Origin: Pseudoscleropodium purum
Taxonomy: Eukaryota; Streptophyta; Bryopsida; Hypnales; Brachytheciaceae
Assembly (NCBI GenBank): GCA_963969395.1
Contig: OZ017797.1
Coordinates: 1,240,001 to 1,304,000, forward strand
DNA: 64,000 nt
Direction of reading: 5' to 3'
The translations under genes were made by a program, and so were the position numbers. Positions 1 to 64,000 of the stretch are shown here, piece after piece. The notes beneath the pieces were generated by a model. It made no database searches and was not told the DNA's origin. It saw only the letters and a program-made list of their open reading frames with translations. Each line of letters begins with the position of its first letter. The first letter of the stretch is position 1.

Positions 1-243
1 GAATCCGGTTTACCATCATAATCCGGTTCATCATCATCATTCGGTCCTAGACCTAATCCGTGTTACATTCTGTTTCCGTCGTTAGTTACTCCTGACCGGA
101 TTAGATCCAAGAAGCCCACTACTTCACGTTCCGTGCTAATTCAGAGTTTTCCTTCCCCACCTAATCGGATCCGGTTAGCTAATGACTAGTTTCCGTTCCT
201 ATTTGGGTGTATACTAAGAAAATCAAAATTCTAAGCTGCGACA
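1..243 (-). mobile_element. 3.28-kb TGTCGCAGC element, copy A (5' end only)
   Basis: This is the promoter-side end of the 3.28-kb family described under copy F, in reverse orientation and cut by the window edge. It ends in AAGCTGCGACA at 243, and its sequence matches the terminal 240 bp of copy B almost base for base (B ends at 10892). It is inserted into the 3' part of the DUF7869-type gene. The expected 5-bp duplication would start with GGGAT at 244, but the partner lies outside the window. Confidence 0.85.
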
Positions 244-2624
244 GGGATCTTGATCATACATTGTCGCGTATCCTTCCTAATCAGAGACTTCCATGCTGTT
301 ATAAGAGCGTCCGTGTGTTGCCATAATGGCGGTTCGCTTTCATCAATTTTCCAACGCAAACCTCTTTCGCTATCCCATCCAGTGTAGAAGTTTTGAACGC
401 TCTCATCTCTTGAAGTTGGATGGAAATACTGAATTAGCACACAATTTGGTTTTTCAGGATTGCAATTGGGATTAGACAAAGCCCTTGCAATCCAAATTGG
501 ATGACTATCACCATCTGCTGGTCGAACCGCTACGAAGTACCCTTCAAAGAGATCACGTCCCACCCTGAAAGATGGTTGTGGGCGACCACTCAAAGGCCCG
601 ACATATGCTTCATCTTCTCCAAACTCTTCGCGAACTTCACCTTCTTCATTTAGTTCATCTATTTGAGCTGCTCGAATTCGAGTCGTCGGCCAAAAACCAT
701 CCTTCAAAGAAGTAAATGCAGGTACTGGATCTTGTAGCGCTACCTTCACATCACGCCAGTAGTGTACCACATGTTCATAGCGCCTTTGACATTCACCACT
801 GCTGTCCGCATTGCATAGGTTCTCCCAGTATTTTATAAATCCAGATATACCTTTCACAATGTCTTCAACGCCCTTCATTGACTTCAATGAAATTGGTAAT
901 GGTACACCACGTGGCCACAAACTTTGTCCTTGAGCATCTTCTTTCCACAACTTAATGCCTCTACCACCTTCCCCTAACCAATCCCCATCAGTGCACAACA
1001 ATTTGTATTTCATAACAGGACACCCTGTTGAATCTAAATAGAACTTTACTTGTTGTGGTCTTGTGTGTCCAACGAGCATGTCAGCACTATCTACAAATGC
1101 ACCAGCAATGAAATTCTTGAAATTAGGCACCTCTTCTATAAGGTGAGGAATAGTCGGAGTGGAATCCATAAATGATTTCATCAACGCTGGCACTGTAGGG
1201 AAGTTCTCTTTCTTTAGCTGCATACTCCATCTTCCAAATAGTGCATCAATGTCATCGTGCGTATGACCAACAATCATGAAATTCACATATACTTCACGAA
1301 AGATCTTGTTTGCAACAAGTAGGGACCAAAAACAAAATACATATCTGTTTTTGTTGTCTCCAGTGGCATTATCCATCTGCATAATAAGAAGAGGTGGCAA
1401 TGGTGTCGCCGGAACTGAGGTTGTTGGGACTTCAGGAAGCGAACCTTTGCAAATCTCACTTCCCTTGAGCACCGCCTTAAACAAATTTGTGGACTTCGAA
1501 TTCATAAACAACTCTCGAGATGACGCCTTTGGTGGCAATTCAAGATCTCGCAACAACTTTGCCATAGAGCCAATTGTATAATTTGAATTATGGGGAAAGA
1601 AATCCAATCCATAATGCGCATACCGCACATCACCATGGCCATGCGCAATCATTCCAGTGACCGATACAGGCAACTTCATCAAGCCATCAGTGTCTTTACT
1701 CTTGTGTGAGAAAACCGGACAAGCAGTTTTAGAATGATCCATTTTGTCATGCATAATTGTGAGGCACTCGTGCGGAGAAGTTAGCGACCAGAAACAATTA
1801 ATATAGTACAAGTCCCGGTGAGCACGAGCAGTAGAGAGGTGATTGTCCAACCTCCGTTGCCACATCAAAGTATTGCTGGAACCAACAAGAGCACCCTTCC
1901 TGAGCTCTTTGTATTTGTCACAAGTAGCACATCGCGCAAAATTGTCCCCGGGCTTCTTGACTTCATACTCCGGAAACTTTGAAGATCTGATCTTACTTAA
2001 ATTTGAAGTTGAAATATCCTTCAATCCAAAAGCTGCATTAACATCATTGATTTCTTGCAACTTTCCCTTCCACTGAAAGGTAGAGGGAAGACACATGGAA
2101 ACAACCTTCTCCCCAGACTTCATAGTTCGAGTACGATGTGGCATATGATCGGCTTCTTTCTCAAGGATGCACTTCAATGAAACAGCAGCTTGTTCAGTAT
2201 GTTTCCTCGGTTTTGACATTCCTGTATTACCATGTTCCATTGCTTCTCGATGATCTTTCACATGTATTTGGTAGCGAAAGAATGTGGATTGTGGAACCCC
2301 AGAAATATGCATCCAAGCTCGCATGCAGACAGGGACCTCTTCAACTGTGACCATCCTTTTCCCACGGGAATCGTAATGATATTGTCTGTGGACATCCAGC
2401 TTCATGAAGGATCTATGCTTGAAAGTGGAATTATGATACATGCGCTCACGGAAAGCCCGAATCTTCTCTCTAGGAAACGGTTGAACACAATTTCGACTAC
2501 AACAAACTTTGCTAGACACTGCATTGATGGATTGTTCTGTAAGTAGAGCCTTCGACTTCAGAGAGGTTTCACGAGGCGGGTTTCTTGACGTTGTCGGGTA
2601 GAGAGGAGCGCGCTTTAGGAACAC
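244..2624 (-). CDS. DUF7869-type transposase-like protein, 3' end cut by copy A
   Basis: The open frame of about 790 codons resembles the DUF7869 family, RNase-H-like transposase-derived proteins of plants and invertebrates. Visible landmarks are an N-terminal CCxxNC cluster (about residues 41-46), a central CxxC (ARCATC), an acidic motif QMDNATGDNKNR (about residue 415) and GHTHDDIDALF (about residue 450). These match the family's conserved D...NKN...GHTHxxxD layout. The longest frame opens on GTG at 2624 with no ATG before the CCxxNC cluster, so the true start is probably in an upstream exon. The natural C-terminus is lost: the last codons and the TAG come from the TGTCGCAGC end of copy A. 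The frame is otherwise free of stops, so the gene was probably intact until a recent insertion. That it acts as a transposase is inferred from the family. Confidence 0.65.
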
Positions 2625-3160
2625 ACGGGGTGTTTGGCTGCAATTATTGGTTGTACACAGGGTGTCTTCTTCAATCTTCAGTCTTTAGTCTTCAAACGGT
2701 GCCCGTTGGCCTATCCTGTATAGGCTCTAGATAGGCATAAGGGTCAAGGAAGGGATAAGAAACCACGGGATACGGGACGGGTAAAACGGGACAATAGACA
2801 CGAGCTACCGTCCGAATGATGGGATCCTAAACTTCAAATTCACGGTCTGCTGGCCAAAACTCCAGACCGTGAGAACAAGCAAGTCTCGACCATGTGGGCC
2901 ATTAACCCCACTTCGTCACCACGATAATAAATGGGGTTGGGTCTTGGTTTTACTCAGACCGCCCGCAACCTAGGTTACAAAGCAAAAGGAAATAAAAGAC
3001 AACGAGCCTCCAAATCAGGCTAGGAATAACAAAGCCACATCCCACACATACATATAAAAAAAACCCAAAACATTCCTCTTCAAGTCTTCAATCTTCAAGT
3101 CTTCATGTTTTAAAAAAAACAATGAGAAATCTTCAAAGCCGTACCCTAAAGTAGCTGCGA
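2625..3160. other. Upstream region of the DUF7869-type gene
   Basis: No credible coding frame is visible. It holds CTTCAAGTCTTCA-type short repeats near 2670-2695 and 3080-3105. It probably contains the promoter or 5' leader, and perhaps a first exon, of the minus-strand gene that begins at 2624. Confidence 0.35.
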
Positions 3161-3179
3161 CCTTTTATCTAGTGCCACA

Positions 3180-4040
3180 GATGGTTTACAACTCCAAATG
3201 CTAAGTGCAATAGCATTTTGGAAAGCTAACCCAGTAACCTAACACCTCTCCAAATTTCACTTCATTCTAAACTACTGTCCAAAAGTTATAGGCAAACAAG
3301 GTGGCGGCTCTTCTCCTCCTCGCCAACCAACCACTGCCTCTTCAAACTTCTTATAACTTTTGACTTACAAACCCTGAACACAAGTGTGATATCAATTTGG
3401 AAAGCTAACACATCCGGCTACAACATGTAAAAATTTCACTAAGAACTAAAACTCTGTCCATAAGTTATAGCCCAACAAAGTCTCGGTCCCCTATTTTGAG
3501 AACCCACTCAACCTCCAAACTTCTACACTCTATAATTTCTTCAATAAAACTCCAAATAGCTCGTGTGATATCTATTTAGAGAGATAAATAAACAAACTAG
3601 CACTCATAAAAATTTCAAAAGAAATCCTTATACTGACCAAAGGTTATGGCCCTCCAAAGCTTCGGCCTTGCTCTTCACAAGTGGCAGCCAACCTCCAAGT
3701 CATCACACCTCCATAACTTCTTCCTCCAAACTCCAAATCTTAAGTTTAATCACTCTTTGGAAAGCTAAGATTAAGATGAACACGCTTCCAAAATCCTTCT
3801 TGCAACTTGATGGACTGAACGTCAGCTATGGCTTGACGAAGTCTCAGCCTTTTCTTCATGAAAGGCACTAAACTCCTCAAATTCAAATGCTCATAACTTT
3901 TTCATCCTAACTCCAAATCAAACTTGCAAACTCATTTTGGAAAGGCAATTTCATAAGGAACAATCTCACCAAATTTCATTACCAAAGGCCTCATACAATG
4001 GGAGATATCACTCCTCGAAGTTTCGGATTTTCTCCCACAC
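3180..4040. repeat. Degenerate tandem repeat, period about 180 bp, five units
   Basis: Five diverged units begin near 3180, 3360, 3541, 3722 and 3903. Each contains, in the same order, AACTCCAAAT, then about 15-20 bp later TTTGGAAAGCTAA (or a variant), then AAATTTCA, then AAGTTATGGC followed by an AAAGTCTCGG-like stretch. Short motifs are conserved in fixed order while the sequence between them drifts. It lies between the DUF7869-type gene and the small minus-strand genes. Repeats of this kind are often found in untranslated or subterminal parts of plant transposons; the role here is not known. Confidence 0.6.
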
Positions 4041-4352
4041 TCAAGTTTCTCTATTTTCTCCTACACACCCACACTAAGCATCTTTTTCCCTCTTTTCCTC
4101 CCTATCTCAAGTGAAGGGTGGGGGCACATCAGCCCATGCCCCTACCAAGACCCCACCTAAGATGCCAAATTAAATCCCCATTCACACTCTCCCTTTATTC
4201 TAAAACCCAAGTTAACTTTTAAACACTAACTTCTCATTAAACGTTTAAAATCACACACTGTGATTTTAATAAAATACTCAAAGTATGAAATTAGTAACTA
4301 ACATATAATAAATGCTCACTAGAGATAAAAAACTAGAGTTCCAATCACAGCT
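4041..4352. other. AT-rich intergenic stretch
   Basis: No reading frame, repeat or RNA was recognised. It is probably the 3' flank of the small minus-strand gene that ends at 4353. Confidence 0.3.
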
Positions 4353-4811
4353 TCATTTCATCTGTAGAAAATCGAGAATGCGTTTGATGGTGGCAGCAAC
4401 GTAATTTGTACGCTCGGACTTCATCAATGGGTTGACTAAACCTTCCAACCAACGTTGGTGGCCACAACTACCCTCCACCGGCAAAGCCATACAATAATAA
4501 TGATCGATGTTTTTGCCCTCATAACTCGCTTCAAAAGTCACTTCCCGAGTGCCATGCTCAACACACCCAACTTGGAGCAGGATTACCAAAACACGAGCAT
4601 TGGTATCAAGATTACCGTGCCATCGCCGCTCCACGCGAGGTTGCTTCGGCGGTCTAGAAGGCCCACCTTCATCTCGAGGATGCCTAAGTGGCAAAGCAAG
4701 ATCCCGTTCCAAAAGGGGTTGATCTAGCAGCTGTGACAATGAAAACTCAAATTCAGCCTCTGGTTGAAGCTCTTCATCTTGAGACTCAGAAAAAACCCTC
4801 CAATTCGACAT
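4353..4811 (-). CDS. Hypothetical acidic/basic protein, 152 aa
   Basis: The first ATG in the frame is at 4811 (MSNWRVFSES); the frame also stays open to a TTG at 4835. I do not recognise the family. The N-terminal third is Glu-rich, followed by a Pro/Arg-rich basic patch (RPPKQPRVERR) that could be a nuclear localisation signal, and a more regular C-terminal half with several Cys and His residues. It lies about 140 bp downstream of a second small minus-strand frame and could be an exon of the same gene. No transmembrane segment or signal peptide is evident. Coding status is likely because the frame is long for this AT-rich neighbourhood and its composition is protein-like. Confidence 0.45.
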   Translation of the reverse strand: MSNWRVFSESQDEELQPEAEFEFSLSQLLDQPLLERDLALPLRHPRDEGGPSRPPKQPRVERRWHGNLDTNARVLVILLQVGCVEHGTREVTFEASYEGKNIDHYYCMALPVEGSCGHQRWLEGLVNPLMKSERTNYVAATIKRILDFLQMK

Positions 4812-4947
4812 TCTAACTCTTAAAGTAGAAAACAAAGTCTACTACTCGAATGTAATGAAGTTCTAAGGCAAACTACCCTCTTAAATAGATGTCAGAGCGG
4901 CGTCACCTTGAAGCTATTCAATATAACATATTATAATATGTTTTTAC

Positions 4948-5394
4948 CTAATATACAAATCTACAACAAGACAACGTGCTTGAATACTGTCGTATCGATG
5001 TAGAAGAGTTTGAGTTCAAGGCTCTCGCTCGGAGAGAGTTGTACCTATCTCGGAATTCGTGGTCATGAAAACTTGCTCCTCGATAGTGAACGAGTTTAAT
5101 AGGCCAAGCTATGAGTGAATAAATTTTCTCTCTTGAGATATCGACATCGGAATGTGACTTGGAAATAAACACTGCTACATGAGTGTCACCAAGGGGACCA
5201 TCTGCTCCGCTGACAAGGTCCGAATTTACATTATGGCAAGTACCTTCACCAACAAGTACTCCGTCTTCATTGAATAAGGTGACACATTTCATGTTCCATA
5301 ACGAACGCGGAAGCCCTTCGCAGTCTGGTAAGTCCTCCATCATTTCCTTATGAATATAGAACTCCTCATCTGATTCATCCATCTCTCCGACTGG
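4948..5394 (-). CDS. DUF8039-like transposon-associated protein, 148 aa
   Basis: The first in-frame ATG is at 5394 (MPVGEMDESDEEF); the frame is open further, to a TTG at 5442. The central part reads CVTLFNEDGVLVGEG, then a PLGDTHVAVFI strand, then SLIAWPIKLV. This resembles in spacing the DUF8039 domain found C-terminally in many plant transposon proteins (C.L....g.vA.G ... V.i ... i.WP...v). The assignment rests on pattern recall and is tentative. The first palindrome of the left array lies just upstream (5502), so the array sits in the probable promoter. It may be an exon of the same gene as the frame at 4353-4811. Confidence 0.45.
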   Translation of the reverse strand, partial: PVGEMDESDEEFYIHKEMMEDLPDCEGLPRSLWNMKCVTLFNEDGVLVGEGTCHNVNSDLVSGADGPLGDTHVAVFISKSHSDVDISREKIYSLIAWPIKLVHYRGASFHDHEFRDRYNSLRARALNSNSSTSIRQYSSTLSCCRFVY

Positions 5395-5501
5395 CATGCC
5401 AGTCGAAGATATATCACCAGAGTAAGACAAAGAACGGAACAAGGAAAAGTGACTTGAAAGAATTTTACAATTTCAGGAGGAGTGCATTCAATGAAGTAAA
5501 G

Positions 5502-6663
5502 AAATGCATTTCAGTGCAGTTCGCGCTAAAATACAATTCCACAGAGAACAACACAAATAATACATACACATTCCAATAACATTGATTTTCATATTACTTT
5601 TATAGAGTTCGGTTAAAAAGTAATATCTACTACCATATACTGGAATTTAGTAGAACACAAACCAAAAAGAAAATCACATAAATTTCTATTGATTTTCATC
5701 TTGAATTTGGAGGAAATGAAAATCATTTATCTATAAAACATTTGTCCACCACAACTGTAGAGGACAACAAGGAAATAACAATTTCCCGTGCATCATAGAG
5801 AACTTAAATTTTGAATGAACTCTCCAGAATTTTGAATGGATTAAAGAACAACCGTATGCATTTTGAGAGAATGCACGAAAGTGGAACAATGACATAGTAC
5901 TGATTAAGTAAAAACACATGACGAATTTACACATCACACCTGCAGGCATCCAAAATTTTTGTATTAAACGAGTATAGTAGAATGCATTTCAGCGCGAGTC
6001 GCGCTGAAGTGCAATTCAATGATCTTTTTCCGACAACAACGTGCATGAGAATGGAGACCGTATTATATTCCATAATGAAGATCAATAACATCATTTTCGC
6101 TGTATTAGCTATTAGGTAACATTATTTTCCAAATATGAATATGAATTCCTAGTCATCTTCGGACACTTCAGAATGCACGTAAATCTAGACATACATAAAT
6201 GCACATCAGCGCGAGTCGCGCTAATGTGCATTTCATTCCACTACTAGAAAACTCAATATCAAGACATATATTGGATTTTCCAAACATGACAACAAAATTG
6301 GGACACGGTAATGCATTTCAGCGCGAGTCGCGCTGAAGTGCATTTCTAGTCCAAATCATGAAATATATTGCGTTTTATCAAGACTGGTTTCTTGATCCAT
6401 TTCAAAACAGAATTCGTTGAATACACTTCAGCGCGACTCGCGCTAAACTGATATGCTGTTCTCTAAATTAGTGGCGAGCCTGACTTCATCTCTAATCTTG
6501 ATTTACTTCATTTAAAAATCAGGACTTGCACTTCAGCGCGAGTCGCGCTGAAGTGTATTACGCAATCTAATTTCATAGTGGAAAGACTTATAGGAACGTG
6601 TAGAAATGAAATTGAAAACGACCCTGCTTGACTGCATTTCAGCGCGGCCCGAGCTAAACTGCA
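5502..6663. repeat. Left array of phased palindromes (seven copies)
   Basis: Seven copies of a short perfect or near-perfect palindrome with core AGCGCGAGTCGCGCT, usually extended to 10-14-bp arms (flanks TTC/GAA, then TGCA). Centres lie near 5520, 5998, 6215, 6327, 6437, 6542 and 6648. The last five are 105-112 bp apart and the 5998-6215 gap is twice that. The sequence between copies is AT-rich and not conserved. The copies could be binding sites for a dimeric protein or hairpin-forming elements. They stand directly upstream of the minus-strand gene ending at 4948. Confidence 0.8.
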
Positions 6664-7612
6664 AGTAAGAGAATTACTCATATATCACTTCCAATTTGGC
6701 ACTTCGACATCGTAAATTTCAAACGTGTAAACCTTCTATTTTTAGTAATTCCGAAATTTAAGGAAAATTCCCATCGGACAATGACATTCTCTGACCATTT
6801 GCAATCTCAGATCAAGCTTCGAAATTGAAAATTCTTTGTAATGCAATTGACACAACATGGAAAGCGTATATGACAAGTGAAGACATGTGCACTGTAATTG
6901 TATGGAGAGGAGTGACAGATGACATAAACCTCGTCTATGCTAAATAAGTTACGAAAACTTCTATACTGACGAAGAAGGTGGAGTGCATTACAGGCGAAGG
7001 TGTGCGATGCAGTGCTTCCTCGTTGAAGGCGGCTGATGAGAACAACGTGATAGTAATACAGAGACAATTCCGAACTTCTAAACTTCTCCACTAAACCAAA
7101 CAACGCAAGGGAAAGACGCACACGAACTATGCAACGCTCATTGAAGTCCTTTCAGTGGAGGGAAAAGGTAGAAGGAGATGTCTGCAGCTGGGTTAGCGAC
7201 GCGCATTGTACATCCTGGCGGGAACAAAAGGGCGCCAACTGTATCCAAGATTTTGAACACATTCCTTCTAAATTCAGATGTCCCGAGATTCCTCATGCCT
7301 ATAACAACTGTACATTGTAAAGCGTCTTCTAATTCTAGATTAAACCACAGTCCCCACAATTGGTAGTAGGTGAGCTGCCTTTCCAAGATTCTGATTATTA
7401 ATGCTCGTTGACTTCCAGCAAGTGATGTGTCTTTTTGTCATTGGGACATTGTCCACAACGGAAGGCGCAATTGCAATGCATACAGTGCGTTTTTTTATTT
7501 TCGTTTTTTAGCACTCTGACTAAAATGACTAAAGGGTATTATTAGCAAGATAACTGTCAATTTGATTCTCCAAGTACGATGCCCTTACCGTATTTTGTCT
7601 TACATGGACTAC
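6664..7612. other. Region without a recognised gene, left of copy B
   Basis: Two short minus-strand frames (6807-7121 and 7138-7386) occur, with no recognisable domain and no ATG context that persuades me. They could be exons of the upstream minus-strand transcript. The region ends at the ACTAC target duplication of copy B (7608-7612). Confidence 0.3.
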
Positions 7613-10600
7613 TGTCGCAGCACAGGGCAGGTCAATTCCCCATTATACTCACAAAAATCGCTCTAGAGTATAACTAAGTGACTCTAAAGATCGAACCCAC
7701 GAGATTCTGTGAAGTATCTAGCTCTATTAAGCAGTTAAGCTAAGTCAGTATCCCAATCTTACTTTCCGGTCCTAGATCTAGAACCAGAAATACCACCACA
7801 CCGGATAACTATAGACCGGATTACTCCTTCTTCCGGTCCTACTAACTATTCGGTCCGTACAAATACCGAAATCCCAGGATCTCACAACTTCCGATCCTGG
7901 AAATCCGTCCTGACCAATCCGGTCGGGATGGTCATCCTGTACCCGTAATCCTATCCGGTTTGGTTTTGCCTCTGTTTCACCATCAGAGGGGTCGCCGCTT
8001 AATTTTGAGAGTGGTAGGCCCACCACTCCTTCCGTGACTTATAGTGGCTGAAGACCCACTGTCCTACTTCCTAAACTCCTAAGCTAATCCGGATCCGGTT
8101 TGGTCCTTCACAACAACCTAGATAGCAATCCGGGTTGTAGGTCACACAAAGACCCCACACTCGACCCTCTCGTACTACAACGACCTTGATGCTACTTCCG
8201 ATCCGTGCGAAGACAGGTGGTTACAAGTGCACCCGTCCGTTCCAACATCAACTAAAGTTCTTCCGTTTACCAACTAAGGTGGTAAGACCTCACAGGAGAT
8301 CGGACACTCAACCGGATTTCCCACCCGGGAGTTCTAGCGCAGCTAAGGAATCCCTCCCTACCCGCCTAGCCTAACAACGGCTTTCTCACCCGGAATCTCA
8401 AACTCTAGACGTGCTGAGGAACTAAGTTCACTCCCAACTCTTCGGTACCTACTCACATGCACCTCGGATCGGAAAATAAACACCAAGGGGAGAAATCACT
8501 TGCAAACCGGCTCGTACTATCCTAACTCCACATCATACAATCCTGTCGCGCTGGAGAGAGATACACAACGAAGAGAATAGAAAGGTACAAGAAGTTTGCA
8601 AAATGAACAACTCCCAATTCCCATCTCAGGAACCGATTTATATACAAAGGGTCAAAACCCTAAAAGCACAAAAAGGAGCGGAAAACCCGTGGGGGTCCGC
8701 CGCCACCTAAATCTAACTTCCGGTCTAACCTAATACTGTTGAGCCGGATCCGGATCCGCTCCTACTCCTAACTGAAATTAAAATCCTATCTACCCTACAA
8801 CTCTAGATCCTATCGTCGGGCTTCCGGTCTCCGAAACTAGCTCCTCGAAGACTTCACTCAAATTCCGGACCCGTTCCCCCTCCGCAGGATTCGGTCCGGG
8901 TGGAGACTCCAGGTCGATGGTGATATCCGGTCTCGTGCCCGGAGTCCCAGTCCGTGCAGACTTCTTGGACTCAGGAGTCCAATCCTTCCTATCCTTCTGA
9001 ATGGTCGCGTCCGGAAAGAGATCCGGTAGAGAGATGTCCGAAAGGTGAATACCTTTGTCGCATGTCGCTCCCGTCAGCTTCCGGCTGCTCTCCTCGATTC
9101 GGTCCGCTGCCTTCCGCCCCTCCACCATTGTCGTCTCCACCTGCTCAGCGAAGTCCGCGAGAATCCGGACCATCCGGGAACCGGATAGTTTCCTCTCTTC
9201 GTGGATCTTCTCGTCGAAGAGCTTCGCTTTGGCAGCAGCCGTTCCGGTCTCTCCCAGGACCGCCTTGATCTGCTTGGCTATCTTCCGAGTCTCTTCCGCC
9301 ATCTCCCGGGCGGCCGTCACGTCTTCCTGATAGGCAAAAAGAATTGCCTTCAGTTTATCCACCTCCTCCTGCAACCGGCGGATCTCTGCTTCCTGCTTCC
9401 GGGTCTCTTCCGGATTCGTGATGCACTCCGCCACTTGTTCCACCAATTTGCTGTCCGATGCTGCACCCACCAACTTGCCGATTGCCGCAGGCGTCCTGTG
9501 CTTGACCTCCCAATCCGCCCTGATGTTGCAGAGGACGTTGATCAGACCGTTGAACGGATCTTGCATATCCGGATCTCCCCCGGAATTGGTCTTCTCGGCT
9601 TCCGGTTTCTCCTCCGGGGCCGGTTTGTCTTGACTGGGAGGCGTCCCGCGCTTGTGTGGAGGTGTCAGCTTCTGTCGCTTGATCGGCGGCATCGGCTCCT
9701 CCTCTTCCTCGCTGGACTCCCGGTCTGACCCGGAATCGGATTCCGCCTCGTCATCCGTCTCCGACTCCCCATACTTCAGGAGCACTTCCTGCGTCTTCCA
9801 CGCCCTGTCCTCCATATCGGTGAGGACTTGGTTCTCCCGATAGAGGTGGAAGAGATAAGGGCACACTGGAGTGGCCCTTTTCTTCCCAACCCTACTAACA
9901 AGCTGGGCCACGAGATCGGAAATGATCCGTGCCCAATCCACTTTCCGGGTACCACTGAGGGCACCGAAAATGGTGTTGCCGAGGGTGATCGTCACCCTGG
10001 TCGGCTTTTCCGGGTGAAGAACCGGAACCAGGAATTGCAGGAGCCGACGGTGTCGGTCATCCAAGCAATCCTCGACCGCGTATCCGTCCTTCGGGTTGAC
10101 AGCTCCCTTGAACTTCCCTCGGACAAACTCATCCTTCCGGCTCGCCATTCCCAAACCTCCTGTCCGGAAAGCGTAAACCGTTCTCCACATCCCCTCGTTC
10201 TAGCTGACGGGAGTTCCCCTCACGGTGTTGTCAAACTGGTTGGACAACTTTCCGAGGAGCTCCTTGACCATTCTCTCCTCCCTAAAACCCCAAGGTTTCT
10301 CGGCAAACCCGAGGCAACCCATGGATTTGAGATCATCCATGAGTTGAGACTTTTCCGGCTCTGTGGAGGGAATAACCGGAATGACTTTCCGGAGCTTCAC
10401 CTCGCCTCCAGAGGGACTCGCTTGTCTCGACCTACGTAGCGGAGGCATTCCCAATAACATCCACCTCACTCTCTTCTAGCCGCACGTCCCGTTCCTCACT
10501 TCCTCTCTCCGATCTCAACCGGAAGCAAAACAGACAAAACACAAACGTCCAGACGCACAAACTCCAAAAACTCAACCGCGCGCTCTCAAGGTCGAGTTTC

Positions 10601-10892
10601 TAAAAGGGGGTGCAACAGTGAAAGCTCCTCCTTATATAGTCCCTGGACCCTTTCCGGTTTGTCATCATAATCCGGTTCATCATCATCATCCGGTCCTAGA
10701 CCTAATCTGTGTTGCATTCCGTTTCTGTCGTTAGTTACTCCTGACCGGATTAGATCCAAGAAGCCCACTACTTCACGTTCCGTGCTAATTCTGAGTTTTC
10801 CTTCCCCACCTAATCGGATCCGGTTAGCTAATGACTAGTTTCCGTTCCTATTTGGGTGTATACTAAGAAAATCAAAATTCTAAGCTGCGACA
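7613..10892 (-). mobile_element. 3.28-kb TGTCGCAGC element, copy B (complete)
   Basis: The element starts TGTCGCAGCACAGGG and ends AAGCTGCGACA, a 9-bp inverted terminal repeat. It is flanked by the perfect 5-bp duplication ACTAC (7608-7612 and 10893-10897). It is 3280 bp long with the gene on the minus strand. There are no long direct repeats at the ends and no transposase, reverse transcriptase or integrase. It is inserted in an AT-rich spacer between the two palindrome arrays and belongs to the same subfamily as copies F and G. Confidence 0.93.
8790..10448 (-). pseudogene. Element-encoded coiled-coil protein of copy B, one TAG
   Basis: The frame is 1659 nt from the ATG (MPPLRRSRQAS) to the stop, the same length as in copies D, E and F, and contains a single in-frame TAG at 10200-10202. 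Copy F has TGG (Trp) there, in PVSWNEGMWR. Order of parts: basic N-terminus; conserved FAEKPWGF region; a helical segment LGNTIFGALSGTRKVDWARI with a following CPYLFHLY, which resembles plant domains called putative transposon protein; an acidic Ser/Glu tract; and a long heptad-like coiled coil. Whether the TAG inactivates the copy or is read through is not known. Confidence 0.75.
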
Positions 10893-12471
10893 ACTACTTA
10901 AAAAACACATACTAAAAACTTTTCATTATTTATAGAGGAATGGAACTTTGTTGCAAAGATTTTGGAGTTCTTTTCGAAGTCGGAATTATTGTTTTTTTCT
11001 TATATTGAGTACGATTGCAGAGATCCCTTCTCCAGGTCTTCTGGTTTCATTTCTCTTGAAATGCAAAAGTCACGATATTAGTTTGTAGTACTGGAGCTTT
11101 TAAGTTCGAAATTTTCTGACGATTTCATCTAAAATTTTACTAATTGTTTTTGATAGGCTTGGTGTAGAGAAAATAATTTTGGTGCAATTTTGCTTCAAAT
11201 CGCCAGAAAAAAGAACCGTGCCCATTTAGCCTATAGTAAATTAGTACTCTGCGGTAAGGAATATGACTTCGAATTTTTTTCAAAATAGATCGATTTTAAG
11301 GTTATGTTTTCTTGAAGATCATATTTTGCATTACAATTTAGGGTTTCATAGATCTTAGTAATAATATCTATAACAATGTTGAATGAGGTCAATTTCAAAT
11401 GGTACCAAAAAATAGGGAGTAATTGTTTCATATACTTGAAATGTTCACATATAAAAAAAAAAGATACTGCATGCACCACCACATTGCATCAAGTTCTACA
11501 TTTCTGTATTAAGTGAGTACAATTCTTGAATTCCTCATTCTATTTTTGTGGAAGGTTGAAAATGAATTGGTGTAATAGAATAGGAGAACACTGATTCGTT
11601 GCACTTTAGATGTTTGCGTGCCCCCACAAAATAAAATTCACTACCACATGCAAGAGACAATTCTTTCATCAAGTTCTACATTCATTTTCTATTGCAATCT
11701 ATGAGATTTTCATTTCAATCTTTCAAAAGGTCAACATTATATGGGTGCCAAAAAAATTGGAGAGTTCTTGTTTGTTCTACTTTAGACGTTCATTTGTTTC
11801 AGAATATTAGAATGCACTGCTACATGCAGGAAAAGAGGAAATTTGTACATATTGTTGATTCGTACAATTTTCTGTTTAGGATGATGTAAATAAAATTGAA
11901 ATTGAAGACATGAAAAATTTGTATGATTTACCTTTCCTGTTTATTAGGTTAGTTTTATTCATGAAATTTTATATTTTCACATTCTTATTTTCTCAAATGT
12001 AGTTGGCGCTAGGTTTGCTACACAATATGTACATTACTTTCATCAATTTTGCATGTAACGGAATGTAGATGAAAAATGTATGTCTAATTCTTATATGAAA
12101 ATATTGACATCCTCATATATTACATTTGCAATTGCAATATACATAGACATTGCACTTGAAAGCAATTAAAGAAAACCAATTAAGAAGACATGTCAAGTGG
12201 CTTCTCTCCATATCTGCCAATAGAATAATCCAATGTTTTAAGCATTCAGTATATGAATGTATTTACCTTGATATGAAGTCAACTAAAATCCAACTTTTCC
12301 GTGAAGTACTTTCATTGTATAAGATTGTTACCGTTTTGAACCTTTACTTGATATTTGAGATTCAAATTAGTAAAATGATGTAGTAATTTAAAGAAATGAA
12401 ATTAATCATAATCCTATAGTGCTATGCAAGATGGATTGTAGGTATAGGTGTAGACATTTTTTTGTTTAATC

Positions 12472-12830
12472 AAGACAACTTTTATTTCAACAACCCATAT
12501 GCTGTAATTTATAAAGGTGAAAGCCCAAAAGACATGAAAAAAACTAAAAAAAAGAGGGAAAAAAAATAAAGAAGACTTAGCAAATAAATTAAACCTTGGA
12601 AATTCATGACAAAACTAAATTTTTGCTAGTTGTAGGCCTTTTCCTATGCAAGAAAACTTCTATTTCAATAATCCATGTACTAAAGTTTAAAAATGGGAAA
12701 GCCAAAAACACCTCATATGATTAAATAAATAACTAGAAAAAATATATGTAGAAGTTGCAAATGAGGTAAACCTTGGAAATTCATCACAAAACTAAATTTT
12801 TGCTAGTTGTAGACCTTTTTCTATGCATGA
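12472..12830. repeat. Tandem duplication, two units of about 180 bp
   Basis: Both units carry ACTTNTATTTCAA..ATCC/CCC near the start. Both end in the well-conserved stretch AAACCTTGGAAATTCAT, then ACAAAACTAAATTTTTGC, then TAGTTGTAG. The middle parts have diverged. The unit is not recognised. Confidence 0.65.
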
Positions 12831-14287
12831 AGAAGCATATAAGTACCATCGACTTTGTAGAGCTTTCTTGTTTTTGAAAATTTAGATTGTTGTTGTGACA
12901 CACCCTAGAACATGCAAGTATTTTTATGGGGCCTATGTAGAATTTATTGTAGATAAAAAAGATTTTTTAGAACTTTTCAATGATTAATCGGGACATGTTT
13001 GAGTTGAAATTGCATGACTTTGGTGCGTTTTGTCTTGTAAAGTATAGTGAATTTGGAAAATTAATCATGTGGAATATTAATAATCAGGAATAGTAGACAT
13101 GGCTTTTCAAAATAATTTTTGGGCACTTTGAGTTTTTAATTTAAGAAACAACCATGCTTGATATTTTGGAATTCTTGACAACATCAAGCATATAATAAAT
13201 GAATTGTTGTTATGATTGAAATGAGCATTTTTATTATATTTTTGGTCTAAAATGGTGGATAAGGAAGTTAAAAAAAAAATTTCACGTAGAATTGATTTAT
13301 GGATTCTAAACTTGGAAGTTCATGATGTTTAAAGAACTCATCATATTCAAAATTATGAAATTAGAGACTAAACTTAGTTTATGATTGTCATGACATGTAA
13401 TGAACACCTTTTAGATTTTTATTGATGATGAAAAGGAGACATGCAAGTTCAAAATAATATTTTAGCATTCATTTCATTTCTGGAATGACCACTAAGGAGT
13501 GGATGTAATTAAAAAAAATCATGAAGGTTGTATGAATAGAATGACTATACCTATTATTTAATGAATTTCATGAAATAGAATCATTATTAGTACTTTATAG
13601 ATGTCATGGTGTGGAGTCATGACTACTTTCTAGTTTCTACAAAGTGAAGCCTTCAAATTTTATTGTACTTTAGTTTATTATTCTAAGTGACCTACAATGT
13701 TATAGAATTTGTATGTAAAAGGTCTTATAATTATAATTGAAAATATTTAAATATTTAGGGAGTTGGCATGCAGGAAAGAAACAAAATAAAACTATGTCTT
13801 CTTAAATTTTACATACATGGAATTCTTGTTTTTTCACTTTGTTGTACTTTTTTTTTATAAACCACAATGTCTTAGAAATTCAATGTAAAGCCATTTAAAA
13901 ACTAACCATACACCTTTGAAATAATTACTCAAAATTGAATGATTTTATAGCAACTTCATTCATATTTCTTTCATTCACTTGTAATTAGATAATGAAGTCA
14001 ACTGATTCATAATCAAAATATTTTTTTCTTAAACTTGATTTTGTATTGTCCTACAATGCTATGGAAGATGCAAAAAAAACCTTGCAAAAAAGTTGTGATA
14101 TTTTTAGGAATTGGCATCCTACAAAATAATGAATAAATTTTATTTTTTTATCCACATTGAAATATTCACTTTGATTTGGTTGTAATTATTCACTCTAAAA
14201 CCACAATGAATATAGAATTTATAACCAAATGGATTCTAAATAATTAGAATTGTTACAATTTATGGAAACTGTATTCATATCGTTTTT

Positions 14288-14392
14288 CACTCTAAACTTG
14301 TTATTTGAGATTCAAATTAAAAAAGATCTTAGGAATTTAAAAGAATGAAATGAATAAAATTATCAAACAATGCCATGCAAAATAGATGGAAA
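14288..14392. repeat. Dispersed direct repeat of 12333-12436
   Basis: Both copies share TTATTTGAGATTCAAATTA (one mismatch), an AATTTAAA.GAATGAAAT.AAT segment and a terminal TGC(T/C)ATGCAAGAT/AATGG. This shows older duplication inside the AT-rich spacer. Confidence 0.5.
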
Positions 14393-15300
14393 ACCCCCCA
14401 ATGAAGTTGTATGAAATAGCAAAGAGTTTAGATTAAAAACAATTTTAAAAATTGAAATTTGTCATTGAATTGATTTACACAAGTATTTTAATCAATTGAA
14501 TGAATATTGAAGTAACCATTGAATGATTGCTGCATTTAATAGTGCCTACTTATTTAAATGTTGATACTTTTTACAAAAATAATTAAAGTAAGTCAATCTT
14601 TTCTATGAAAATAATTTAATTAAAAAGTTCTTTTTTCAATGGGATAGTGTTTGCAAAGGATAAGAACACTCCAAGTTCATAAAAAATAATTCTTAAAATG
14701 ACTTGTGATTAAAATAATAAATTCTTCTATCTTTTGTGTTACTTTCAAGCATGCATTCCATTCAAAAAGTAGTTAAGCTCTTTCTAAACAATTGCACAAA
14801 ATGAAATTCAACCAAATGCAATTGTTATTTGTGGACTATGAATTTTATATTAAAAGAATACTAATATTGATTGTATATCCCTAACACATAAATATACTTT
14901 CTAATTTTGAAAGCAAAAAATTTTGGCTAGAACAATTAAAAAATTGAACAAATTCCTCCATATTGTAACCTAAAGCACTAATTTAGTGTCAAACATCGAC
15001 AAAATTAAAAATGTGGGCCAACAAAGTTCTCTATATTCGGTGTAAACATTATACTACAATTTGTGTATGAAGAATAATAATGATACGCACTTGAAAGAGT
15101 TGTGTGAACCTCAAAATGTTATTAAGAATACATAACAAAATCTATTAAGAAGTTATATATGAAACCTAAATGGTAGAATTACTATATGAGATCCTAAACT
15201 ACAATAAGGGGTTACAATATGAATCCAAAGATTTGAAGTATTTTTGGGTGAAAACAATAATTAAAAATTGTTATGGCATAGTTATTAATATCTTTGTAGT

Positions 15301-16260
15301 AAGAATAATTATTATTCAATGTTATGGGAAGGCGGGTATGGGAAGGCGGGTACGGGATTAGGTGAGTGGCCGCTAGGGTTTCCATTCCGCTGTGCCGCTT
15401 TTTGTTTTTGTCTCGCTCCTCGTCTCGTTCCTCGTCGCCACTCCAATTGGCATTCAGTAAGGGTTTTGCTCCGGAAGCAATGAGTCTGTTTGTGCGTGAT
15501 CAGTCTCTTGTAGTCTTCAGTGTAGATTGCATTGGCATTTGGTGACGGATTTTTCGGTTCGAGAGCGGTACGAGGCTTTGATATTCCATGTATAGTGAGG
15601 ATTTTGTGGAGCACGCTCGAAAATTGCGTGCAAGGACGGAGCATTGCCTTGGATTGGTGGTCGTTTCTTTCTCAGGTACTTCAGTTTTGCTTCGACTTTG
15701 AGTATTGGTTGTGGTCGTGCTGGTCCTCCTCGTGCCTGTTTTTTTACCTTGTTTTGCTCCGTATTTTTTCTTTCATTTCCGTCCTTGCTTCTCACTTCGT
15801 AAGCAATCACTTTATTGTTTGTGTTCAGTTGATCCGGCGTCTACATGTAATTTCCTGATTACGAGACTTTGGAATTTTCAGAAGAAATTGCTGGATTGCG
15901 TGCAGCGAGCTACGATTGGCACTTCGGTAAGTTTGCTGAGGTTTTGCTTTCATTCCTCTTTGTTTATTGTATGTTGTTTCTGTTTTCTTGTTTATTGTAT
16001 GTTGTTTATTGTATGCTTTCATTCCTTTATGTTTATTGTATCTTGTTTATTGTATGTTGTTTCTGTTTTCAAAGTTTCATGATCAAGTTAGCAGCGCTTG
16101 ATCAACAACAGTTCAGAATTCAGGGTTTAGGGTTTAAGGGTTTAGGGTTTAGGTTTAGGGTTTAGGGTTGCTGGCTCTTACTGCTCGTTCGTGTGTGACC
16201 TGTGCAGTTCTGTAGAGCATCTCTCTAGTGCAAATCCGAACTTCCATTCCAGGTACTTGC
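15301..16260 (+). promoter_or_regulatory. GC-richer stretch, possible 5' exons of the plus-strand gene
   Basis: The composition changes from very AT-rich to mixed, with pyrimidine-rich leader-like sequence (CGCTCCTCGTCTCGTTCCTCG). There are several donor-like sites (CAG|GTACTTCAG near 15675, TTCG|GTAAGTTTG near 15925). No convincing long coding frame exists. A spliced 5' untranslated leader for the gene whose ATG is at 17389 would explain this. Repeated TTTATTGTATGTTGTTT units occur at 15960-16065. Confidence 0.3.
16122..16169 (+). repeat. Interstitial telomere-type repeats (TTTAGGG)
   Basis: About six perfect or slightly shortened copies of the plant telomere unit GGGTTTA stand in tandem, flanked by unrelated sequence. 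Short internal telomere arrays mark old break repair or, when close to promoters, the telo-box motifs of plant genes. Here the array precedes the putative leader/intron region of the plus-strand gene. Confidence 0.85.
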
Positions 16261-16473
16261 CGTCATCCCTTTTTTTTCCCCTTCTGTAGTATGATCTGCA
16301 ATGCTTCTCTGTAGTTACAATGTTGGTGTTGACTTTTTAGATAGAGAAGTAAGCATTCTGATAGAAGTAGTAACCCTAGCCCTAAACCTCCAAATGAATA
16401 TGGGCAAACCCTGAAATGAAAGCAATGAAAGAGGAATTTACCAAACCAAAATCCATTCTGAATCCTAGCATTT

Positions 16474-17307
16474 GTCATTTTAGCGCGGCTCGCGCTGAAA
16501 CGACACATGCTCCACTAATAACTAACGTCGCAAACGTTAGTTTATAAACTTAACTGGAACTCACGAACAGCGGTTGCATAGATACGACATGCTGTATATA
16601 AGATGCACGACAGTTCAGCACGAGTCGCGCTAAACTGTCAATCATCGATACCAGGGCATCCCAGAGAACAGAGATTCAGACAGTAGTAAAAAACTAAACA
16701 ATAAGGCAGTTTAGCGCGACTCGCGCTAAACTGTCAATCATCACCATTCCTACGACATAATATATTCATAAAACTCATTCCATTTCTTATCAAATTCTCT
16801 AGAAATAGAATATGACGAATTCTTAATTGTGCACTAAACGCATTACATTACCAGTTCATTTCTCAGGTAGAAGAACAGAAATGATTCCAAGAAATACATT
16901 ACTATAGAAGTCCATCTGCATACAAATAGGATACAATTCAGAGCGAGCCGCTCTGAAACGACATTCTATGATCTTAAAAGCAAAGCAAAGGAAGTTTCAG
17001 AAACCAAATAATAAACAACGATAACGACGTATAAAGCAGTTCGGCGCGAGTCGCGCTAATATGCAATTGGAGAAAATGATGAAAAGTTATTCTACCGAAT
17101 GAAATTACTCTCAGTGTCACCCAAAACAAATATGAATCTGACAGTCGCCGCCACAGAAAACAGTGGTTGAATGAGAGACTCAAAAATATGTACGTAAATT
17201 CATCCACAGACTATAAAATTTCTATAATATTTACAGAAAGTCTGTAATAGTAAGACCATAATGGAACGCTATAAATGTCATTTCAGCGCGAGTCGCGCTG
17301 AAATGCA
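16474..17307. repeat. Right array of palindromes (six copies)
   Basis: Six copies of the AGCGCGAGTCGCGCT palindrome, with centres near 16489, 16624, 16720, 16947, 17050 and 17292. The spacings (135, 96, 227, 103, 242) are looser than in the left array. One copy (16947) has a compensated change in both arms (AGAGCGA..CCGCTCT), so the dyad is kept although the sequence changed. The array ends 80 bp before the ATG at 17389, in the promoter or leader of the plus-strand gene. Confidence 0.8.
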
Positions 17308-18835
17308 TCATTATTTTCAAGAACTGTAGAGACTTCGGTTTGTGTTTTGCTGGTCTGACTGAAGCCCGGAATTCTCATACGCTGCAGAATGGAAAACCAA
17401 TTGGAGGCGCTCGAGATGTACTTCAAGAGATCAGATGTGCAGTTCATAGATGACGACAAGACTGCTGAAGACCACTTGATTGAAGGGGAGTACTGGGTCT
17501 TCAAAGATCCAGAAGAAGTAGAAGCATGGAGTTTATTCACGATCCCTTTCATTAACCAGTTCTGCTTTTCCTACAAATTCAAGAAATCGCAGTGCTTCCT
17601 ACAACTCTCTTTCCACGAGAAGATCAAAGACATCGAGGCTGACGCCCACCCAATGATCAAAATCAAGTGCATGACAACGATACCTGGAGAGTCAAGAAGG
17701 GACCAATACCACTTTGCTATCTGCCTCGACTCGGTATTAATTCCCTTCAACTTAAGTCCATTCCTGAGCAACCTCGAGCCAACTCCATACCGAGACGAAG
17801 TGAAAGAGCTCGAGAAGAAATTGGACAATAACGAGTGGAAGAACGCGAACGGAACTCTGTTGTCTTGGAAAAAGTTGTGTAGCAAAGTCCGGCTCCTATT
17901 CAACGACTTCTACATGCTGAAGGGGAAGATGGAAAAGCAGAATGAGATGAACCAACCACGTACTGTGTCAAAGGAGATAATGAACCAAGGCGTAAGTCAA
18001 GGTTCAAAACTCAACGTGGATCAACAATCAGGTACCAGCCGGGGGCAGAGGAAAAGTGTACAGAAAACTCCACAAAAGAAAGGCAAGAAGGATGCTCCAT
18101 CTTCATCAGAACGGAAACCGGTCACTTGGGACTCTGAAGTGTCCGAGGTCGCTGAAGGGAGCTATGCGGACGAGATGTCCAATGTTCCTCACTCACGGGC
18201 AACAGAGAAGAAACCTGACTACGAGCAAGTGAGCCAGGTCTATAAGAAATTTTGGACGACCTGCGAGGACGCATACATCTTCAAGGTTGGGGAGAAGAAA
18301 GTGATTGACGTCTCCCAATTGGTAGATCCACCGGCAACTTTCAATATACGCTCCAAGCAGGACAACATTGTCGAAGATATGGTCAATTATCTGCTCAATA
18401 TCCCCGACAAAAGCACGAAGCAGACACTTTGCGTTATGCCTGTTGGGCACGACACAATGCCCAAGAACTGGGAGGATATTGAGAATGGCCAATTCTATAT
18501 TATAAACGGATGGCACAGTGTTGCAGCTAGCAAATTTATGCTAGACGAGAGGAACAAGGTGAACGCGGAAGAAAGAGAGCACTTCCGTAGGTGGAACTGC
18601 TTCGTTGTTTGGTCGAAGGATGCGAAGACGCTCAGATGTATCTCTGCCTACTACAATCGAACCAATCACTTTGTGGCAGTGCAGCCGTCGTGGGCGACTA
18701 ATATTTTAGGAGCTCAATCGGTATGGGAGGCAATGGGAAGACCGAAGAATCCCACTCCAGCAAAATCTGTGGGAGTTGTTACCATCAGTCGGCGGACTGT
18801 TGAGAACAAGAAGAATCGCGAAATTTTCCAGGTAT

Positions 18836-18863
18836 GCAGTTTAGCGCAAGTCGCGCTGAAGTG
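18836..18863. repeat. Array palindrome inside intron 1
   Basis: GCAGTTTAGCGCAAGTCGCGCTGAAGTG starts 4 nt after the intron's GT, so the dyad begins right at the splice donor. One arm has a single mismatch. Confidence 0.7.
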
Positions 18864-20314
18864 TTCCTCCTTGAGTTGATTATCGTATATTGCAATCTCT
18901 CAATATGTGGATCGAGTGCATAATATAATTGATTTTCATGATATTTTGTAGGTGTTTGAGAAGGCCATGTACGTAAGATTTTCACTGATCGAGGTTGTGA
19001 AGAGCCTGAAAATTTCCAAGACTAAGGGGAGGGAGGAGAAGCTGAAGCTGACGAACGAGTTGCGGCTGATTACTGCACCTAATGACGTCTATAAACTGTG
19101 GAGTGAAGTAATCTCTGCAGCTGCGCATGGGGAACTAATTAACCCCGACACGGACAAGATGTTTAACGCACGGGCGGGTTGGAGCCCCGAGAATTGTCTG
19201 CTGAATCGGGAGTTCTTCAAGCACTTGGGCAATCTCAGCTATGAGGAACTATCCAAGCTTGCGAAACACCTTTTAAATCAAACGGGTGGAAAGCGCAGGC
19301 ATTCATATCCTAAGGTGACAGTGAAGGCAATCTCTACAGTGCAGGATGATTGTTACAGCACCAAGGAGTGGGTAGAGCGCCGTAAGTGGAAGAATCTCGT
19401 CATCAAGGAGCTTCACGTGATTGATCCCAGCCTTGGCCTTCTCAACTCAGGGAACGAGGTGATCAGCGAGAATTGGAAGGCGTTTAAGAAGGAGCGCCTC
19501 TTTTCTAGCACGACAATGGACATCCTCCTTGAGAGACCTGGTGAAGCCTACTTTGGCAAAGCAAAGAGCACGCATGCAAAGCATAAGACGTGCTCTGAGT
19601 TGTCCCAAGACGCATACGATTTTTTTAAATCATTTCTTGACCACAAAGCCAAATTCGAAAGGCCATCTGCAAAGGCATACTATCGGGCATATGAGGTGGC
19701 GCGAAACCAGTACAAGGACTGGCCGGTGAAGTCCTGGACTGCGGAGACAAGTAATCGTTTATCTCTCGGGGTTATAGACTTCCGATCGTTGCCAGGGGTG
19801 GAGAAGAAGGAGAGCTCTACGATGGAGAATCCTTTTTTTTTTGAAGTTCTGTCTTCACTTCAAAAGAGCAAGAAGCCAGCACTTGAAGAAGTCAAGTCGT
19901 GGCTCTTCATATGTGGGGACAAGAAAGAAGAGGCCCAAGTGACGATCTTCGTGGAGTCTAACAAGGATTTGAAGAAATACTTGGTTCACTACTCCTTGTA
20001 CTATGTAGGGAAAAATGACAGGATTGGGGATCTTGCGGCCGCGAAGACACCAAAGAAGGTGTTTCTTATATTCTTGCAGCACCCTGAGAACACCAATCAA
20101 GTCACCATTCCGTCGGAGTTCAACTGTCCCGAGACAGCTCGCTATATGAAGGCCCGTGCTTATAGTGAGCTAGAGTATAGAATTTATAACACGGAATTGC
20201 GTATGGAATTTTATCTCTGGCTGGTGAAGGCATTCGCAAGGGCGGGCACGGCAATCTTCTCTGCCTTCACAGGGGGGAAGTTGACTTGCGCTTTGGTGGT
20301 GAGCACCGCGGCCT

Positions 20315-20434
20315 CAGTTTAGCGCGAGTCGCTTTGAATAGCAATTCTTGATTTCATTTATTCTGTGATATGTATTTTTATTTGCTGTGTATATGTGCTA
20401 TGTCAGTTCAACGCGGGTCGCGCTGAAATGCATG
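20315..20434. repeat. Two array palindromes inside intron 2
   Basis: Copies at 20315-20340 (AGCGCGAGTCGCTTT) and 20403-20434 (AACGCGGGTCGCGCT) are about 85 bp apart inside the 180-bp intron 20299-20478. Both are slightly decayed. The first again lies close to the donor site. Confidence 0.7.
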
Positions 20435-20918
20435 TTGCAAGATATGACGGTCATAACTCCTTTGTTTGTCTTTGACAGATGAGTGGGGTGGACGTTTATG
20501 TAACGGGTACATCGGAGTTGTTGCAGTGGTGGGAAGATATCTGTACCAAGGCAATGACGTTGGACATTGCGGACTTCTTGGATAGCAGCTACTCCACCCA
20601 CTCTGCCGAAGTCCCTTCCTCCTCTAGGAGGAAACTGAGGTCCGCTCAGAATTCCCCATTGAGTCAGCAAAGGAATAGGTAGACTCATGTCTCTCATGAA
20701 GTCCTGTATGATTCCGAGGAGGAGGAGGAAGAAGAAGAAGAAGAAGAAGAGCTTGAAGAGGACTTGATTGAGGGACTGGACGAAATGACTACACCAACCA
20801 GTCGTCCGTCCACAGATATTCCGGGGTCGTCTGTAAGCTCTATGTTGCCTCCTCTCTCTCAAACGCCGCGGACTCCAATTGCATCGGGACGGCCGGACAA
20901 GAAGAGGAAGCGGGATAC

Positions 20919-23900
20919 TGTCGCAGCACAGGGCAGGTCAATTCCCCATTATACTCACAAAAATCGCTCTAGAGTATAACTAAGTGACTCTAAAGATCGA
21001 ACCCACGAGATCCTGTGAAGTATCTAGCTCTATTAAGCAGTTAAGCTCAGTCAGTATCCCAATCTTACTTTCCGGTCCTAGATCTAGAACCAGAAATACC
21101 ACCACACCGGATAACTATAGACCGGATTACTCCTTCTTCCGATCCTACTAACTATCCGGTCTGTACAAATATCCAAATCCCAAGATCTTACAACTTCCGG
21201 TCCTGGAAATCCGTCCTGACCAATCCGGTCGGGATGGTCATCCTGTACCCGTAATCCTATCCGGTTTGGTTTTGCCTCTGTTTCACCATCAGAGGGGTCG
21301 CCGCTTAATTTTGAGAGTGGTAGGCCCACCACTCCTTCCGTGACTTATAGTGGCTGAAGACCCACTGTCCTACTTCCTAAACTCCTAAGCTAATCCGGAT
21401 CCGGTTTGGTCCTTCACAACAACCTAGATAGCAATCCGGGTTGTAGGTCACACAAAGACCCCACACTCGACCCTCTCGTACTACAACGACCTTGATGCTA
21501 CTTCCGATCCGTGCGAAGACAGGTGGTTACAAGTGCACCCGTCCGTTCCAACATCAACTAAAGTTCTTCCGTTTACCAACTAAGGTGGTAAGACCTCACA
21601 GGAGATCGGACACTCAACCGGATTTCCCACCCGGGAGTTCTAGCGCAGCTAAGGAATCCCTCCCTACCCGCCTAGCCTAACAACGGCTTTCTCACCCGGA
21701 ATCTCAAATTCTAGACGTGCTGAGGAACTAAGTTCACTCCCAACTCTTCGATACCCACTCACATGTACCTTGGATCGGAAAAGAAACACCAAGGGGAGAA
21801 ATCACTCGCAAACCAACTCGTACTATCCTAACTCCACATCATACAATCCTGTCGCGCTGGAGAGAGACACACAATGAGGAGAAGAGAAAGGTACAAGAAA
21901 TTTGCAAAATGAAGACTCCCAATTCCCATCGCAGGAACCGATTTATATACAAAGGGTAAAAACCCTAAAAGCACAAAAAGGAGCGGAAAACCCATGGGGG
22001 TCCGCCGCCACCCTAATCTAACTTCCGGCTAACCTAATACTGTTGAGCCGAATCCGGATCTGGATCCGCTCCTACTCCTAACTCAAATCAAAATCCTATC
22101 TACTCTACAACTCTAGATCCTATTGTCGGGCTTCCGCTCTCCGGAACCAGCTCCTTGAAGACTTCACTCAAGTTCCGGTTCCGTTCCCCCTCCCCAGGGT
22201 TAGATCCGGGTGAAGACTCCAGGTCGATTGTAATATCCGGTCTCGTGCCCGGATTCTCAGGCCGTACTGACTTCTTCGACTCAGGAGTCCAATCCTTTCC
22301 ACCCTTCGGAACGGTCGCATAAAAAAAAAGGAATCCGGTAGCGAGAGGTCCGAAAGCTGTATCCCCTTGGAGCACGTCGCTCCAGTCAGCTTCCGACTGC
22401 TTTCCTCAATCCGGTCCGTAGCCTTCCGCCCCTCCACCATCGCCGTCTCCACCTGCTCAGCAAAGTCGGTGAGAATTCGGACCTTCCGGGAACCGGATAG
22501 TTTCTTCTCTTCGTGGATCTTCTCGTCGAAGAGCTCCGCTTTGGCGGCGGCCGTTCCGGTATCTCCCAGGATGGCCTTGATCTGCTCGGCCATCTTCCGA
22601 GTCTCCTCCGCCATCTCCCGGGTGGCCGTCACGTCTTCCCGATAGGCAAAGAGAGTTGCCTTCAGGGTGTCCACCTCCTCCTGCAACTGGCGGATCTCCG
22701 CTTCCTGTTTCCGGGTCTCTTCCGGATTGGTGATGCACTCTGCCACCTGTTCCGCCAACTTACTGTCCGGTGGCGCATCTACCAACTTTCCGATCGCCGA
22801 AAGCGTCCTGTGTTTGACCTCCCAATCCGCCCTGATGTTGCAGAGGAGGTTGATAAGACCATTGAACGGATCTTGCATTTCCGGGTCTTCCCCGGAAACG
22901 GTTTTCTCGACTTCCGGTCTCTCTTCCGGGGCCGGTTTGTCGTGACCGGGAGGCGTCCCGCGCTTGTTTGGAGGCGTTAACTTCTGTCGCTTGATGGACG
23001 GCATCGGCTCCTCCTCTTCCTCGCTCGACTCCCGGTCTGAACCGGAATCGGACTCGGCCTCGTCATCCGTTTCCGACTCCCCATACTTCAGGAGGACTTC
23101 TTGAGTCCTCCACACCTTCTCCTCCGCGTTGGTGAGGATTTGGTTTTCCCGATAGAGGTGGAAGAGGTAAGGGCACACTGAACTAGCCCTCTTCTTCCCA
23201 ACTCTACTAACGAGCTGGGTCACGAGATTGGAAATGATCCGTGCCCAGTCCACTTTCCGGGTACCACTTAGGGCACCGAAAATGGTGTTGCCAAGGATGA
23301 TCGTCACCCTGGTCGGCTTTTCCGGGTGAAGGACTGGAACCAAGAACTACAGAAGCCGACGGTGTCGGTCATCCATGCAATCCTCGACCGCGTATTTGTC
23401 CTTCGGGTTGACGGCTCCCTAAAACTTGCCTCGGACAAACTCATCCTTCTGGTTTGCCATTCCTAACCCTCCTGCTTGGAAACCATAAACACCTCTCCAC
23501 ATTCCCTCGTTCCAGCGGATGGGAGTTCCTCTCACGGTGTTGTCAAACTGGTTGGACAGTTTTCCGAGGAGCTCCTTGACCATTCTCTCCTCCCTAAAAC
23601 CCCAGGGTTTCTCGGCAAACCCTAGGCAACCCATAGAGGTGAGATCCTCCATGAGTTGAGACTTTTCCGACTCTGTGGAGGGAATAACCGGAATGACTTT
23701 CCGGAGCTTCACCTCGCCTCCAGAGGGACTCGCTGGTCTAGACCTACGTAGCGGCGGCATTCCCCCTTCAATCTATCTCACTCTCTCCTAGCCGCACGTC
23801 CTGTTCCTCACGTTCTCTCTCTCCGATCTCAACCGGAATCAAAGCCTACAGCACACAAAAGCGAAAACTCAACCACGCGCGCTCAAGGTCGAGTTTCTAA

Positions 23901-24191
23901 AAGGGGGTGCAACAATGAAGGCTCCTCCTTATATAGTCTCTGGACCCTTTCCGGTTTGGTCGTCTTGAATCCGCTTCACCATCATAATCCGGTCCTAGAC
24001 CTAATCCGTGTTGCATTCCGTTTCCGTCGATAGTTACTCCTGACCGGATTAGATCCAAGAGGCCCACTACTTCATGTTCTGTGCTAATTTTGAGTTTTCC
24101 TTCTCCACCTAATCGGATCCGGTTCCCTAATGACTAGTTTCCGTTCCTATTTTGGTGCATACTAAGAAAATCAAAATTTTAAGCTGCGACA
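20919..24191 (-). mobile_element. 3.28-kb TGTCGCAGC element, copy C (complete)
   Basis: It starts TGTCGCAGCACAGGG and ends AAGCTGCGACA, with a perfect 5-bp duplication GATAC (20914-20918 and 24192-24196). It is 3273 bp long, gene on the minus strand. It is inserted into exon 3 of the plus-strand gene, in the codon after KKRKRD. It is more diverged than the other copies, so it is probably an older insertion. Confidence 0.93.
22100..23760 (-). pseudogene. Element-encoded coiled-coil protein of copy C, decayed
   Basis: Same protein as in copy F, starting MPPLRRSRPAS at 23760. It has in-frame TAG codons at 23419-23421 (copies D and E have a Gln codon there) and 23347-23349 (Gln in the other copies). 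Near 22320-22332 an A-rich run (AAAAAAAAAGG) replaces the CATCCGGAAAGAG of the other copies and shifts the frame, so the last 75 codons lie in another frame. Clearly not functional. Confidence 0.8.
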
Positions 24192-24833
24192 GATACGATC
24201 ACCAGTATTGCTAAGCAACTGGTGGAGATCTAGCAGTAGAATGCCATCTCCCTAGCCAACATGCAGAGACAGACCGAGTTAGTGCAGCAACAGACTGAGT
24301 TGGCTCTGGCGCAGATGAGGGCGGACAATTCAAAGGAAAGGCTGGCGAACATAGAAATCCACAAGAGTACTCAAGCGTGGATGCGAGAGGAGTCGAAGGC
24401 AAATAGGGAGCTCTCCCAACAGAACAGGGACATGCTCCAAATACTGATCAAGAAGATCGGTATCAAGCCCGTTGTGACATTGCCGCCTACCTCTGGAGAG
24501 CCAATTTTGCAGTTGCAAGGATAGTCATCTGGTTCCAATATCAGCAATGCCTCCAGTCCTTCCAATCCGCTCAAGGATGCTGCGCCTCTTCCTGCGGAAG
24601 CGCCCACGCCGACACCCCCTCCCCCGTGCGAGGGTGATGTAGCCTACCCGTCTTCTTCAACGAATCCGGAGGCAGCCGGAGCAGAAGAGAAGCACCTCGA
24701 ATCCAGAGCAGAAGCGCATGGGGAGACATCATTGATAGGCCTTGCGCAGAACCTGCCCATGGATACTTCCGAGGTGGCGCCTGGAAGTGATGCCCTGCCC
24801 ACCGAGGATCCACCAGCAGGTTCTACCCAATGA

Positions 24834-25054
24834 AAACTTAGTGTTTTATGTTGTAGTTTTAGCGTGGATCGCGCTAATTTGTATCGTAGAAGAGTACCTG
24901 TAGCTTTCATTTCAGGTACAGTGCTCATTTTTGATGTACTTCTAGTCTGAATAGCGTCAACCAAAGTGGACGCATTTTCCAAATTGTAAATCTGTTGTTT
25001 GCGACAGTGTAATATATCACTTACATGTATTCTTGCCTCCACTTGAAATCACAG
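24834..25054 (+). other. Spacer between the two plus-strand genes, with one palindrome
   Basis: It follows the TGA at 24831-24833. A decayed palindrome (AGCGTGGATCGCGCT) lies at 24854-24880. It is probably the 3' untranslated region of the first gene plus promoter or intron of the next. Confidence 0.4.
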
Positions 25055-26222
25055 GCCTTCCAAATCTTAGAGAATTGCTTCCAGAGTCTGAGTATCCTGT
25101 CGATCACTCTCAGTTGCCAGAAGAATCATCCCTCCCGATTGAGGACGCTGAACCTTTGAATCATCCCTTGTCTTTGGAAATCGGTGATGACATTGTATTG
25201 CGGGATCATTCGCTAACGCGTCGTGAAGGACATGAAAAGCCTTCACATTCTCAAGTACCGAAGGTATGACGGTTCTCTCATCTTCTCATGACTTCATTAG
25301 ACACAGCCAGTCATGGTTTTGCCCATCCTGTGGCATACTTTCTTGGTTGATTTTACAGGGTTCCCCATCTCGGCCAGTTTCACGATCGTAACTGGCCTCA
25401 AACTCCTACGTTTCTTGTCAGGAATCCGATCCTGCAATAGCTCGTGAGGAGGAATCCAAGGGAGGGCGCCGGTCATTGAGGTCGGGGGTGGCAGACAAGT
25501 GGATTAACGTCATCCTAGACCTCAATGGCATTCTGTGCCTCTGCGAAGATTGGAAGTCACAGGGGTCAAGGTTGCAATTTAACCGAGACTCAAAGCCTCA
25601 CTCTACCGTAGTGGCTGTAGTAGTTGGGCCCAAAGCCGTCTACGTCCGTCCAGATTGCGCTCACTTCTTGAAGGAGTTAGAAAAAATAGCAATCATCTCC
25701 GTGTGGAGCTCCATGAAAAAGTCTACCACGGAGGAAATCTGTGCATACCTTTTCCGAGAAGGAAGCCTCCCCTTCCTAGTTCTTGGGCAGGACTCATGTA
25801 AGACGGTCAAGTGCAAGGATAAGTTCAGAAGGACGACCACTTATAAGGAACCTGGATCCAATAAGGACTTGTTCCTCAAAAATGTTGAATTCCTCATTGC
25901 TGGCTTCCAGAGATCCTTCTCACTGGATAATACAATCATAGTCGACGACAATCCTCGCAAGCATGTCATGAATAGCCCAGAGAATGTCATATTAGTGGAT
26001 CCTTGGAGTAATCGAGGGAATGGTGACAGGGACACGTTTCTTCTAGGGGTCCTACTTCCCTGGTTCTAACAATTGCACGGCAGCTGGGACGTGGGGCTCA
26101 AGTCCTTCCGCCAAAATGTAAAACGGAGGATTGGAAAAAGAATGCTGTGCAAGGAGAGGGGTCGTCGAGAGTACGACAAACTGATGGTAGTGGTCCGGGG
26201 GTCACCTAGTGCTCTTAAGTAG
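25055..26222 (+). pseudogene. FCP1/SCP-like HAD phosphatase gene, two exons, one in-frame TAA
   Basis: Probable exons are 25055-25263 and 25422-26222 (GTATGA...TTGTCAG intron, phase 0 on both sides). The upstream start was not found; an earlier exon is likely because the first exon begins after an acceptor (AAATCACAG). Exon 2 encodes a domain like the FCP1/NLI-interacting phosphatases: INVILDLNGIL (nucleophile Asp at about 25518; the second motif Asp is Asn), VYVRPDCAHFLKEL, IISVWSS and IIVDDNPRKH. The family removes phosphate from Ser residues, for example on the RNA polymerase II tail. The DxDx(T/V) motif here is DLNGI, so activity is doubtful. A TAA at 26067-26069 cuts the C-terminus; the frame then runs on to a TAG at 26220-26222, reading PWF-stop-QLHGSWDVGLKSF. 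Confidence 0.6.
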
Positions 26223-26309
26223 TGTTGCTTCCCGAGGTATGCAGCTCATTTTTATTTCAGTGATTATGTTGCATGTGCAGCAGTTATCAGGTCATATGTA
26301 TGCAGCAGT

Positions 26310-26340
26310 TGCACTTCAGCGCGGGTCACACTAATGTGTA
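26310..26340. repeat. Array palindrome between exon-like segments
   Basis: GCACTTCAGCGCGGGTCACACTAATGTGT is a decayed copy (right arm TCACACT). It lies after a donor-like CCGAG|GTATGCAG at 26236 and before the acceptor-like TCTGTTAG at 26485, so probably in an intron. Confidence 0.6.
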
Positions 26341-26485
26341 GCATGTTATAATCTTCGTTTCAGTAGTCCAGAGTCCCTTTGTTCATGGGTTACTAGAAGC
26401 GGCATGCTCTTAGGTGTCTGTAGTGATTTTGGGTGATGCAACTGTGGAGTGTTGCTCATACTAATTTGGTTTCCATTTCTGTTAG

Positions 26486-27127
26486 ATGCAGAATATCCTG
26501 AGCGAAACTAGGCTCAATGCGGACATGCCTTGTCAAGCGTCGGAGGACTCCATCCTTAACTATGGACAATACGTTATTCTCAGTACGGGAAATTTCCTTT
26601 GCTCGGCGCCTATGCTGAATTCGTCCATGGACTTCTCCGTCAAGAACATTGAGGACGGAGTGGTAAATAGTCCTCCCAACAAGAAGGTGCGCCTGCCCGT
26701 GTCGTGCTCGCCGTCTCCATTGCGTTCTAGGGAGGTTCGGGAGAAGTCAATGTCGCCAACTGTTTCGGAAAAAGGGACGCAAAGGAAGCTGTATGAAGAT
26801 GCTAATTACTTGGTATCCACACCAAAAGTAAAGAAATTTGTGCCTGTTGGACAACATCCAAGAAATGATGCTCTCCCTGTTGTTGCGCTCGTACTCCCAC
26901 TTTGCCGTGCTCAAACTCAGGCAGGAAGACTAAAGAGGAAAGTCCTTACGCCATCAGGTAGTCATTTGTCGACTCGTACTTGGGACGCGTGGGAGGAGAG
27001 GTCGTTAAGAGCACAGAGCTGGGAATTCATTCGACAGTGTGGGACAATCAATAAGGGAGGGTATAGTCGCGGACCGGAAATTCTGAAGGCCTTGGAGAAG
27101 ATGAAGAATTCATCTCGTAGTTGTTAG
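26486..27127 (+). CDS. Hypothetical protein, 213 aa
   Basis: The frame begins MQNILSETRLN directly after an acceptor-like TTTCTGTTAG, so it may be a terminal exon or begin at this ATG. No family is recognised. There is a basic, Ser/Pro-rich middle (SPPNKKVRLPVSCSPSPLRSREVREKSMSP), which suggests nuclear localisation and phosphorylation sites, and a C-terminal part with Trp-rich WDAWEERSLRAQSWEF. It lies in the same orientation as the two upstream genes and just after a palindrome, so it probably belongs to the same unit. Confidence 0.5.
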   Translation: MQNILSETRLNADMPCQASEDSILNYGQYVILSTGNFLCSAPMLNSSMDFSVKNIEDGVVNSPPNKKVRLPVSCSPSPLRSREVREKSMSPTVSEKGTQRKLYEDANYLVSTPKVKKFVPVGQHPRNDALPVVALVLPLCRAQTQAGRLKRKVLTPSGSHLSTRTWDAWEERSLRAQSWEFIRQCGTINKGGYSRGPEILKALEKMKNSSRSC

Positions 27128-27413
27128 GTCTTGATTCTAGATGTAAAAAAAACATTTTGGATGGATTCATCCTAGAATTACATTTGTAAGTATTGAAGTA
27201 ATTCTATTAATAGTAATACGTGCCTCATAAATGCATGGTATTTCTGAAATCTTTATGTGCGCACTTGTTTTGAATGTCATGGCATTGGATTCCTAGGTGA
27301 TTGAAGGCCTAGAGGCCTCTTTGTTTGTCACTTGTGCGCGTCAAAAGTTGCAAAGTTCTGGAATAAAGACTCTCATTTCCTTGGAAAACTCCCAAAATAG
27401 TGAATATAATGTT
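27128..27413. other. 3' flank, no gene
   Basis: AT-rich sequence with a possible polyadenylation region (AATAAAGAC at 27362). It is the transition to the retrotransposon remnant. A possible right edge of the large palindrome-bearing unit lies here, but I could not find terminal repeats. Confidence 0.35.
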
Positions 27414-28187
27414 CTAATGAGGATGTTCACTTGGATCCACAAGCATTAGGAGGCACCAGCCCGATTCTTCCTCCTCCCCTTGGCCGCTGGCTGCTCTCGA
27501 ATGGGGGGGGGCATCTACTCGCAAGAGCCCCCCAGACCGCTTCTCGGCATTGGCCACTTGCAAGCATGGCCCGTGTCTTCCGTATCCCCCCCAGCTATCG
27601 GCAGTCTCCGCAGCTTCCGGCTCCGTAGCCCTGGCGGCCGTAGCAAGGATCCCGTTGTCGATGGCCCAAGGCCAAATCCCTCTTGCCGCCAGGGAGTCTG
27701 TTGGTTGCTGGAAGCAATTTTCCTGACAAAATAAAGAATCAAACTGCAGCTTCCTCCGAGACCAACGGATAGTGGGGTCGTGGCGTATGAGCCACGGGGT
27801 ACCTAACACACAGGAATATCTTCCGGTGTTCGTGATATCCGCGGTCAATGTTTCGCAATGCCCTTCTACTTTGAGCTGAATGGTAGCTTCCTGGATGATG
27901 AGCCCAGAGTTTATTACTCTGCCGTCAATCACTCTGACTTCACGCGGGTGTTCTTTGGTCTCTACAGCCGCATTGCATTCTTGTGCAAAATGTGAATGAA
28001 TAAAAATACCAGTGGCACCAGAATCCACCAATGCAAGAGCTGCCACACCATTCACCTCAACATCCAAAGTTAGGTGCACCCCTGGGTCAAGGGTGGCACG
28101 CAAGTAATGAAGGTCAGTTTTGGCTTTGAGTTCCAATGAAACTGGTGGATCCGGCGATTCTCGCTGAGTCCTTTGGCCCAACCCCAC
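27414..28187 (-). pseudogene. Ty3 aspartic protease (retropepsin) fragment
   Basis: The frame has the retropepsin active site ALVDSGATGIFIH and a downstream VLGTPWLIRHDPTIRW, which are hallmark positions of Ty3 proteases. A G-run (nine G) near 27504-27512 and loss of homology after FQQPTD indicate frameshift and truncation before the polymerase. Confidence 0.8.
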
Positions 28188-28359
28188 CTATGACTAACTG
28201 ACCCCTTGTTCTTTGGGGAAGCTTCCTTTCAGGATCGTCGCAGCTGCTCTTTGGATGGGGCCCGGGTACTGAACCTCTCCGCTGAGTCCCGGGCTTTGCC
28301 TTTTCCCAAGGAATCGCCTCCTTCTCCTTCTATGGATGCAATGGACAAAGGCTTAGAGG

Positions 28360-29380
28360 GGTTAGTGGGACACCGTGAGTGCACATGGCCGATTTCACCG
28401 CAGCCTCAAAAGTGCCCCTGACACTGATAGTCCAACCTTTCTGTAGCTATCTTGGCCAACGCCGTACTCACTCGCATCGCCCCAAGCTCCATCGGCACCG
28501 GCCCTAACGTCCCATGGTTAGCAGAAGGTCTTCCAACTACTTCTCGAGGTATAGAGGTTGGAGTTCTAGAAACGAATGAATCTTGTTGAGGTCGTCGGGC
28601 CTGACGCCGGCCCCATAACCTTTCGTCGATTCGTGATGCCATCACCATCCAATCTTGGAGTCTCCGGGGTTGGCTTTCTACAGTGGCCACGGAGTCCAAA
28701 ACCTCGTCCTTCAATCCTCCCCTAAAACGCGCTATCAAACTAGGTTCATTCCAGTCGAGTTGCGCCACGAGCTCGTTGAAAGTGGAAATATAAGTTGCTA
28801 CCGAGCCAGTCTGACGTAGTCTTCCAATTTTGTCTTCAGCATTACCTCGTCTATCCAAGTCGCCATACACGGCAATGATCGAATCCCGGAAAGCGTTGTA
28901 ATCGATTAATAATTCATACTCCCGTTCCTCATCAAGAGCTTGTAGTAAGGGCATGGCCCAATTCTGAGCGGCCCCGGTCATGTAAGAAAGTGCATATGCC
29001 ACCTTATCCGCATCAGAGTTGTAAGTTCGTGGTTTACCTCAGAAAACTAATCGTAGCTACGCGAACCAACGATACACCTCATTCCCTTTCTTCCCAGAGA
29101 ACTTCTCCGGATCGGCTACTTTTGATTCTCGACCCTCAAAATCAGATTCCCGATGTCTTCCCATTCTAGGATATGCTCGTTCATCTCCCCTGATAGAGGT
29201 TAAAGGAGATCGTTGTCGGGGTATTGCAGCCACTTGCTCGGAAATCTACTGTACCAAATGTGGAATTGCGGATTGGAAGACAGACTGAATCTGCTGCTGG
29301 ATGAATGACGTAAATTCTGCACCCCTAGTTTCCGGCACCGGGGACTCTCCTGGTACTCCATCCAAATGCTCCCGATCCAT
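28360..29380 (-). pseudogene. Ty3 Gag, decayed
   Basis: The start is MDREHLDGVPGES at 29380. The capsid-like core follows: RTYNSDADKVAYALSYMTG, then AAQNWAMPL and WNEPSLIARFRGGLKDEV. A zinc-knuckle remnant CGEIGHVHSRCP sits near 28365-28400. In-frame stops: TAG after HLVQ (about 29252), TAG after RWFA and TGA after LRLVF (about 29035-29055), and TGA just before the knuckle (about 28405). It is not functional. Confidence 0.75.
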
Positions 29381-29967
29381 CACCAAGTCGATTTCCCAGC
29401 CAATCAACTCCCAGTGATGGCGCAGTTATCTTTGACGGAACTCCTGCTGGTCCCCTGCGAGATCATACTGATGAGCTATCCCCTACGGTCACCACGGCCA
29501 GTCCCAGCGGCAAACACGGCTCGCAGCAGACCCCTTCCCGAAACATGGGCAACTCATGGATGCGGCCTGCAGCAGGGACCATTCTCGAAGCACAAGCCAA
29601 TCAATGATACGGCATTATGTCAAGGTTCGAGGATTCCTGGCTTCCGCTCCGGCCATTCGGGCAAGCTGGCTTGTCAAGAAGGCAAGCATCGTGGCAAGCT
29701 TTCGGCGTGCGGATCCAGCTATCTAAGATTGAGTGAGGAGGGGAATCCGAGAGAACGCATATCCACGATTAATGCAACCTATAGTCTAACGGAGATTAAT
29801 ACGATCATGCCAAAGTCATGCAAGAATCAGAATTATATTCAACAAAATGCCGTATGAGGAACAAACCTCCTCTCGTGGTCTAATAAGGGAAAAAAGAACC
29901 TCCTTCCCTGACAGAACAGTTATAACTGCCTCCTCCTAGTCCAGTTGTTACGAACTAGTTCGTAACA

Positions 29968-30541
29968 TATTTAGTAATTGGGAGAATTTCAGAGTATTTT
30001 AAAAGAAATGGCAAAGCTTTGACTTTGAAAGAAGTCCCTAAAATTCATGTATTGACCAAGTTTAGTTTCCAAAACACAAGTTTTGGAAGTCCAAGTATAG
30101 TGTCAAAAAGTTTCATCGCAAAAGTCTAGAGTAAGCTTTGAACTCTTGTGTGTTAGTTTTAGCATTTTGTACTCGAAAAGACAATTCTTGGTGTTTCCAA
30201 AAATTTAAGAAAAAAACCGGGGAAAGCCAAGGAGCTCCAACTGCAACCCAAAGAGCGGATCGAACTAGATTGGAGAGCGTTCCCAAATAAGACGATTGCA
30301 AGCTAGCTAGTCATTCATTTTTTTATGACTTTTGAAAATCAAAATTAGAACATAGAATACACGTAGTAATTGTCAAAACATAAATTGGGAAAAGAAAAGA
30401 TATAGAAGTAGGGTAGAATGAAAGAATGAAAGTAGAATAGACAAGTGCAATTGATTGAAGAAGATAGGTATGAAGGTCTAATTCTCACTTAAACTACACC
30501 AAGAGTCATAATTTAGGAGGGAGAGAATTAGGACATTTACA
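29968..30541. other. AT-rich flank between retroelement and hAT transposon
   Basis: No gene or repeat recognised. It is host or older repeat sequence that carries the left copy of the hAT target duplication at its end. Confidence 0.4.
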
Positions 30542-30549
30542 ACTCCATA
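30542..30549. repeat. Left 8-bp target duplication of the hAT transposon (ACTCCATA)
   Basis: Identical to 52430-52437. Eight bp is the length made by hAT transposases. Confidence 0.9.
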
Positions 30550-30680
30550 CAGGGTTGACGAATCTCTACGTCCGCCCCAAAATAGTGTCCGTTCTTCAGA
30601 CGTCCGGACGCTAGCGGACGCAGCGTCCCTCCCGCCGTCGGAAGGCGGACGCGCGGGGCCGGGCGGACGGACGGGGCAGC
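30550..30680. repeat. hAT left terminal region rich in CGGACG
   Basis: After CAGGGTTGAC comes a dense run of GTCCG/CGGAC words in both orientations (ACGTCCGGACG, GCGGACGCAGCGTCC, GGGCGGACGGACGG). Subterminal repeats in hAT elements are transposase-binding sites; that role is inferred here. Confidence 0.75.
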
Positions 30681-32342
30681 TTAGAAAACCTGTTTTGGGT
30701 TTTTTGTTTTGATTGTTTTCACCAATGAGAGATTGAGAGTAAAGTCATTTTGATTTTGATTTTTCTTATATTGCAATTGCGATTCAATAGAGTTGTATAT
30801 CACTATTTATATAAAAGCTAAAATATGAAATATATTTTTAATTTTTTTTGTTGAATTTCATTTTGATTTAGAAACAAAATCACTTTAAAATCCAGCGAAA
30901 TGTATATCATCAATAAACAAACAATTTTATAATAAAATGATTGAAGAAACCATTGTCATTTGTCAACATGAGCTCCATATATCATAAGCAACTCAACAAT
31001 CAAACATCTAAATTCACATCTCCACAATTCCTATGGACGCCAATTGTCGCAGCTTAAAATTTTGATTTTCTTAGTATACACCAAAATAGGAACGGAAACT
31101 AGTCATTAGGGAACCGGATCCGATAAGGTGGAGAAGGAAAACTCAAAATTAGCACGGAATGTGAAGTAGTGGGCCTCTTGGATCTAATCCGGTCAGAAGT
31201 AACTAACGACAAAAACGGAATGCAACACGGATTAGGTCTAGAACCGGATTATGATGGTAAACCGGATTTATGATGACAAACCGGAAAGGGTCCAGGGACT
31301 ATAAAAGGAGGAGCTTTCACTGTTGCACCCCCTTTTAGAAACTCGACCTTGAGCGTGCGCGGTTGAGTTTTTGGCGTTTGTGCGTTTGTGTTCTGTTTGT
31401 TTTGATTCCGGTTGAGAACGGAGAGAGAACGTGAAGAACGGGACATGCGACTAGAAGAGAGTGAGATAGATTGGAGAGGGAATGCCGCCACTACGTAGGT
31501 CTAGACCAGCGAGTCCCTCTGGAGGCGAGGTGAAGCTCCGGAAAGTCATTCCGGTTATTCCCTCTATAGAGCCGGAAAAGTCTCAACTCATGGAGGATCT
31601 CAAATCCATGGGTGGCCTCGGGTTTGCCGAGAAACCTTGGGGTTTTAGGGAGGAGAGAATGGTCAAGGAGCTCCTCGGAAAGCTGTCCAACCAGTTTGAC
31701 AACACCGTGAGAGGAACTCCCGTCAGCTGGAACAAGGGAATGTGGAGAGGGGTTTACGGTTTCCAGGCAGGAGGTTTAGGGATGGTGAACCGGAAGGATG
31801 AGTTTATCCGAAGGAAGTTCCAGGGGGCTGTCAACCCGAAAGACGGATACACGGTCGAGGATTGCATGGATGACCGACACCGTCGGCTTCTGCAATTCCT
31901 GGTTCCGGTGCTTCACCTGGAAAAGCCGACCAGGGAGACGATCACCCTCGGCAACACCATTTTCGGTGCCCTCAGTGGTACTCGGAAAGTGGATTGGGCA
32001 CGGATCATTTCCGATCTCGTGGCCCAGCTCGTTAGTAGGGTTGGGAAGAAAAGGGCCCCTCCAGTGTGCCCTTACCTCTTCCACCTCTATCGAGAACACC
32101 AAGTCCTCACCGACACGGAGGAGAAGGTGTGGAAGACTCAAGAAGTCCTCCTGAAGTATGGGGAGTCGGAAACGGATGATGAGGCCGAATCCGATTTCGG
32201 GTCAGAACGGGAGTCGAGCGAGGACGACGAGGAGCCGATGCCGCCCATCAAGCGACAGAAGTTGACGCCTCTACACAAGCGCGGGACGCCTTCCGGTCAA
32301 GACAGACCGGCCCCGGAAGAGAAACCAGAAGCCGAGAAGACC

Positions 32343-35300
32343 TGTCGCAGCACAGGGCAGGTCAATTCCCCATTATACTCACAAAAATCGCTCTAGAGTA
32401 TAATTAAGTGACTCTAAAGATCGAACCCATGAGATCCTGTGAAGTATCTAGCTCTATTAAGCAGTTAAGCTAAGTCAGTATCCCAATCTTACTTTCCGGT
32501 CCTAGATCTAGAACCAGAAATACCACCACACCGGATAACTACAGACCGGATTACTCCTTCTTCCGATCCTACTTACTATACGGTCCATACAATTACACAA
32601 ATCCCAGGATCTCACAACTTCCGATCCTGGAAATCCTTCCTGACCAATCCGGTCGGGATGGTCATCCTATATCCGTAATCCTATCCGGTTTAGTTTTGCC
32701 TCTGTTTCACCATCAGAGGGGTCACCGCTTAATTTTGAGAGTGGTAGGCCCACCACTCCTTCCGTGACTTATAGTGGCTGAAGACCCACTGCCCTATTTC
32801 CTAAACTCCTAAGCTAATCCGGATCCGGTTTGGTCCTTCACAACAACCCAGATAGCAATCCGGGTTGTAGGTCACACAAAGACCCCACACTCGACCCTCT
32901 CGTACTACAACGACCTTGATGCTACTTCCGATCCGTGCGAAGACAGGTGGTTACAAGTGCACCCGTCCGTTCCAACATCAACTAAAGTTCTTCCGTTACC
33001 CCTACGGGTGGTGAGACCTCACAGGAGATCGGACACTCGACCGGATTTCCCACCCGGGAGTTCTAGCGCAGCTAAGGAATCCCTCCCTACCCGCCTAGCC
33101 TAACAACGGCTTTCTCACTCGGAATCTCAAACTCTAGACGTGCTGAGGAACTAAGTTCACTCCCAACTCTTCGATACCTACTCACATGCACCTTGGATCG
33201 GAAAAGAAACACCAAGGGGAGAAATCACTCGCAAACCAACTCGTACTATCCTAACTCCACATCATACAATCGTGTCGCGTTGGAGAGAGACACACAATGA
33301 AGAGAACAGAAAAGTACAAGAAGTTTGCAAAATGAACAACTCTCAGTTCCCATCTCAGGAACCGATTTATATACAAAGGGTAAAAACCCTAAAAGCACAA
33401 AAAGGAGCGGAAAAACCGTAGGGGTCCGCCGCCATCCTAATCTAACTTCCGGTCTAACCTAATACTGTTGAGCCGGATCCGGATCCAAATCCACTCCTAC
33501 TCCTAACTGAAATCCAAAATCCTATCTACCCTACAACTCTAGATCCTATTGTCGGGCTTCCGATCTCCGGGACTAGCTCCTCAAAGACTTCACTCAAATT
33601 CCGGACCCGTTCCCCCTCCGCAAGATTAGATACGGGTGGAGACTCCAGGTCGATGGTGATATCCGGTCTCGTGCCCGGAGTCCCAGTCCGTGCAGACTTC
33701 TTGGACTCCGGAATCCAATCCTTCCTATCCTTCGGAATGGTTGCGTCCGGAAAGATATCCGGTAGCGAGATGTCCGAAAGATGTATGCCCTTGGAGGACG
33801 TCGCTCTAGTCAGCTTCCGGCTGCTATCCTCAATCCGGTCCGCAGCCTTCCGCCCCTCCACCATTGCCGTCTCCACCTACTCAGCGAAGTCCGCGAGAAT
33901 CCGGACCATCCGGGAACCGGATAGTTTCTTCTCTTCGTGGATCTTCTCGTCGAAGAGCTTCGCTTTGGCGGCGGCCGTTCTGGTTTCTCCAAGGGTCGCC
34001 TTGATTCGCTCGGCTATCTTCCGAGTTTCCTTCGCCATCTCTCGGGTGGCCGTCACGTCTTCCCGATAGGCAAAAAGAGTTGCCTTCAGGTTATCCACCT
34101 CCTCCTACAACCGGCGGATCTCTGCTTCTTGTTTCCGGGTATCTTCCGGATTGGTGATGCACTCCGCCACCTTTTCCGCCAACTTGCTGTCCGGTGGCGC
34201 ACCTACCAACTTTCCGATCGCCGCAAGCGTCCTGTGCTTGACCTCCCAATCCGCCCTGATGTTGCACAGGACGTTGATAAGACCGTTGAACGGATCTTGC
34301 ATTTCCGGGTCTCCCCCGGAAACGGTCTTCTCGGCTTCCGATTTCTCTGCCGGGGCCGGTCTGTCTTGACCGGGAGGCGTCCCGCGCTTGTGTGGAGGCG
34401 TCAACTTCTGTCGCTTGATCGGCGGCATCGGCTCCTCCTCTTCCTCGCTCGACTCCCGTTCTGACTCGGAATCGGATTCGGCCTCATCATCCGTTTCCAA
34501 CTCCCCATACTTCAGGAGGACTTCTTGAGTCTTCCACACCTTCTCCTCCGTGTCGGTGAGGACTTGGTGTTCTCGATAGAGGTGGAAGAGGTAAGGGCAC
34601 ACTGGAGGGGCCCTTTTCTTCCCAACCCTACTAACGAGCTGGGCCACGAGATCGGAAATGATCCGTGCCCAATCCACTTTCCAGGTACCACTGAGGGCAC
34701 CGAAAATGGTGTTGCCGAGGGTGATCGTCACCCTGGTCGGCTTTTCCAGGTGAAGCACCAGAACCAGGAATTGCAGGAGCCAACGGTGTCGGTCATCCAA
34801 GCAATCCTCGACCGCGTATCCGTCCTTCGGGTTGACGGCTCCCTGGAACTTCCCTCGGACAAACTCATCCTTCCGGTTCGCCATCCCTAAACCTCCTGCT
34901 CGGAAACCGTAAACCGCTCTCCACATCCCCTCGTTCTAGCTGACGGGAGTTCCTCTCACGGTGTTGTCAAACTGGTTGGACAGCTTTCCGAGGAGCTCCT
35001 TGACCATTCTCTCCTCCCTAAAACCCCAAGGTTTCTCGGCAAACCCGAGGCCACCCATGGATTTGAGATCCTCCATGAGTTGAGACTTTTCCGGTTCTGT
35101 GGAGGGAATAACCGGAATGACTTTCCGGAGCTTCACCTCGCCTCCAGAGGGACTCGCTGGTCTAGACCTACGTAGCGGCGGCATTCCCTCTCTAATCTAT
35201 CTCACTCTCTCCTAGCCGCATGTCCCGTTCTTCACGTTCTCTCTCCGATCTCAACCGGAATCAAAACAAACAGAACACAAACGCACAAACGCCAAAAACT

Positions 35301-35640
35301 CAACCGCGCACGCTCAAGGTCGAGTTTCTAAAAGGGGGTGCAACAGTGAAAGCTCCTCCTTTTATAGTCCCTGGACCCTTTTCGGTTTGTCATCATGAAT
35401 CCGTTTTACCATCATAATCCGGTTCATCATCATAATCCGGTCCTAGACCTAATCCGTGTTGCATTCCGTTTCCGTCATTAGTTACTTCTGACCGGATTAG
35501 ATCCAAGAGGCCCACTACTTCACATTCCGTGCTAATTTTGAGTTTTCCTTCTCCACCTTATCGGATCCGGTTCCCTAATGACTAGTTTCCGTTCCTATTT
35601 TGGTGTATACTAAAAAAAATCAAAATTTTAAGCTGCGACA
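32343..35640 (-). mobile_element. 3.28-kb TGTCGCAGC element, copy E (complete), nested in D
   Basis: Ends TGTCGCAGCACAGGG/AAGCTGCGACA with the perfect duplication AGACC (32338-32342 and 35641-35645). It is 3298 bp long, antisense to D, and almost identical to D, sharing subfamily markers such as the GGGAACCGGATCCGATAAGG stretch at its promoter end. Confidence 0.93.
33526..35184 (-). pseudogene. Element-encoded coiled-coil protein of copy E, three TAGs
   Basis: 1659-nt frame from MPPLRRSRPAS with TAG at 34936-34938 (Trp in D and F), 34105-34107 and 33877-33879 (both Gln in F). The two Gln sites are also TAG in copy D. No indel and no TAA or TGA was found. Confidence 0.8.
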
Positions 35641-36528
35641 AGACCGTTTCCGGGGGAGACCCGGAAATGCAAGATCCGTTCAACGGTCTTATCAACGTCC
35701 TGTGCAACATCAGGGCGGATTGGGAGGTCAAGCACAGGACGCTTGCGGCGATCGGAAAGTTGGTAGGTGCGCCACCGGACAGCAAGTTGGCGGAAAAGGT
35801 GGCGGAGTGCATCACCAATCCGGAAGATACCCGGAAACAAGAAGCAGAGATCCGCCGGTTGTAGGAGGAGGTGGATAACCTGAAGGCAACTCTTTTTGCC
35901 TATCGGGAAGACGTGACGGCCACCCGAGAGATGGCGAAGGAAACTCGGAAGATAGCCGAGCGAATCAAGGCGACCCTTGGAGAAACCAGAACGGCCGCCG
36001 CCAAAGCGAAGCTCTTCGACGAGAAGATCCACGAAGAGAAGAAACTATCCGGTTCCCGGATGGTCCGGATTCTCGCGGACTTCGCTGAGTAGGTGGAGAC
36101 GGCAATGGTGGAGGGGCGGAAGGCTGCGGACCGGATTGAGGATAGCAGCCGGAAGCTGACTAGAGCGACGTCCTCCAAGGGCATACATCTTTCGGACATC
36201 TCGCTACCGGATATCTTTCCGGACGCAACCATTCCGAAGGATAGGTGTCGCAGCTTAGAATTTTGATTTTCTTAGTATACACCAAAATAGGAACGGAAAC
36301 TAGTCATTAGCAAACCGGATCCGATTAGGTGGGAAAGGAAAACTCAGAATTAGCACGGAACGTGAAGTAGTGGGCTTCTTAGATCCAATCCGGTCAGGAG
36401 TAAGTAACGACGGAAACGGAATGCAACACGGATTAGGTCTAGGACCGGATGATGATGATGAACCGGATTATGATGGTAAACCGGATTCATGATGACAAAC
36501 CGGAAATGGTCCAGGGACTATAAAAGGA

Positions 36529-36537
36529 GGAGCTTTC
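36529..36537 (+). promoter_or_regulatory. TATA box of the element gene (copy F)
   Basis: TATAAAAGG stands 150 bp before the ATG and is conserved in D, E and G (B and C have TATATAG). CCAGGGAC precedes it, and a transcript start would be expected near GCTTTCACTGTTGC about 25 bp downstream. Confidence 0.65.
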
Positions 36538-36678
36538 ACTGTTGCACCCCCTTTTAGAAACTCGACCTTGAGCGTGCGCGGTTGAGTTTTTGTCTGTTCT
36601 GCTTCCGGTTGAGATCGGAGAGAGGAAGTGAGGAACGGGACGTGCGGCTAGGAGAGAGTGAGGTAGATGTGAGTGGGA

Positions 36679-38337
36679 ATGCCTCAGCTACGTAGGTCGA
36701 GGCAAGCGAGTCCCTCTGGAGGCGAGGTGAAGCTCCGGAAAGTCATTCCGGTTATTCCCTCCACAGAGCCGGAAAAGGCTGAACTCATGGATGATCTCAG
36801 ATCCATGGGTTGCGTAGGGTTTGCCGAGAAACCTTGGGGTTTTAGGGAGGAGAGAATGGTCAAGGAGCTCCTCGGAAAGCTGTCCAACCAGTTTGACAAC
36901 ACCGTGAGGGGAGCTCCCGTCAGCTGGAACGAGGGGATGTGGAGAGCGGTTTACGGTTTCCGGGCAGGAGGTTTGGGAATGGCGAGCCGGAAGGATGAGT
37001 TTGTCCGAGGGAAGTTCAAGGGAGCCGTCAACCCGAAGGACGGATACGCGGTCGAGGATTGCTTGGATGACCGACACCGTCGGCTCCTACAATTCCTGGT
37101 TCCGGTTCTTCACCCGGAGAAGCCGACCAGGGTGACGATCACCCTCGGCAACACCATTTTCGGTGCCCTCAGTGGTACCCGGAAAGTGGACTGGGCACGG
37201 ATCATTTCCGATCTCGTGGCCCAGCTTGTTAGTAGGGTTGGGAAGAAAAGGGCCACTCCAGTGTGCCCTTACCTCTTCCACCTCTATCGGGAGAACCAAG
37301 TCCTCACCAACATAGAGGAGAAGGCATGGAAGACGCAGGAAGTGCTGCTGAAGTATGGGGAGTCGGAGACGGATGACGAAGCGGAATCCGATTCCGAGTC
37401 AGACCGGGAGTCCAGCGAGGAAGAGGAGGAGTTGATGCCGCCGATCAAGCGACAGAAGCTGACGCCTCCACACAAGCGCGGGACGCCTCCCGGTCAAGAC
37501 AAACCGGCCCCGGAAGAGAAACCGGAAGCCGAGAAGACCAATTCCGGGGGAGATCCGGATATGCAAGATCCGTTCAACGGTCTGATCAACGTCCTCTGCA
37601 ACATCAGGGCGGATTGGGAGGTCAAGCACAAGACGCTTGCGGCAATCGGCAAGTTGGTGGGTGCTGCACCGGACAGCAACTTGGCGGAACAAGTGGCGCA
37701 ATGCATCACGAATCCGGAAGAGACCCGGAAGCAGGAAGCAGAGATCCGCCGGTTGCAGGAGGAGGTAGATAGACTGAAGGCAACACTTTTCGCCTATCAG
37801 GAAGACGTGACTGCCGCTCGGGAGATGGCAGAGGAGACTCGGAAGGTGGCCGAGCAGATCAAGGCGGTCCTGGGAGAGACCGGAACGGCAGCGGCCAAGG
37901 CGAAGCTCTTCGACGAGAAGATCCACGAAGAGAAGAAACTATCCGGTTCCCGGATGGTCCGGATTCTCGCGGACTTCGCCGAGCAGGTGGAGACGGCAAT
38001 GGTGGAGGGGCGGAAGGCTGCGGACCGGATCGAGGAGAGCAGCCGGAAGCTGACGGGAGCGACGTGCGACAAAGGTATTCACCTTTCGGACATCTCTCTA
38101 CCGGACCTCTTTCCGGATGCAACTATGGCGAAGGACAGGAAGGATTGGACTCCTGAGTCCAAAAAGTCTGCACGGACTGGGACTCCGGGCTCGAGACCGG
38201 ATATTACCATCGACTTGGAGTCTCCACCCGGACCGAATCCTGCGGAGGGGGAACGGGTCCGGAATTTGAGTGAAGTTTTCGAGGAGCTAGTCCCGGAGGT
38301 CGGAAGCCCGACGATAGGATCTAGAGTTGTAGGGTAG
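36679..38337 (+). CDS. Element-encoded protein with putative-transposon-protein-like region and coiled coil, 552 aa, intact
   Basis: This is the only uninterrupted copy of the family's gene. The start is the ATG at 36679 (MPQLRRSRQAS); a GTG two codons earlier is in frame. Order: basic N-terminus (1-35); conserved block with GFAEKPWGFREERM and LSNQFDNTVRG (45-85); FRAGGLGM and GKFKGAVNPKDGY (95-125); LGNTIFGALSGTRKVDW then ARIISDLV and CPYLFHLYRENQVL (about 155-215), resembling in layout a domain found in plant ORFs called putative plant transposon protein; an acidic Ser/Asp/Glu tract (230-260); a long coiled coil rich in Glu, Lys and Ala (about 350-460); and a Pro/Ser-rich tail. No zinc knuckle, protease, polymerase, DDE motif or helicase is seen. 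A Gag-like or DNA-binding structural role is an inference; the true function is unknown. Confidence 0.7.
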   Translation: MPQLRRSRQASPSGGEVKLRKVIPVIPSTEPEKAELMDDLRSMGCVGFAEKPWGFREERMVKELLGKLSNQFDNTVRGAPVSWNEGMWRAVYGFRAGGLGMASRKDEFVRGKFKGAVNPKDGYAVEDCLDDRHRRLLQFLVPVLHPEKPTRVTITLGNTIFGALSGTRKVDWARIISDLVAQLVSRVGKKRATPVCPYLFHLYRENQVLTNIEEKAWKTQEVLLKYGESETDDEAESDSESDRESSEEEEELMPPIKRQKLTPPHKRGTPPGQDKPAPEEKPEAEKTNSGGDPDMQDPFNGLINVLCNIRADWEVKHKTLAAIGKLVGAAPDSNLAEQVAQCITNPEETRKQEAEIRRLQEEVDRLKATLFAYQEDVTAAREMAEETRKVAEQIKAVLGETGTAAAKAKLFDEKIHEEKKLSGSRMVRILADFAEQVETAMVEGRKAADRIEESSRKLTGATCDKGIHLSDISLPDLFPDATMAKDRKDWTPESKKSARTGTPGSRPDITIDLESPPGPNPAEGERVRNLSEVFEELVPEVGSPTIGSRVVG

Positions 38338-39385
38338 ATAGGATTTTAATTTCAGTTAGGAGTAGGAGCGGATCCGGATCCGGATCCGGCTCAATAGTAT
38401 TAGGTTAGACCGGAAGTTAGATTTAGGTGGCGGCGGACCCCCACGGGTTTTCCGCTCCTTTTTGTGCTTTTAGGGTTTTGACCCTTTGTATATAAATCGG
38501 TTCCTGAGATGGGAATTGGGAGTTGTTCATTTTGCAAACTTCTTGTACCTTTCTATTCTCTTCGTTGTGTATCTCTCTCCAGCGCGACAGGATTGTATGA
38601 TGTGGAGTTAGGATAGTACGAGTTAGTTTGTAAGTGATTTCTCCCCTTGGTGTTTATTTTCCGATCCAAGGTGCATGTGAGTAGGTACCGAAGAGTTGGG
38701 AGTGAACTTAGTTCCTCAGCACGTCTAGAGTTTGAGATTCCGGGTGAGAAAGCCGTTGTTAGGCTAGGCGGGTAGGGAGGGATTCCTTAGCTGCGCTAGA
38801 ACTCCCGGGTGGGAAATCCGGTCGAGTGTCCGATCTCCTGTGAGGTCTCACCACCTGTATGGGTAACGGAAGAACTTTAGTTGATGTTGGAACGGACGGG
38901 TGCACTTGTAACCACCTGTCTTCGCACGGATCGGAAGTAGCATCAAGGTCGTTGTAGTACGAGAGGGTCGAGTGTGGGGTCTTTGTGTGACCTACGACCC
39001 GGATTGCTATCTGGGTTGTTGTGAAGGACCAAACCGGATCCGGATTAGCTTAGGAGTTTAGGAAGTAGGACAGTGGGTCTTCAGCCACTATAAGTCACGG
39101 AAGGAGTGGTGGGCCTACCACTCTCAAAATTAAGCGGCGACCCCTCTGATGGTGAAACAGAGGCAAAACCAAACCGGATAGGATTACGAGTACAGGATGA
39201 CCATTCCGACCGGATTGGTCAGGACGGATTTCCAGGATCGGAAGTTGTGAGATCCTGGGATTTCGGTATTTGTACGAACCGGATAGTTAGTAGGACCGGA
39301 AGCACGGAGAAATCCGGTCTATAGTTATCCGGTGTGGTGGTATTTCTGGTTCTAGATCTAGGACCGGAAAGTAAGATTGGGATAC

Positions 39386-39454
39386 TGACTGAGCTTAACT
39401 GCTTAATAGAGCTAGATACTTCACAGGATCTCGTGGGTTCGATCTTTAGAGTCA
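39386..39454 (+). other. tRNA-like sequence near the 3' end of the element (copy F)
   Basis: A 69-nt segment can fold like a degenerate tRNA. TGACT pairs with AGTCA at the ends, AGCT (39392-39395) with AGCT (39410-39413) as a D arm, AGAT (39414) with ATCT (39428) as an anticodon arm, and GGTTCGATC (39436-39444) matches the polymerase III B box and T loop. The anticodon arm has one nucleotide too many and the T stem relies on G-T pairs. The segment is conserved in copies B, C, D, E and G. A true tRNA gene is unlikely; a tRNA-derived promoter, primer or recognition structure is possible. Confidence 0.5.
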
Positions 39455-40453
39455 CTTAGTTATACTCTAGAGCGATTTTTGTGAGTATAATGGGGAATTG
39501 ACCTGCCCTGTGCTGCGACAATAGGAAGGATTGGATTCCGGAGTCCAAGAAGTCTGCACGGACTGGGACTCCGGGCACGAGACCGGATATCACCATCGAC
39601 CTGGAGTCTCCACCCGTATCTAATCTTGCGGAGGGGGAACGGGTCCGGAATTTGAGTGAAGTCTTTGAGGAGCTAGTCCCGGAGATCGGAAGCCCGACAA
39701 TAGGATCTAGAGTTGTAGGGTAGATAGGATTTTGGATTTCAGTTAGGAGTAGGAGCGGATTTGGATCCGGATCCGGCTCAACAGTATTAGGTTAGACCGG
39801 AAGTTAGATTAGGATTGTAGCGGACCCCCACGGGTTTTCCGCTCCTTTTTGTGCTTTTAGGGTTTTTACCCTTTGTATATAAATCGGTTCCTGAGATGGG
39901 AACTGGGAGTCTTCATTTTGCAAATTTCTTGTACCTTTCTATTCTCCTCATTGTGTGTCTCTCTCCAGCGCGACACGATTGTATGATGTGGAGTTAGGAT
40001 AGTACGAGTTGGTTTGCGAGTGATTTCTCCCCTTGGTGTTTCTTTTCCGATCCAAGGTGCATATGAGTAGGTATCGAAGAGTTGGGAGTGAACTTAGTTC
40101 CTCAGCACGTCTAGAGTTTGAGATTCTGAGTGAGAAAGCCGTTGTTAGGCTAGGCGGGTAGGGAGGGATTCCTTAGCTGCGCTAGAACTCCCGGGTGGGA
40201 AATCCGGTCGAGTGTCCGATCTCCTGTGAGGTCTCACCACCCGTAGGGGTAACGGAAGAACTTTAGTTGATGTTGGAACGGACGGGTGCACTTGTAACCA
40301 CCTGTCTTCGCACGGATCGGAAGTAGCATCAAGGTCGTTGTAGTACGAGAGGGTCGAGTGTGGGGTCTTTGTGTGACCTACAACCCGGATTGCTATCTGG
40401 GTTGTTGTGAAGGACCAAACCGGATCCGGATTAGCTTAGGCGTTTAGAAAGTA

Positions 40454-42694
40454 TGTCGCAGCACAGGGCAGGTCAATTCCCCATTATACTCACAAAAATC
40501 GCTCTAAAGTATAACTAAGTGACTCTAAAGATCGAACCCACGAGATCCTGTGAAGTATCTAGCTCTATTAAGCAGTTAAGCTAAGTCAGTATCCCAATCT
40601 TACTTTCCGGTCCTAGATCTAGAACCAGAAATACTACCACACCGGATAACTACAGACCGGATTACTCCTTCTTCCGGTCCTACTAACTATTCAGTCCGTA
40701 CAAATACCCAAATCCCAAGATCTCACAACTTCCGATCCTGGAAATCCGTCCTGACCAATCCGGTCGGGATGGTCATCCTGTACTCGTAATCCTATCCGGT
40801 TTGGTTTTGCCTCTGTTTCACCATCAGAGGGGTCGCCGCTTAATTTTGAGAGTGGTAGGCCCACCACTCCTTCCGTGACTTATAGTGGCTGAAGACCCAC
40901 TGTCCTACCTTCTAGACTCCTAAGCTAATCCGGATCCGGTTTGGTCCTTCACAACAACCCAGATAGCAATCCGGGTCGTAGGTCACACAAAGACCCCACA
41001 CTCGATCCTCTCGTACTACAACGACCTTGATGCTACTTCCGATCCGTGCGAAGACAGGTGGTTACAAGTGCACCCGTCCGTTCCAACATCAACTAAAGTT
41101 CTTCCGTTACCCATACGGGTGGTGAGACCTCACAGGAGATCGGACACTCGACCGGATTTCCCACCCGGGAGTTCTAGCGCAGCTAAGGAATCCCTCCCTA
41201 CCCGCCTAGCCTAACAACGGCTTTCTCACCCGGAATCTCAAACTCTAGACGTGCTGAGGAACTAAGTTCACTCCCAACTCTTCGGTACCTACTCACATGC
41301 ACCTTGGATCGGAAAATAAACACCAAGGGGAGAAATCACTTACAAACTAACTCGTACTATCCTAACTCCACATCATACAATCCTGTCGCGCTGGAGAGAG
41401 ATACACAACGAAGAGAATAGAAAGGTACAAGAAGTTTGCAAAATGAACAACTCCCAATTCCCATCTCAGGAACCGATTTATATACAAAGGGTCAAAACCC
41501 TAAAAGCACAAAAAGGAGCGGAAAACCCGTGGGGGTCCGCCGCCACCTAAATCTAACTTCCGGTCTAACCTAATACTATTGAGCCGGATCCGGATCCGGA
41601 TCCGCTCCTACTCCTAACTGAAATTAAAATCCTATCTACCCTACAACTCTAGATCCTATCGTCGGGCTTCCGACCTCCGGGACTAGCTCCTCGAAAACTT
41701 CACTCAAATTCCGGACCCGTTCCCCCTCCGCAGGATTCGGTCCGGGTGGAGACTCCAAGTCGATGGTAATATCCGGTCTCGAGCCCGGAGTCCCAGTCCG
41801 TGCAGACTTTTTGGACTCAGGAGTCCAATCCTTCCTGTCCTTCGCCATAGTTGCATCCGGAAAGAGGTCCGGTAGAGAGATGTCCGAAAGGTGAATACCT
41901 TTGTCGCACGTCGCTCCCGTCAGCTTCCGGCTGCTCTCCTCGATCCGGTCCGCTGCCTTCCGCCCCTCCACCATTGCCTCGTTCCAGCTGACGGGAGCTC
42001 CCCTCACGGTGTTGTCAAACTGGTTGGACAACTTTCCGAGGAGCTCCTTGACCATTCTCTCCTCCCTAAAACCCCAAGGTTTCTCGGCAAACCCTACGCA
42101 ACCCATGGATCTGAGATCATCCATGAGTTCAGCCTTTTCCGGCTCTGTGGAGGGAATAACCGGAATGACTTTTCGGAGCTTCACCTCGCCTCCAGAGGGA
42201 CTCGCTTGCCTCGACCTACGTAGCTGAGGCATTCCCACTCACATCTACCTCACTCTCTCCTAGCCGCACGTCCCGTTCCTCACTTCCTCTCTCCGATCTC
42301 AACCGGAAGCAGAACAGACAAAACACAAACGCACAGACGCACAAACGACAAAAACTCAACCGCGCACGCTCAAGGTCGAGTTTCTAAAAGGGGGTGCAAC
42401 AGTGAAAGCTCCTCCTTTTATAGTCCCTGGACCCTTTCCGGTTTGTCATCATGAATCCGGTTTACCATCATAATCCGGTTCATCATCATCATCCGTTCCT
42501 AGACCTAATCCGGGTTACATTCCGTTTCCGTCGTTAGTTACTCCTGACCGGATTAGATCCAAGAGGCCCACTACTTCACTTCCGTGCTAATTCTGAGTTT
42601 TCATTCCCCACCTAATCGGATGTGGTTAGCTAATGACTAGTTTCCGTTCCTATTTGGGTGTATACTAAGAAAATCAAAATTCTAAGCTGCGACA
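40454..42694 (-). mobile_element. 3.28-kb TGTCGCAGC element, copy G, internal deletion derivative, nested in D
   Basis: Both terminal sequences are intact, with the perfect duplication AAGTA (40449-40453 and 42695-42699). The length is 2241 bp because about 1.06 kb of the gene is missing. The rest is nearly identical to copy F, so it is young. Confidence 0.93.
41636..42232 (-). pseudogene. Deleted form of the element protein (copy G), 198 aa in frame
   Basis: The ATG is at 42232 (MPQLRRSRQAS). The first 83 codons, to PVSWNEA, are fused in frame to MVEGRKAADRIEESSRK, so the central domain and most of the coiled coil are lost. The junction has about 2 bp of microhomology (GG). The frame remains open to the normal stop. 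Confidence 0.8.
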
Positions 42695-45600
42695 AAGTAG
42701 GACAATGGGTCTTCAGCCACTATAAGTCACGGAAGGAGTGGTGGGCCTACCACTCTCAAATGTAAGCGGCGACCCCTCTGATGGTGAAACAGAGGCAAAA
42801 CCAAACCGGATAGGATTACGGATACAGGATGACCATCCTGACCGGATTGGTCAGGAAGGATTTCCAAGATCGGAAGTTGTGAGATCCTAGGATTTGGGTA
42901 ATTGTATGGACCGGATAGTAAGTAGGACCGGAAGAAGGAGTAATCCGGTCTGTAGTTATCCGGTGTGGTGGTATTTCTGGTTCTAGATCTAGGACCGGAA
43001 AGTAAGATTGGGATACTGACTGAGCTTAACTACTTAATAGAGCTAGATACTTCACAGGATCTCGTGGGTTCGATCTTTAGAGTCACTTAGTTATACTCTA
43101 GAGCGATTTTTGTGAGTATAATGGGGAATTGACCTGCCCTGTGCTGCGACACCAATCCACATCTCTTCTAACCTCAGCCCCACTACTTTCTCCTGCAGCT
43201 CTCCGTTCAAAATCTTCATTATCGGAGTCATCTTCATTGTCGGAGTCATCTTCATTGTTGGAATCAAGTTTCGTTGTCTCCTTCAAGTCTTCTCTCGAAG
43301 TAGGTTTACTCCCTTTTTTCGAATTTAATTTTTCTTTTTTTACTTTGACAGAACGATTAAAGGCTTTTTGAATAGGAACCTTTCTTTTCTTTCTATTTGA
43401 CAAAGTAGCAACATTTTCATCAAGAGGGGTCCTATTCTTTACTGGAGAGATAGCAAAAGGTTGAATTTCTCTTTTCGCTTTCACGTTACTCGATTCTTGA
43501 ACCATCAATCTCGATGTAGGGTCGACATATCCATGAACGGTTATCTCCACTTTGGCTTTCTTTTGAAGTAATAGAGTGCCGTTTGTTGATTTGATCGGTT
43601 CTTGCGTCATTCCTTTTGCTAAAATGTGAGCACGCAAAGATGCCAATGGCATCCGATCACTATCCGTATCACTTAGGCTTGTAGGTGATGACGCTACTTT
43701 CCGTAGATTACCGCCTGTAGAAATTTCTTTGGAAATGTTCATTAGGCGTTTTCCATATCCAAAGCTCTGAGAATCATTCAATCGTGTGCTAACAGACTTC
43801 AACGGTATTGGTGGAAGAGCACTAGATCTTGATACTTCAAAAATTGACTTCATTGGCTCCTTTCCTTTATCACTCTTCACAATTGCCGAATTTGTGACTG
43901 CCATCCCAAGTGAATCATTATTTTTTTGTACCGCAATATTTGGTTCCCCCTCATCACCACTATTGTTGCCCACATCTTTTGAAACGTCCACCTCCATGAC
44001 CACATCTTCTCTTTTGTTGTTTCCTTGCACTACATTTAATGCCACAGATGGAGATTGAGAAATTAAAACTTCTTCATTTCTCCCATCATCACCAATAGCA
44101 TTCTCATTGATTTTCACCTCTTTGGCAATAGCGTTTGCCTTTTCCGATAGAATGTTTTTGCTATTCAAGAATCCCATTCCATTGCAATATACAGTTAAAG
44201 AAGGTAGATTCTCCTGTACCTCTACATTGTCCTCGTCTTCACAAAAGGTATATGCATCGTTTGCATTGTCGGGAACGACATCCTTGCGGTTTAGATGATA
44301 ATCATGCGTATCATTCACCAAATCGGGAAAGCCTTCCATAACGTCTTCATCTCCCCATGCTGTCGTACGATTGAAGTCATCTCCACCATCTACAGCTGAA
44401 AGGGCCCTTTCCAAATCCTTGTCATCATCGTCATCATCGTCTTCTAACGTCGGTCTATCTGAATCCTTTGATTCCATCAGATCCACATTATCATTATACC
44501 ATTTTTTTCATCTTTTTCCTTCGATGCGTTTAATACTTTGGAATTGGTATACACGTACACCAAATCCGCTGCTCTCTCCGGCTTCAATTTATTTCGAGAT
44601 TTGTTGTGAACAAAAAAATAGTTGCTCCAATTCTGTTCACATGAAGATGATGACACCGGTTGAGCCAATATCCTCTTCGCTAATAGAGCTATAAACTTGC
44701 CACATGCACCTTCAAAATCCCACCAAGCATATGCGGACAACATTTGATCTCCCGGATTCAACATATTGTGGAATGGAGGTTCCTTGTGTCGAAAAGCTAC
44801 AAATTCCTTCACCACTGCTGTATATTCATCCGGTTTACATATTCTCTCCAAAACTTTCTTACATCTTGACATTGCATCTGCATCATCCGCTAGCTCTTTG
44901 TCATGAAGAAGGTATGGATTCAAAAGAGCTGCGGCTGATTGGAGATCGTTGTCCACCATTCTTCTTCGAGTATAAAAAGACTGTACCAATGGAATTGCAA
45001 GTTCTTCTAGCAAACAAAATGGTGGACTTTGTAATCCGTTCACGTGCTTCTCTAACTTCCTCATCATATGCAACACCTTCCCCATGCATGGTGATTTTGA
45101 ATCCAAATCCCGAAGTGCACATATGATTGGTTCAACCATCTTCACATAATTGATGGACCGATTTCAAAAATGGTCATCAAGAACAATTTTCTTCACCGCT
45201 AAAGCCAAGTCTTTTGGTTGAACTTTAGCTCCACGTTTCTTCTTGAGAGTATGTACATACTCAACCCATTGCGGATCTACCACCGTTTGTTCCAATGCTC
45301 CTCTCAATTTTGTCAAATGCTTCATCATGATAAATTTAGAGGCGAACCTTGTATCCCCAGGCATCAAGAGACCAAGATTTGGCGAATACTTTCGCAATAG
45401 AGCTAGCGGCATATTTCTCTTCCTGATAAATTTAGCTACAAGAACTCCTTTATCCAATTTGGAAGCAATCCATTTCTGTGCAGCCCAATCCTTCAACAAC
45501 AAATTCAATGCATGTACCACGCACCCTTGGTAAAAAATATGAGGATATTTTGCAGATATTACATTCCATGCGGACGGATTCACGGGAGCATTATTCGTAG

Positions 45601-46799
45601 TTATTAACACGACGTTCTTGGACCCCACTTGTTCAATGAACTTTTCCAACACAGCTGCCAAGTACTCCGCATTTTTTTCACAACCACTTGTATCCACAGA
45701 TCCAAGAAATTCTTCACCTACGGATAATACAAGCATGGCATTGATGAGAGGTCGATTAGTCACGGAGCTCCATCCATCAATGGACAATGTTGCTCCAAAT
45801 TTTTGAATGCTATCTTCAGTCCGTGCATTCAACTGTGTCTGAATGTTGGTCTTCGCCTCATTCAACAATTTGTACCGAAGGTCGTGGTATGAGGGAGGAA
45901 TGTATGGCCTACCGAACGCAGCTGTTTTCTTCACTGCTTCTTTAAAAGCTGGATTTCGAGCCACGGAAAATGGTATGTTCGCCGAATAAAAAAAATTTGC
46001 CCACACTGAATGTAATTTGCGTCTATGACCTTCTTCAAACCCATTCACTAAGCTCCCTTGCCTCTGAGGCCTAGAACTTGATGCCCTCGGGGTTTCACGT
46101 TCACCAGAAGCTTCCGTACTCAAAGTCATTTCAGTTGTGGCACATACCATTGATACCAATTCTTTGGACGCTGGACAAGAGTCTTCGTGGTCAGAATGCG
46201 ACACAGCCTTTCCGGCCGAAAACTCTTGGACATCTGAAGGGCCAAGGTTGCCATCCACATTGTCCATTACAACGCGTTTTGGAAAAACTCCTTTGCAATG
46301 CCAAAATAAATCTCGAACTGCCATTGATAATCGTGGACAAAGGCTCACCCCTTTATCACGTACACCTTCAGGCCCAGAATAGCCTAAGTGGCTGAACATA
46401 CGGCTGAGTTTCCTTGACATGCTCGCTTTGCAAAGCCTACATTTTACTTTACCACCCTCTTGCACACTAAACCAAGGAGAAAAATCCCCCGTTGGTTTGG
46501 CCACCATACTGACAAGTGTATGTTTTACCTCAATTTCAAAAGAAACCAATAGAATGTTTTCAATTTGAAACCCACAACGTGACAATGTATACAATATCAA
46601 TGAAATTAGTTACACAAAGCTTTGAAAATCAAAGCCCCTCCGTCCACCGAACTATGCATTACCAAGCAAGAGACTCAATAAATTGAAGCTCATAGCCCTT
46701 GGAAATCTTAGCGTTCGGTTTTTCGAGAGTGAATACCAAAGCTTCTCTTCTAACATTTATAGTCCCCTTCAGAAAATTAAAGGTTCATTTTTAGGGTTT

Positions 46800-47040
46800 C
46801 CATTCAAAAACATGAAACGGCCCGGACAGGGCTGAAGCGGACGGGCGGATGGGGGCGAGCGGACCGGTCGGACGGGTCGGACAGGGCGGGCGGACGGGTC
46901 AGACGAGCGGACGCGGCGGACGGGGCGGTCGGACGGGACTATCCGCACTGTCCGCCTTTCGACGCCGTCCGCGCTTTGGACACACCGACCGCCCCACTTA
47001 AATACTGACCGCCGACGACGTCCGCCCAGCTGTCCATTGG
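46800..47040. promoter_or_regulatory. CGGACG-rich block upstream of the hAT transposase
   Basis: About 240 bp of dense GGGCGGACGG/GACGGGTCGG words, GC-rich inside an AT-rich surrounding, about 300 bp upstream of the transposase ATG. The same words fill the element's ends. It is probably the promoter and a possible transposase-binding region; this is inference from position and repetition. Confidence 0.6.
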
Positions 47041-47045
47041 AGCAT

Positions 47046-48960
47046 TCTAAGAGGTCGATATTACTCAAAAAGAGCGGTAACATTTCAAAAAAAACAGCCT
47101 AATAATCACTGCTAAATGAGAATCAATGTAATTGATTTATCATTTTATTTTTAAAAAAAATGTAAACCCTAAATCCTATACCCTAATTACCCTAAACCTT
47201 TACCTTTCTCCCCTAAATTGTTTTACGAATGAGGGGAATGTGGTTAAGTTAAATACGTTTGGATTATTTACTCATATTATCCTTCTAAATAGGTTTTGAA
47301 AAGATCTGAAGATGGTGGGGGTTTTTTTAAAGTTCATTAGGAAATCAAATGTTTTGCAGAAATAATCAATTCCTTTTTCATCATAAGCAAATGAAAATTT
47401 AAAAAAAGACCCCAATACATAATTAGAATAACAGTTTAATGGATTTCAACCTCATGATATTTAATGAAAGGTTGTGTTTTCTAATTAGAAGTGCATCACG
47501 ATCTTCAAATGAACATTGAGTCTTTCATATTTTTTAATGAAATTTTGATTAGATTTGAAAACAAAGAAAAAGAATCAATGTTTTAACTTTCAAATTATAT
47601 ATGGCTATATTTTTCCTTAAAAACATAGAAAAATTCGTTACTTGAGTTGATTGAGTAGAATACATTATACACTTATACATGTGCTATATTTATTTTGAAG
47701 GGTAATTCCAATATTCTTATTTCAAATGTTTTTAAATATTAATTTAAAAAAAAAAAGGGTTCATTGTTTAAAGATCTAAAAAATTGACAAACATAATTTC
47801 TATTATAAATAGGAATTGAATTCGGGATTCGAATTTTGAAATGATTCAAATGAACAAGATATTGATTATAAAATATTTCTTTGTTTGAGTTTTCAAAATG
47901 AATTCACGAAACAATTGCAAACTTTTGAACTTAGGTATATGATATTGTTTTTGGTTTGTACTTTGTAGAGTATAATACTTCAATTTTAATCCTAAATAAA
48001 TGAAAAAATTCCACATGAATGAAATGTTTCTATGTATTGCACAAAGATTTCTACCAATTACTATGATAATTAAATACATTGTTACATTTCATAAAATATT
48101 CTACATAGAAAGAAAAAATCATTTTAGTTTTCAATCATGATAAACGATGTCTTCTACTCTTTCTGTTATATGTTCGTTTTGTATAACGTGTACATTGTAC
48201 AATCTTTGAGAGCAGGGAAGTTCATTTTTGACTCTCATTGAAATAGAAAATATATTTGTGTTTGGATTTTGAAATCATTATCTCATTATGTATTCTACGG
48301 TCTTGCAAGAATGCATCTTGCTCCTTCTTTTGAATCCTTTTGATATTTTTTTTTTTTCCTTTGCTTTCTCATAGGGCTCTTGTTCTCTTGTTCTCTTCAT
48401 TTGACCAGCCTATTTGGCTTGGCTCTTAGTTTTTGTTTTTTTTAATGCAATGGTTTATGCATATGTTATAAAAAATATATATTATTTATTTAAAATTAAT
48501 ATATTGATGAACAAACGCATAAAAGCATTGAATGCTTTCACATTTAAAGTTATAAATCTATCATAAATCACTCTTGCAAATTTGAATGATTGAATCGAAA
48601 ATTTGAAAATGTAATTACAAGAGCTTTCAATTCAATCAATTGCATAAATCATAAATGTTGAAATGCAACTCGTATGAGTTTAGCATCTATGAAGATTAAT
48701 TCATGCCATCCACATGCAATTTTCCAATTTAATAAAATGCAATTGAGTACTTCAATTTCTTTCTTTTCAATTCTCCAAGTAACATTCACTTCATATCTTT
48801 CTCTATTTGTTTATTTAATTTTTGGGAACAAATGGAGAAACCATCTTTGTCTATATTTGCACATGCACTCTTATTTGATTGATGAAGAATAGATCTATGA
48901 AATATATAATCATTGATTTGTTCATGTTGATTTATCTAATATATTTTATATATGTATATA

Positions 48961-49057
<97 letters not shown>

Positions 49058-49905
49058 TTAAAGGAGTATGGAAGACAAGATTGACAGATTGTGTTCAAAT
49101 GTTGTTGATTTTGAAATGATTTAGTACTATATCATTTATAAGAATATTATAATAGTATTATGTTCTAATATTCCTAAAACAATTGCAACAAATATTAAAA
49201 TACATGCTAAGTTAGGTTTGTTAGCCTACCAATTGTTCATTAATAGACATAATTGAGTAGCCCCCTTAAATGAAACACTCAATATCTAATATCTTACAAT
49301 CCAAATGGTGGATTTGTCTAAAATTTGTTCCACATCTTTTCCAACTAATTTACTACAAGATCCTACGGTTACATATGCCCAAAAGTATTTTTCTTCCAAG
49401 ACTTGGTATTTGCACTACTACTGGCAGTTTTGAAGTGTTTTTAGTGAAAAGAACTTTAGAGGTTAAACATCTATACCATGAGATTTTGAAAAAAGAACAA
49501 TTTGCTTCATTGGGGATAACTATAAGTCCATGCTCTTTTTCGATAGCCAAAACACACTTGCAAGGACTTGGACATTTAGCGGTTCACTAAGTGATTAGAC
49601 GTCAACTAATTCAATTTCATAGTAGAATTTTTATTCAACTACCTTCTTACAATTGCTTTATACACAATGCAATGTGAATATTTGGATACATATATTAAAC
49701 GTCGCAATCCTTTCGTGAATTTTTGCACATTTTAGCTCATATCTTTGTACAAAAATATCATTTACCAAGAATTCATAAATTTGGTCATAAAGGAAGGCTA
49801 CCTTTTTTAATTTCAAATTTTACAATGAATAAATGAAAAGTTAGTTGAACTATACAGTGCCATGAAGACCTCTGTTTATTGTGCAAAATATGGGTTTAGG
49901 GTCGC
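47046..49905. other. AT-rich spacer between the two hAT genes
   Basis: About 2.9 kb with no credible coding frame; short frames such as 49270-49590 show no family. It contains a long TA microsatellite and separates the divergent promoters of the transposase and kinase-like genes. Confidence 0.5.
48945..49056. repeat. (TA)n microsatellite
   Basis: An almost pure TA run of about 100 bp. It would extrude as a cruciform easily and is prone to length change. Confidence 0.95.
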
Positions 49906-49917
49906 TTTAGGGTCAAA

Positions 49918-50195
49918 CCACCCCGTCCGCCCAGACCTCGTCCGCCCCGATACCTGTCCGCCTTCCGCCCTGTCCGCCCCATCCGCCCCAATACCCGTCC
50001 GCCCTGTCCTCCATCCGCCCTGTCCGTCGGATCCGGCGTCCGCCCTGACCGCCCCGTCCGCCCCGTTACGGCGATACGTCCGCCCCCCTGGACCGTCCGA
50101 TTGGGCGGACGGGGCTCTAGGGTTTCGGGGAGGCGGACGGCCGATGCGTCCGCCACCCCCGGCCCATCTGATCGGGCGGATGGTTTAGGGCCGTC
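49918..50195. promoter_or_regulatory. GTCCGCC-rich block upstream of the kinase-like gene
   Basis: About 280 bp of CCGTCCGCCC/GGGCGGACGG words, ending about 200 bp before the ATG at 50394. It mirrors the block upstream of the transposase, giving each of the two divergent genes its own copy. Confidence 0.6.
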
Positions 50196-50393
50196 CGCAT
50201 TGTCACTTTTGCTTTGTCCCTTGCGAATGCAAGGTGGAGCGGAGAGCTTGGTGGTTCATACTCCATTGGCTCCTTTCCGAGGCAAGGCAAGAGTGATTTA
50301 TTGGGGCCTCCTTGTTGCCAATTTTTTGGACACTTGCGCGTGAATTCAATTTCAAATTAAAAAATTTGATCTATATCAATTTCATTTGTCACG

Positions 50394-51887
50394 ATGACGA
50401 AGGGGAAGAAGAAGGTTGCGAAGCTAAAACATGGAGAGGGACCATCAAACTTGGAGGTAGCTCGTCAAAGTCCTTCGGAGGAATACAAAAAATTCATGAT
50501 CGAGCGCATCGTTGAATTTTATGAATCGGAAACAACATTGTCTTTAGACAATAAGTACATCAGATATCAAGAGGAGTGCGTGTCTAAATTCAAGGTAGAC
50601 ATGACACAGATGTTGTTGGATGCATTGAATGTGGCGAAGTGGCATGACGAAATGCATAAAACGTACTTCACCAAATGTTTGGAGAACAAGGTTCATGACG
50701 CTTTGTGGAATTCCAAAGTCATTTTGGTTAAATATGGCAAGGAATATCGACCCAATGACGCCCAGTTTGAAGAAGTGATTCTGAAAGCGGACTTATTTAG
50801 AGGGCGATGTGCTCCATTCGCCAAAACGCACAATCGAGTTGGTTCAATTGGTTGGTGGAAAAGCAATGATGGAGTTGCTGAAGCGGAAAGGAACAAACGG
50901 CACCTCATAGCACTTCCAGATATAGCACGCGTGATTGCTGTTGATGATAGAACGATGAGAGGTGGATATGCAACGATTCGAAAGGTTCGTATTGAAGGAT
51001 GTCTAGGAATACTTCCGTATTGGGAGTTTGCGGCAAAGAAATCCATTCACCACCAAACTCGACCCGATCTTGCAAAGCTAGAACATCAAAACGAATCAAT
51101 GGCTGTTCGAAATCCACACGCGGGTGTGATACGGTTTGCTGCGGTGCATGGAACGACGTGTGAAGGTTATGTGTATTGGTGGAATGGTGGAACTCTTCGA
51201 CAAATGTTGAATATGGATAAGGACTTTCCAGACAACATTCAAATCCATTTGATGTATACGAATCCAACCGAAGAGGAGGTTGTAAAAGCTCACCATTTAG
51301 AACGATATCGGAAGAAGCGCACGGAGTTGACATGGGCGTTTATGCATATAATGTATGCAGTGCATCTTGCTGGACATTTGCACAATGATCTTTCTCCGGA
51401 CAACATCTTGTTGCATTTTCCAGAGGATGAGTCACGTGTGTACATTGGAGTTTGCGATTGGGGCATGACCACCTTAGCTTCTCAACCAATGAAGTCTTTG
51501 TATACATTTACATCAGCAAATGAGATGAAACAGACTTTGCAGAGGAGATGGTGGGTGGATCCACGTATTGCATATTTGCATAAAGCAGGTGCAGATGTGG
51601 AAGTCATTCCAATGTATTCACGTAAGTCGAAAGAGTATGCTATTCGAAAAATTGCTCGGCGGATGAATGGAAACAACATGTCAGAGGCGTATTTCAACGT
51701 GCTACGAAAAACACCTAGTGCGACACAATTTGCCTTTCATGACTTTGCAAAAGTGTTTTATACTTATTTGAAGCGCATTTCTTCGAAGACTAACGATGAA
51801 AATACTAGTTTGGCCCATGTGATTACGCGATTTTCTAATATATATCGTTGGCCGATGCCAGATGAACATTTCCGCCATTTATATTAG
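50394..51887 (+). CDS. Protein-kinase-like cargo gene of the hAT element, 497 aa
   Basis: A single intact exon from ATG at 50394 to TAG. Residues 1-180 are a helical, charged N-terminal region with no recognised family. The C-terminal 310 residues show kinase landmarks in order: GGYATIRKVRI as a glycine-loop-like strand (about 190), EFAAKKSIH with the ATP-binding Lys (about 216), a possible helix-C Glu in LAKLEHQNES (about 231-235), HNDLSPDNILLHF as the catalytic loop (about 330) and CDWG in place of DFG (about 355). Then comes QRRWWVDPRIAYL, near where an APE region would lie. The loop has Asn where RD kinases have Arg, but the catalytic Asp, Asn and metal-binding Asp are present, so activity is possible. 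The gene is divergent from the transposase and inside its terminal repeats. Atypical kinase-like ORFs occur in some eukaryotic repeats; the role here is unknown. Confidence 0.75.
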   Translation: MTKGKKKVAKLKHGEGPSNLEVARQSPSEEYKKFMIERIVEFYESETTLSLDNKYIRYQEECVSKFKVDMTQMLLDALNVAKWHDEMHKTYFTKCLENKVHDALWNSKVILVKYGKEYRPNDAQFEEVILKADLFRGRCAPFAKTHNRVGSIGWWKSNDGVAEAERNKRHLIALPDIARVIAVDDRTMRGGYATIRKVRIEGCLGILPYWEFAAKKSIHHQTRPDLAKLEHQNESMAVRNPHAGVIRFAAVHGTTCEGYVYWWNGGTLRQMLNMDKDFPDNIQIHLMYTNPTEEEVVKAHHLERYRKKRTELTWAFMHIMYAVHLAGHLHNDLSPDNILLHFPEDESRVYIGVCDWGMTTLASQPMKSLYTFTSANEMKQTLQRRWWVDPRIAYLHKAGADVEVIPMYSRKSKEYAIRKIARRMNGNNMSEAYFNVLRKTPSATQFAFHDFAKVFYTYLKRISSKTNDENTSLAHVITRFSNIYRWPMPDEHFRHLY

Positions 51888-52225
51888 ATTGGTAGTGCAG
51901 AAGTAGTAGTTGAATAGGTTATATAGGCATTAAAAATTAGTTTAGAAATATAGAGTTGGAATGAAAAAAATTATATGTGCAATTAGCCAAATGTGCACAA
52001 TATATGGTATTCTACATTAAATTGAATACATTTTGCCCATATTGATTATGTTTGTATTTGTATTGATCTCGATTTTTTAAATAGTATATATATATATTTG
52101 AAGTCACAAACTTTTTTAGTTTGCCTTCTGAAAATGAATTGGAATTTTTTCATAGTTTCAAGACTATCATGGACTCATGGTCAAACTTTATAATCTTTTA
52201 AATTGTTTAAAGATTAAGGGAGTGA
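51888..52225. other. 3' flank of the kinase-like gene
   Basis: AT-rich sequence with TATATATATA at 52086; no gene seen. It probably contains the polyadenylation region. Confidence 0.4.
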
Positions 52226-52429
52226 CCGCGGGGCAGTTTGGGTAGGGCAGTCGGGGGAAATAGGGCCGTCAAAGCGGACGGGGCAGATGGGCGGGGCGAA
52301 CGGGGTGACAAGCGGACGGGGCGGTCCCAATGAACGCTGCGTCCGCGGGGACCGCGAATGTCAGCGGACGCTGCGGACACAGCGTCCGCGTCCAGACGTC
52401 CCGGACGTCCGGACGTCGTGTCAACCCTG
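52226..52429. repeat. hAT right terminal region rich in CGGACG
   Basis: Dense GCGGACGGGGC, GGACGTCCGGACGTC words lead to the terminal GTCAACCCTG. This is the mirror image of the left end in word content, but beyond the first 10 bp the two ends are not aligned base for base. Confidence 0.75.
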
Positions 52430-52437
52430 ACTCCATA
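52430..52437. repeat. Right 8-bp target duplication of the hAT transposon (ACTCCATA)
   Basis: Identical to 30542-30549. Confidence 0.9.
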
Positions 52438-53790
52438 GATAGAATTCAAACCACCACTTGCAAATGCAATAGATGAAGAGACACTTGGGGGTTTAAAGAA
52501 AAGCTTAGAAGTTGATAAAATTAGTGGGAAATCTTAAAGAAGTGATTTTGACCATTAGAAGTTGGATAAACCAATAATTGCATTAGATAAAAAGATAAGA
52601 GGTTGCAATTGTCAATTATTGTGTGGAAATTAGAGCCAATATTCCATAGAGGTAAAAGTCAGCATTTAGCATGAAATAATGAAAGGAGGATAGTGAGAGA
52701 AGAAAAAGAAAGAATAGAATTAGAAAAAAAAAGTGCCAGCTTACGCCCAACTTGTATTAAAACCACTTTTTTAAGCGGTAAGAAAAAATTCCAAGAAAGA
52801 CTCTAATATAGCAAATGATGGGAATTTTGAAGATGTATTTGACCACCTCTTAGATGAAGCAAATTTCGAGGTAAGTTACTAGTTCTTCCGATTTCTATTT
52901 CATTTATAAGATAGACATTTCTACATTTGGCCGAACTTCAATTGCAAGTCAAAAGTAACTCACCAATCCTTCTATGATTGCATTGTAACTACATTATGTC
53001 TTGAAAGTTCTAAAACAACTTTTTTTCTCTAGGCTATAAGCTCATTTTGCCTTGTGATCCATCAAAAATTGTAGCCAACCACCAATTAAAATGAATTAAG
53101 TATATCAAATGAGAAATACATCACTTAACTAAAATAAAGCAAAAATCACTAGAGAACTATAAAAATCACCTAACATAGAACTACAAAACTTAATTGAACT
53201 ACTTGAAATCACCTACAAAACTCACCTATAAAACTTATATGAACTAAAAATTTACCATATAAAAAAAGAAAAAAGAAAAAAAAGGTGATCAACAAAAAAC
53301 AAGAAGATGACAAACAATAAACAACAAATAGTAAAATAGAGCAAACAACCAACTTGAAACAATAAACAACAAACAATAGAAGATAACAAATAACAAACAA
53401 TAAAAAATACTCAAGAGAATGTAACTAACTACTACATTCAAGAGGTGGCTGCTAACCTAAACCTTCACTTAGAAGCAAGAGACAAGAACAAGAGGAAAAA
53501 ATGAGAGGAGTTTGACAATTAAAAAGCAAGAAAGAACCAAAAATAAGGAAAAAAAAGTAAAAAGAGGTTGATGAACAAGAAGCAAGGAAGAAAAAAAAAG
53601 AAAACATGAAAAGAGATTGATGAGCAAGAAGTAAGAAAAAGACGTATTAAAAAAGCAATTGCTAAACTAAATCCTAATTATAAACAAGAGATGAAATCCT
53701 CACCATTCATCTTCAATAAGCCCAAATGCAATCATAGTATGCTAGGGATCTTGGAAGCAATCTTACTCTCCCGCATTATTGATTTTTTCT
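52438..53790. other. A-rich region without a gene
   Basis: Long stretches of A-rich low-complexity sequence, such as repeated ACAATAAACAACAAA words at 53300-53400. No coding frame or RNA gene was recognised. Confidence 0.5.
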
Positions 53791-53791
53791 C

Positions 53792-54345
53792 TATAAGGGA
53801 GCTTGTTGTGAGATCATGTGTGGAGAGATGAAGTTCAGTGAAAAGATTAATTGTCTGGTGGGATGTGTTTTTGTGAGGAGTGGGGGATGGTTTTTTGAGA
53901 AGTCTAGGTTATGATCTAGGATTACATTTGGTGAAATATGGCAGACTTCATGCCATCCTTGTTGGCATTCTTAGGAATTTTTTTTCTTTTTTTTCTTTTT
54001 TCTTTTTTCTATTTTGGAAGCTTTTCTTCTTTCGGTTATTTTTGGTTGATTGGTGCTTCTTCTAAAAGCTTGTGGTTTATGGAGAAAAGTGAGTAGATGT
54101 TTGTGGCAGTAGGTCTTTGGAAAAAGTCTTGGTGGGGTGAGTTTTTGTTTTTTGGTTAATTTGTGTCGATTGTCTTAGGATTCTTGAGGTGAGACTAGGT
54201 TTTATGAAAAAGGGTTTATAAGGGAGCATGAAGGAGCTTGTTGTGAGATCAAGGATGGAGTGATGAGGTTTGGTGGTAGGATCCATTACCTCCTTGGATG
54301 TGTTTTTGTGAGGAGTAGGGGATGGTTTTTTGAGAAGTCTAGAGT
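53792..54345. repeat. Direct repeat, two units of about 115 bp, about 440 bp apart
   Basis: Units at about 53800-53913 and 54237-54350 share GAGCTTGTTGTGAGATCA at the start. They also share TGTGTTTTTGTGAGGAGT, GGGGATGGTTTTTTGAG and AAGTCTAG. The origin is unknown; they could be remnants of terminal or tandem repeats. Confidence 0.65.
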
Positions 54346-54634
54346 TATGATGATGGTGGTGGTTCAATAAACTACAAGTTAGGTGATTTATAGCTATACA
54401 AGTGTTTTGTATACATAAAGAAAGGTTGGTTCCTAATATAAGATTTCCTAACTGAATTCCTTTATTCGAGGCTATAATTACTTCAAAAGCTGTCATAGTA
54501 GAGTCGACAGTTATGTTTCAATTTGGCGACTCACTAATGAAGATGTCAAGAAGAAATTCTATTTTCAAATTGGATGGTATGTAGAAGGTGAGGGTGTTGA
54601 GTGACAATGTTTACACCAAAGTGGAGCTCAAAAA

Positions 54635-54886
54635 CACTGTAAAAAAACCTGTGTTTTAGGTGACAAGCCTAATTTTTTTAAAGGGATTTTAAGTAATGAG
54701 CCCAATTTTTTTAAATGGATTTTAGGTGATGTTTAATACAACAAACCCATGTTTTTATGGCAACAAAATGTTCAACATAACATCAATGTAGACAAAAAAA
54801 AAACATGGATTTGTTGCATTAAACATCACCTAAAATCCGTTTTAAAAAATTAGGGCTCATCACCTAAAAATGGGTTTCTTATAGTG
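54635..54886. mobile_element. CACTA-type MITE, 252 bp
   Basis: It begins CACTGTAAAAAAACC and ends in the reverse complement of CACTATAAGAAACCC, which resembles the CACTACAAGAAA ends of plant CACTA transposons. It is flanked by AAA on both sides, matching their 3-bp duplication. The two halves are inverted repeats around TTTAGGTGATGTTTAAT, so it can fold into one long hairpin. No coding capacity. Confidence 0.8.
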
Positions 54887-54889
54887 AAA

Positions 54890-56360
54890 TGCCGAGGTCA
54901 CATGGCACATGGTGTATATGAAGGTACATGGGTGTAGTTGCAAACCCTTCAAAACTTGGGTAAAGAAGTTGGAGTATGAGCTAGGACAAGAGGATACTAG
55001 ATTAGATGATCCCGCTTTCTTGGTCAAAAATATTTTCAAGCTTAAAGGATTTTTTAGATTTAAGCCCTAAACTTCTTGATGTGTGCGACTTTCTGGATAC
55101 ACTTTAGATGCAATTTACAACCTTCTATGAAGATGAGGCCTTTAGTAATGTAATAGCTTATCATAGGGTACTTTTCTCGCCCTTTGATGGGGAACTTGCC
55201 ACAATGTCTTATGCAAACTTTTTATAGACTGAGCACAAGTTAATGGGGCCACTTAGAAAACTTCACACTATAAGAAACTCATGTTTTAGGTGATGGATTT
55301 TAGGTGACATTTAATGTAACGACTCATGTTTTTATGTTAACAATAGTGTTTGCCATAACATCAAGATATTATGGCAAACACTATTGTTAACATAAAAACA
55401 TGAGTCGTTACATTAGATGTTACCTAAAATCCATCATCTAAAATATGAATTTTTTATAGTGTGAGGAGCAATGGTTGGCTTACGCAATGGACTATGCCAA
55501 ATCCAAATATGTATGGGACCTTGTGGCTAGAGGCTATATTTTGCCCAAGATAGACAAGGGGGCATGACATCGCATTTTTCACAAAATTGAAGCTTGTAAC
55601 GAAGCGACAAAGAACTTTGACAACATCATACTCCTTCACCAAGTTGACAAAGGATGCCAACAATTGTGATTGGATATGGTAAAGTATTTTATAGTATTCA
55701 AATCTGTGACTTAAAGAAATGATATTGCCCGTATATTTTCCAATTCAAATTGAAAACAAAACCTATTCGTCAATAGAAATGTCAGACTCCTTTGTAGTGT
55801 CCCCCCAAAAGACTTGTCTCGGAAAAAAAAAGCTAAATTGGTAAACCTGTTAAAGACCTTTAAGGATCTTCAAAACATGTCTAGGTGGCTTCACATCCTA
55901 ACCACCACCACTTCTATGCATTTTCACTATCTTACAAGTGTCTTTAGCGAAAAAAAATGCAAGTAGTTGATTACTTTGAAAACCTCAAGTTTGGAATGTA
56001 TGCAATGGAGCTATTGCAACTATTCATGCAATAGGTTGTGAAGTGTACAAAATTGTTCCAAAGCTAGCAACATTCAGGAATTTTCAACTCTACAATGTAT
56101 TGTTGCCTTCTTGCTTGTATATTATTGCATAACGTTGCCTTCCTCTCTTTACCTTTCGATAGTCAAGTTTCTTGAAGATTGGAAATGGCGATCTTATTTC
56201 TTTTGTGCAATGGTCGTGTTCTTTTGGTGGATTATTCTTATAGGTAATTAGGAATGCTACTGAATCAATTCACGTGTTGTTCCTGTTCATCTCCTAGTTA
56301 TGCTTGCTGGCTTTATCAGATTCATCGATGATGGGTGCCTAAGAAAAGAACAGAGTACAG
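54890..56360 (+). other. Decayed coding-like sequence around the MITEs
   Basis: Short plus-strand stretches read like protein (for example AYAMDYAKSKYVWDLVARG after 55474) but are broken by many stops. This is probably the remnant of an old transposon gene; the family could not be named. Confidence 0.3.
55266..55461. mobile_element. CACTA-type foldback MITE, 196 bp
   Basis: It begins CACTATAAGAAACTCATG and ends in the reverse complement of CACTATAAAAAATTCAT. The inner arms (GGCAAACACTATTGTTAAC, then ATAAAAACATGAGTCGT and TTACATTA) pair almost perfectly around a short loop near 55360. Flanks are TCA and TGA, so the 3-bp duplication has one mismatch. It is related to the MITE at 54635. Confidence 0.8.
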
Positions 56361-56363
56361 GAA

Positions 56364-56552
56364 TTGGGAATAGCCTTCGACTACAGGAGCAAGTTTAGTG
56401 AAGCTAAGGTTAAGACGAAGCAACGGAAGATTGTCGTGATGCACGAGCTTTTTGTGGCGTGTGTTTCTGACATTCCAAATGACAAAGGAGTGAAGGTTCC
56501 GAAGTATGAGTACGATGCACGCCGAAGTGTAGCAAATAGCAATCCACAGTAG
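56364..56552 (+). CDS. Small hypothetical ORF, 62 aa
   Basis: Lys-rich frame (FSEAKVKTKQRKIVVMHELF). Its base composition is more balanced than the flanks. It could be an exon of a decayed gene; no family recognised. Confidence 0.2.
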   Translation: MGIAFDYRSKFSEAKVKTKQRKIVVMHELFVACVSDIPNDKGVKVPKYEYDARRSVANSNPQ

Positions 56553-57167
56553 ATAAAATACATCCCATATGTCATAAGACCTTACAATTTGCTGTGGTTT
56601 ACTTTAATTAAAATCCCTTGAATAGTTAGTAGAGGAGGAAGTCTACTTATATTTTTTCTCCTTGCTGAATTGTTTCAAACTTACTTTGATTAAATTCACT
56701 TTTTTCTTCTTGCATACTTTGATTTTACAACCTTTTGTAGTTTTGTTGTGTTTACTATTCTCAACAAGAAATGTTTTGTCATCCGTAGATCACATTCATC
56801 TATAAATTTTAGAAAATTTGTACATCTTTCATGACTCCATAATTTTCGGAGGACCATTCTTTGTATTCAATATCCTATGTTGTATTCATGATGTACAACT
56901 ACAAAGGTTAGTGTGACTTTGGGGATTTTTGAAATTGAATGATATAGGTTGAAAAGTGTGAATTGAATTGGTGCTTTTGCACTCTCACTTTTTCATTCCT
57001 TCTGAGGAATTGGATGAACATTTACCATGCCCAATTGCAAACATCCCTTTCCACCTTCTTTTCCAATTGTATCAGTTTTTGTGTTAATTTTTCTCTTTTT
57101 CGTGCATTTCTAATATGTATTGTTTAGTTCTATAAAGACTTTGTGGAGTTTGGTCATTTAAGAGATT

Positions 57168-57343
57168 TTGAGTTGAACTCAAGTTGAGCTAAAATGTTAT
57201 CACTAACACTTCAATTTAAGTCAAGCTAAAGTATCAGTATTGACTTTTCAACTAAATTGGAGGTGAAATGTCAACACCGATACTTTAGCACTAACACTTT
57301 AGTTCAACTCAAGCTCAAGTGTCAATAATAACATTTCAACTAG
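57168..57343. repeat. Imperfect inverted repeat, about 175 bp
   Basis: GAGTTGAACTCAAGTTGAGC and AAAATGTTATCACTAACAC at the left pair with AATAACATTTCAACT and AGTTCAACTCAAGCTCAAG read in reverse at the right. It may be a MITE, but no target duplication was identified. Confidence 0.45.
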
Positions 57344-58980
57344 ATCCATAACTTCATTAGATAACTCCACTATATCAAATCAATTTGATTTGAGTGGTTT
57401 CTTATACTAGACATAAAAATATTATGTGAATAAAGAAGTTTCTTACTTTACATGAATATCTAAGGACCACTTGAATACTGAATAAACTAGAAAGAAACAT
57501 ACTACAAATTAGCTCTATCAAGCTAATATTGAATGCTTTCATTGTGAAGTATGTTGAAAGTGTAGGGTTGTTTGGAGTTGGTTATTCGTTACTGTATTTA
57601 TGGTAGATTAAATGGTGATTTGGTTTAGAAACAAATATTGTATTTTCGTTGAAAAGAAGTGAATTAATATTTCCTTATTTGCATTTGAATATTTCCTTCT
57701 ACCTTATAATTGCATGAATTGAAGTTTAAACCAAAAAATAAAAAATAAAAAATTCAAAGTATTAAAGGTTATAGTTTAGTGCAAATTTTTTAAAGCTTTA
57801 ACTAACCTACATTTGGTTAATTAATTGTTTTTGGAAAATTACATAAGATTAGGGGATCTTAATCCCCTTTCATAAAAAATAATAGGCCCATTTAATATTC
57901 CTTTATATACACACGAGCTCCAAAAACCATTGTATGGACCTGCCTTGAAGAAACTTCATTCATTTTTAAGAGATAAAACAATTTTTTAGACCTTAGTATA
58001 GACTAATAAGGAGAATCACAATAATACACAATTAATTCTCCTAATTCAATGAAGACTTCATATGACCCCTAATTGCTAACCTACTTTCTTTTTCCAAACT
58101 ACTAAAAGATTTTGTACTCATTATTTAAGTAGAGTACACCTTCCCCCAAAGTTTGCTATTAAATAGACTTGTTGTAACTTCCCCTAATGCTCAAAATCAT
58201 GTCCCCTAATTGATTGAATCAAAACAATAGAATTTCTTACATTGAGTGATATTTACATAACATTCTTGAAGAAAGCATTATTCATCCTCTAAAAGAATCT
58301 TCATTGTGAACAAAAGTACTTTATTTGAAACATAACGATACCTTTTTTCTTCCTATAAGATGGCCTTCCATCTCTTGTAGTCTGCACTGCGGTATGCTCT
58401 CCATCATCCTAATAGCTTCACGTAAGCCTCGGCATGATTTCTTCAAACAGGATTGCCTTTCAACTAGTTCAAGAATGTTACATAATCTGAGCATTCTCAT
58501 TCATGCAATTTGTATGACCAGGTTTATTTATAATTAGAACAGCATAATCTTGAGATCAATCCGTTCATGGACAAGAGACTGAAGTCACAAACTCAAACAA
58601 CTCAAAACATGTTACCAGAAGTTTCTGATTGCTCATCAGAGACGGCAGCAAATTTTGTAAAATTGACAAAAATCCTTGTCATCAGTTGCACAATTTTGTA
58701 CGTCTGAATTATGTACAGTACAAATCAGAGTTCACACGGAGCTAGCTAAAGAGGCTTCAACAACAAAAAGTCATGTCAGTCGCAGCAAGAGCCACATCCA
58801 CAACCCTCCAAGCCTGCCAAAAGCTACCTCCAAACCGTGGAACAGGAGAATTAAATACATCTCAATCTTTCTCAAAACTGTGGCAATACCTGAAAGAGAG
58901 CCACTTCAATTTCTTCGTCAAATTCTTGACCCGATCAGAGTTTCCTTTGCTCAATTGCAGCCGGAAATTCACTTAAGCCG
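57344..58980. other. AT-rich intergenic region
   Basis: No coding frame, RNA gene or clear repeat was recognised. The last part is the downstream flank of the NPF transporter gene. Confidence 0.5.
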
Positions 58981-59335
58981 ATAGTTATGGTAAGCTCGGC
59001 AATGACCTCCACGTCTTCAATGATGGATCAAGTCCCACATTTTACAAGGCCATATTCTTTGCCGAATTCTTGAGTCAATCGAAAATGGCAACATCAGCGT
59101 TTGCCAACAAAAACTTGGATCCAGCTGGAAATCATGGCAGAGGATTACAGAACAACCTCCAGTTGTGCAACAATGAACCGAATCCCACACATTGCAAGGC
59201 TCCCTTTGAAGGATGCTCTGAACTCTGTCAATGTTGTAGGATTTTGTGAATTCAGCCAATTCTCCGAAGCCCAATGAAGAGAGACATCAATCCTTCAACT
59301 AATGCAACCCGAAGTGTGAGATTGCAGCGAGAGGA

Positions 59336-62300
59336 TCATACCAGGATCCGGGAATCTGGGATTTCAGGATATATTGTCTTCGTCCCCATCGTGGCGATAT
59401 TGATGAACTCTTTATACTCATAAAACCTCGCAGTAATCAAGTAAACAGCGAAGTTCACCAAGCTCAGAACAGCCATGAGCAAGTAGAAGTAATTCAAATG
59501 GTTTTGATCAAGATTCTCCTCCTGCAACCATCCTTTTCCGCTCAAACTCTTGGTAATGCCATTAACAGCTTCCATAAACTCTCCATTCTGAAACAATCCC
59601 AAGGCAATCGGCAACATAGACACCGCCGTCCCCGTGCTCCGCATCCTTACCGGCGACTCGTAGTAGAAAAACTCAAACAACCCTGCGTGCGCAAAGAAGA
59701 TAGCTGTGCCCATGATCACCAGTATCGGCAATTGCCAGAAGATGCTCAGCCCTGCACGGGAAGATCTCGCAATATCCAAACGAATGGACTCCAGAAGCGC
59801 AGCATAGGCTAACCCTACCACGGAAAGCGCCAACCCTGTTCCAATGCGTTGTAAGTGTGATAAGCCGTGTTGGTTCCCCGTGTAGCGATGGAGAATTGGC
59901 ACCAGGAAGAAATCGTAAGCTGCGACTTCGAGCAAGACTACGGCGATGGCGATTGCGGACAGAGTAGCGGGCGGCATTAAGTAGTGCGTGGAGCCGATGC
60001 GACGCTCCATGGTATAGCCTTGTGTTGTGGTCCAGGTTTGAACTTGCGCAAGGACCATGTAGAGGAGCATGGTGCTGAAGGCGATTGGGAGGCAGCGGAG
60101 GAGGCCCTTCAGTTCTTCAACCTGAGTTACGGTACAGTGGTGCCAGGGGCTGGGATTCGTGGTGCCATCTGAAATTGCAGCTTTATCCAACCACCTGCAC
60201 AATCAGACCAGGGAATGAAATTAGCGTAGCTTCTCATTGTAATTCATACCGGCTAAATATCTCCTCGAGTGATTGGATTACTAATTTTCTGTACGATTCA
60301 AAATATGTCACGATGCTGCAACTTCTATTTCGTTTTACTTGTTCTTACGGAATTTAAGGTTACGAAGGACTCCGAAGTTTAAAAGGACATTCATAATTTG
60401 AATGAAACAGGGACAAATCGACATGAGTGATTCAAGCTCGAGTGATGCTTACGACGAGGGAGAATGTGATCATGTTTGAAACACTAATAAATCCCTTAAA
60501 AGGAAGTTGGTCATGTCTTCGTGATTCAAGCTTTTGAAGGAATTTCAGAATTCGAACATTTGAAAGAGGTCCCGATCGCCAACAGAAATTCAAGCTCAAA
60601 ATATTGCTTACAAAGCGGGAGAGAGAGATCATGCTTGAAACACTAATATCTCACTTAATTTTGGTCATGTTAACGTGATAGAAGGTTAAAAAGGACTCCA
60701 AACTTTTGAACGAATTTCAGAATTGGAATTCAGAGGTCAACAAATCAACATGAGTGATTGCTTACAACAAGGGAGAGTATGTTTATGTGATTTAAGGTTA
60801 AGAAGGACTCCAAATTCTAGAACGAATTTCAGACTTTGAATGAAAGAGGTCAACCGATCGACCTAATTGATTCAAGCTCAAGTGCTTCCTTCCAAATCCG
60901 GAGAGTATGAGATCACACATACCTCAATCCCTTGGTATGTCGCAGCACGTAATACGGCTTTCCCTCCTGCACCTCCCCGTCCTCATGCAACTCCCTTCCA
61001 TCCTCCGTCACTTTCAGCTTCCGATTTCTCACCGCCACCACGACCACCTGCACCATCCTCACCACCGTATTCTGCCCCCCATTCTTCTGATGCCTGTACC
61101 GCCCACTCCCCGCCAGAAACCCCAGCGTGGCCAGCACCATGGCCAGTCCGAGGGCTGAAAAAGACCACGTCCAGGACACATTCTCCCCGAGGTGTACCAC
61201 GAGCGTGGTGGCAACGATCCCGCCACAGGTGATGGAGACCACCAGCCAGTTGAAGAAGGAAGGGGTCTGGGAGCGCTCCATGGGATCCTCCTGGTCGAAC
61301 TGGTCGCCGGCGAAGGAAGAGAGGCAAGGGCGGATGGAGCCCGCGCCGATGGCGATGAGGTAGAGGGAGAACATGCACACGGTGTATTGGGAAGGGGTGG
61401 CAGGGGAGCAGGTGGTTGGGGAGTTGGGAATGCAAGAGGGGGCGAGAGGAGGGACGGCGGAGGAGATGATCAAGAGAGAGGCGCCCTGGGAAACGGGAAA
61501 CGGTAAGGGGTGTGTTAATGTGTGGACATATATCAGAAGATTGATCAGAGCAATACCCTGATGTCAAGGTTTGGATTTCATGAAACTGATCAAAGCAAAG
61601 CCCTAATGCACGTCAAGGTTTGGATCTCATGAGATTGATCAAAGCAAAATCCTGACTGATGTCAAGGTTTGGATCTCATCAGATCAGATTGATTCAAGCA
61701 AAACTGTAATTTCAAGGCTTGATCCAGGATCTCGTAACATTGATAAGGTTGATCAATGCAAGGCAGAATCCCAGATGTCATGGTCTGGATTTCATGAGAT
61801 TGATCAAAGGAAATCCCGAATGTCAATGTTTGGATCTCACAAGATTGATCGTATCATACAGTCACTAACGCACACTAAAACGTGGGGTCCCAAACTTTTC
61901 CACTGTGTCAGAGTTTGAATGTGTGAAAAATGTGCGATAATCAACGACATTATGGCAAGCGTGCTGAATGTTTTAGATTGTCATTTTAGAGACCGTCATA
62001 GTAAGGAAGTCGAAATTTTGTGACACGTGCTATTTAGTGCACGGTAATGTGGCTTGGTTTTCTGGAACATCTATCTGCCTTAGCGAGCGGATATACTTCT
62101 ACTGGTGAGTGAGTCTGTGATCTCAGGTGGAGGAAGGTCCGTGGCAATTAGGGTTGGTGTGCATAACATACCACAAGCTCGATGAGCATGGCGATGACGA
62201 TGGTCCAGAAATTGCCGAGAAAAGCGTCGGACATGAGCCCTCCCAGCAACGACGTGAGATACGAAGCGCCCCAGTAGTTGGACAATGCAGTAGCGGCAGG

Positions 62301-63047
62301 GATGGCCGTCATGTGCATAGGACCCAGCAAGTATAAGCTCAAGTTGAACGCAATTCCCAAGTTCACCACCGCCTCAAACATGGCGGCTCCTGCAGTACGT
62401 GGACACAAAACACATTCAATTCACTAGCTTAACAACCACAGACTCCCATAAACAAGCCGCAGCATATTCTTCAACAAACGATTTCAATATCAGAGATGGA
62501 TAACAGTTTTCATCTTCATGCTTTGTGATTAGCGATCGACTTAAACAACTTCATGGTTCCCATGGTGAAGACTCAGCTCTCTCTATTAGAGAATTGAGAG
62601 ATGATGGTCAAACCAACCACCAGTTTGACCGGCCCCTCCTCCCATCTCAACATTGGAAGCTAGCATTGAAGAATTGCCTGCTAAACTACTCTGAAATCCA
62701 TTACTGGTAATGCACGTGAGCTTAGGAATCAAATGCAATGATAGAATGATGCAATGGTATATTCTTCTGAGACTGGTCGACTCACCAAATAGAGTTGGTG
62801 CGGCCTTCCATCCTCCCGTGGTGGCCGCATTGGCAGGGAGTCCTTTGAAATCTACGGAGCCATCTGCGGTCGTGGTGATGGTGGGCTTGCTTGTTGGCTC
62901 GGAGATCACACTATCTGCTCGGCTGCTCGGCTGCCGTTGCTGCACCTGGTTCACCGAAATTAACCGAAGTTTACGACTGGTGTTACGTTGTTCAAGCTTT
63001 TGCTGCTGCTTCCCTCTGTTTCTAGCTTGACACGCCAATACATACAT
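59336..63047 (-). CDS. NRT1/PTR family (NPF, POT/PTR2) transporter, 633 aa, four exons
   Basis: Exons (minus strand) are 63047-62786, 62389-62172, 61485-60923 and 60194-59336. All introns have GT-AG ends, and the joined frame is exactly 1902 nt, including the stop. The protein shows the NPF hallmarks: VDFKGLPANAATTGGWKAA before helix 1, a charged GDQFD loop after IGAGSIRPC, FFNWLVVSITCGG, the RWLDKAA junction after the cytosolic loop, and a C-terminal half ending in FINIATMGTK. The family moves nitrate, peptides, hormones or other small compounds through 12 helices in the plasma membrane or tonoplast. The ExxER motif of helix 1, needed for proton coupling in many members, reads AAMFEA here, so transport may be uncoupled or altered. 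An in-frame TAG three codons before the ATG supports the start. The N-terminal tail (about 55 aa) is longer than usual. Confidence 0.9.
60355..60905. repeat. Tandem repeat in intron 3 of the NPF gene
   Basis: Four diverged units of about 115-165 bp share AAGGACTCCAAA, GAATTTCAGAATT, GAAAGAGGTC and ATTCAAGCTCAAG. They fill most of the 728-bp intron. Confidence 0.7.
61540..61860. repeat. Minisatellite in intron 2 of the NPF gene
   Basis: About six units with a period of roughly 50-60 bp share TCAAGGTTTGGATCTCATGA and GATTGATCAAAGCAAA. This is a different unit from that in intron 3. Confidence 0.75.
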
Positions 63048-64000
63048 TCGTTTCTACCGTACTCTTCGTGTTCCGCAATCAAAGAAATCATGTCACGTAC
63101 TTACCCTCTCTAGGACAGAGGATATTTAATTTGACAGAAAACTTCGCCGACTCCTGTTACCCATAGCAACTCAACTCTTCCAACACTTGGTGGCCTTTCG
63201 AGATCAATTAGCAAGCTACCATGACTTGGCTTAATGTCTGTGGCCACTGATTTTTTAATGGAAATTAACGGCGCTATCCACTATTCCTTCTACAGTGCTC
63301 TACTACCGATTTGAATGACTGCGTCAGAAGTCATACATTGAGTGACAAAAATTTTATCTCAGGATAGTTTGACTAGCTCTTGTACCCCAGGTGAGCTCTC
63401 CAGTGAGCTCTACACTGATCTCCCCAAGTAACCACACTCCTAAACATTTTTAAAATGCTTCAGGGGACACAAATAGTACCTTTTACCTTACCAAGTGCTG
63501 TAGAATTTCAGAATATAATCCGAATGACTAGCTAGCAAATCGAAAAGCATCACTCACTGATCGAATGCAGAACCTCTGTTTAATTATGATTACAGTCCTC
63601 TGATTAAACAAATTAATCACTACACGTACTCCTACAGCACTCCGTAAACAAACCGAATGACTAGCTCCTCCACTGGAAACGAAAATAATCAAAAAAGTAT
63701 CCACGAGCTTTCCACACACACACACACTCACACACACTCGACATTGCAAACTTAGGAACCGAAAGTCACCTGCCGAGTCTCGCAAGGAACCCACTCCGCC
63801 GGAGAGCACACAAATGCCATGACCACAGCACCACCGCCACCAGCTCCCTCCGAGCTAGCTCACAGACAGGATCCGCCCTCCTTGACACCACAATACCCGG
63901 AGGATCATGCCATATATAGAATACAATAGCCATTGATATATCTGATGTCATAGACTGGGAGAGATCGAGACCAGTCCGGTGCAATAAATTCCCGTGGAGA
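63048..64000 (-). promoter_or_regulatory. Upstream region of the NPF transporter gene
   Basis: No coding frame is credible. A CA microsatellite lies at 63714-63738. The minus-strand promoter and 5' leader of the transporter are expected here; no TATA box could be chosen with confidence. Confidence 0.4.
63714..63738. repeat. (CA)n microsatellite
   Basis: CACACACACACACTCACACACAC, interrupted once by a T. Confidence 0.9.

Follow-up and report, generated by a model that had tools for sequence, protein, structure and literature searches.

To our knowledge, hAT elements are regarded as one-gene transposons. The locus described here lies in the window, by which we mean the whole 64-kb stretch of DNA that was analyzed, and it encloses a protein-kinase-like gene as well as a hAT transposase gene between one pair of transposon ends. 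This raises the question of whether the kinase is a resident of the element or was captured by chance. The reading we prefer, with a probability of about 0.78, is that this is a decayed member of a hAT family of plants (probably mosses) whose elements hold two genes, one of them a resident kinase. If a conserved kinase does reside in the element as a second gene, a cut-and-paste transposon would be controlling itself, or manipulating its host, in a way that is new in kind. The limiting or licensing of a transposon would then be open to direct tests, probably in mosses. The locus suggests that some jumping genes may bring their own kinase along.

Boundaries and genes of the element

A preliminary description of this DNA had bounded positions 30550-52429 by CAGGGTTGAC at the ends and by an 8-bp duplication without mismatch, and the positions of the matches confirm it (Table 1). 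Only two exact CAGGGTTGAC matches exist in the window, and the third match carries one mismatch. The duplication, ACTCCATA, lies directly outside both ends. As an 8-mer it is not rare, since four copies were observed in the window against 1.6 expected; it is telling because of its placement against both ends. An 8-bp target-site duplication thus adjoins short inverted ends, and CAGGG-type ends are known for Ac. The boundaries are those of a hAT superfamily transposon, and both genes that had been described, a hAT transposase on the minus strand and a kinase-like frame of 497 codons on the plus strand, lie within them. The rest of the window contains no other pieces of the hAT at E 1e-3, and no second whole element was found.

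Table 1 Positions of the hAT element, its genes, its motif blocks and the nested elements in the window
Feature	Position	Strand	Remarks
Target-site duplication, left copy	30542-30549		ACTCCATA; abuts left end
hAT terminal inverted repeat, left	30550-30559	+	CAGGGTTGAC; exact match
Left subterminal block, CGTCCGC-type repeats	30560-30700		GTCCG 8 times in 30550-30700; reached by 0/500 shuffles
Nested insertion pile, later than the hAT	31045-43151		Ends TGTCGCAGC...GCTGCGACA; 5-bp duplication CCAAT
Inner nested element, same family of ends	32343-35640	-	Duplication AGACC
Inner nested element, same family of ends	36246-39520	+	Duplication ATAGG; ORF 36673-38337
Inner nested element, same family of ends	40454-42694	-	Duplication AAGTA
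hAT transposase gene	43152-46507	-	Degenerate BED finger, DUF659, hAT dimerisation domain, long low-complexity tail
Transposase C-terminal motif	43152-43187	-	SSGAEVRRDVDW; counterpart of SGAEVKGDSDY in relatives
CGTCCGC-type block upstream of transposase	46800-47060		GTCCG 12 times; reached by 0/500 shuffles
CGTCCGC-type block upstream of kinase	49890-50220		GTCCG 14 times; reached by 0/500 shuffles
Kinase leader	50238-50327	+	Similar to N-terminal extensions of relatives: P0013, E 1.3e-4; P0010, weak, E 0.06
Kinase-like gene	50394-51887	+	497 aa, no stop within the frame; N-terminal part (about 1-160) helical, kinase fold from about 162 to 497
Right subterminal CGTCCGC-type block	52220-52419		GTCCG 9 times in 52220-52429; reached by 0/500 shuffles
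hAT terminal inverted repeat, right	52420-52429	-	Exact match; reads GTCAACCCTG
Target-site duplication, right copy	52430-52437		ACTCCATA; abuts right end
Further copy of nested-element family, outside hAT	7613-10892		Duplication ACTAC
Further copy of nested-element family, outside hAT	20919-24191		Duplication GATAC

The element had been given a size of 21.9 kb, which is correct for the span but not for the hAT itself. More than half of the span (12.1 kb) consists of nested elements that were inserted later as a pile, and the hAT without this pile and one copy of its duplication measures 9,768 bp, or about 9.8 kb. When the flanks of the pile are joined, the transposase tail reads on to a stop codon shortly past the insertion point, which places the insertion of the pile just within the 3' end of the transposase gene, immediately ahead of its stop codon.

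The transposase gene starts with an ATG at 46507, and three minus-strand frames (46609-45164, 45163-44477 and 44507-43098) read jointly as a single hAT transposase. The first frame encodes DUF659 (E 4.8e-32), the second the hAT dimerisation domain PF05699 (36 bits against a cut-off of 21.4; E 6.2e-9) and the third the low-complexity tail. The reading frame is broken twice, near 45163 and near 44507, each time in or beside a homopolymer run, and these breaks could be assembly errors. Our search yielded 35 rows of transposase relatives, 24 close (P0065-P0088) and 11 distant (P0089-P0099). In the columns that we take, from known hAT motifs, to be the catalytic D/D/E, the close relatives carry D in 23 (one gap), D in 23 (one gap) and E in 23 (one Lys). 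The window copy has Asn for the second Asp of this presumed motif, and Gln for the Arg after its Glu, which is R in 24/24 close relatives. A DDE motif is reported for the hAT transposase Kat1 (PMC4763223).

The kinase family and its ties to the element

Judged by its sequences, the kinase is a conserved family with multi-copy members and not a one-off. We found 71 relatives, two of which are named as the moss Ceratodon purpureus, with one such row standing for 126 sequences; in the rows bearing an organism name, Ceratodon is the only plant. The name is absent from the 35 transposase rows. The relatives that could be aligned to the window kinase are 23-73% identical to it, and the catalytic Lys, Glu, Asp and Asn and the metal-binding Asp are each kept in 40/40 aligned kinases.

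The model of the window kinase has the kinase fold, and the list of fold matches is headed by Tyr and Tyr-kinase-like kinases (FGFR2, EGFR, RIPK2 and IRAK4) at 10-19% identity, the N-terminal residues 1-160 lying outside the matches listed. The domain had been called atypical, and rightly so: it shares the fold and the catalytic residues of eukaryotic protein kinases, but it has HND for HRD and DWG for DFG, carries an extra helical N-terminal part, and scores below the curated Pfam Pkinase cut-off (21.6 bits against 31.7). Across the family, 39/40 members match Pfam Pkinase at E <= 0.01.

Among viral kinases in BFVD we obtained general kinase-fold matches only, at 8-18% identity. No kinase relative was found in IMG/VR viral contigs by single sequence; with the alignment, 47 stretches fit a pattern and none of them encodes a relative. 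The same was true of the 16 and 228 stretches fitting a pattern in the prokaryote genome collection, and no relatives were found on plasmids. One close relative, P0002, is labelled 'Bacilli bacterium'. Because the prokaryote collection yields no encoded relative, this sequence is probably eukaryotic DNA in a bin.

The hAT ends and the regions upstream of both genes are linked by blocks of CGTCCGC-type repeats. The four blocks were picked by eye before the test, and 500 dinucleotide shuffles were made of each. GTCCG, CGTCCG and GTCCGC were each enriched in all four (0/500 shuffles). CCGTCCG was weaker at the hAT ends, where it was reached by 4 and 10 of the 500 shuffles, and the right end block has no GTCCGCC. 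GTCCG occurs 146 times in the window, including 46 times in the nested elements, 52 times outside the hAT and only five times in the rest of the hAT beyond the four blocks; it is therefore telling by its clustering and not by its mere presence. In Hermes, subterminal repeats of this kind are reported to be recognised by BED domains (PMC10368747).

Two further observations bear on the linkage. The kinase leader resembles the extensions of two relatives (Table 1); four kinase extensions were tried, and the other two, from P0053 and P0015, gave no convincing match, nor did the extensions of the transposases P0075, P0084 and P0086 against the window. In addition, the longest contig of the transposase relative P0075 and that of the kinase relative P0037 are both 27,639 bases long. 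The chance of one such coincidence is 6e-4 (9 x 7 long contigs, under a rough log-uniform assumption). We infer from this equal size, a single coincidence, that both rows come from one contig. For the other 8/9 kinase rows with contigs above 10 kb, no transposase row of equal size exists among the 35.

Since the kinase lies inside the duplication, belongs to a conserved family, shares the motif blocks, has a relative whose contig equals that of a transposase relative in length and has a leader similar to the extensions of two relatives, it probably resides in the element family as one of its own genes and was not picked up by accident.

Drift of the window copy and the origin of the kinase gene

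To gauge the state of this copy, we used a leave-one-out comparison of 29 kinase rows (the window and, of the 39 aligned relatives, the 28 nearer ones) and 25 transposase rows. The window kinase departs at 4/65 otherwise invariant positions, which is the third highest value; only P0013 (6/67) and P0036 (5/66, with the catalytic-loop His changed) are higher, and the modal count is 1. For the transposase the value is 8/117, second only to P0088 (16/124), with a modal count of 0. Moreover, the kinase branch of the window copy, 0.24, is about twice those of its nearest relatives P0001 (0.12) and P0002 (0.11). The window kinase and the window transposase have thus both drifted.

The kinase had been described as intact, which is correct for its open frame and catalytic residues but not for its sequence, given the four departures. 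An open kinase frame beside a broken transposase had further been read as a sign of selection. At the rate seen in the transposase, where 1,117 codons hold two breaks, 0.9 breaks would be expected in the 497 kinase codons, and none would be seen with a Poisson probability of about 0.4. Because both genes have drifted and the lack of breaks is unremarkable, the window copy says nothing for selection on the kinase, and we ruled out this contrast as evidence. Of the suggestion that the kinase is stable cargo with its own promoter block, we retain the position inside the boundaries, the conserved multi-copy family and the separate upstream block, and we drop the selection drawn from the open frame.

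Could the gene have entered this element in another way? In a Pack-type capture, a single hAT copy would have taken a host kinase that has no role in the element. One complete element in the window and a drifting kinase frame would suit such an event. It is nevertheless improbable in view of the 71 relatives, with a moss as the only plant named and 126 sequences behind one of its rows, of the motif common to the upstream regions of both genes, and of the transposase and kinase relatives that each sit on a 27,639-base contig. We consider it a little less probable still that the kinase is part of a different element inserted into the hAT. The hAT does hold other nested elements, and the two gene blocks are separated by a long AT-rich stretch, but no second inverted pair surrounds 47100-52400 among the 25 longest of 65 with arms of at least 40 bases, and the kinase motif block matches the hAT ends. 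A resident kinase in a two-gene hAT family remains our preferred reading.

Candidate roles of the kinase

In such a family, the resident genes would be a divergently transcribed transposase and protein kinase, and the element would move by ordinary hAT cut-and-paste. The transposase would bind the CGTCCGC motif at the hAT ends and, probably, the copies of it upstream of the two genes as well, which would place these genes under joint control. The kinase would serve the element rather than the host.

The transposase tail offers a candidate partner. A motif of the form SG[AV]E[VI]x[GDR]DxD[YWF], commonly SGAEVKGDSDY, stands 2-14 residues before the protein end in 20/24 close relatives, and it is found in 0/11 distant rows. 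These counts come from this wider pattern, a narrower one having given fewer. The motif is missing at the listed ends of P0065, P0075 and P0081, while P0088, scored as a miss, bears a less strict version, SGEVPGDSDF, at a greater distance from the protein end. In the model of the relative P0066 (not of the window copy), the fold lies within the first about 665 residues, and the model resembles Hermes (Foldseek E 2e-13), which accounts for all 12 matches at E <= 0.001; profile matches to Hermes gave E 4e-4. Most of the P0066 tail has a pLDDT below 40, with a short helix near 951-960 (pLDDT 58), and the last about 13 residues form its highest block, at 63. On this model, a conserved short motif that ends a disordered tail looks like a docking or modification site, and the kinase is a candidate partner for it.

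Phosphorylation of the element's own transposase, by which transposition would be switched or limited, is the job we regard as the most likely one for the kinase, tentative as this choice is. We hypothesize, with still greater reserve, a detailed version in which the dedicated kinase of this hAT clade docks via SGAEVKGDSDY and phosphorylates the disordered transposase tail, and in which this phospho-switch licenses or caps transposition.

The next likely job, a possible one to which we give somewhat less credence than to phosphorylation of the transposase, is action on host factors: the kinase may counter silencing, or alter repair or the cell cycle, in the element's favour. The analogy is with VANDAL elements of Arabidopsis, which are Mutator-like and not hAT, and whose VANC proteins counter silencing by a different route. 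They are plant transposons with an extra gene that serves the element, as the kinase would here, and with repeated motifs as its targets, although VANC is an anti-silencing protein and not a kinase (PMC5735166). Plant transposons with their own anti-silencing gene exist, and VANC target motifs often form tandem repeats (PMC5735166). In the hAT, too, motifs are clustered in non-coding parts. Against a host-acting kinase, the tail motif is the nearer partner, and the sequence gives no pointer to a host target. Much less likely is a kinase that benefits the plant by conferring some trait, with selection at the level of the host preserving it. Its catalytic residues are kept across 23-73% identity to the window copy, as this would predict, but drifting copies in multi-copy clusters, such as the window copy and P0036, look transposon-like and not like a single maintained gene.

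Compared with known hAT elements (Hermes, Ac and Kat1), the window element has the same CAGGG-type ends, 8-bp duplication, BED-like N-terminus, DUF659 and dimerisation domain. It differs in its second, kinase-like gene, in the long tails of its close transposase relatives, most with the conserved terminal motif, and in the presence of the end motif upstream of both genes. Seed-plant DUF659 hAT proteins (Cryptomeria P0090, Diospyros P0096, Salix P0098 and P0099) share DUF659 and, mostly, the dimerisation domain, and they resemble the window transposase at 23-32% identity over part of its length; unlike the close relatives, they fall within the distant rows devoid of the tail motif. We know of no kinase partner for them. 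Hermes is further similar in the fold of P0066, and both Hermes (PMC10368747) and Kat1 (PMC4763223) are reported to have a short motif repeated near their ends. A literature search by title and abstract start, with most subscription papers and all of bioRxiv outside its scope, returned neither a hAT with a kinase nor such a Ceratodon element.

With a moss named among the kinase relatives, the host of the element is likely a moss. The window also contains a POT/PTR2 transporter gene, an NLI-interacting-factor-like phosphatase frame and, at 16122-16169, a run of TTTAGGG-type repeats.

A repeat family with shared ends

We observed a family of elements bounded by TGTCGCAGC/GCTGCGACA and flanked by 5-bp duplications, with single copies of about 2.2-3.3 kb. 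Its members have also inserted into copies of their own family. The inner sequences adjoining the two ends are unlike each other, and thus no long terminal repeats are evident. One ORF of the family was tested (36673-38337, 554 aa), and it had no Pfam match above the cut-off. A further TGTCGCAGC-family end, at position 235, is overlapped by the 3' end of the DUF7869 frame.

Repeats and open frames in the window
Feature	Position	Strand	Remarks
DUF7869 open frame	231-2684	-	817 aa; E 2.1e-42
TGTCGCAGC/GCTGCGACA member	7613-10892		
Plant-type telomere repeats (TTTAGGG)	16122-16169		short interstitial run
Two long frames	17359-20322	+	506 and 456 aa, side by side
TGTCGCAGC/GCTGCGACA member	20919-24191		
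Ty3-type retrotransposon remnant	27414-29038	-	pieces of gag and aspartyl protease
TGTCGCAGC/GCTGCGACA pile	31045-43151		contains 32343-35640, 36246-39520, 40454-42694

Other frames and distant kinase relatives

The adjacent frames of 506 and 456 aa gave no Pfam match at E 0.01. The distant relatives of the kinase-like protein (rows P0051-P0064) share 25-36% identity with the window copy, and the catalytic residues (Lys, Glu, Asp, Asn and Asp) are kept in the 11 of these 14 rows that were aligned.
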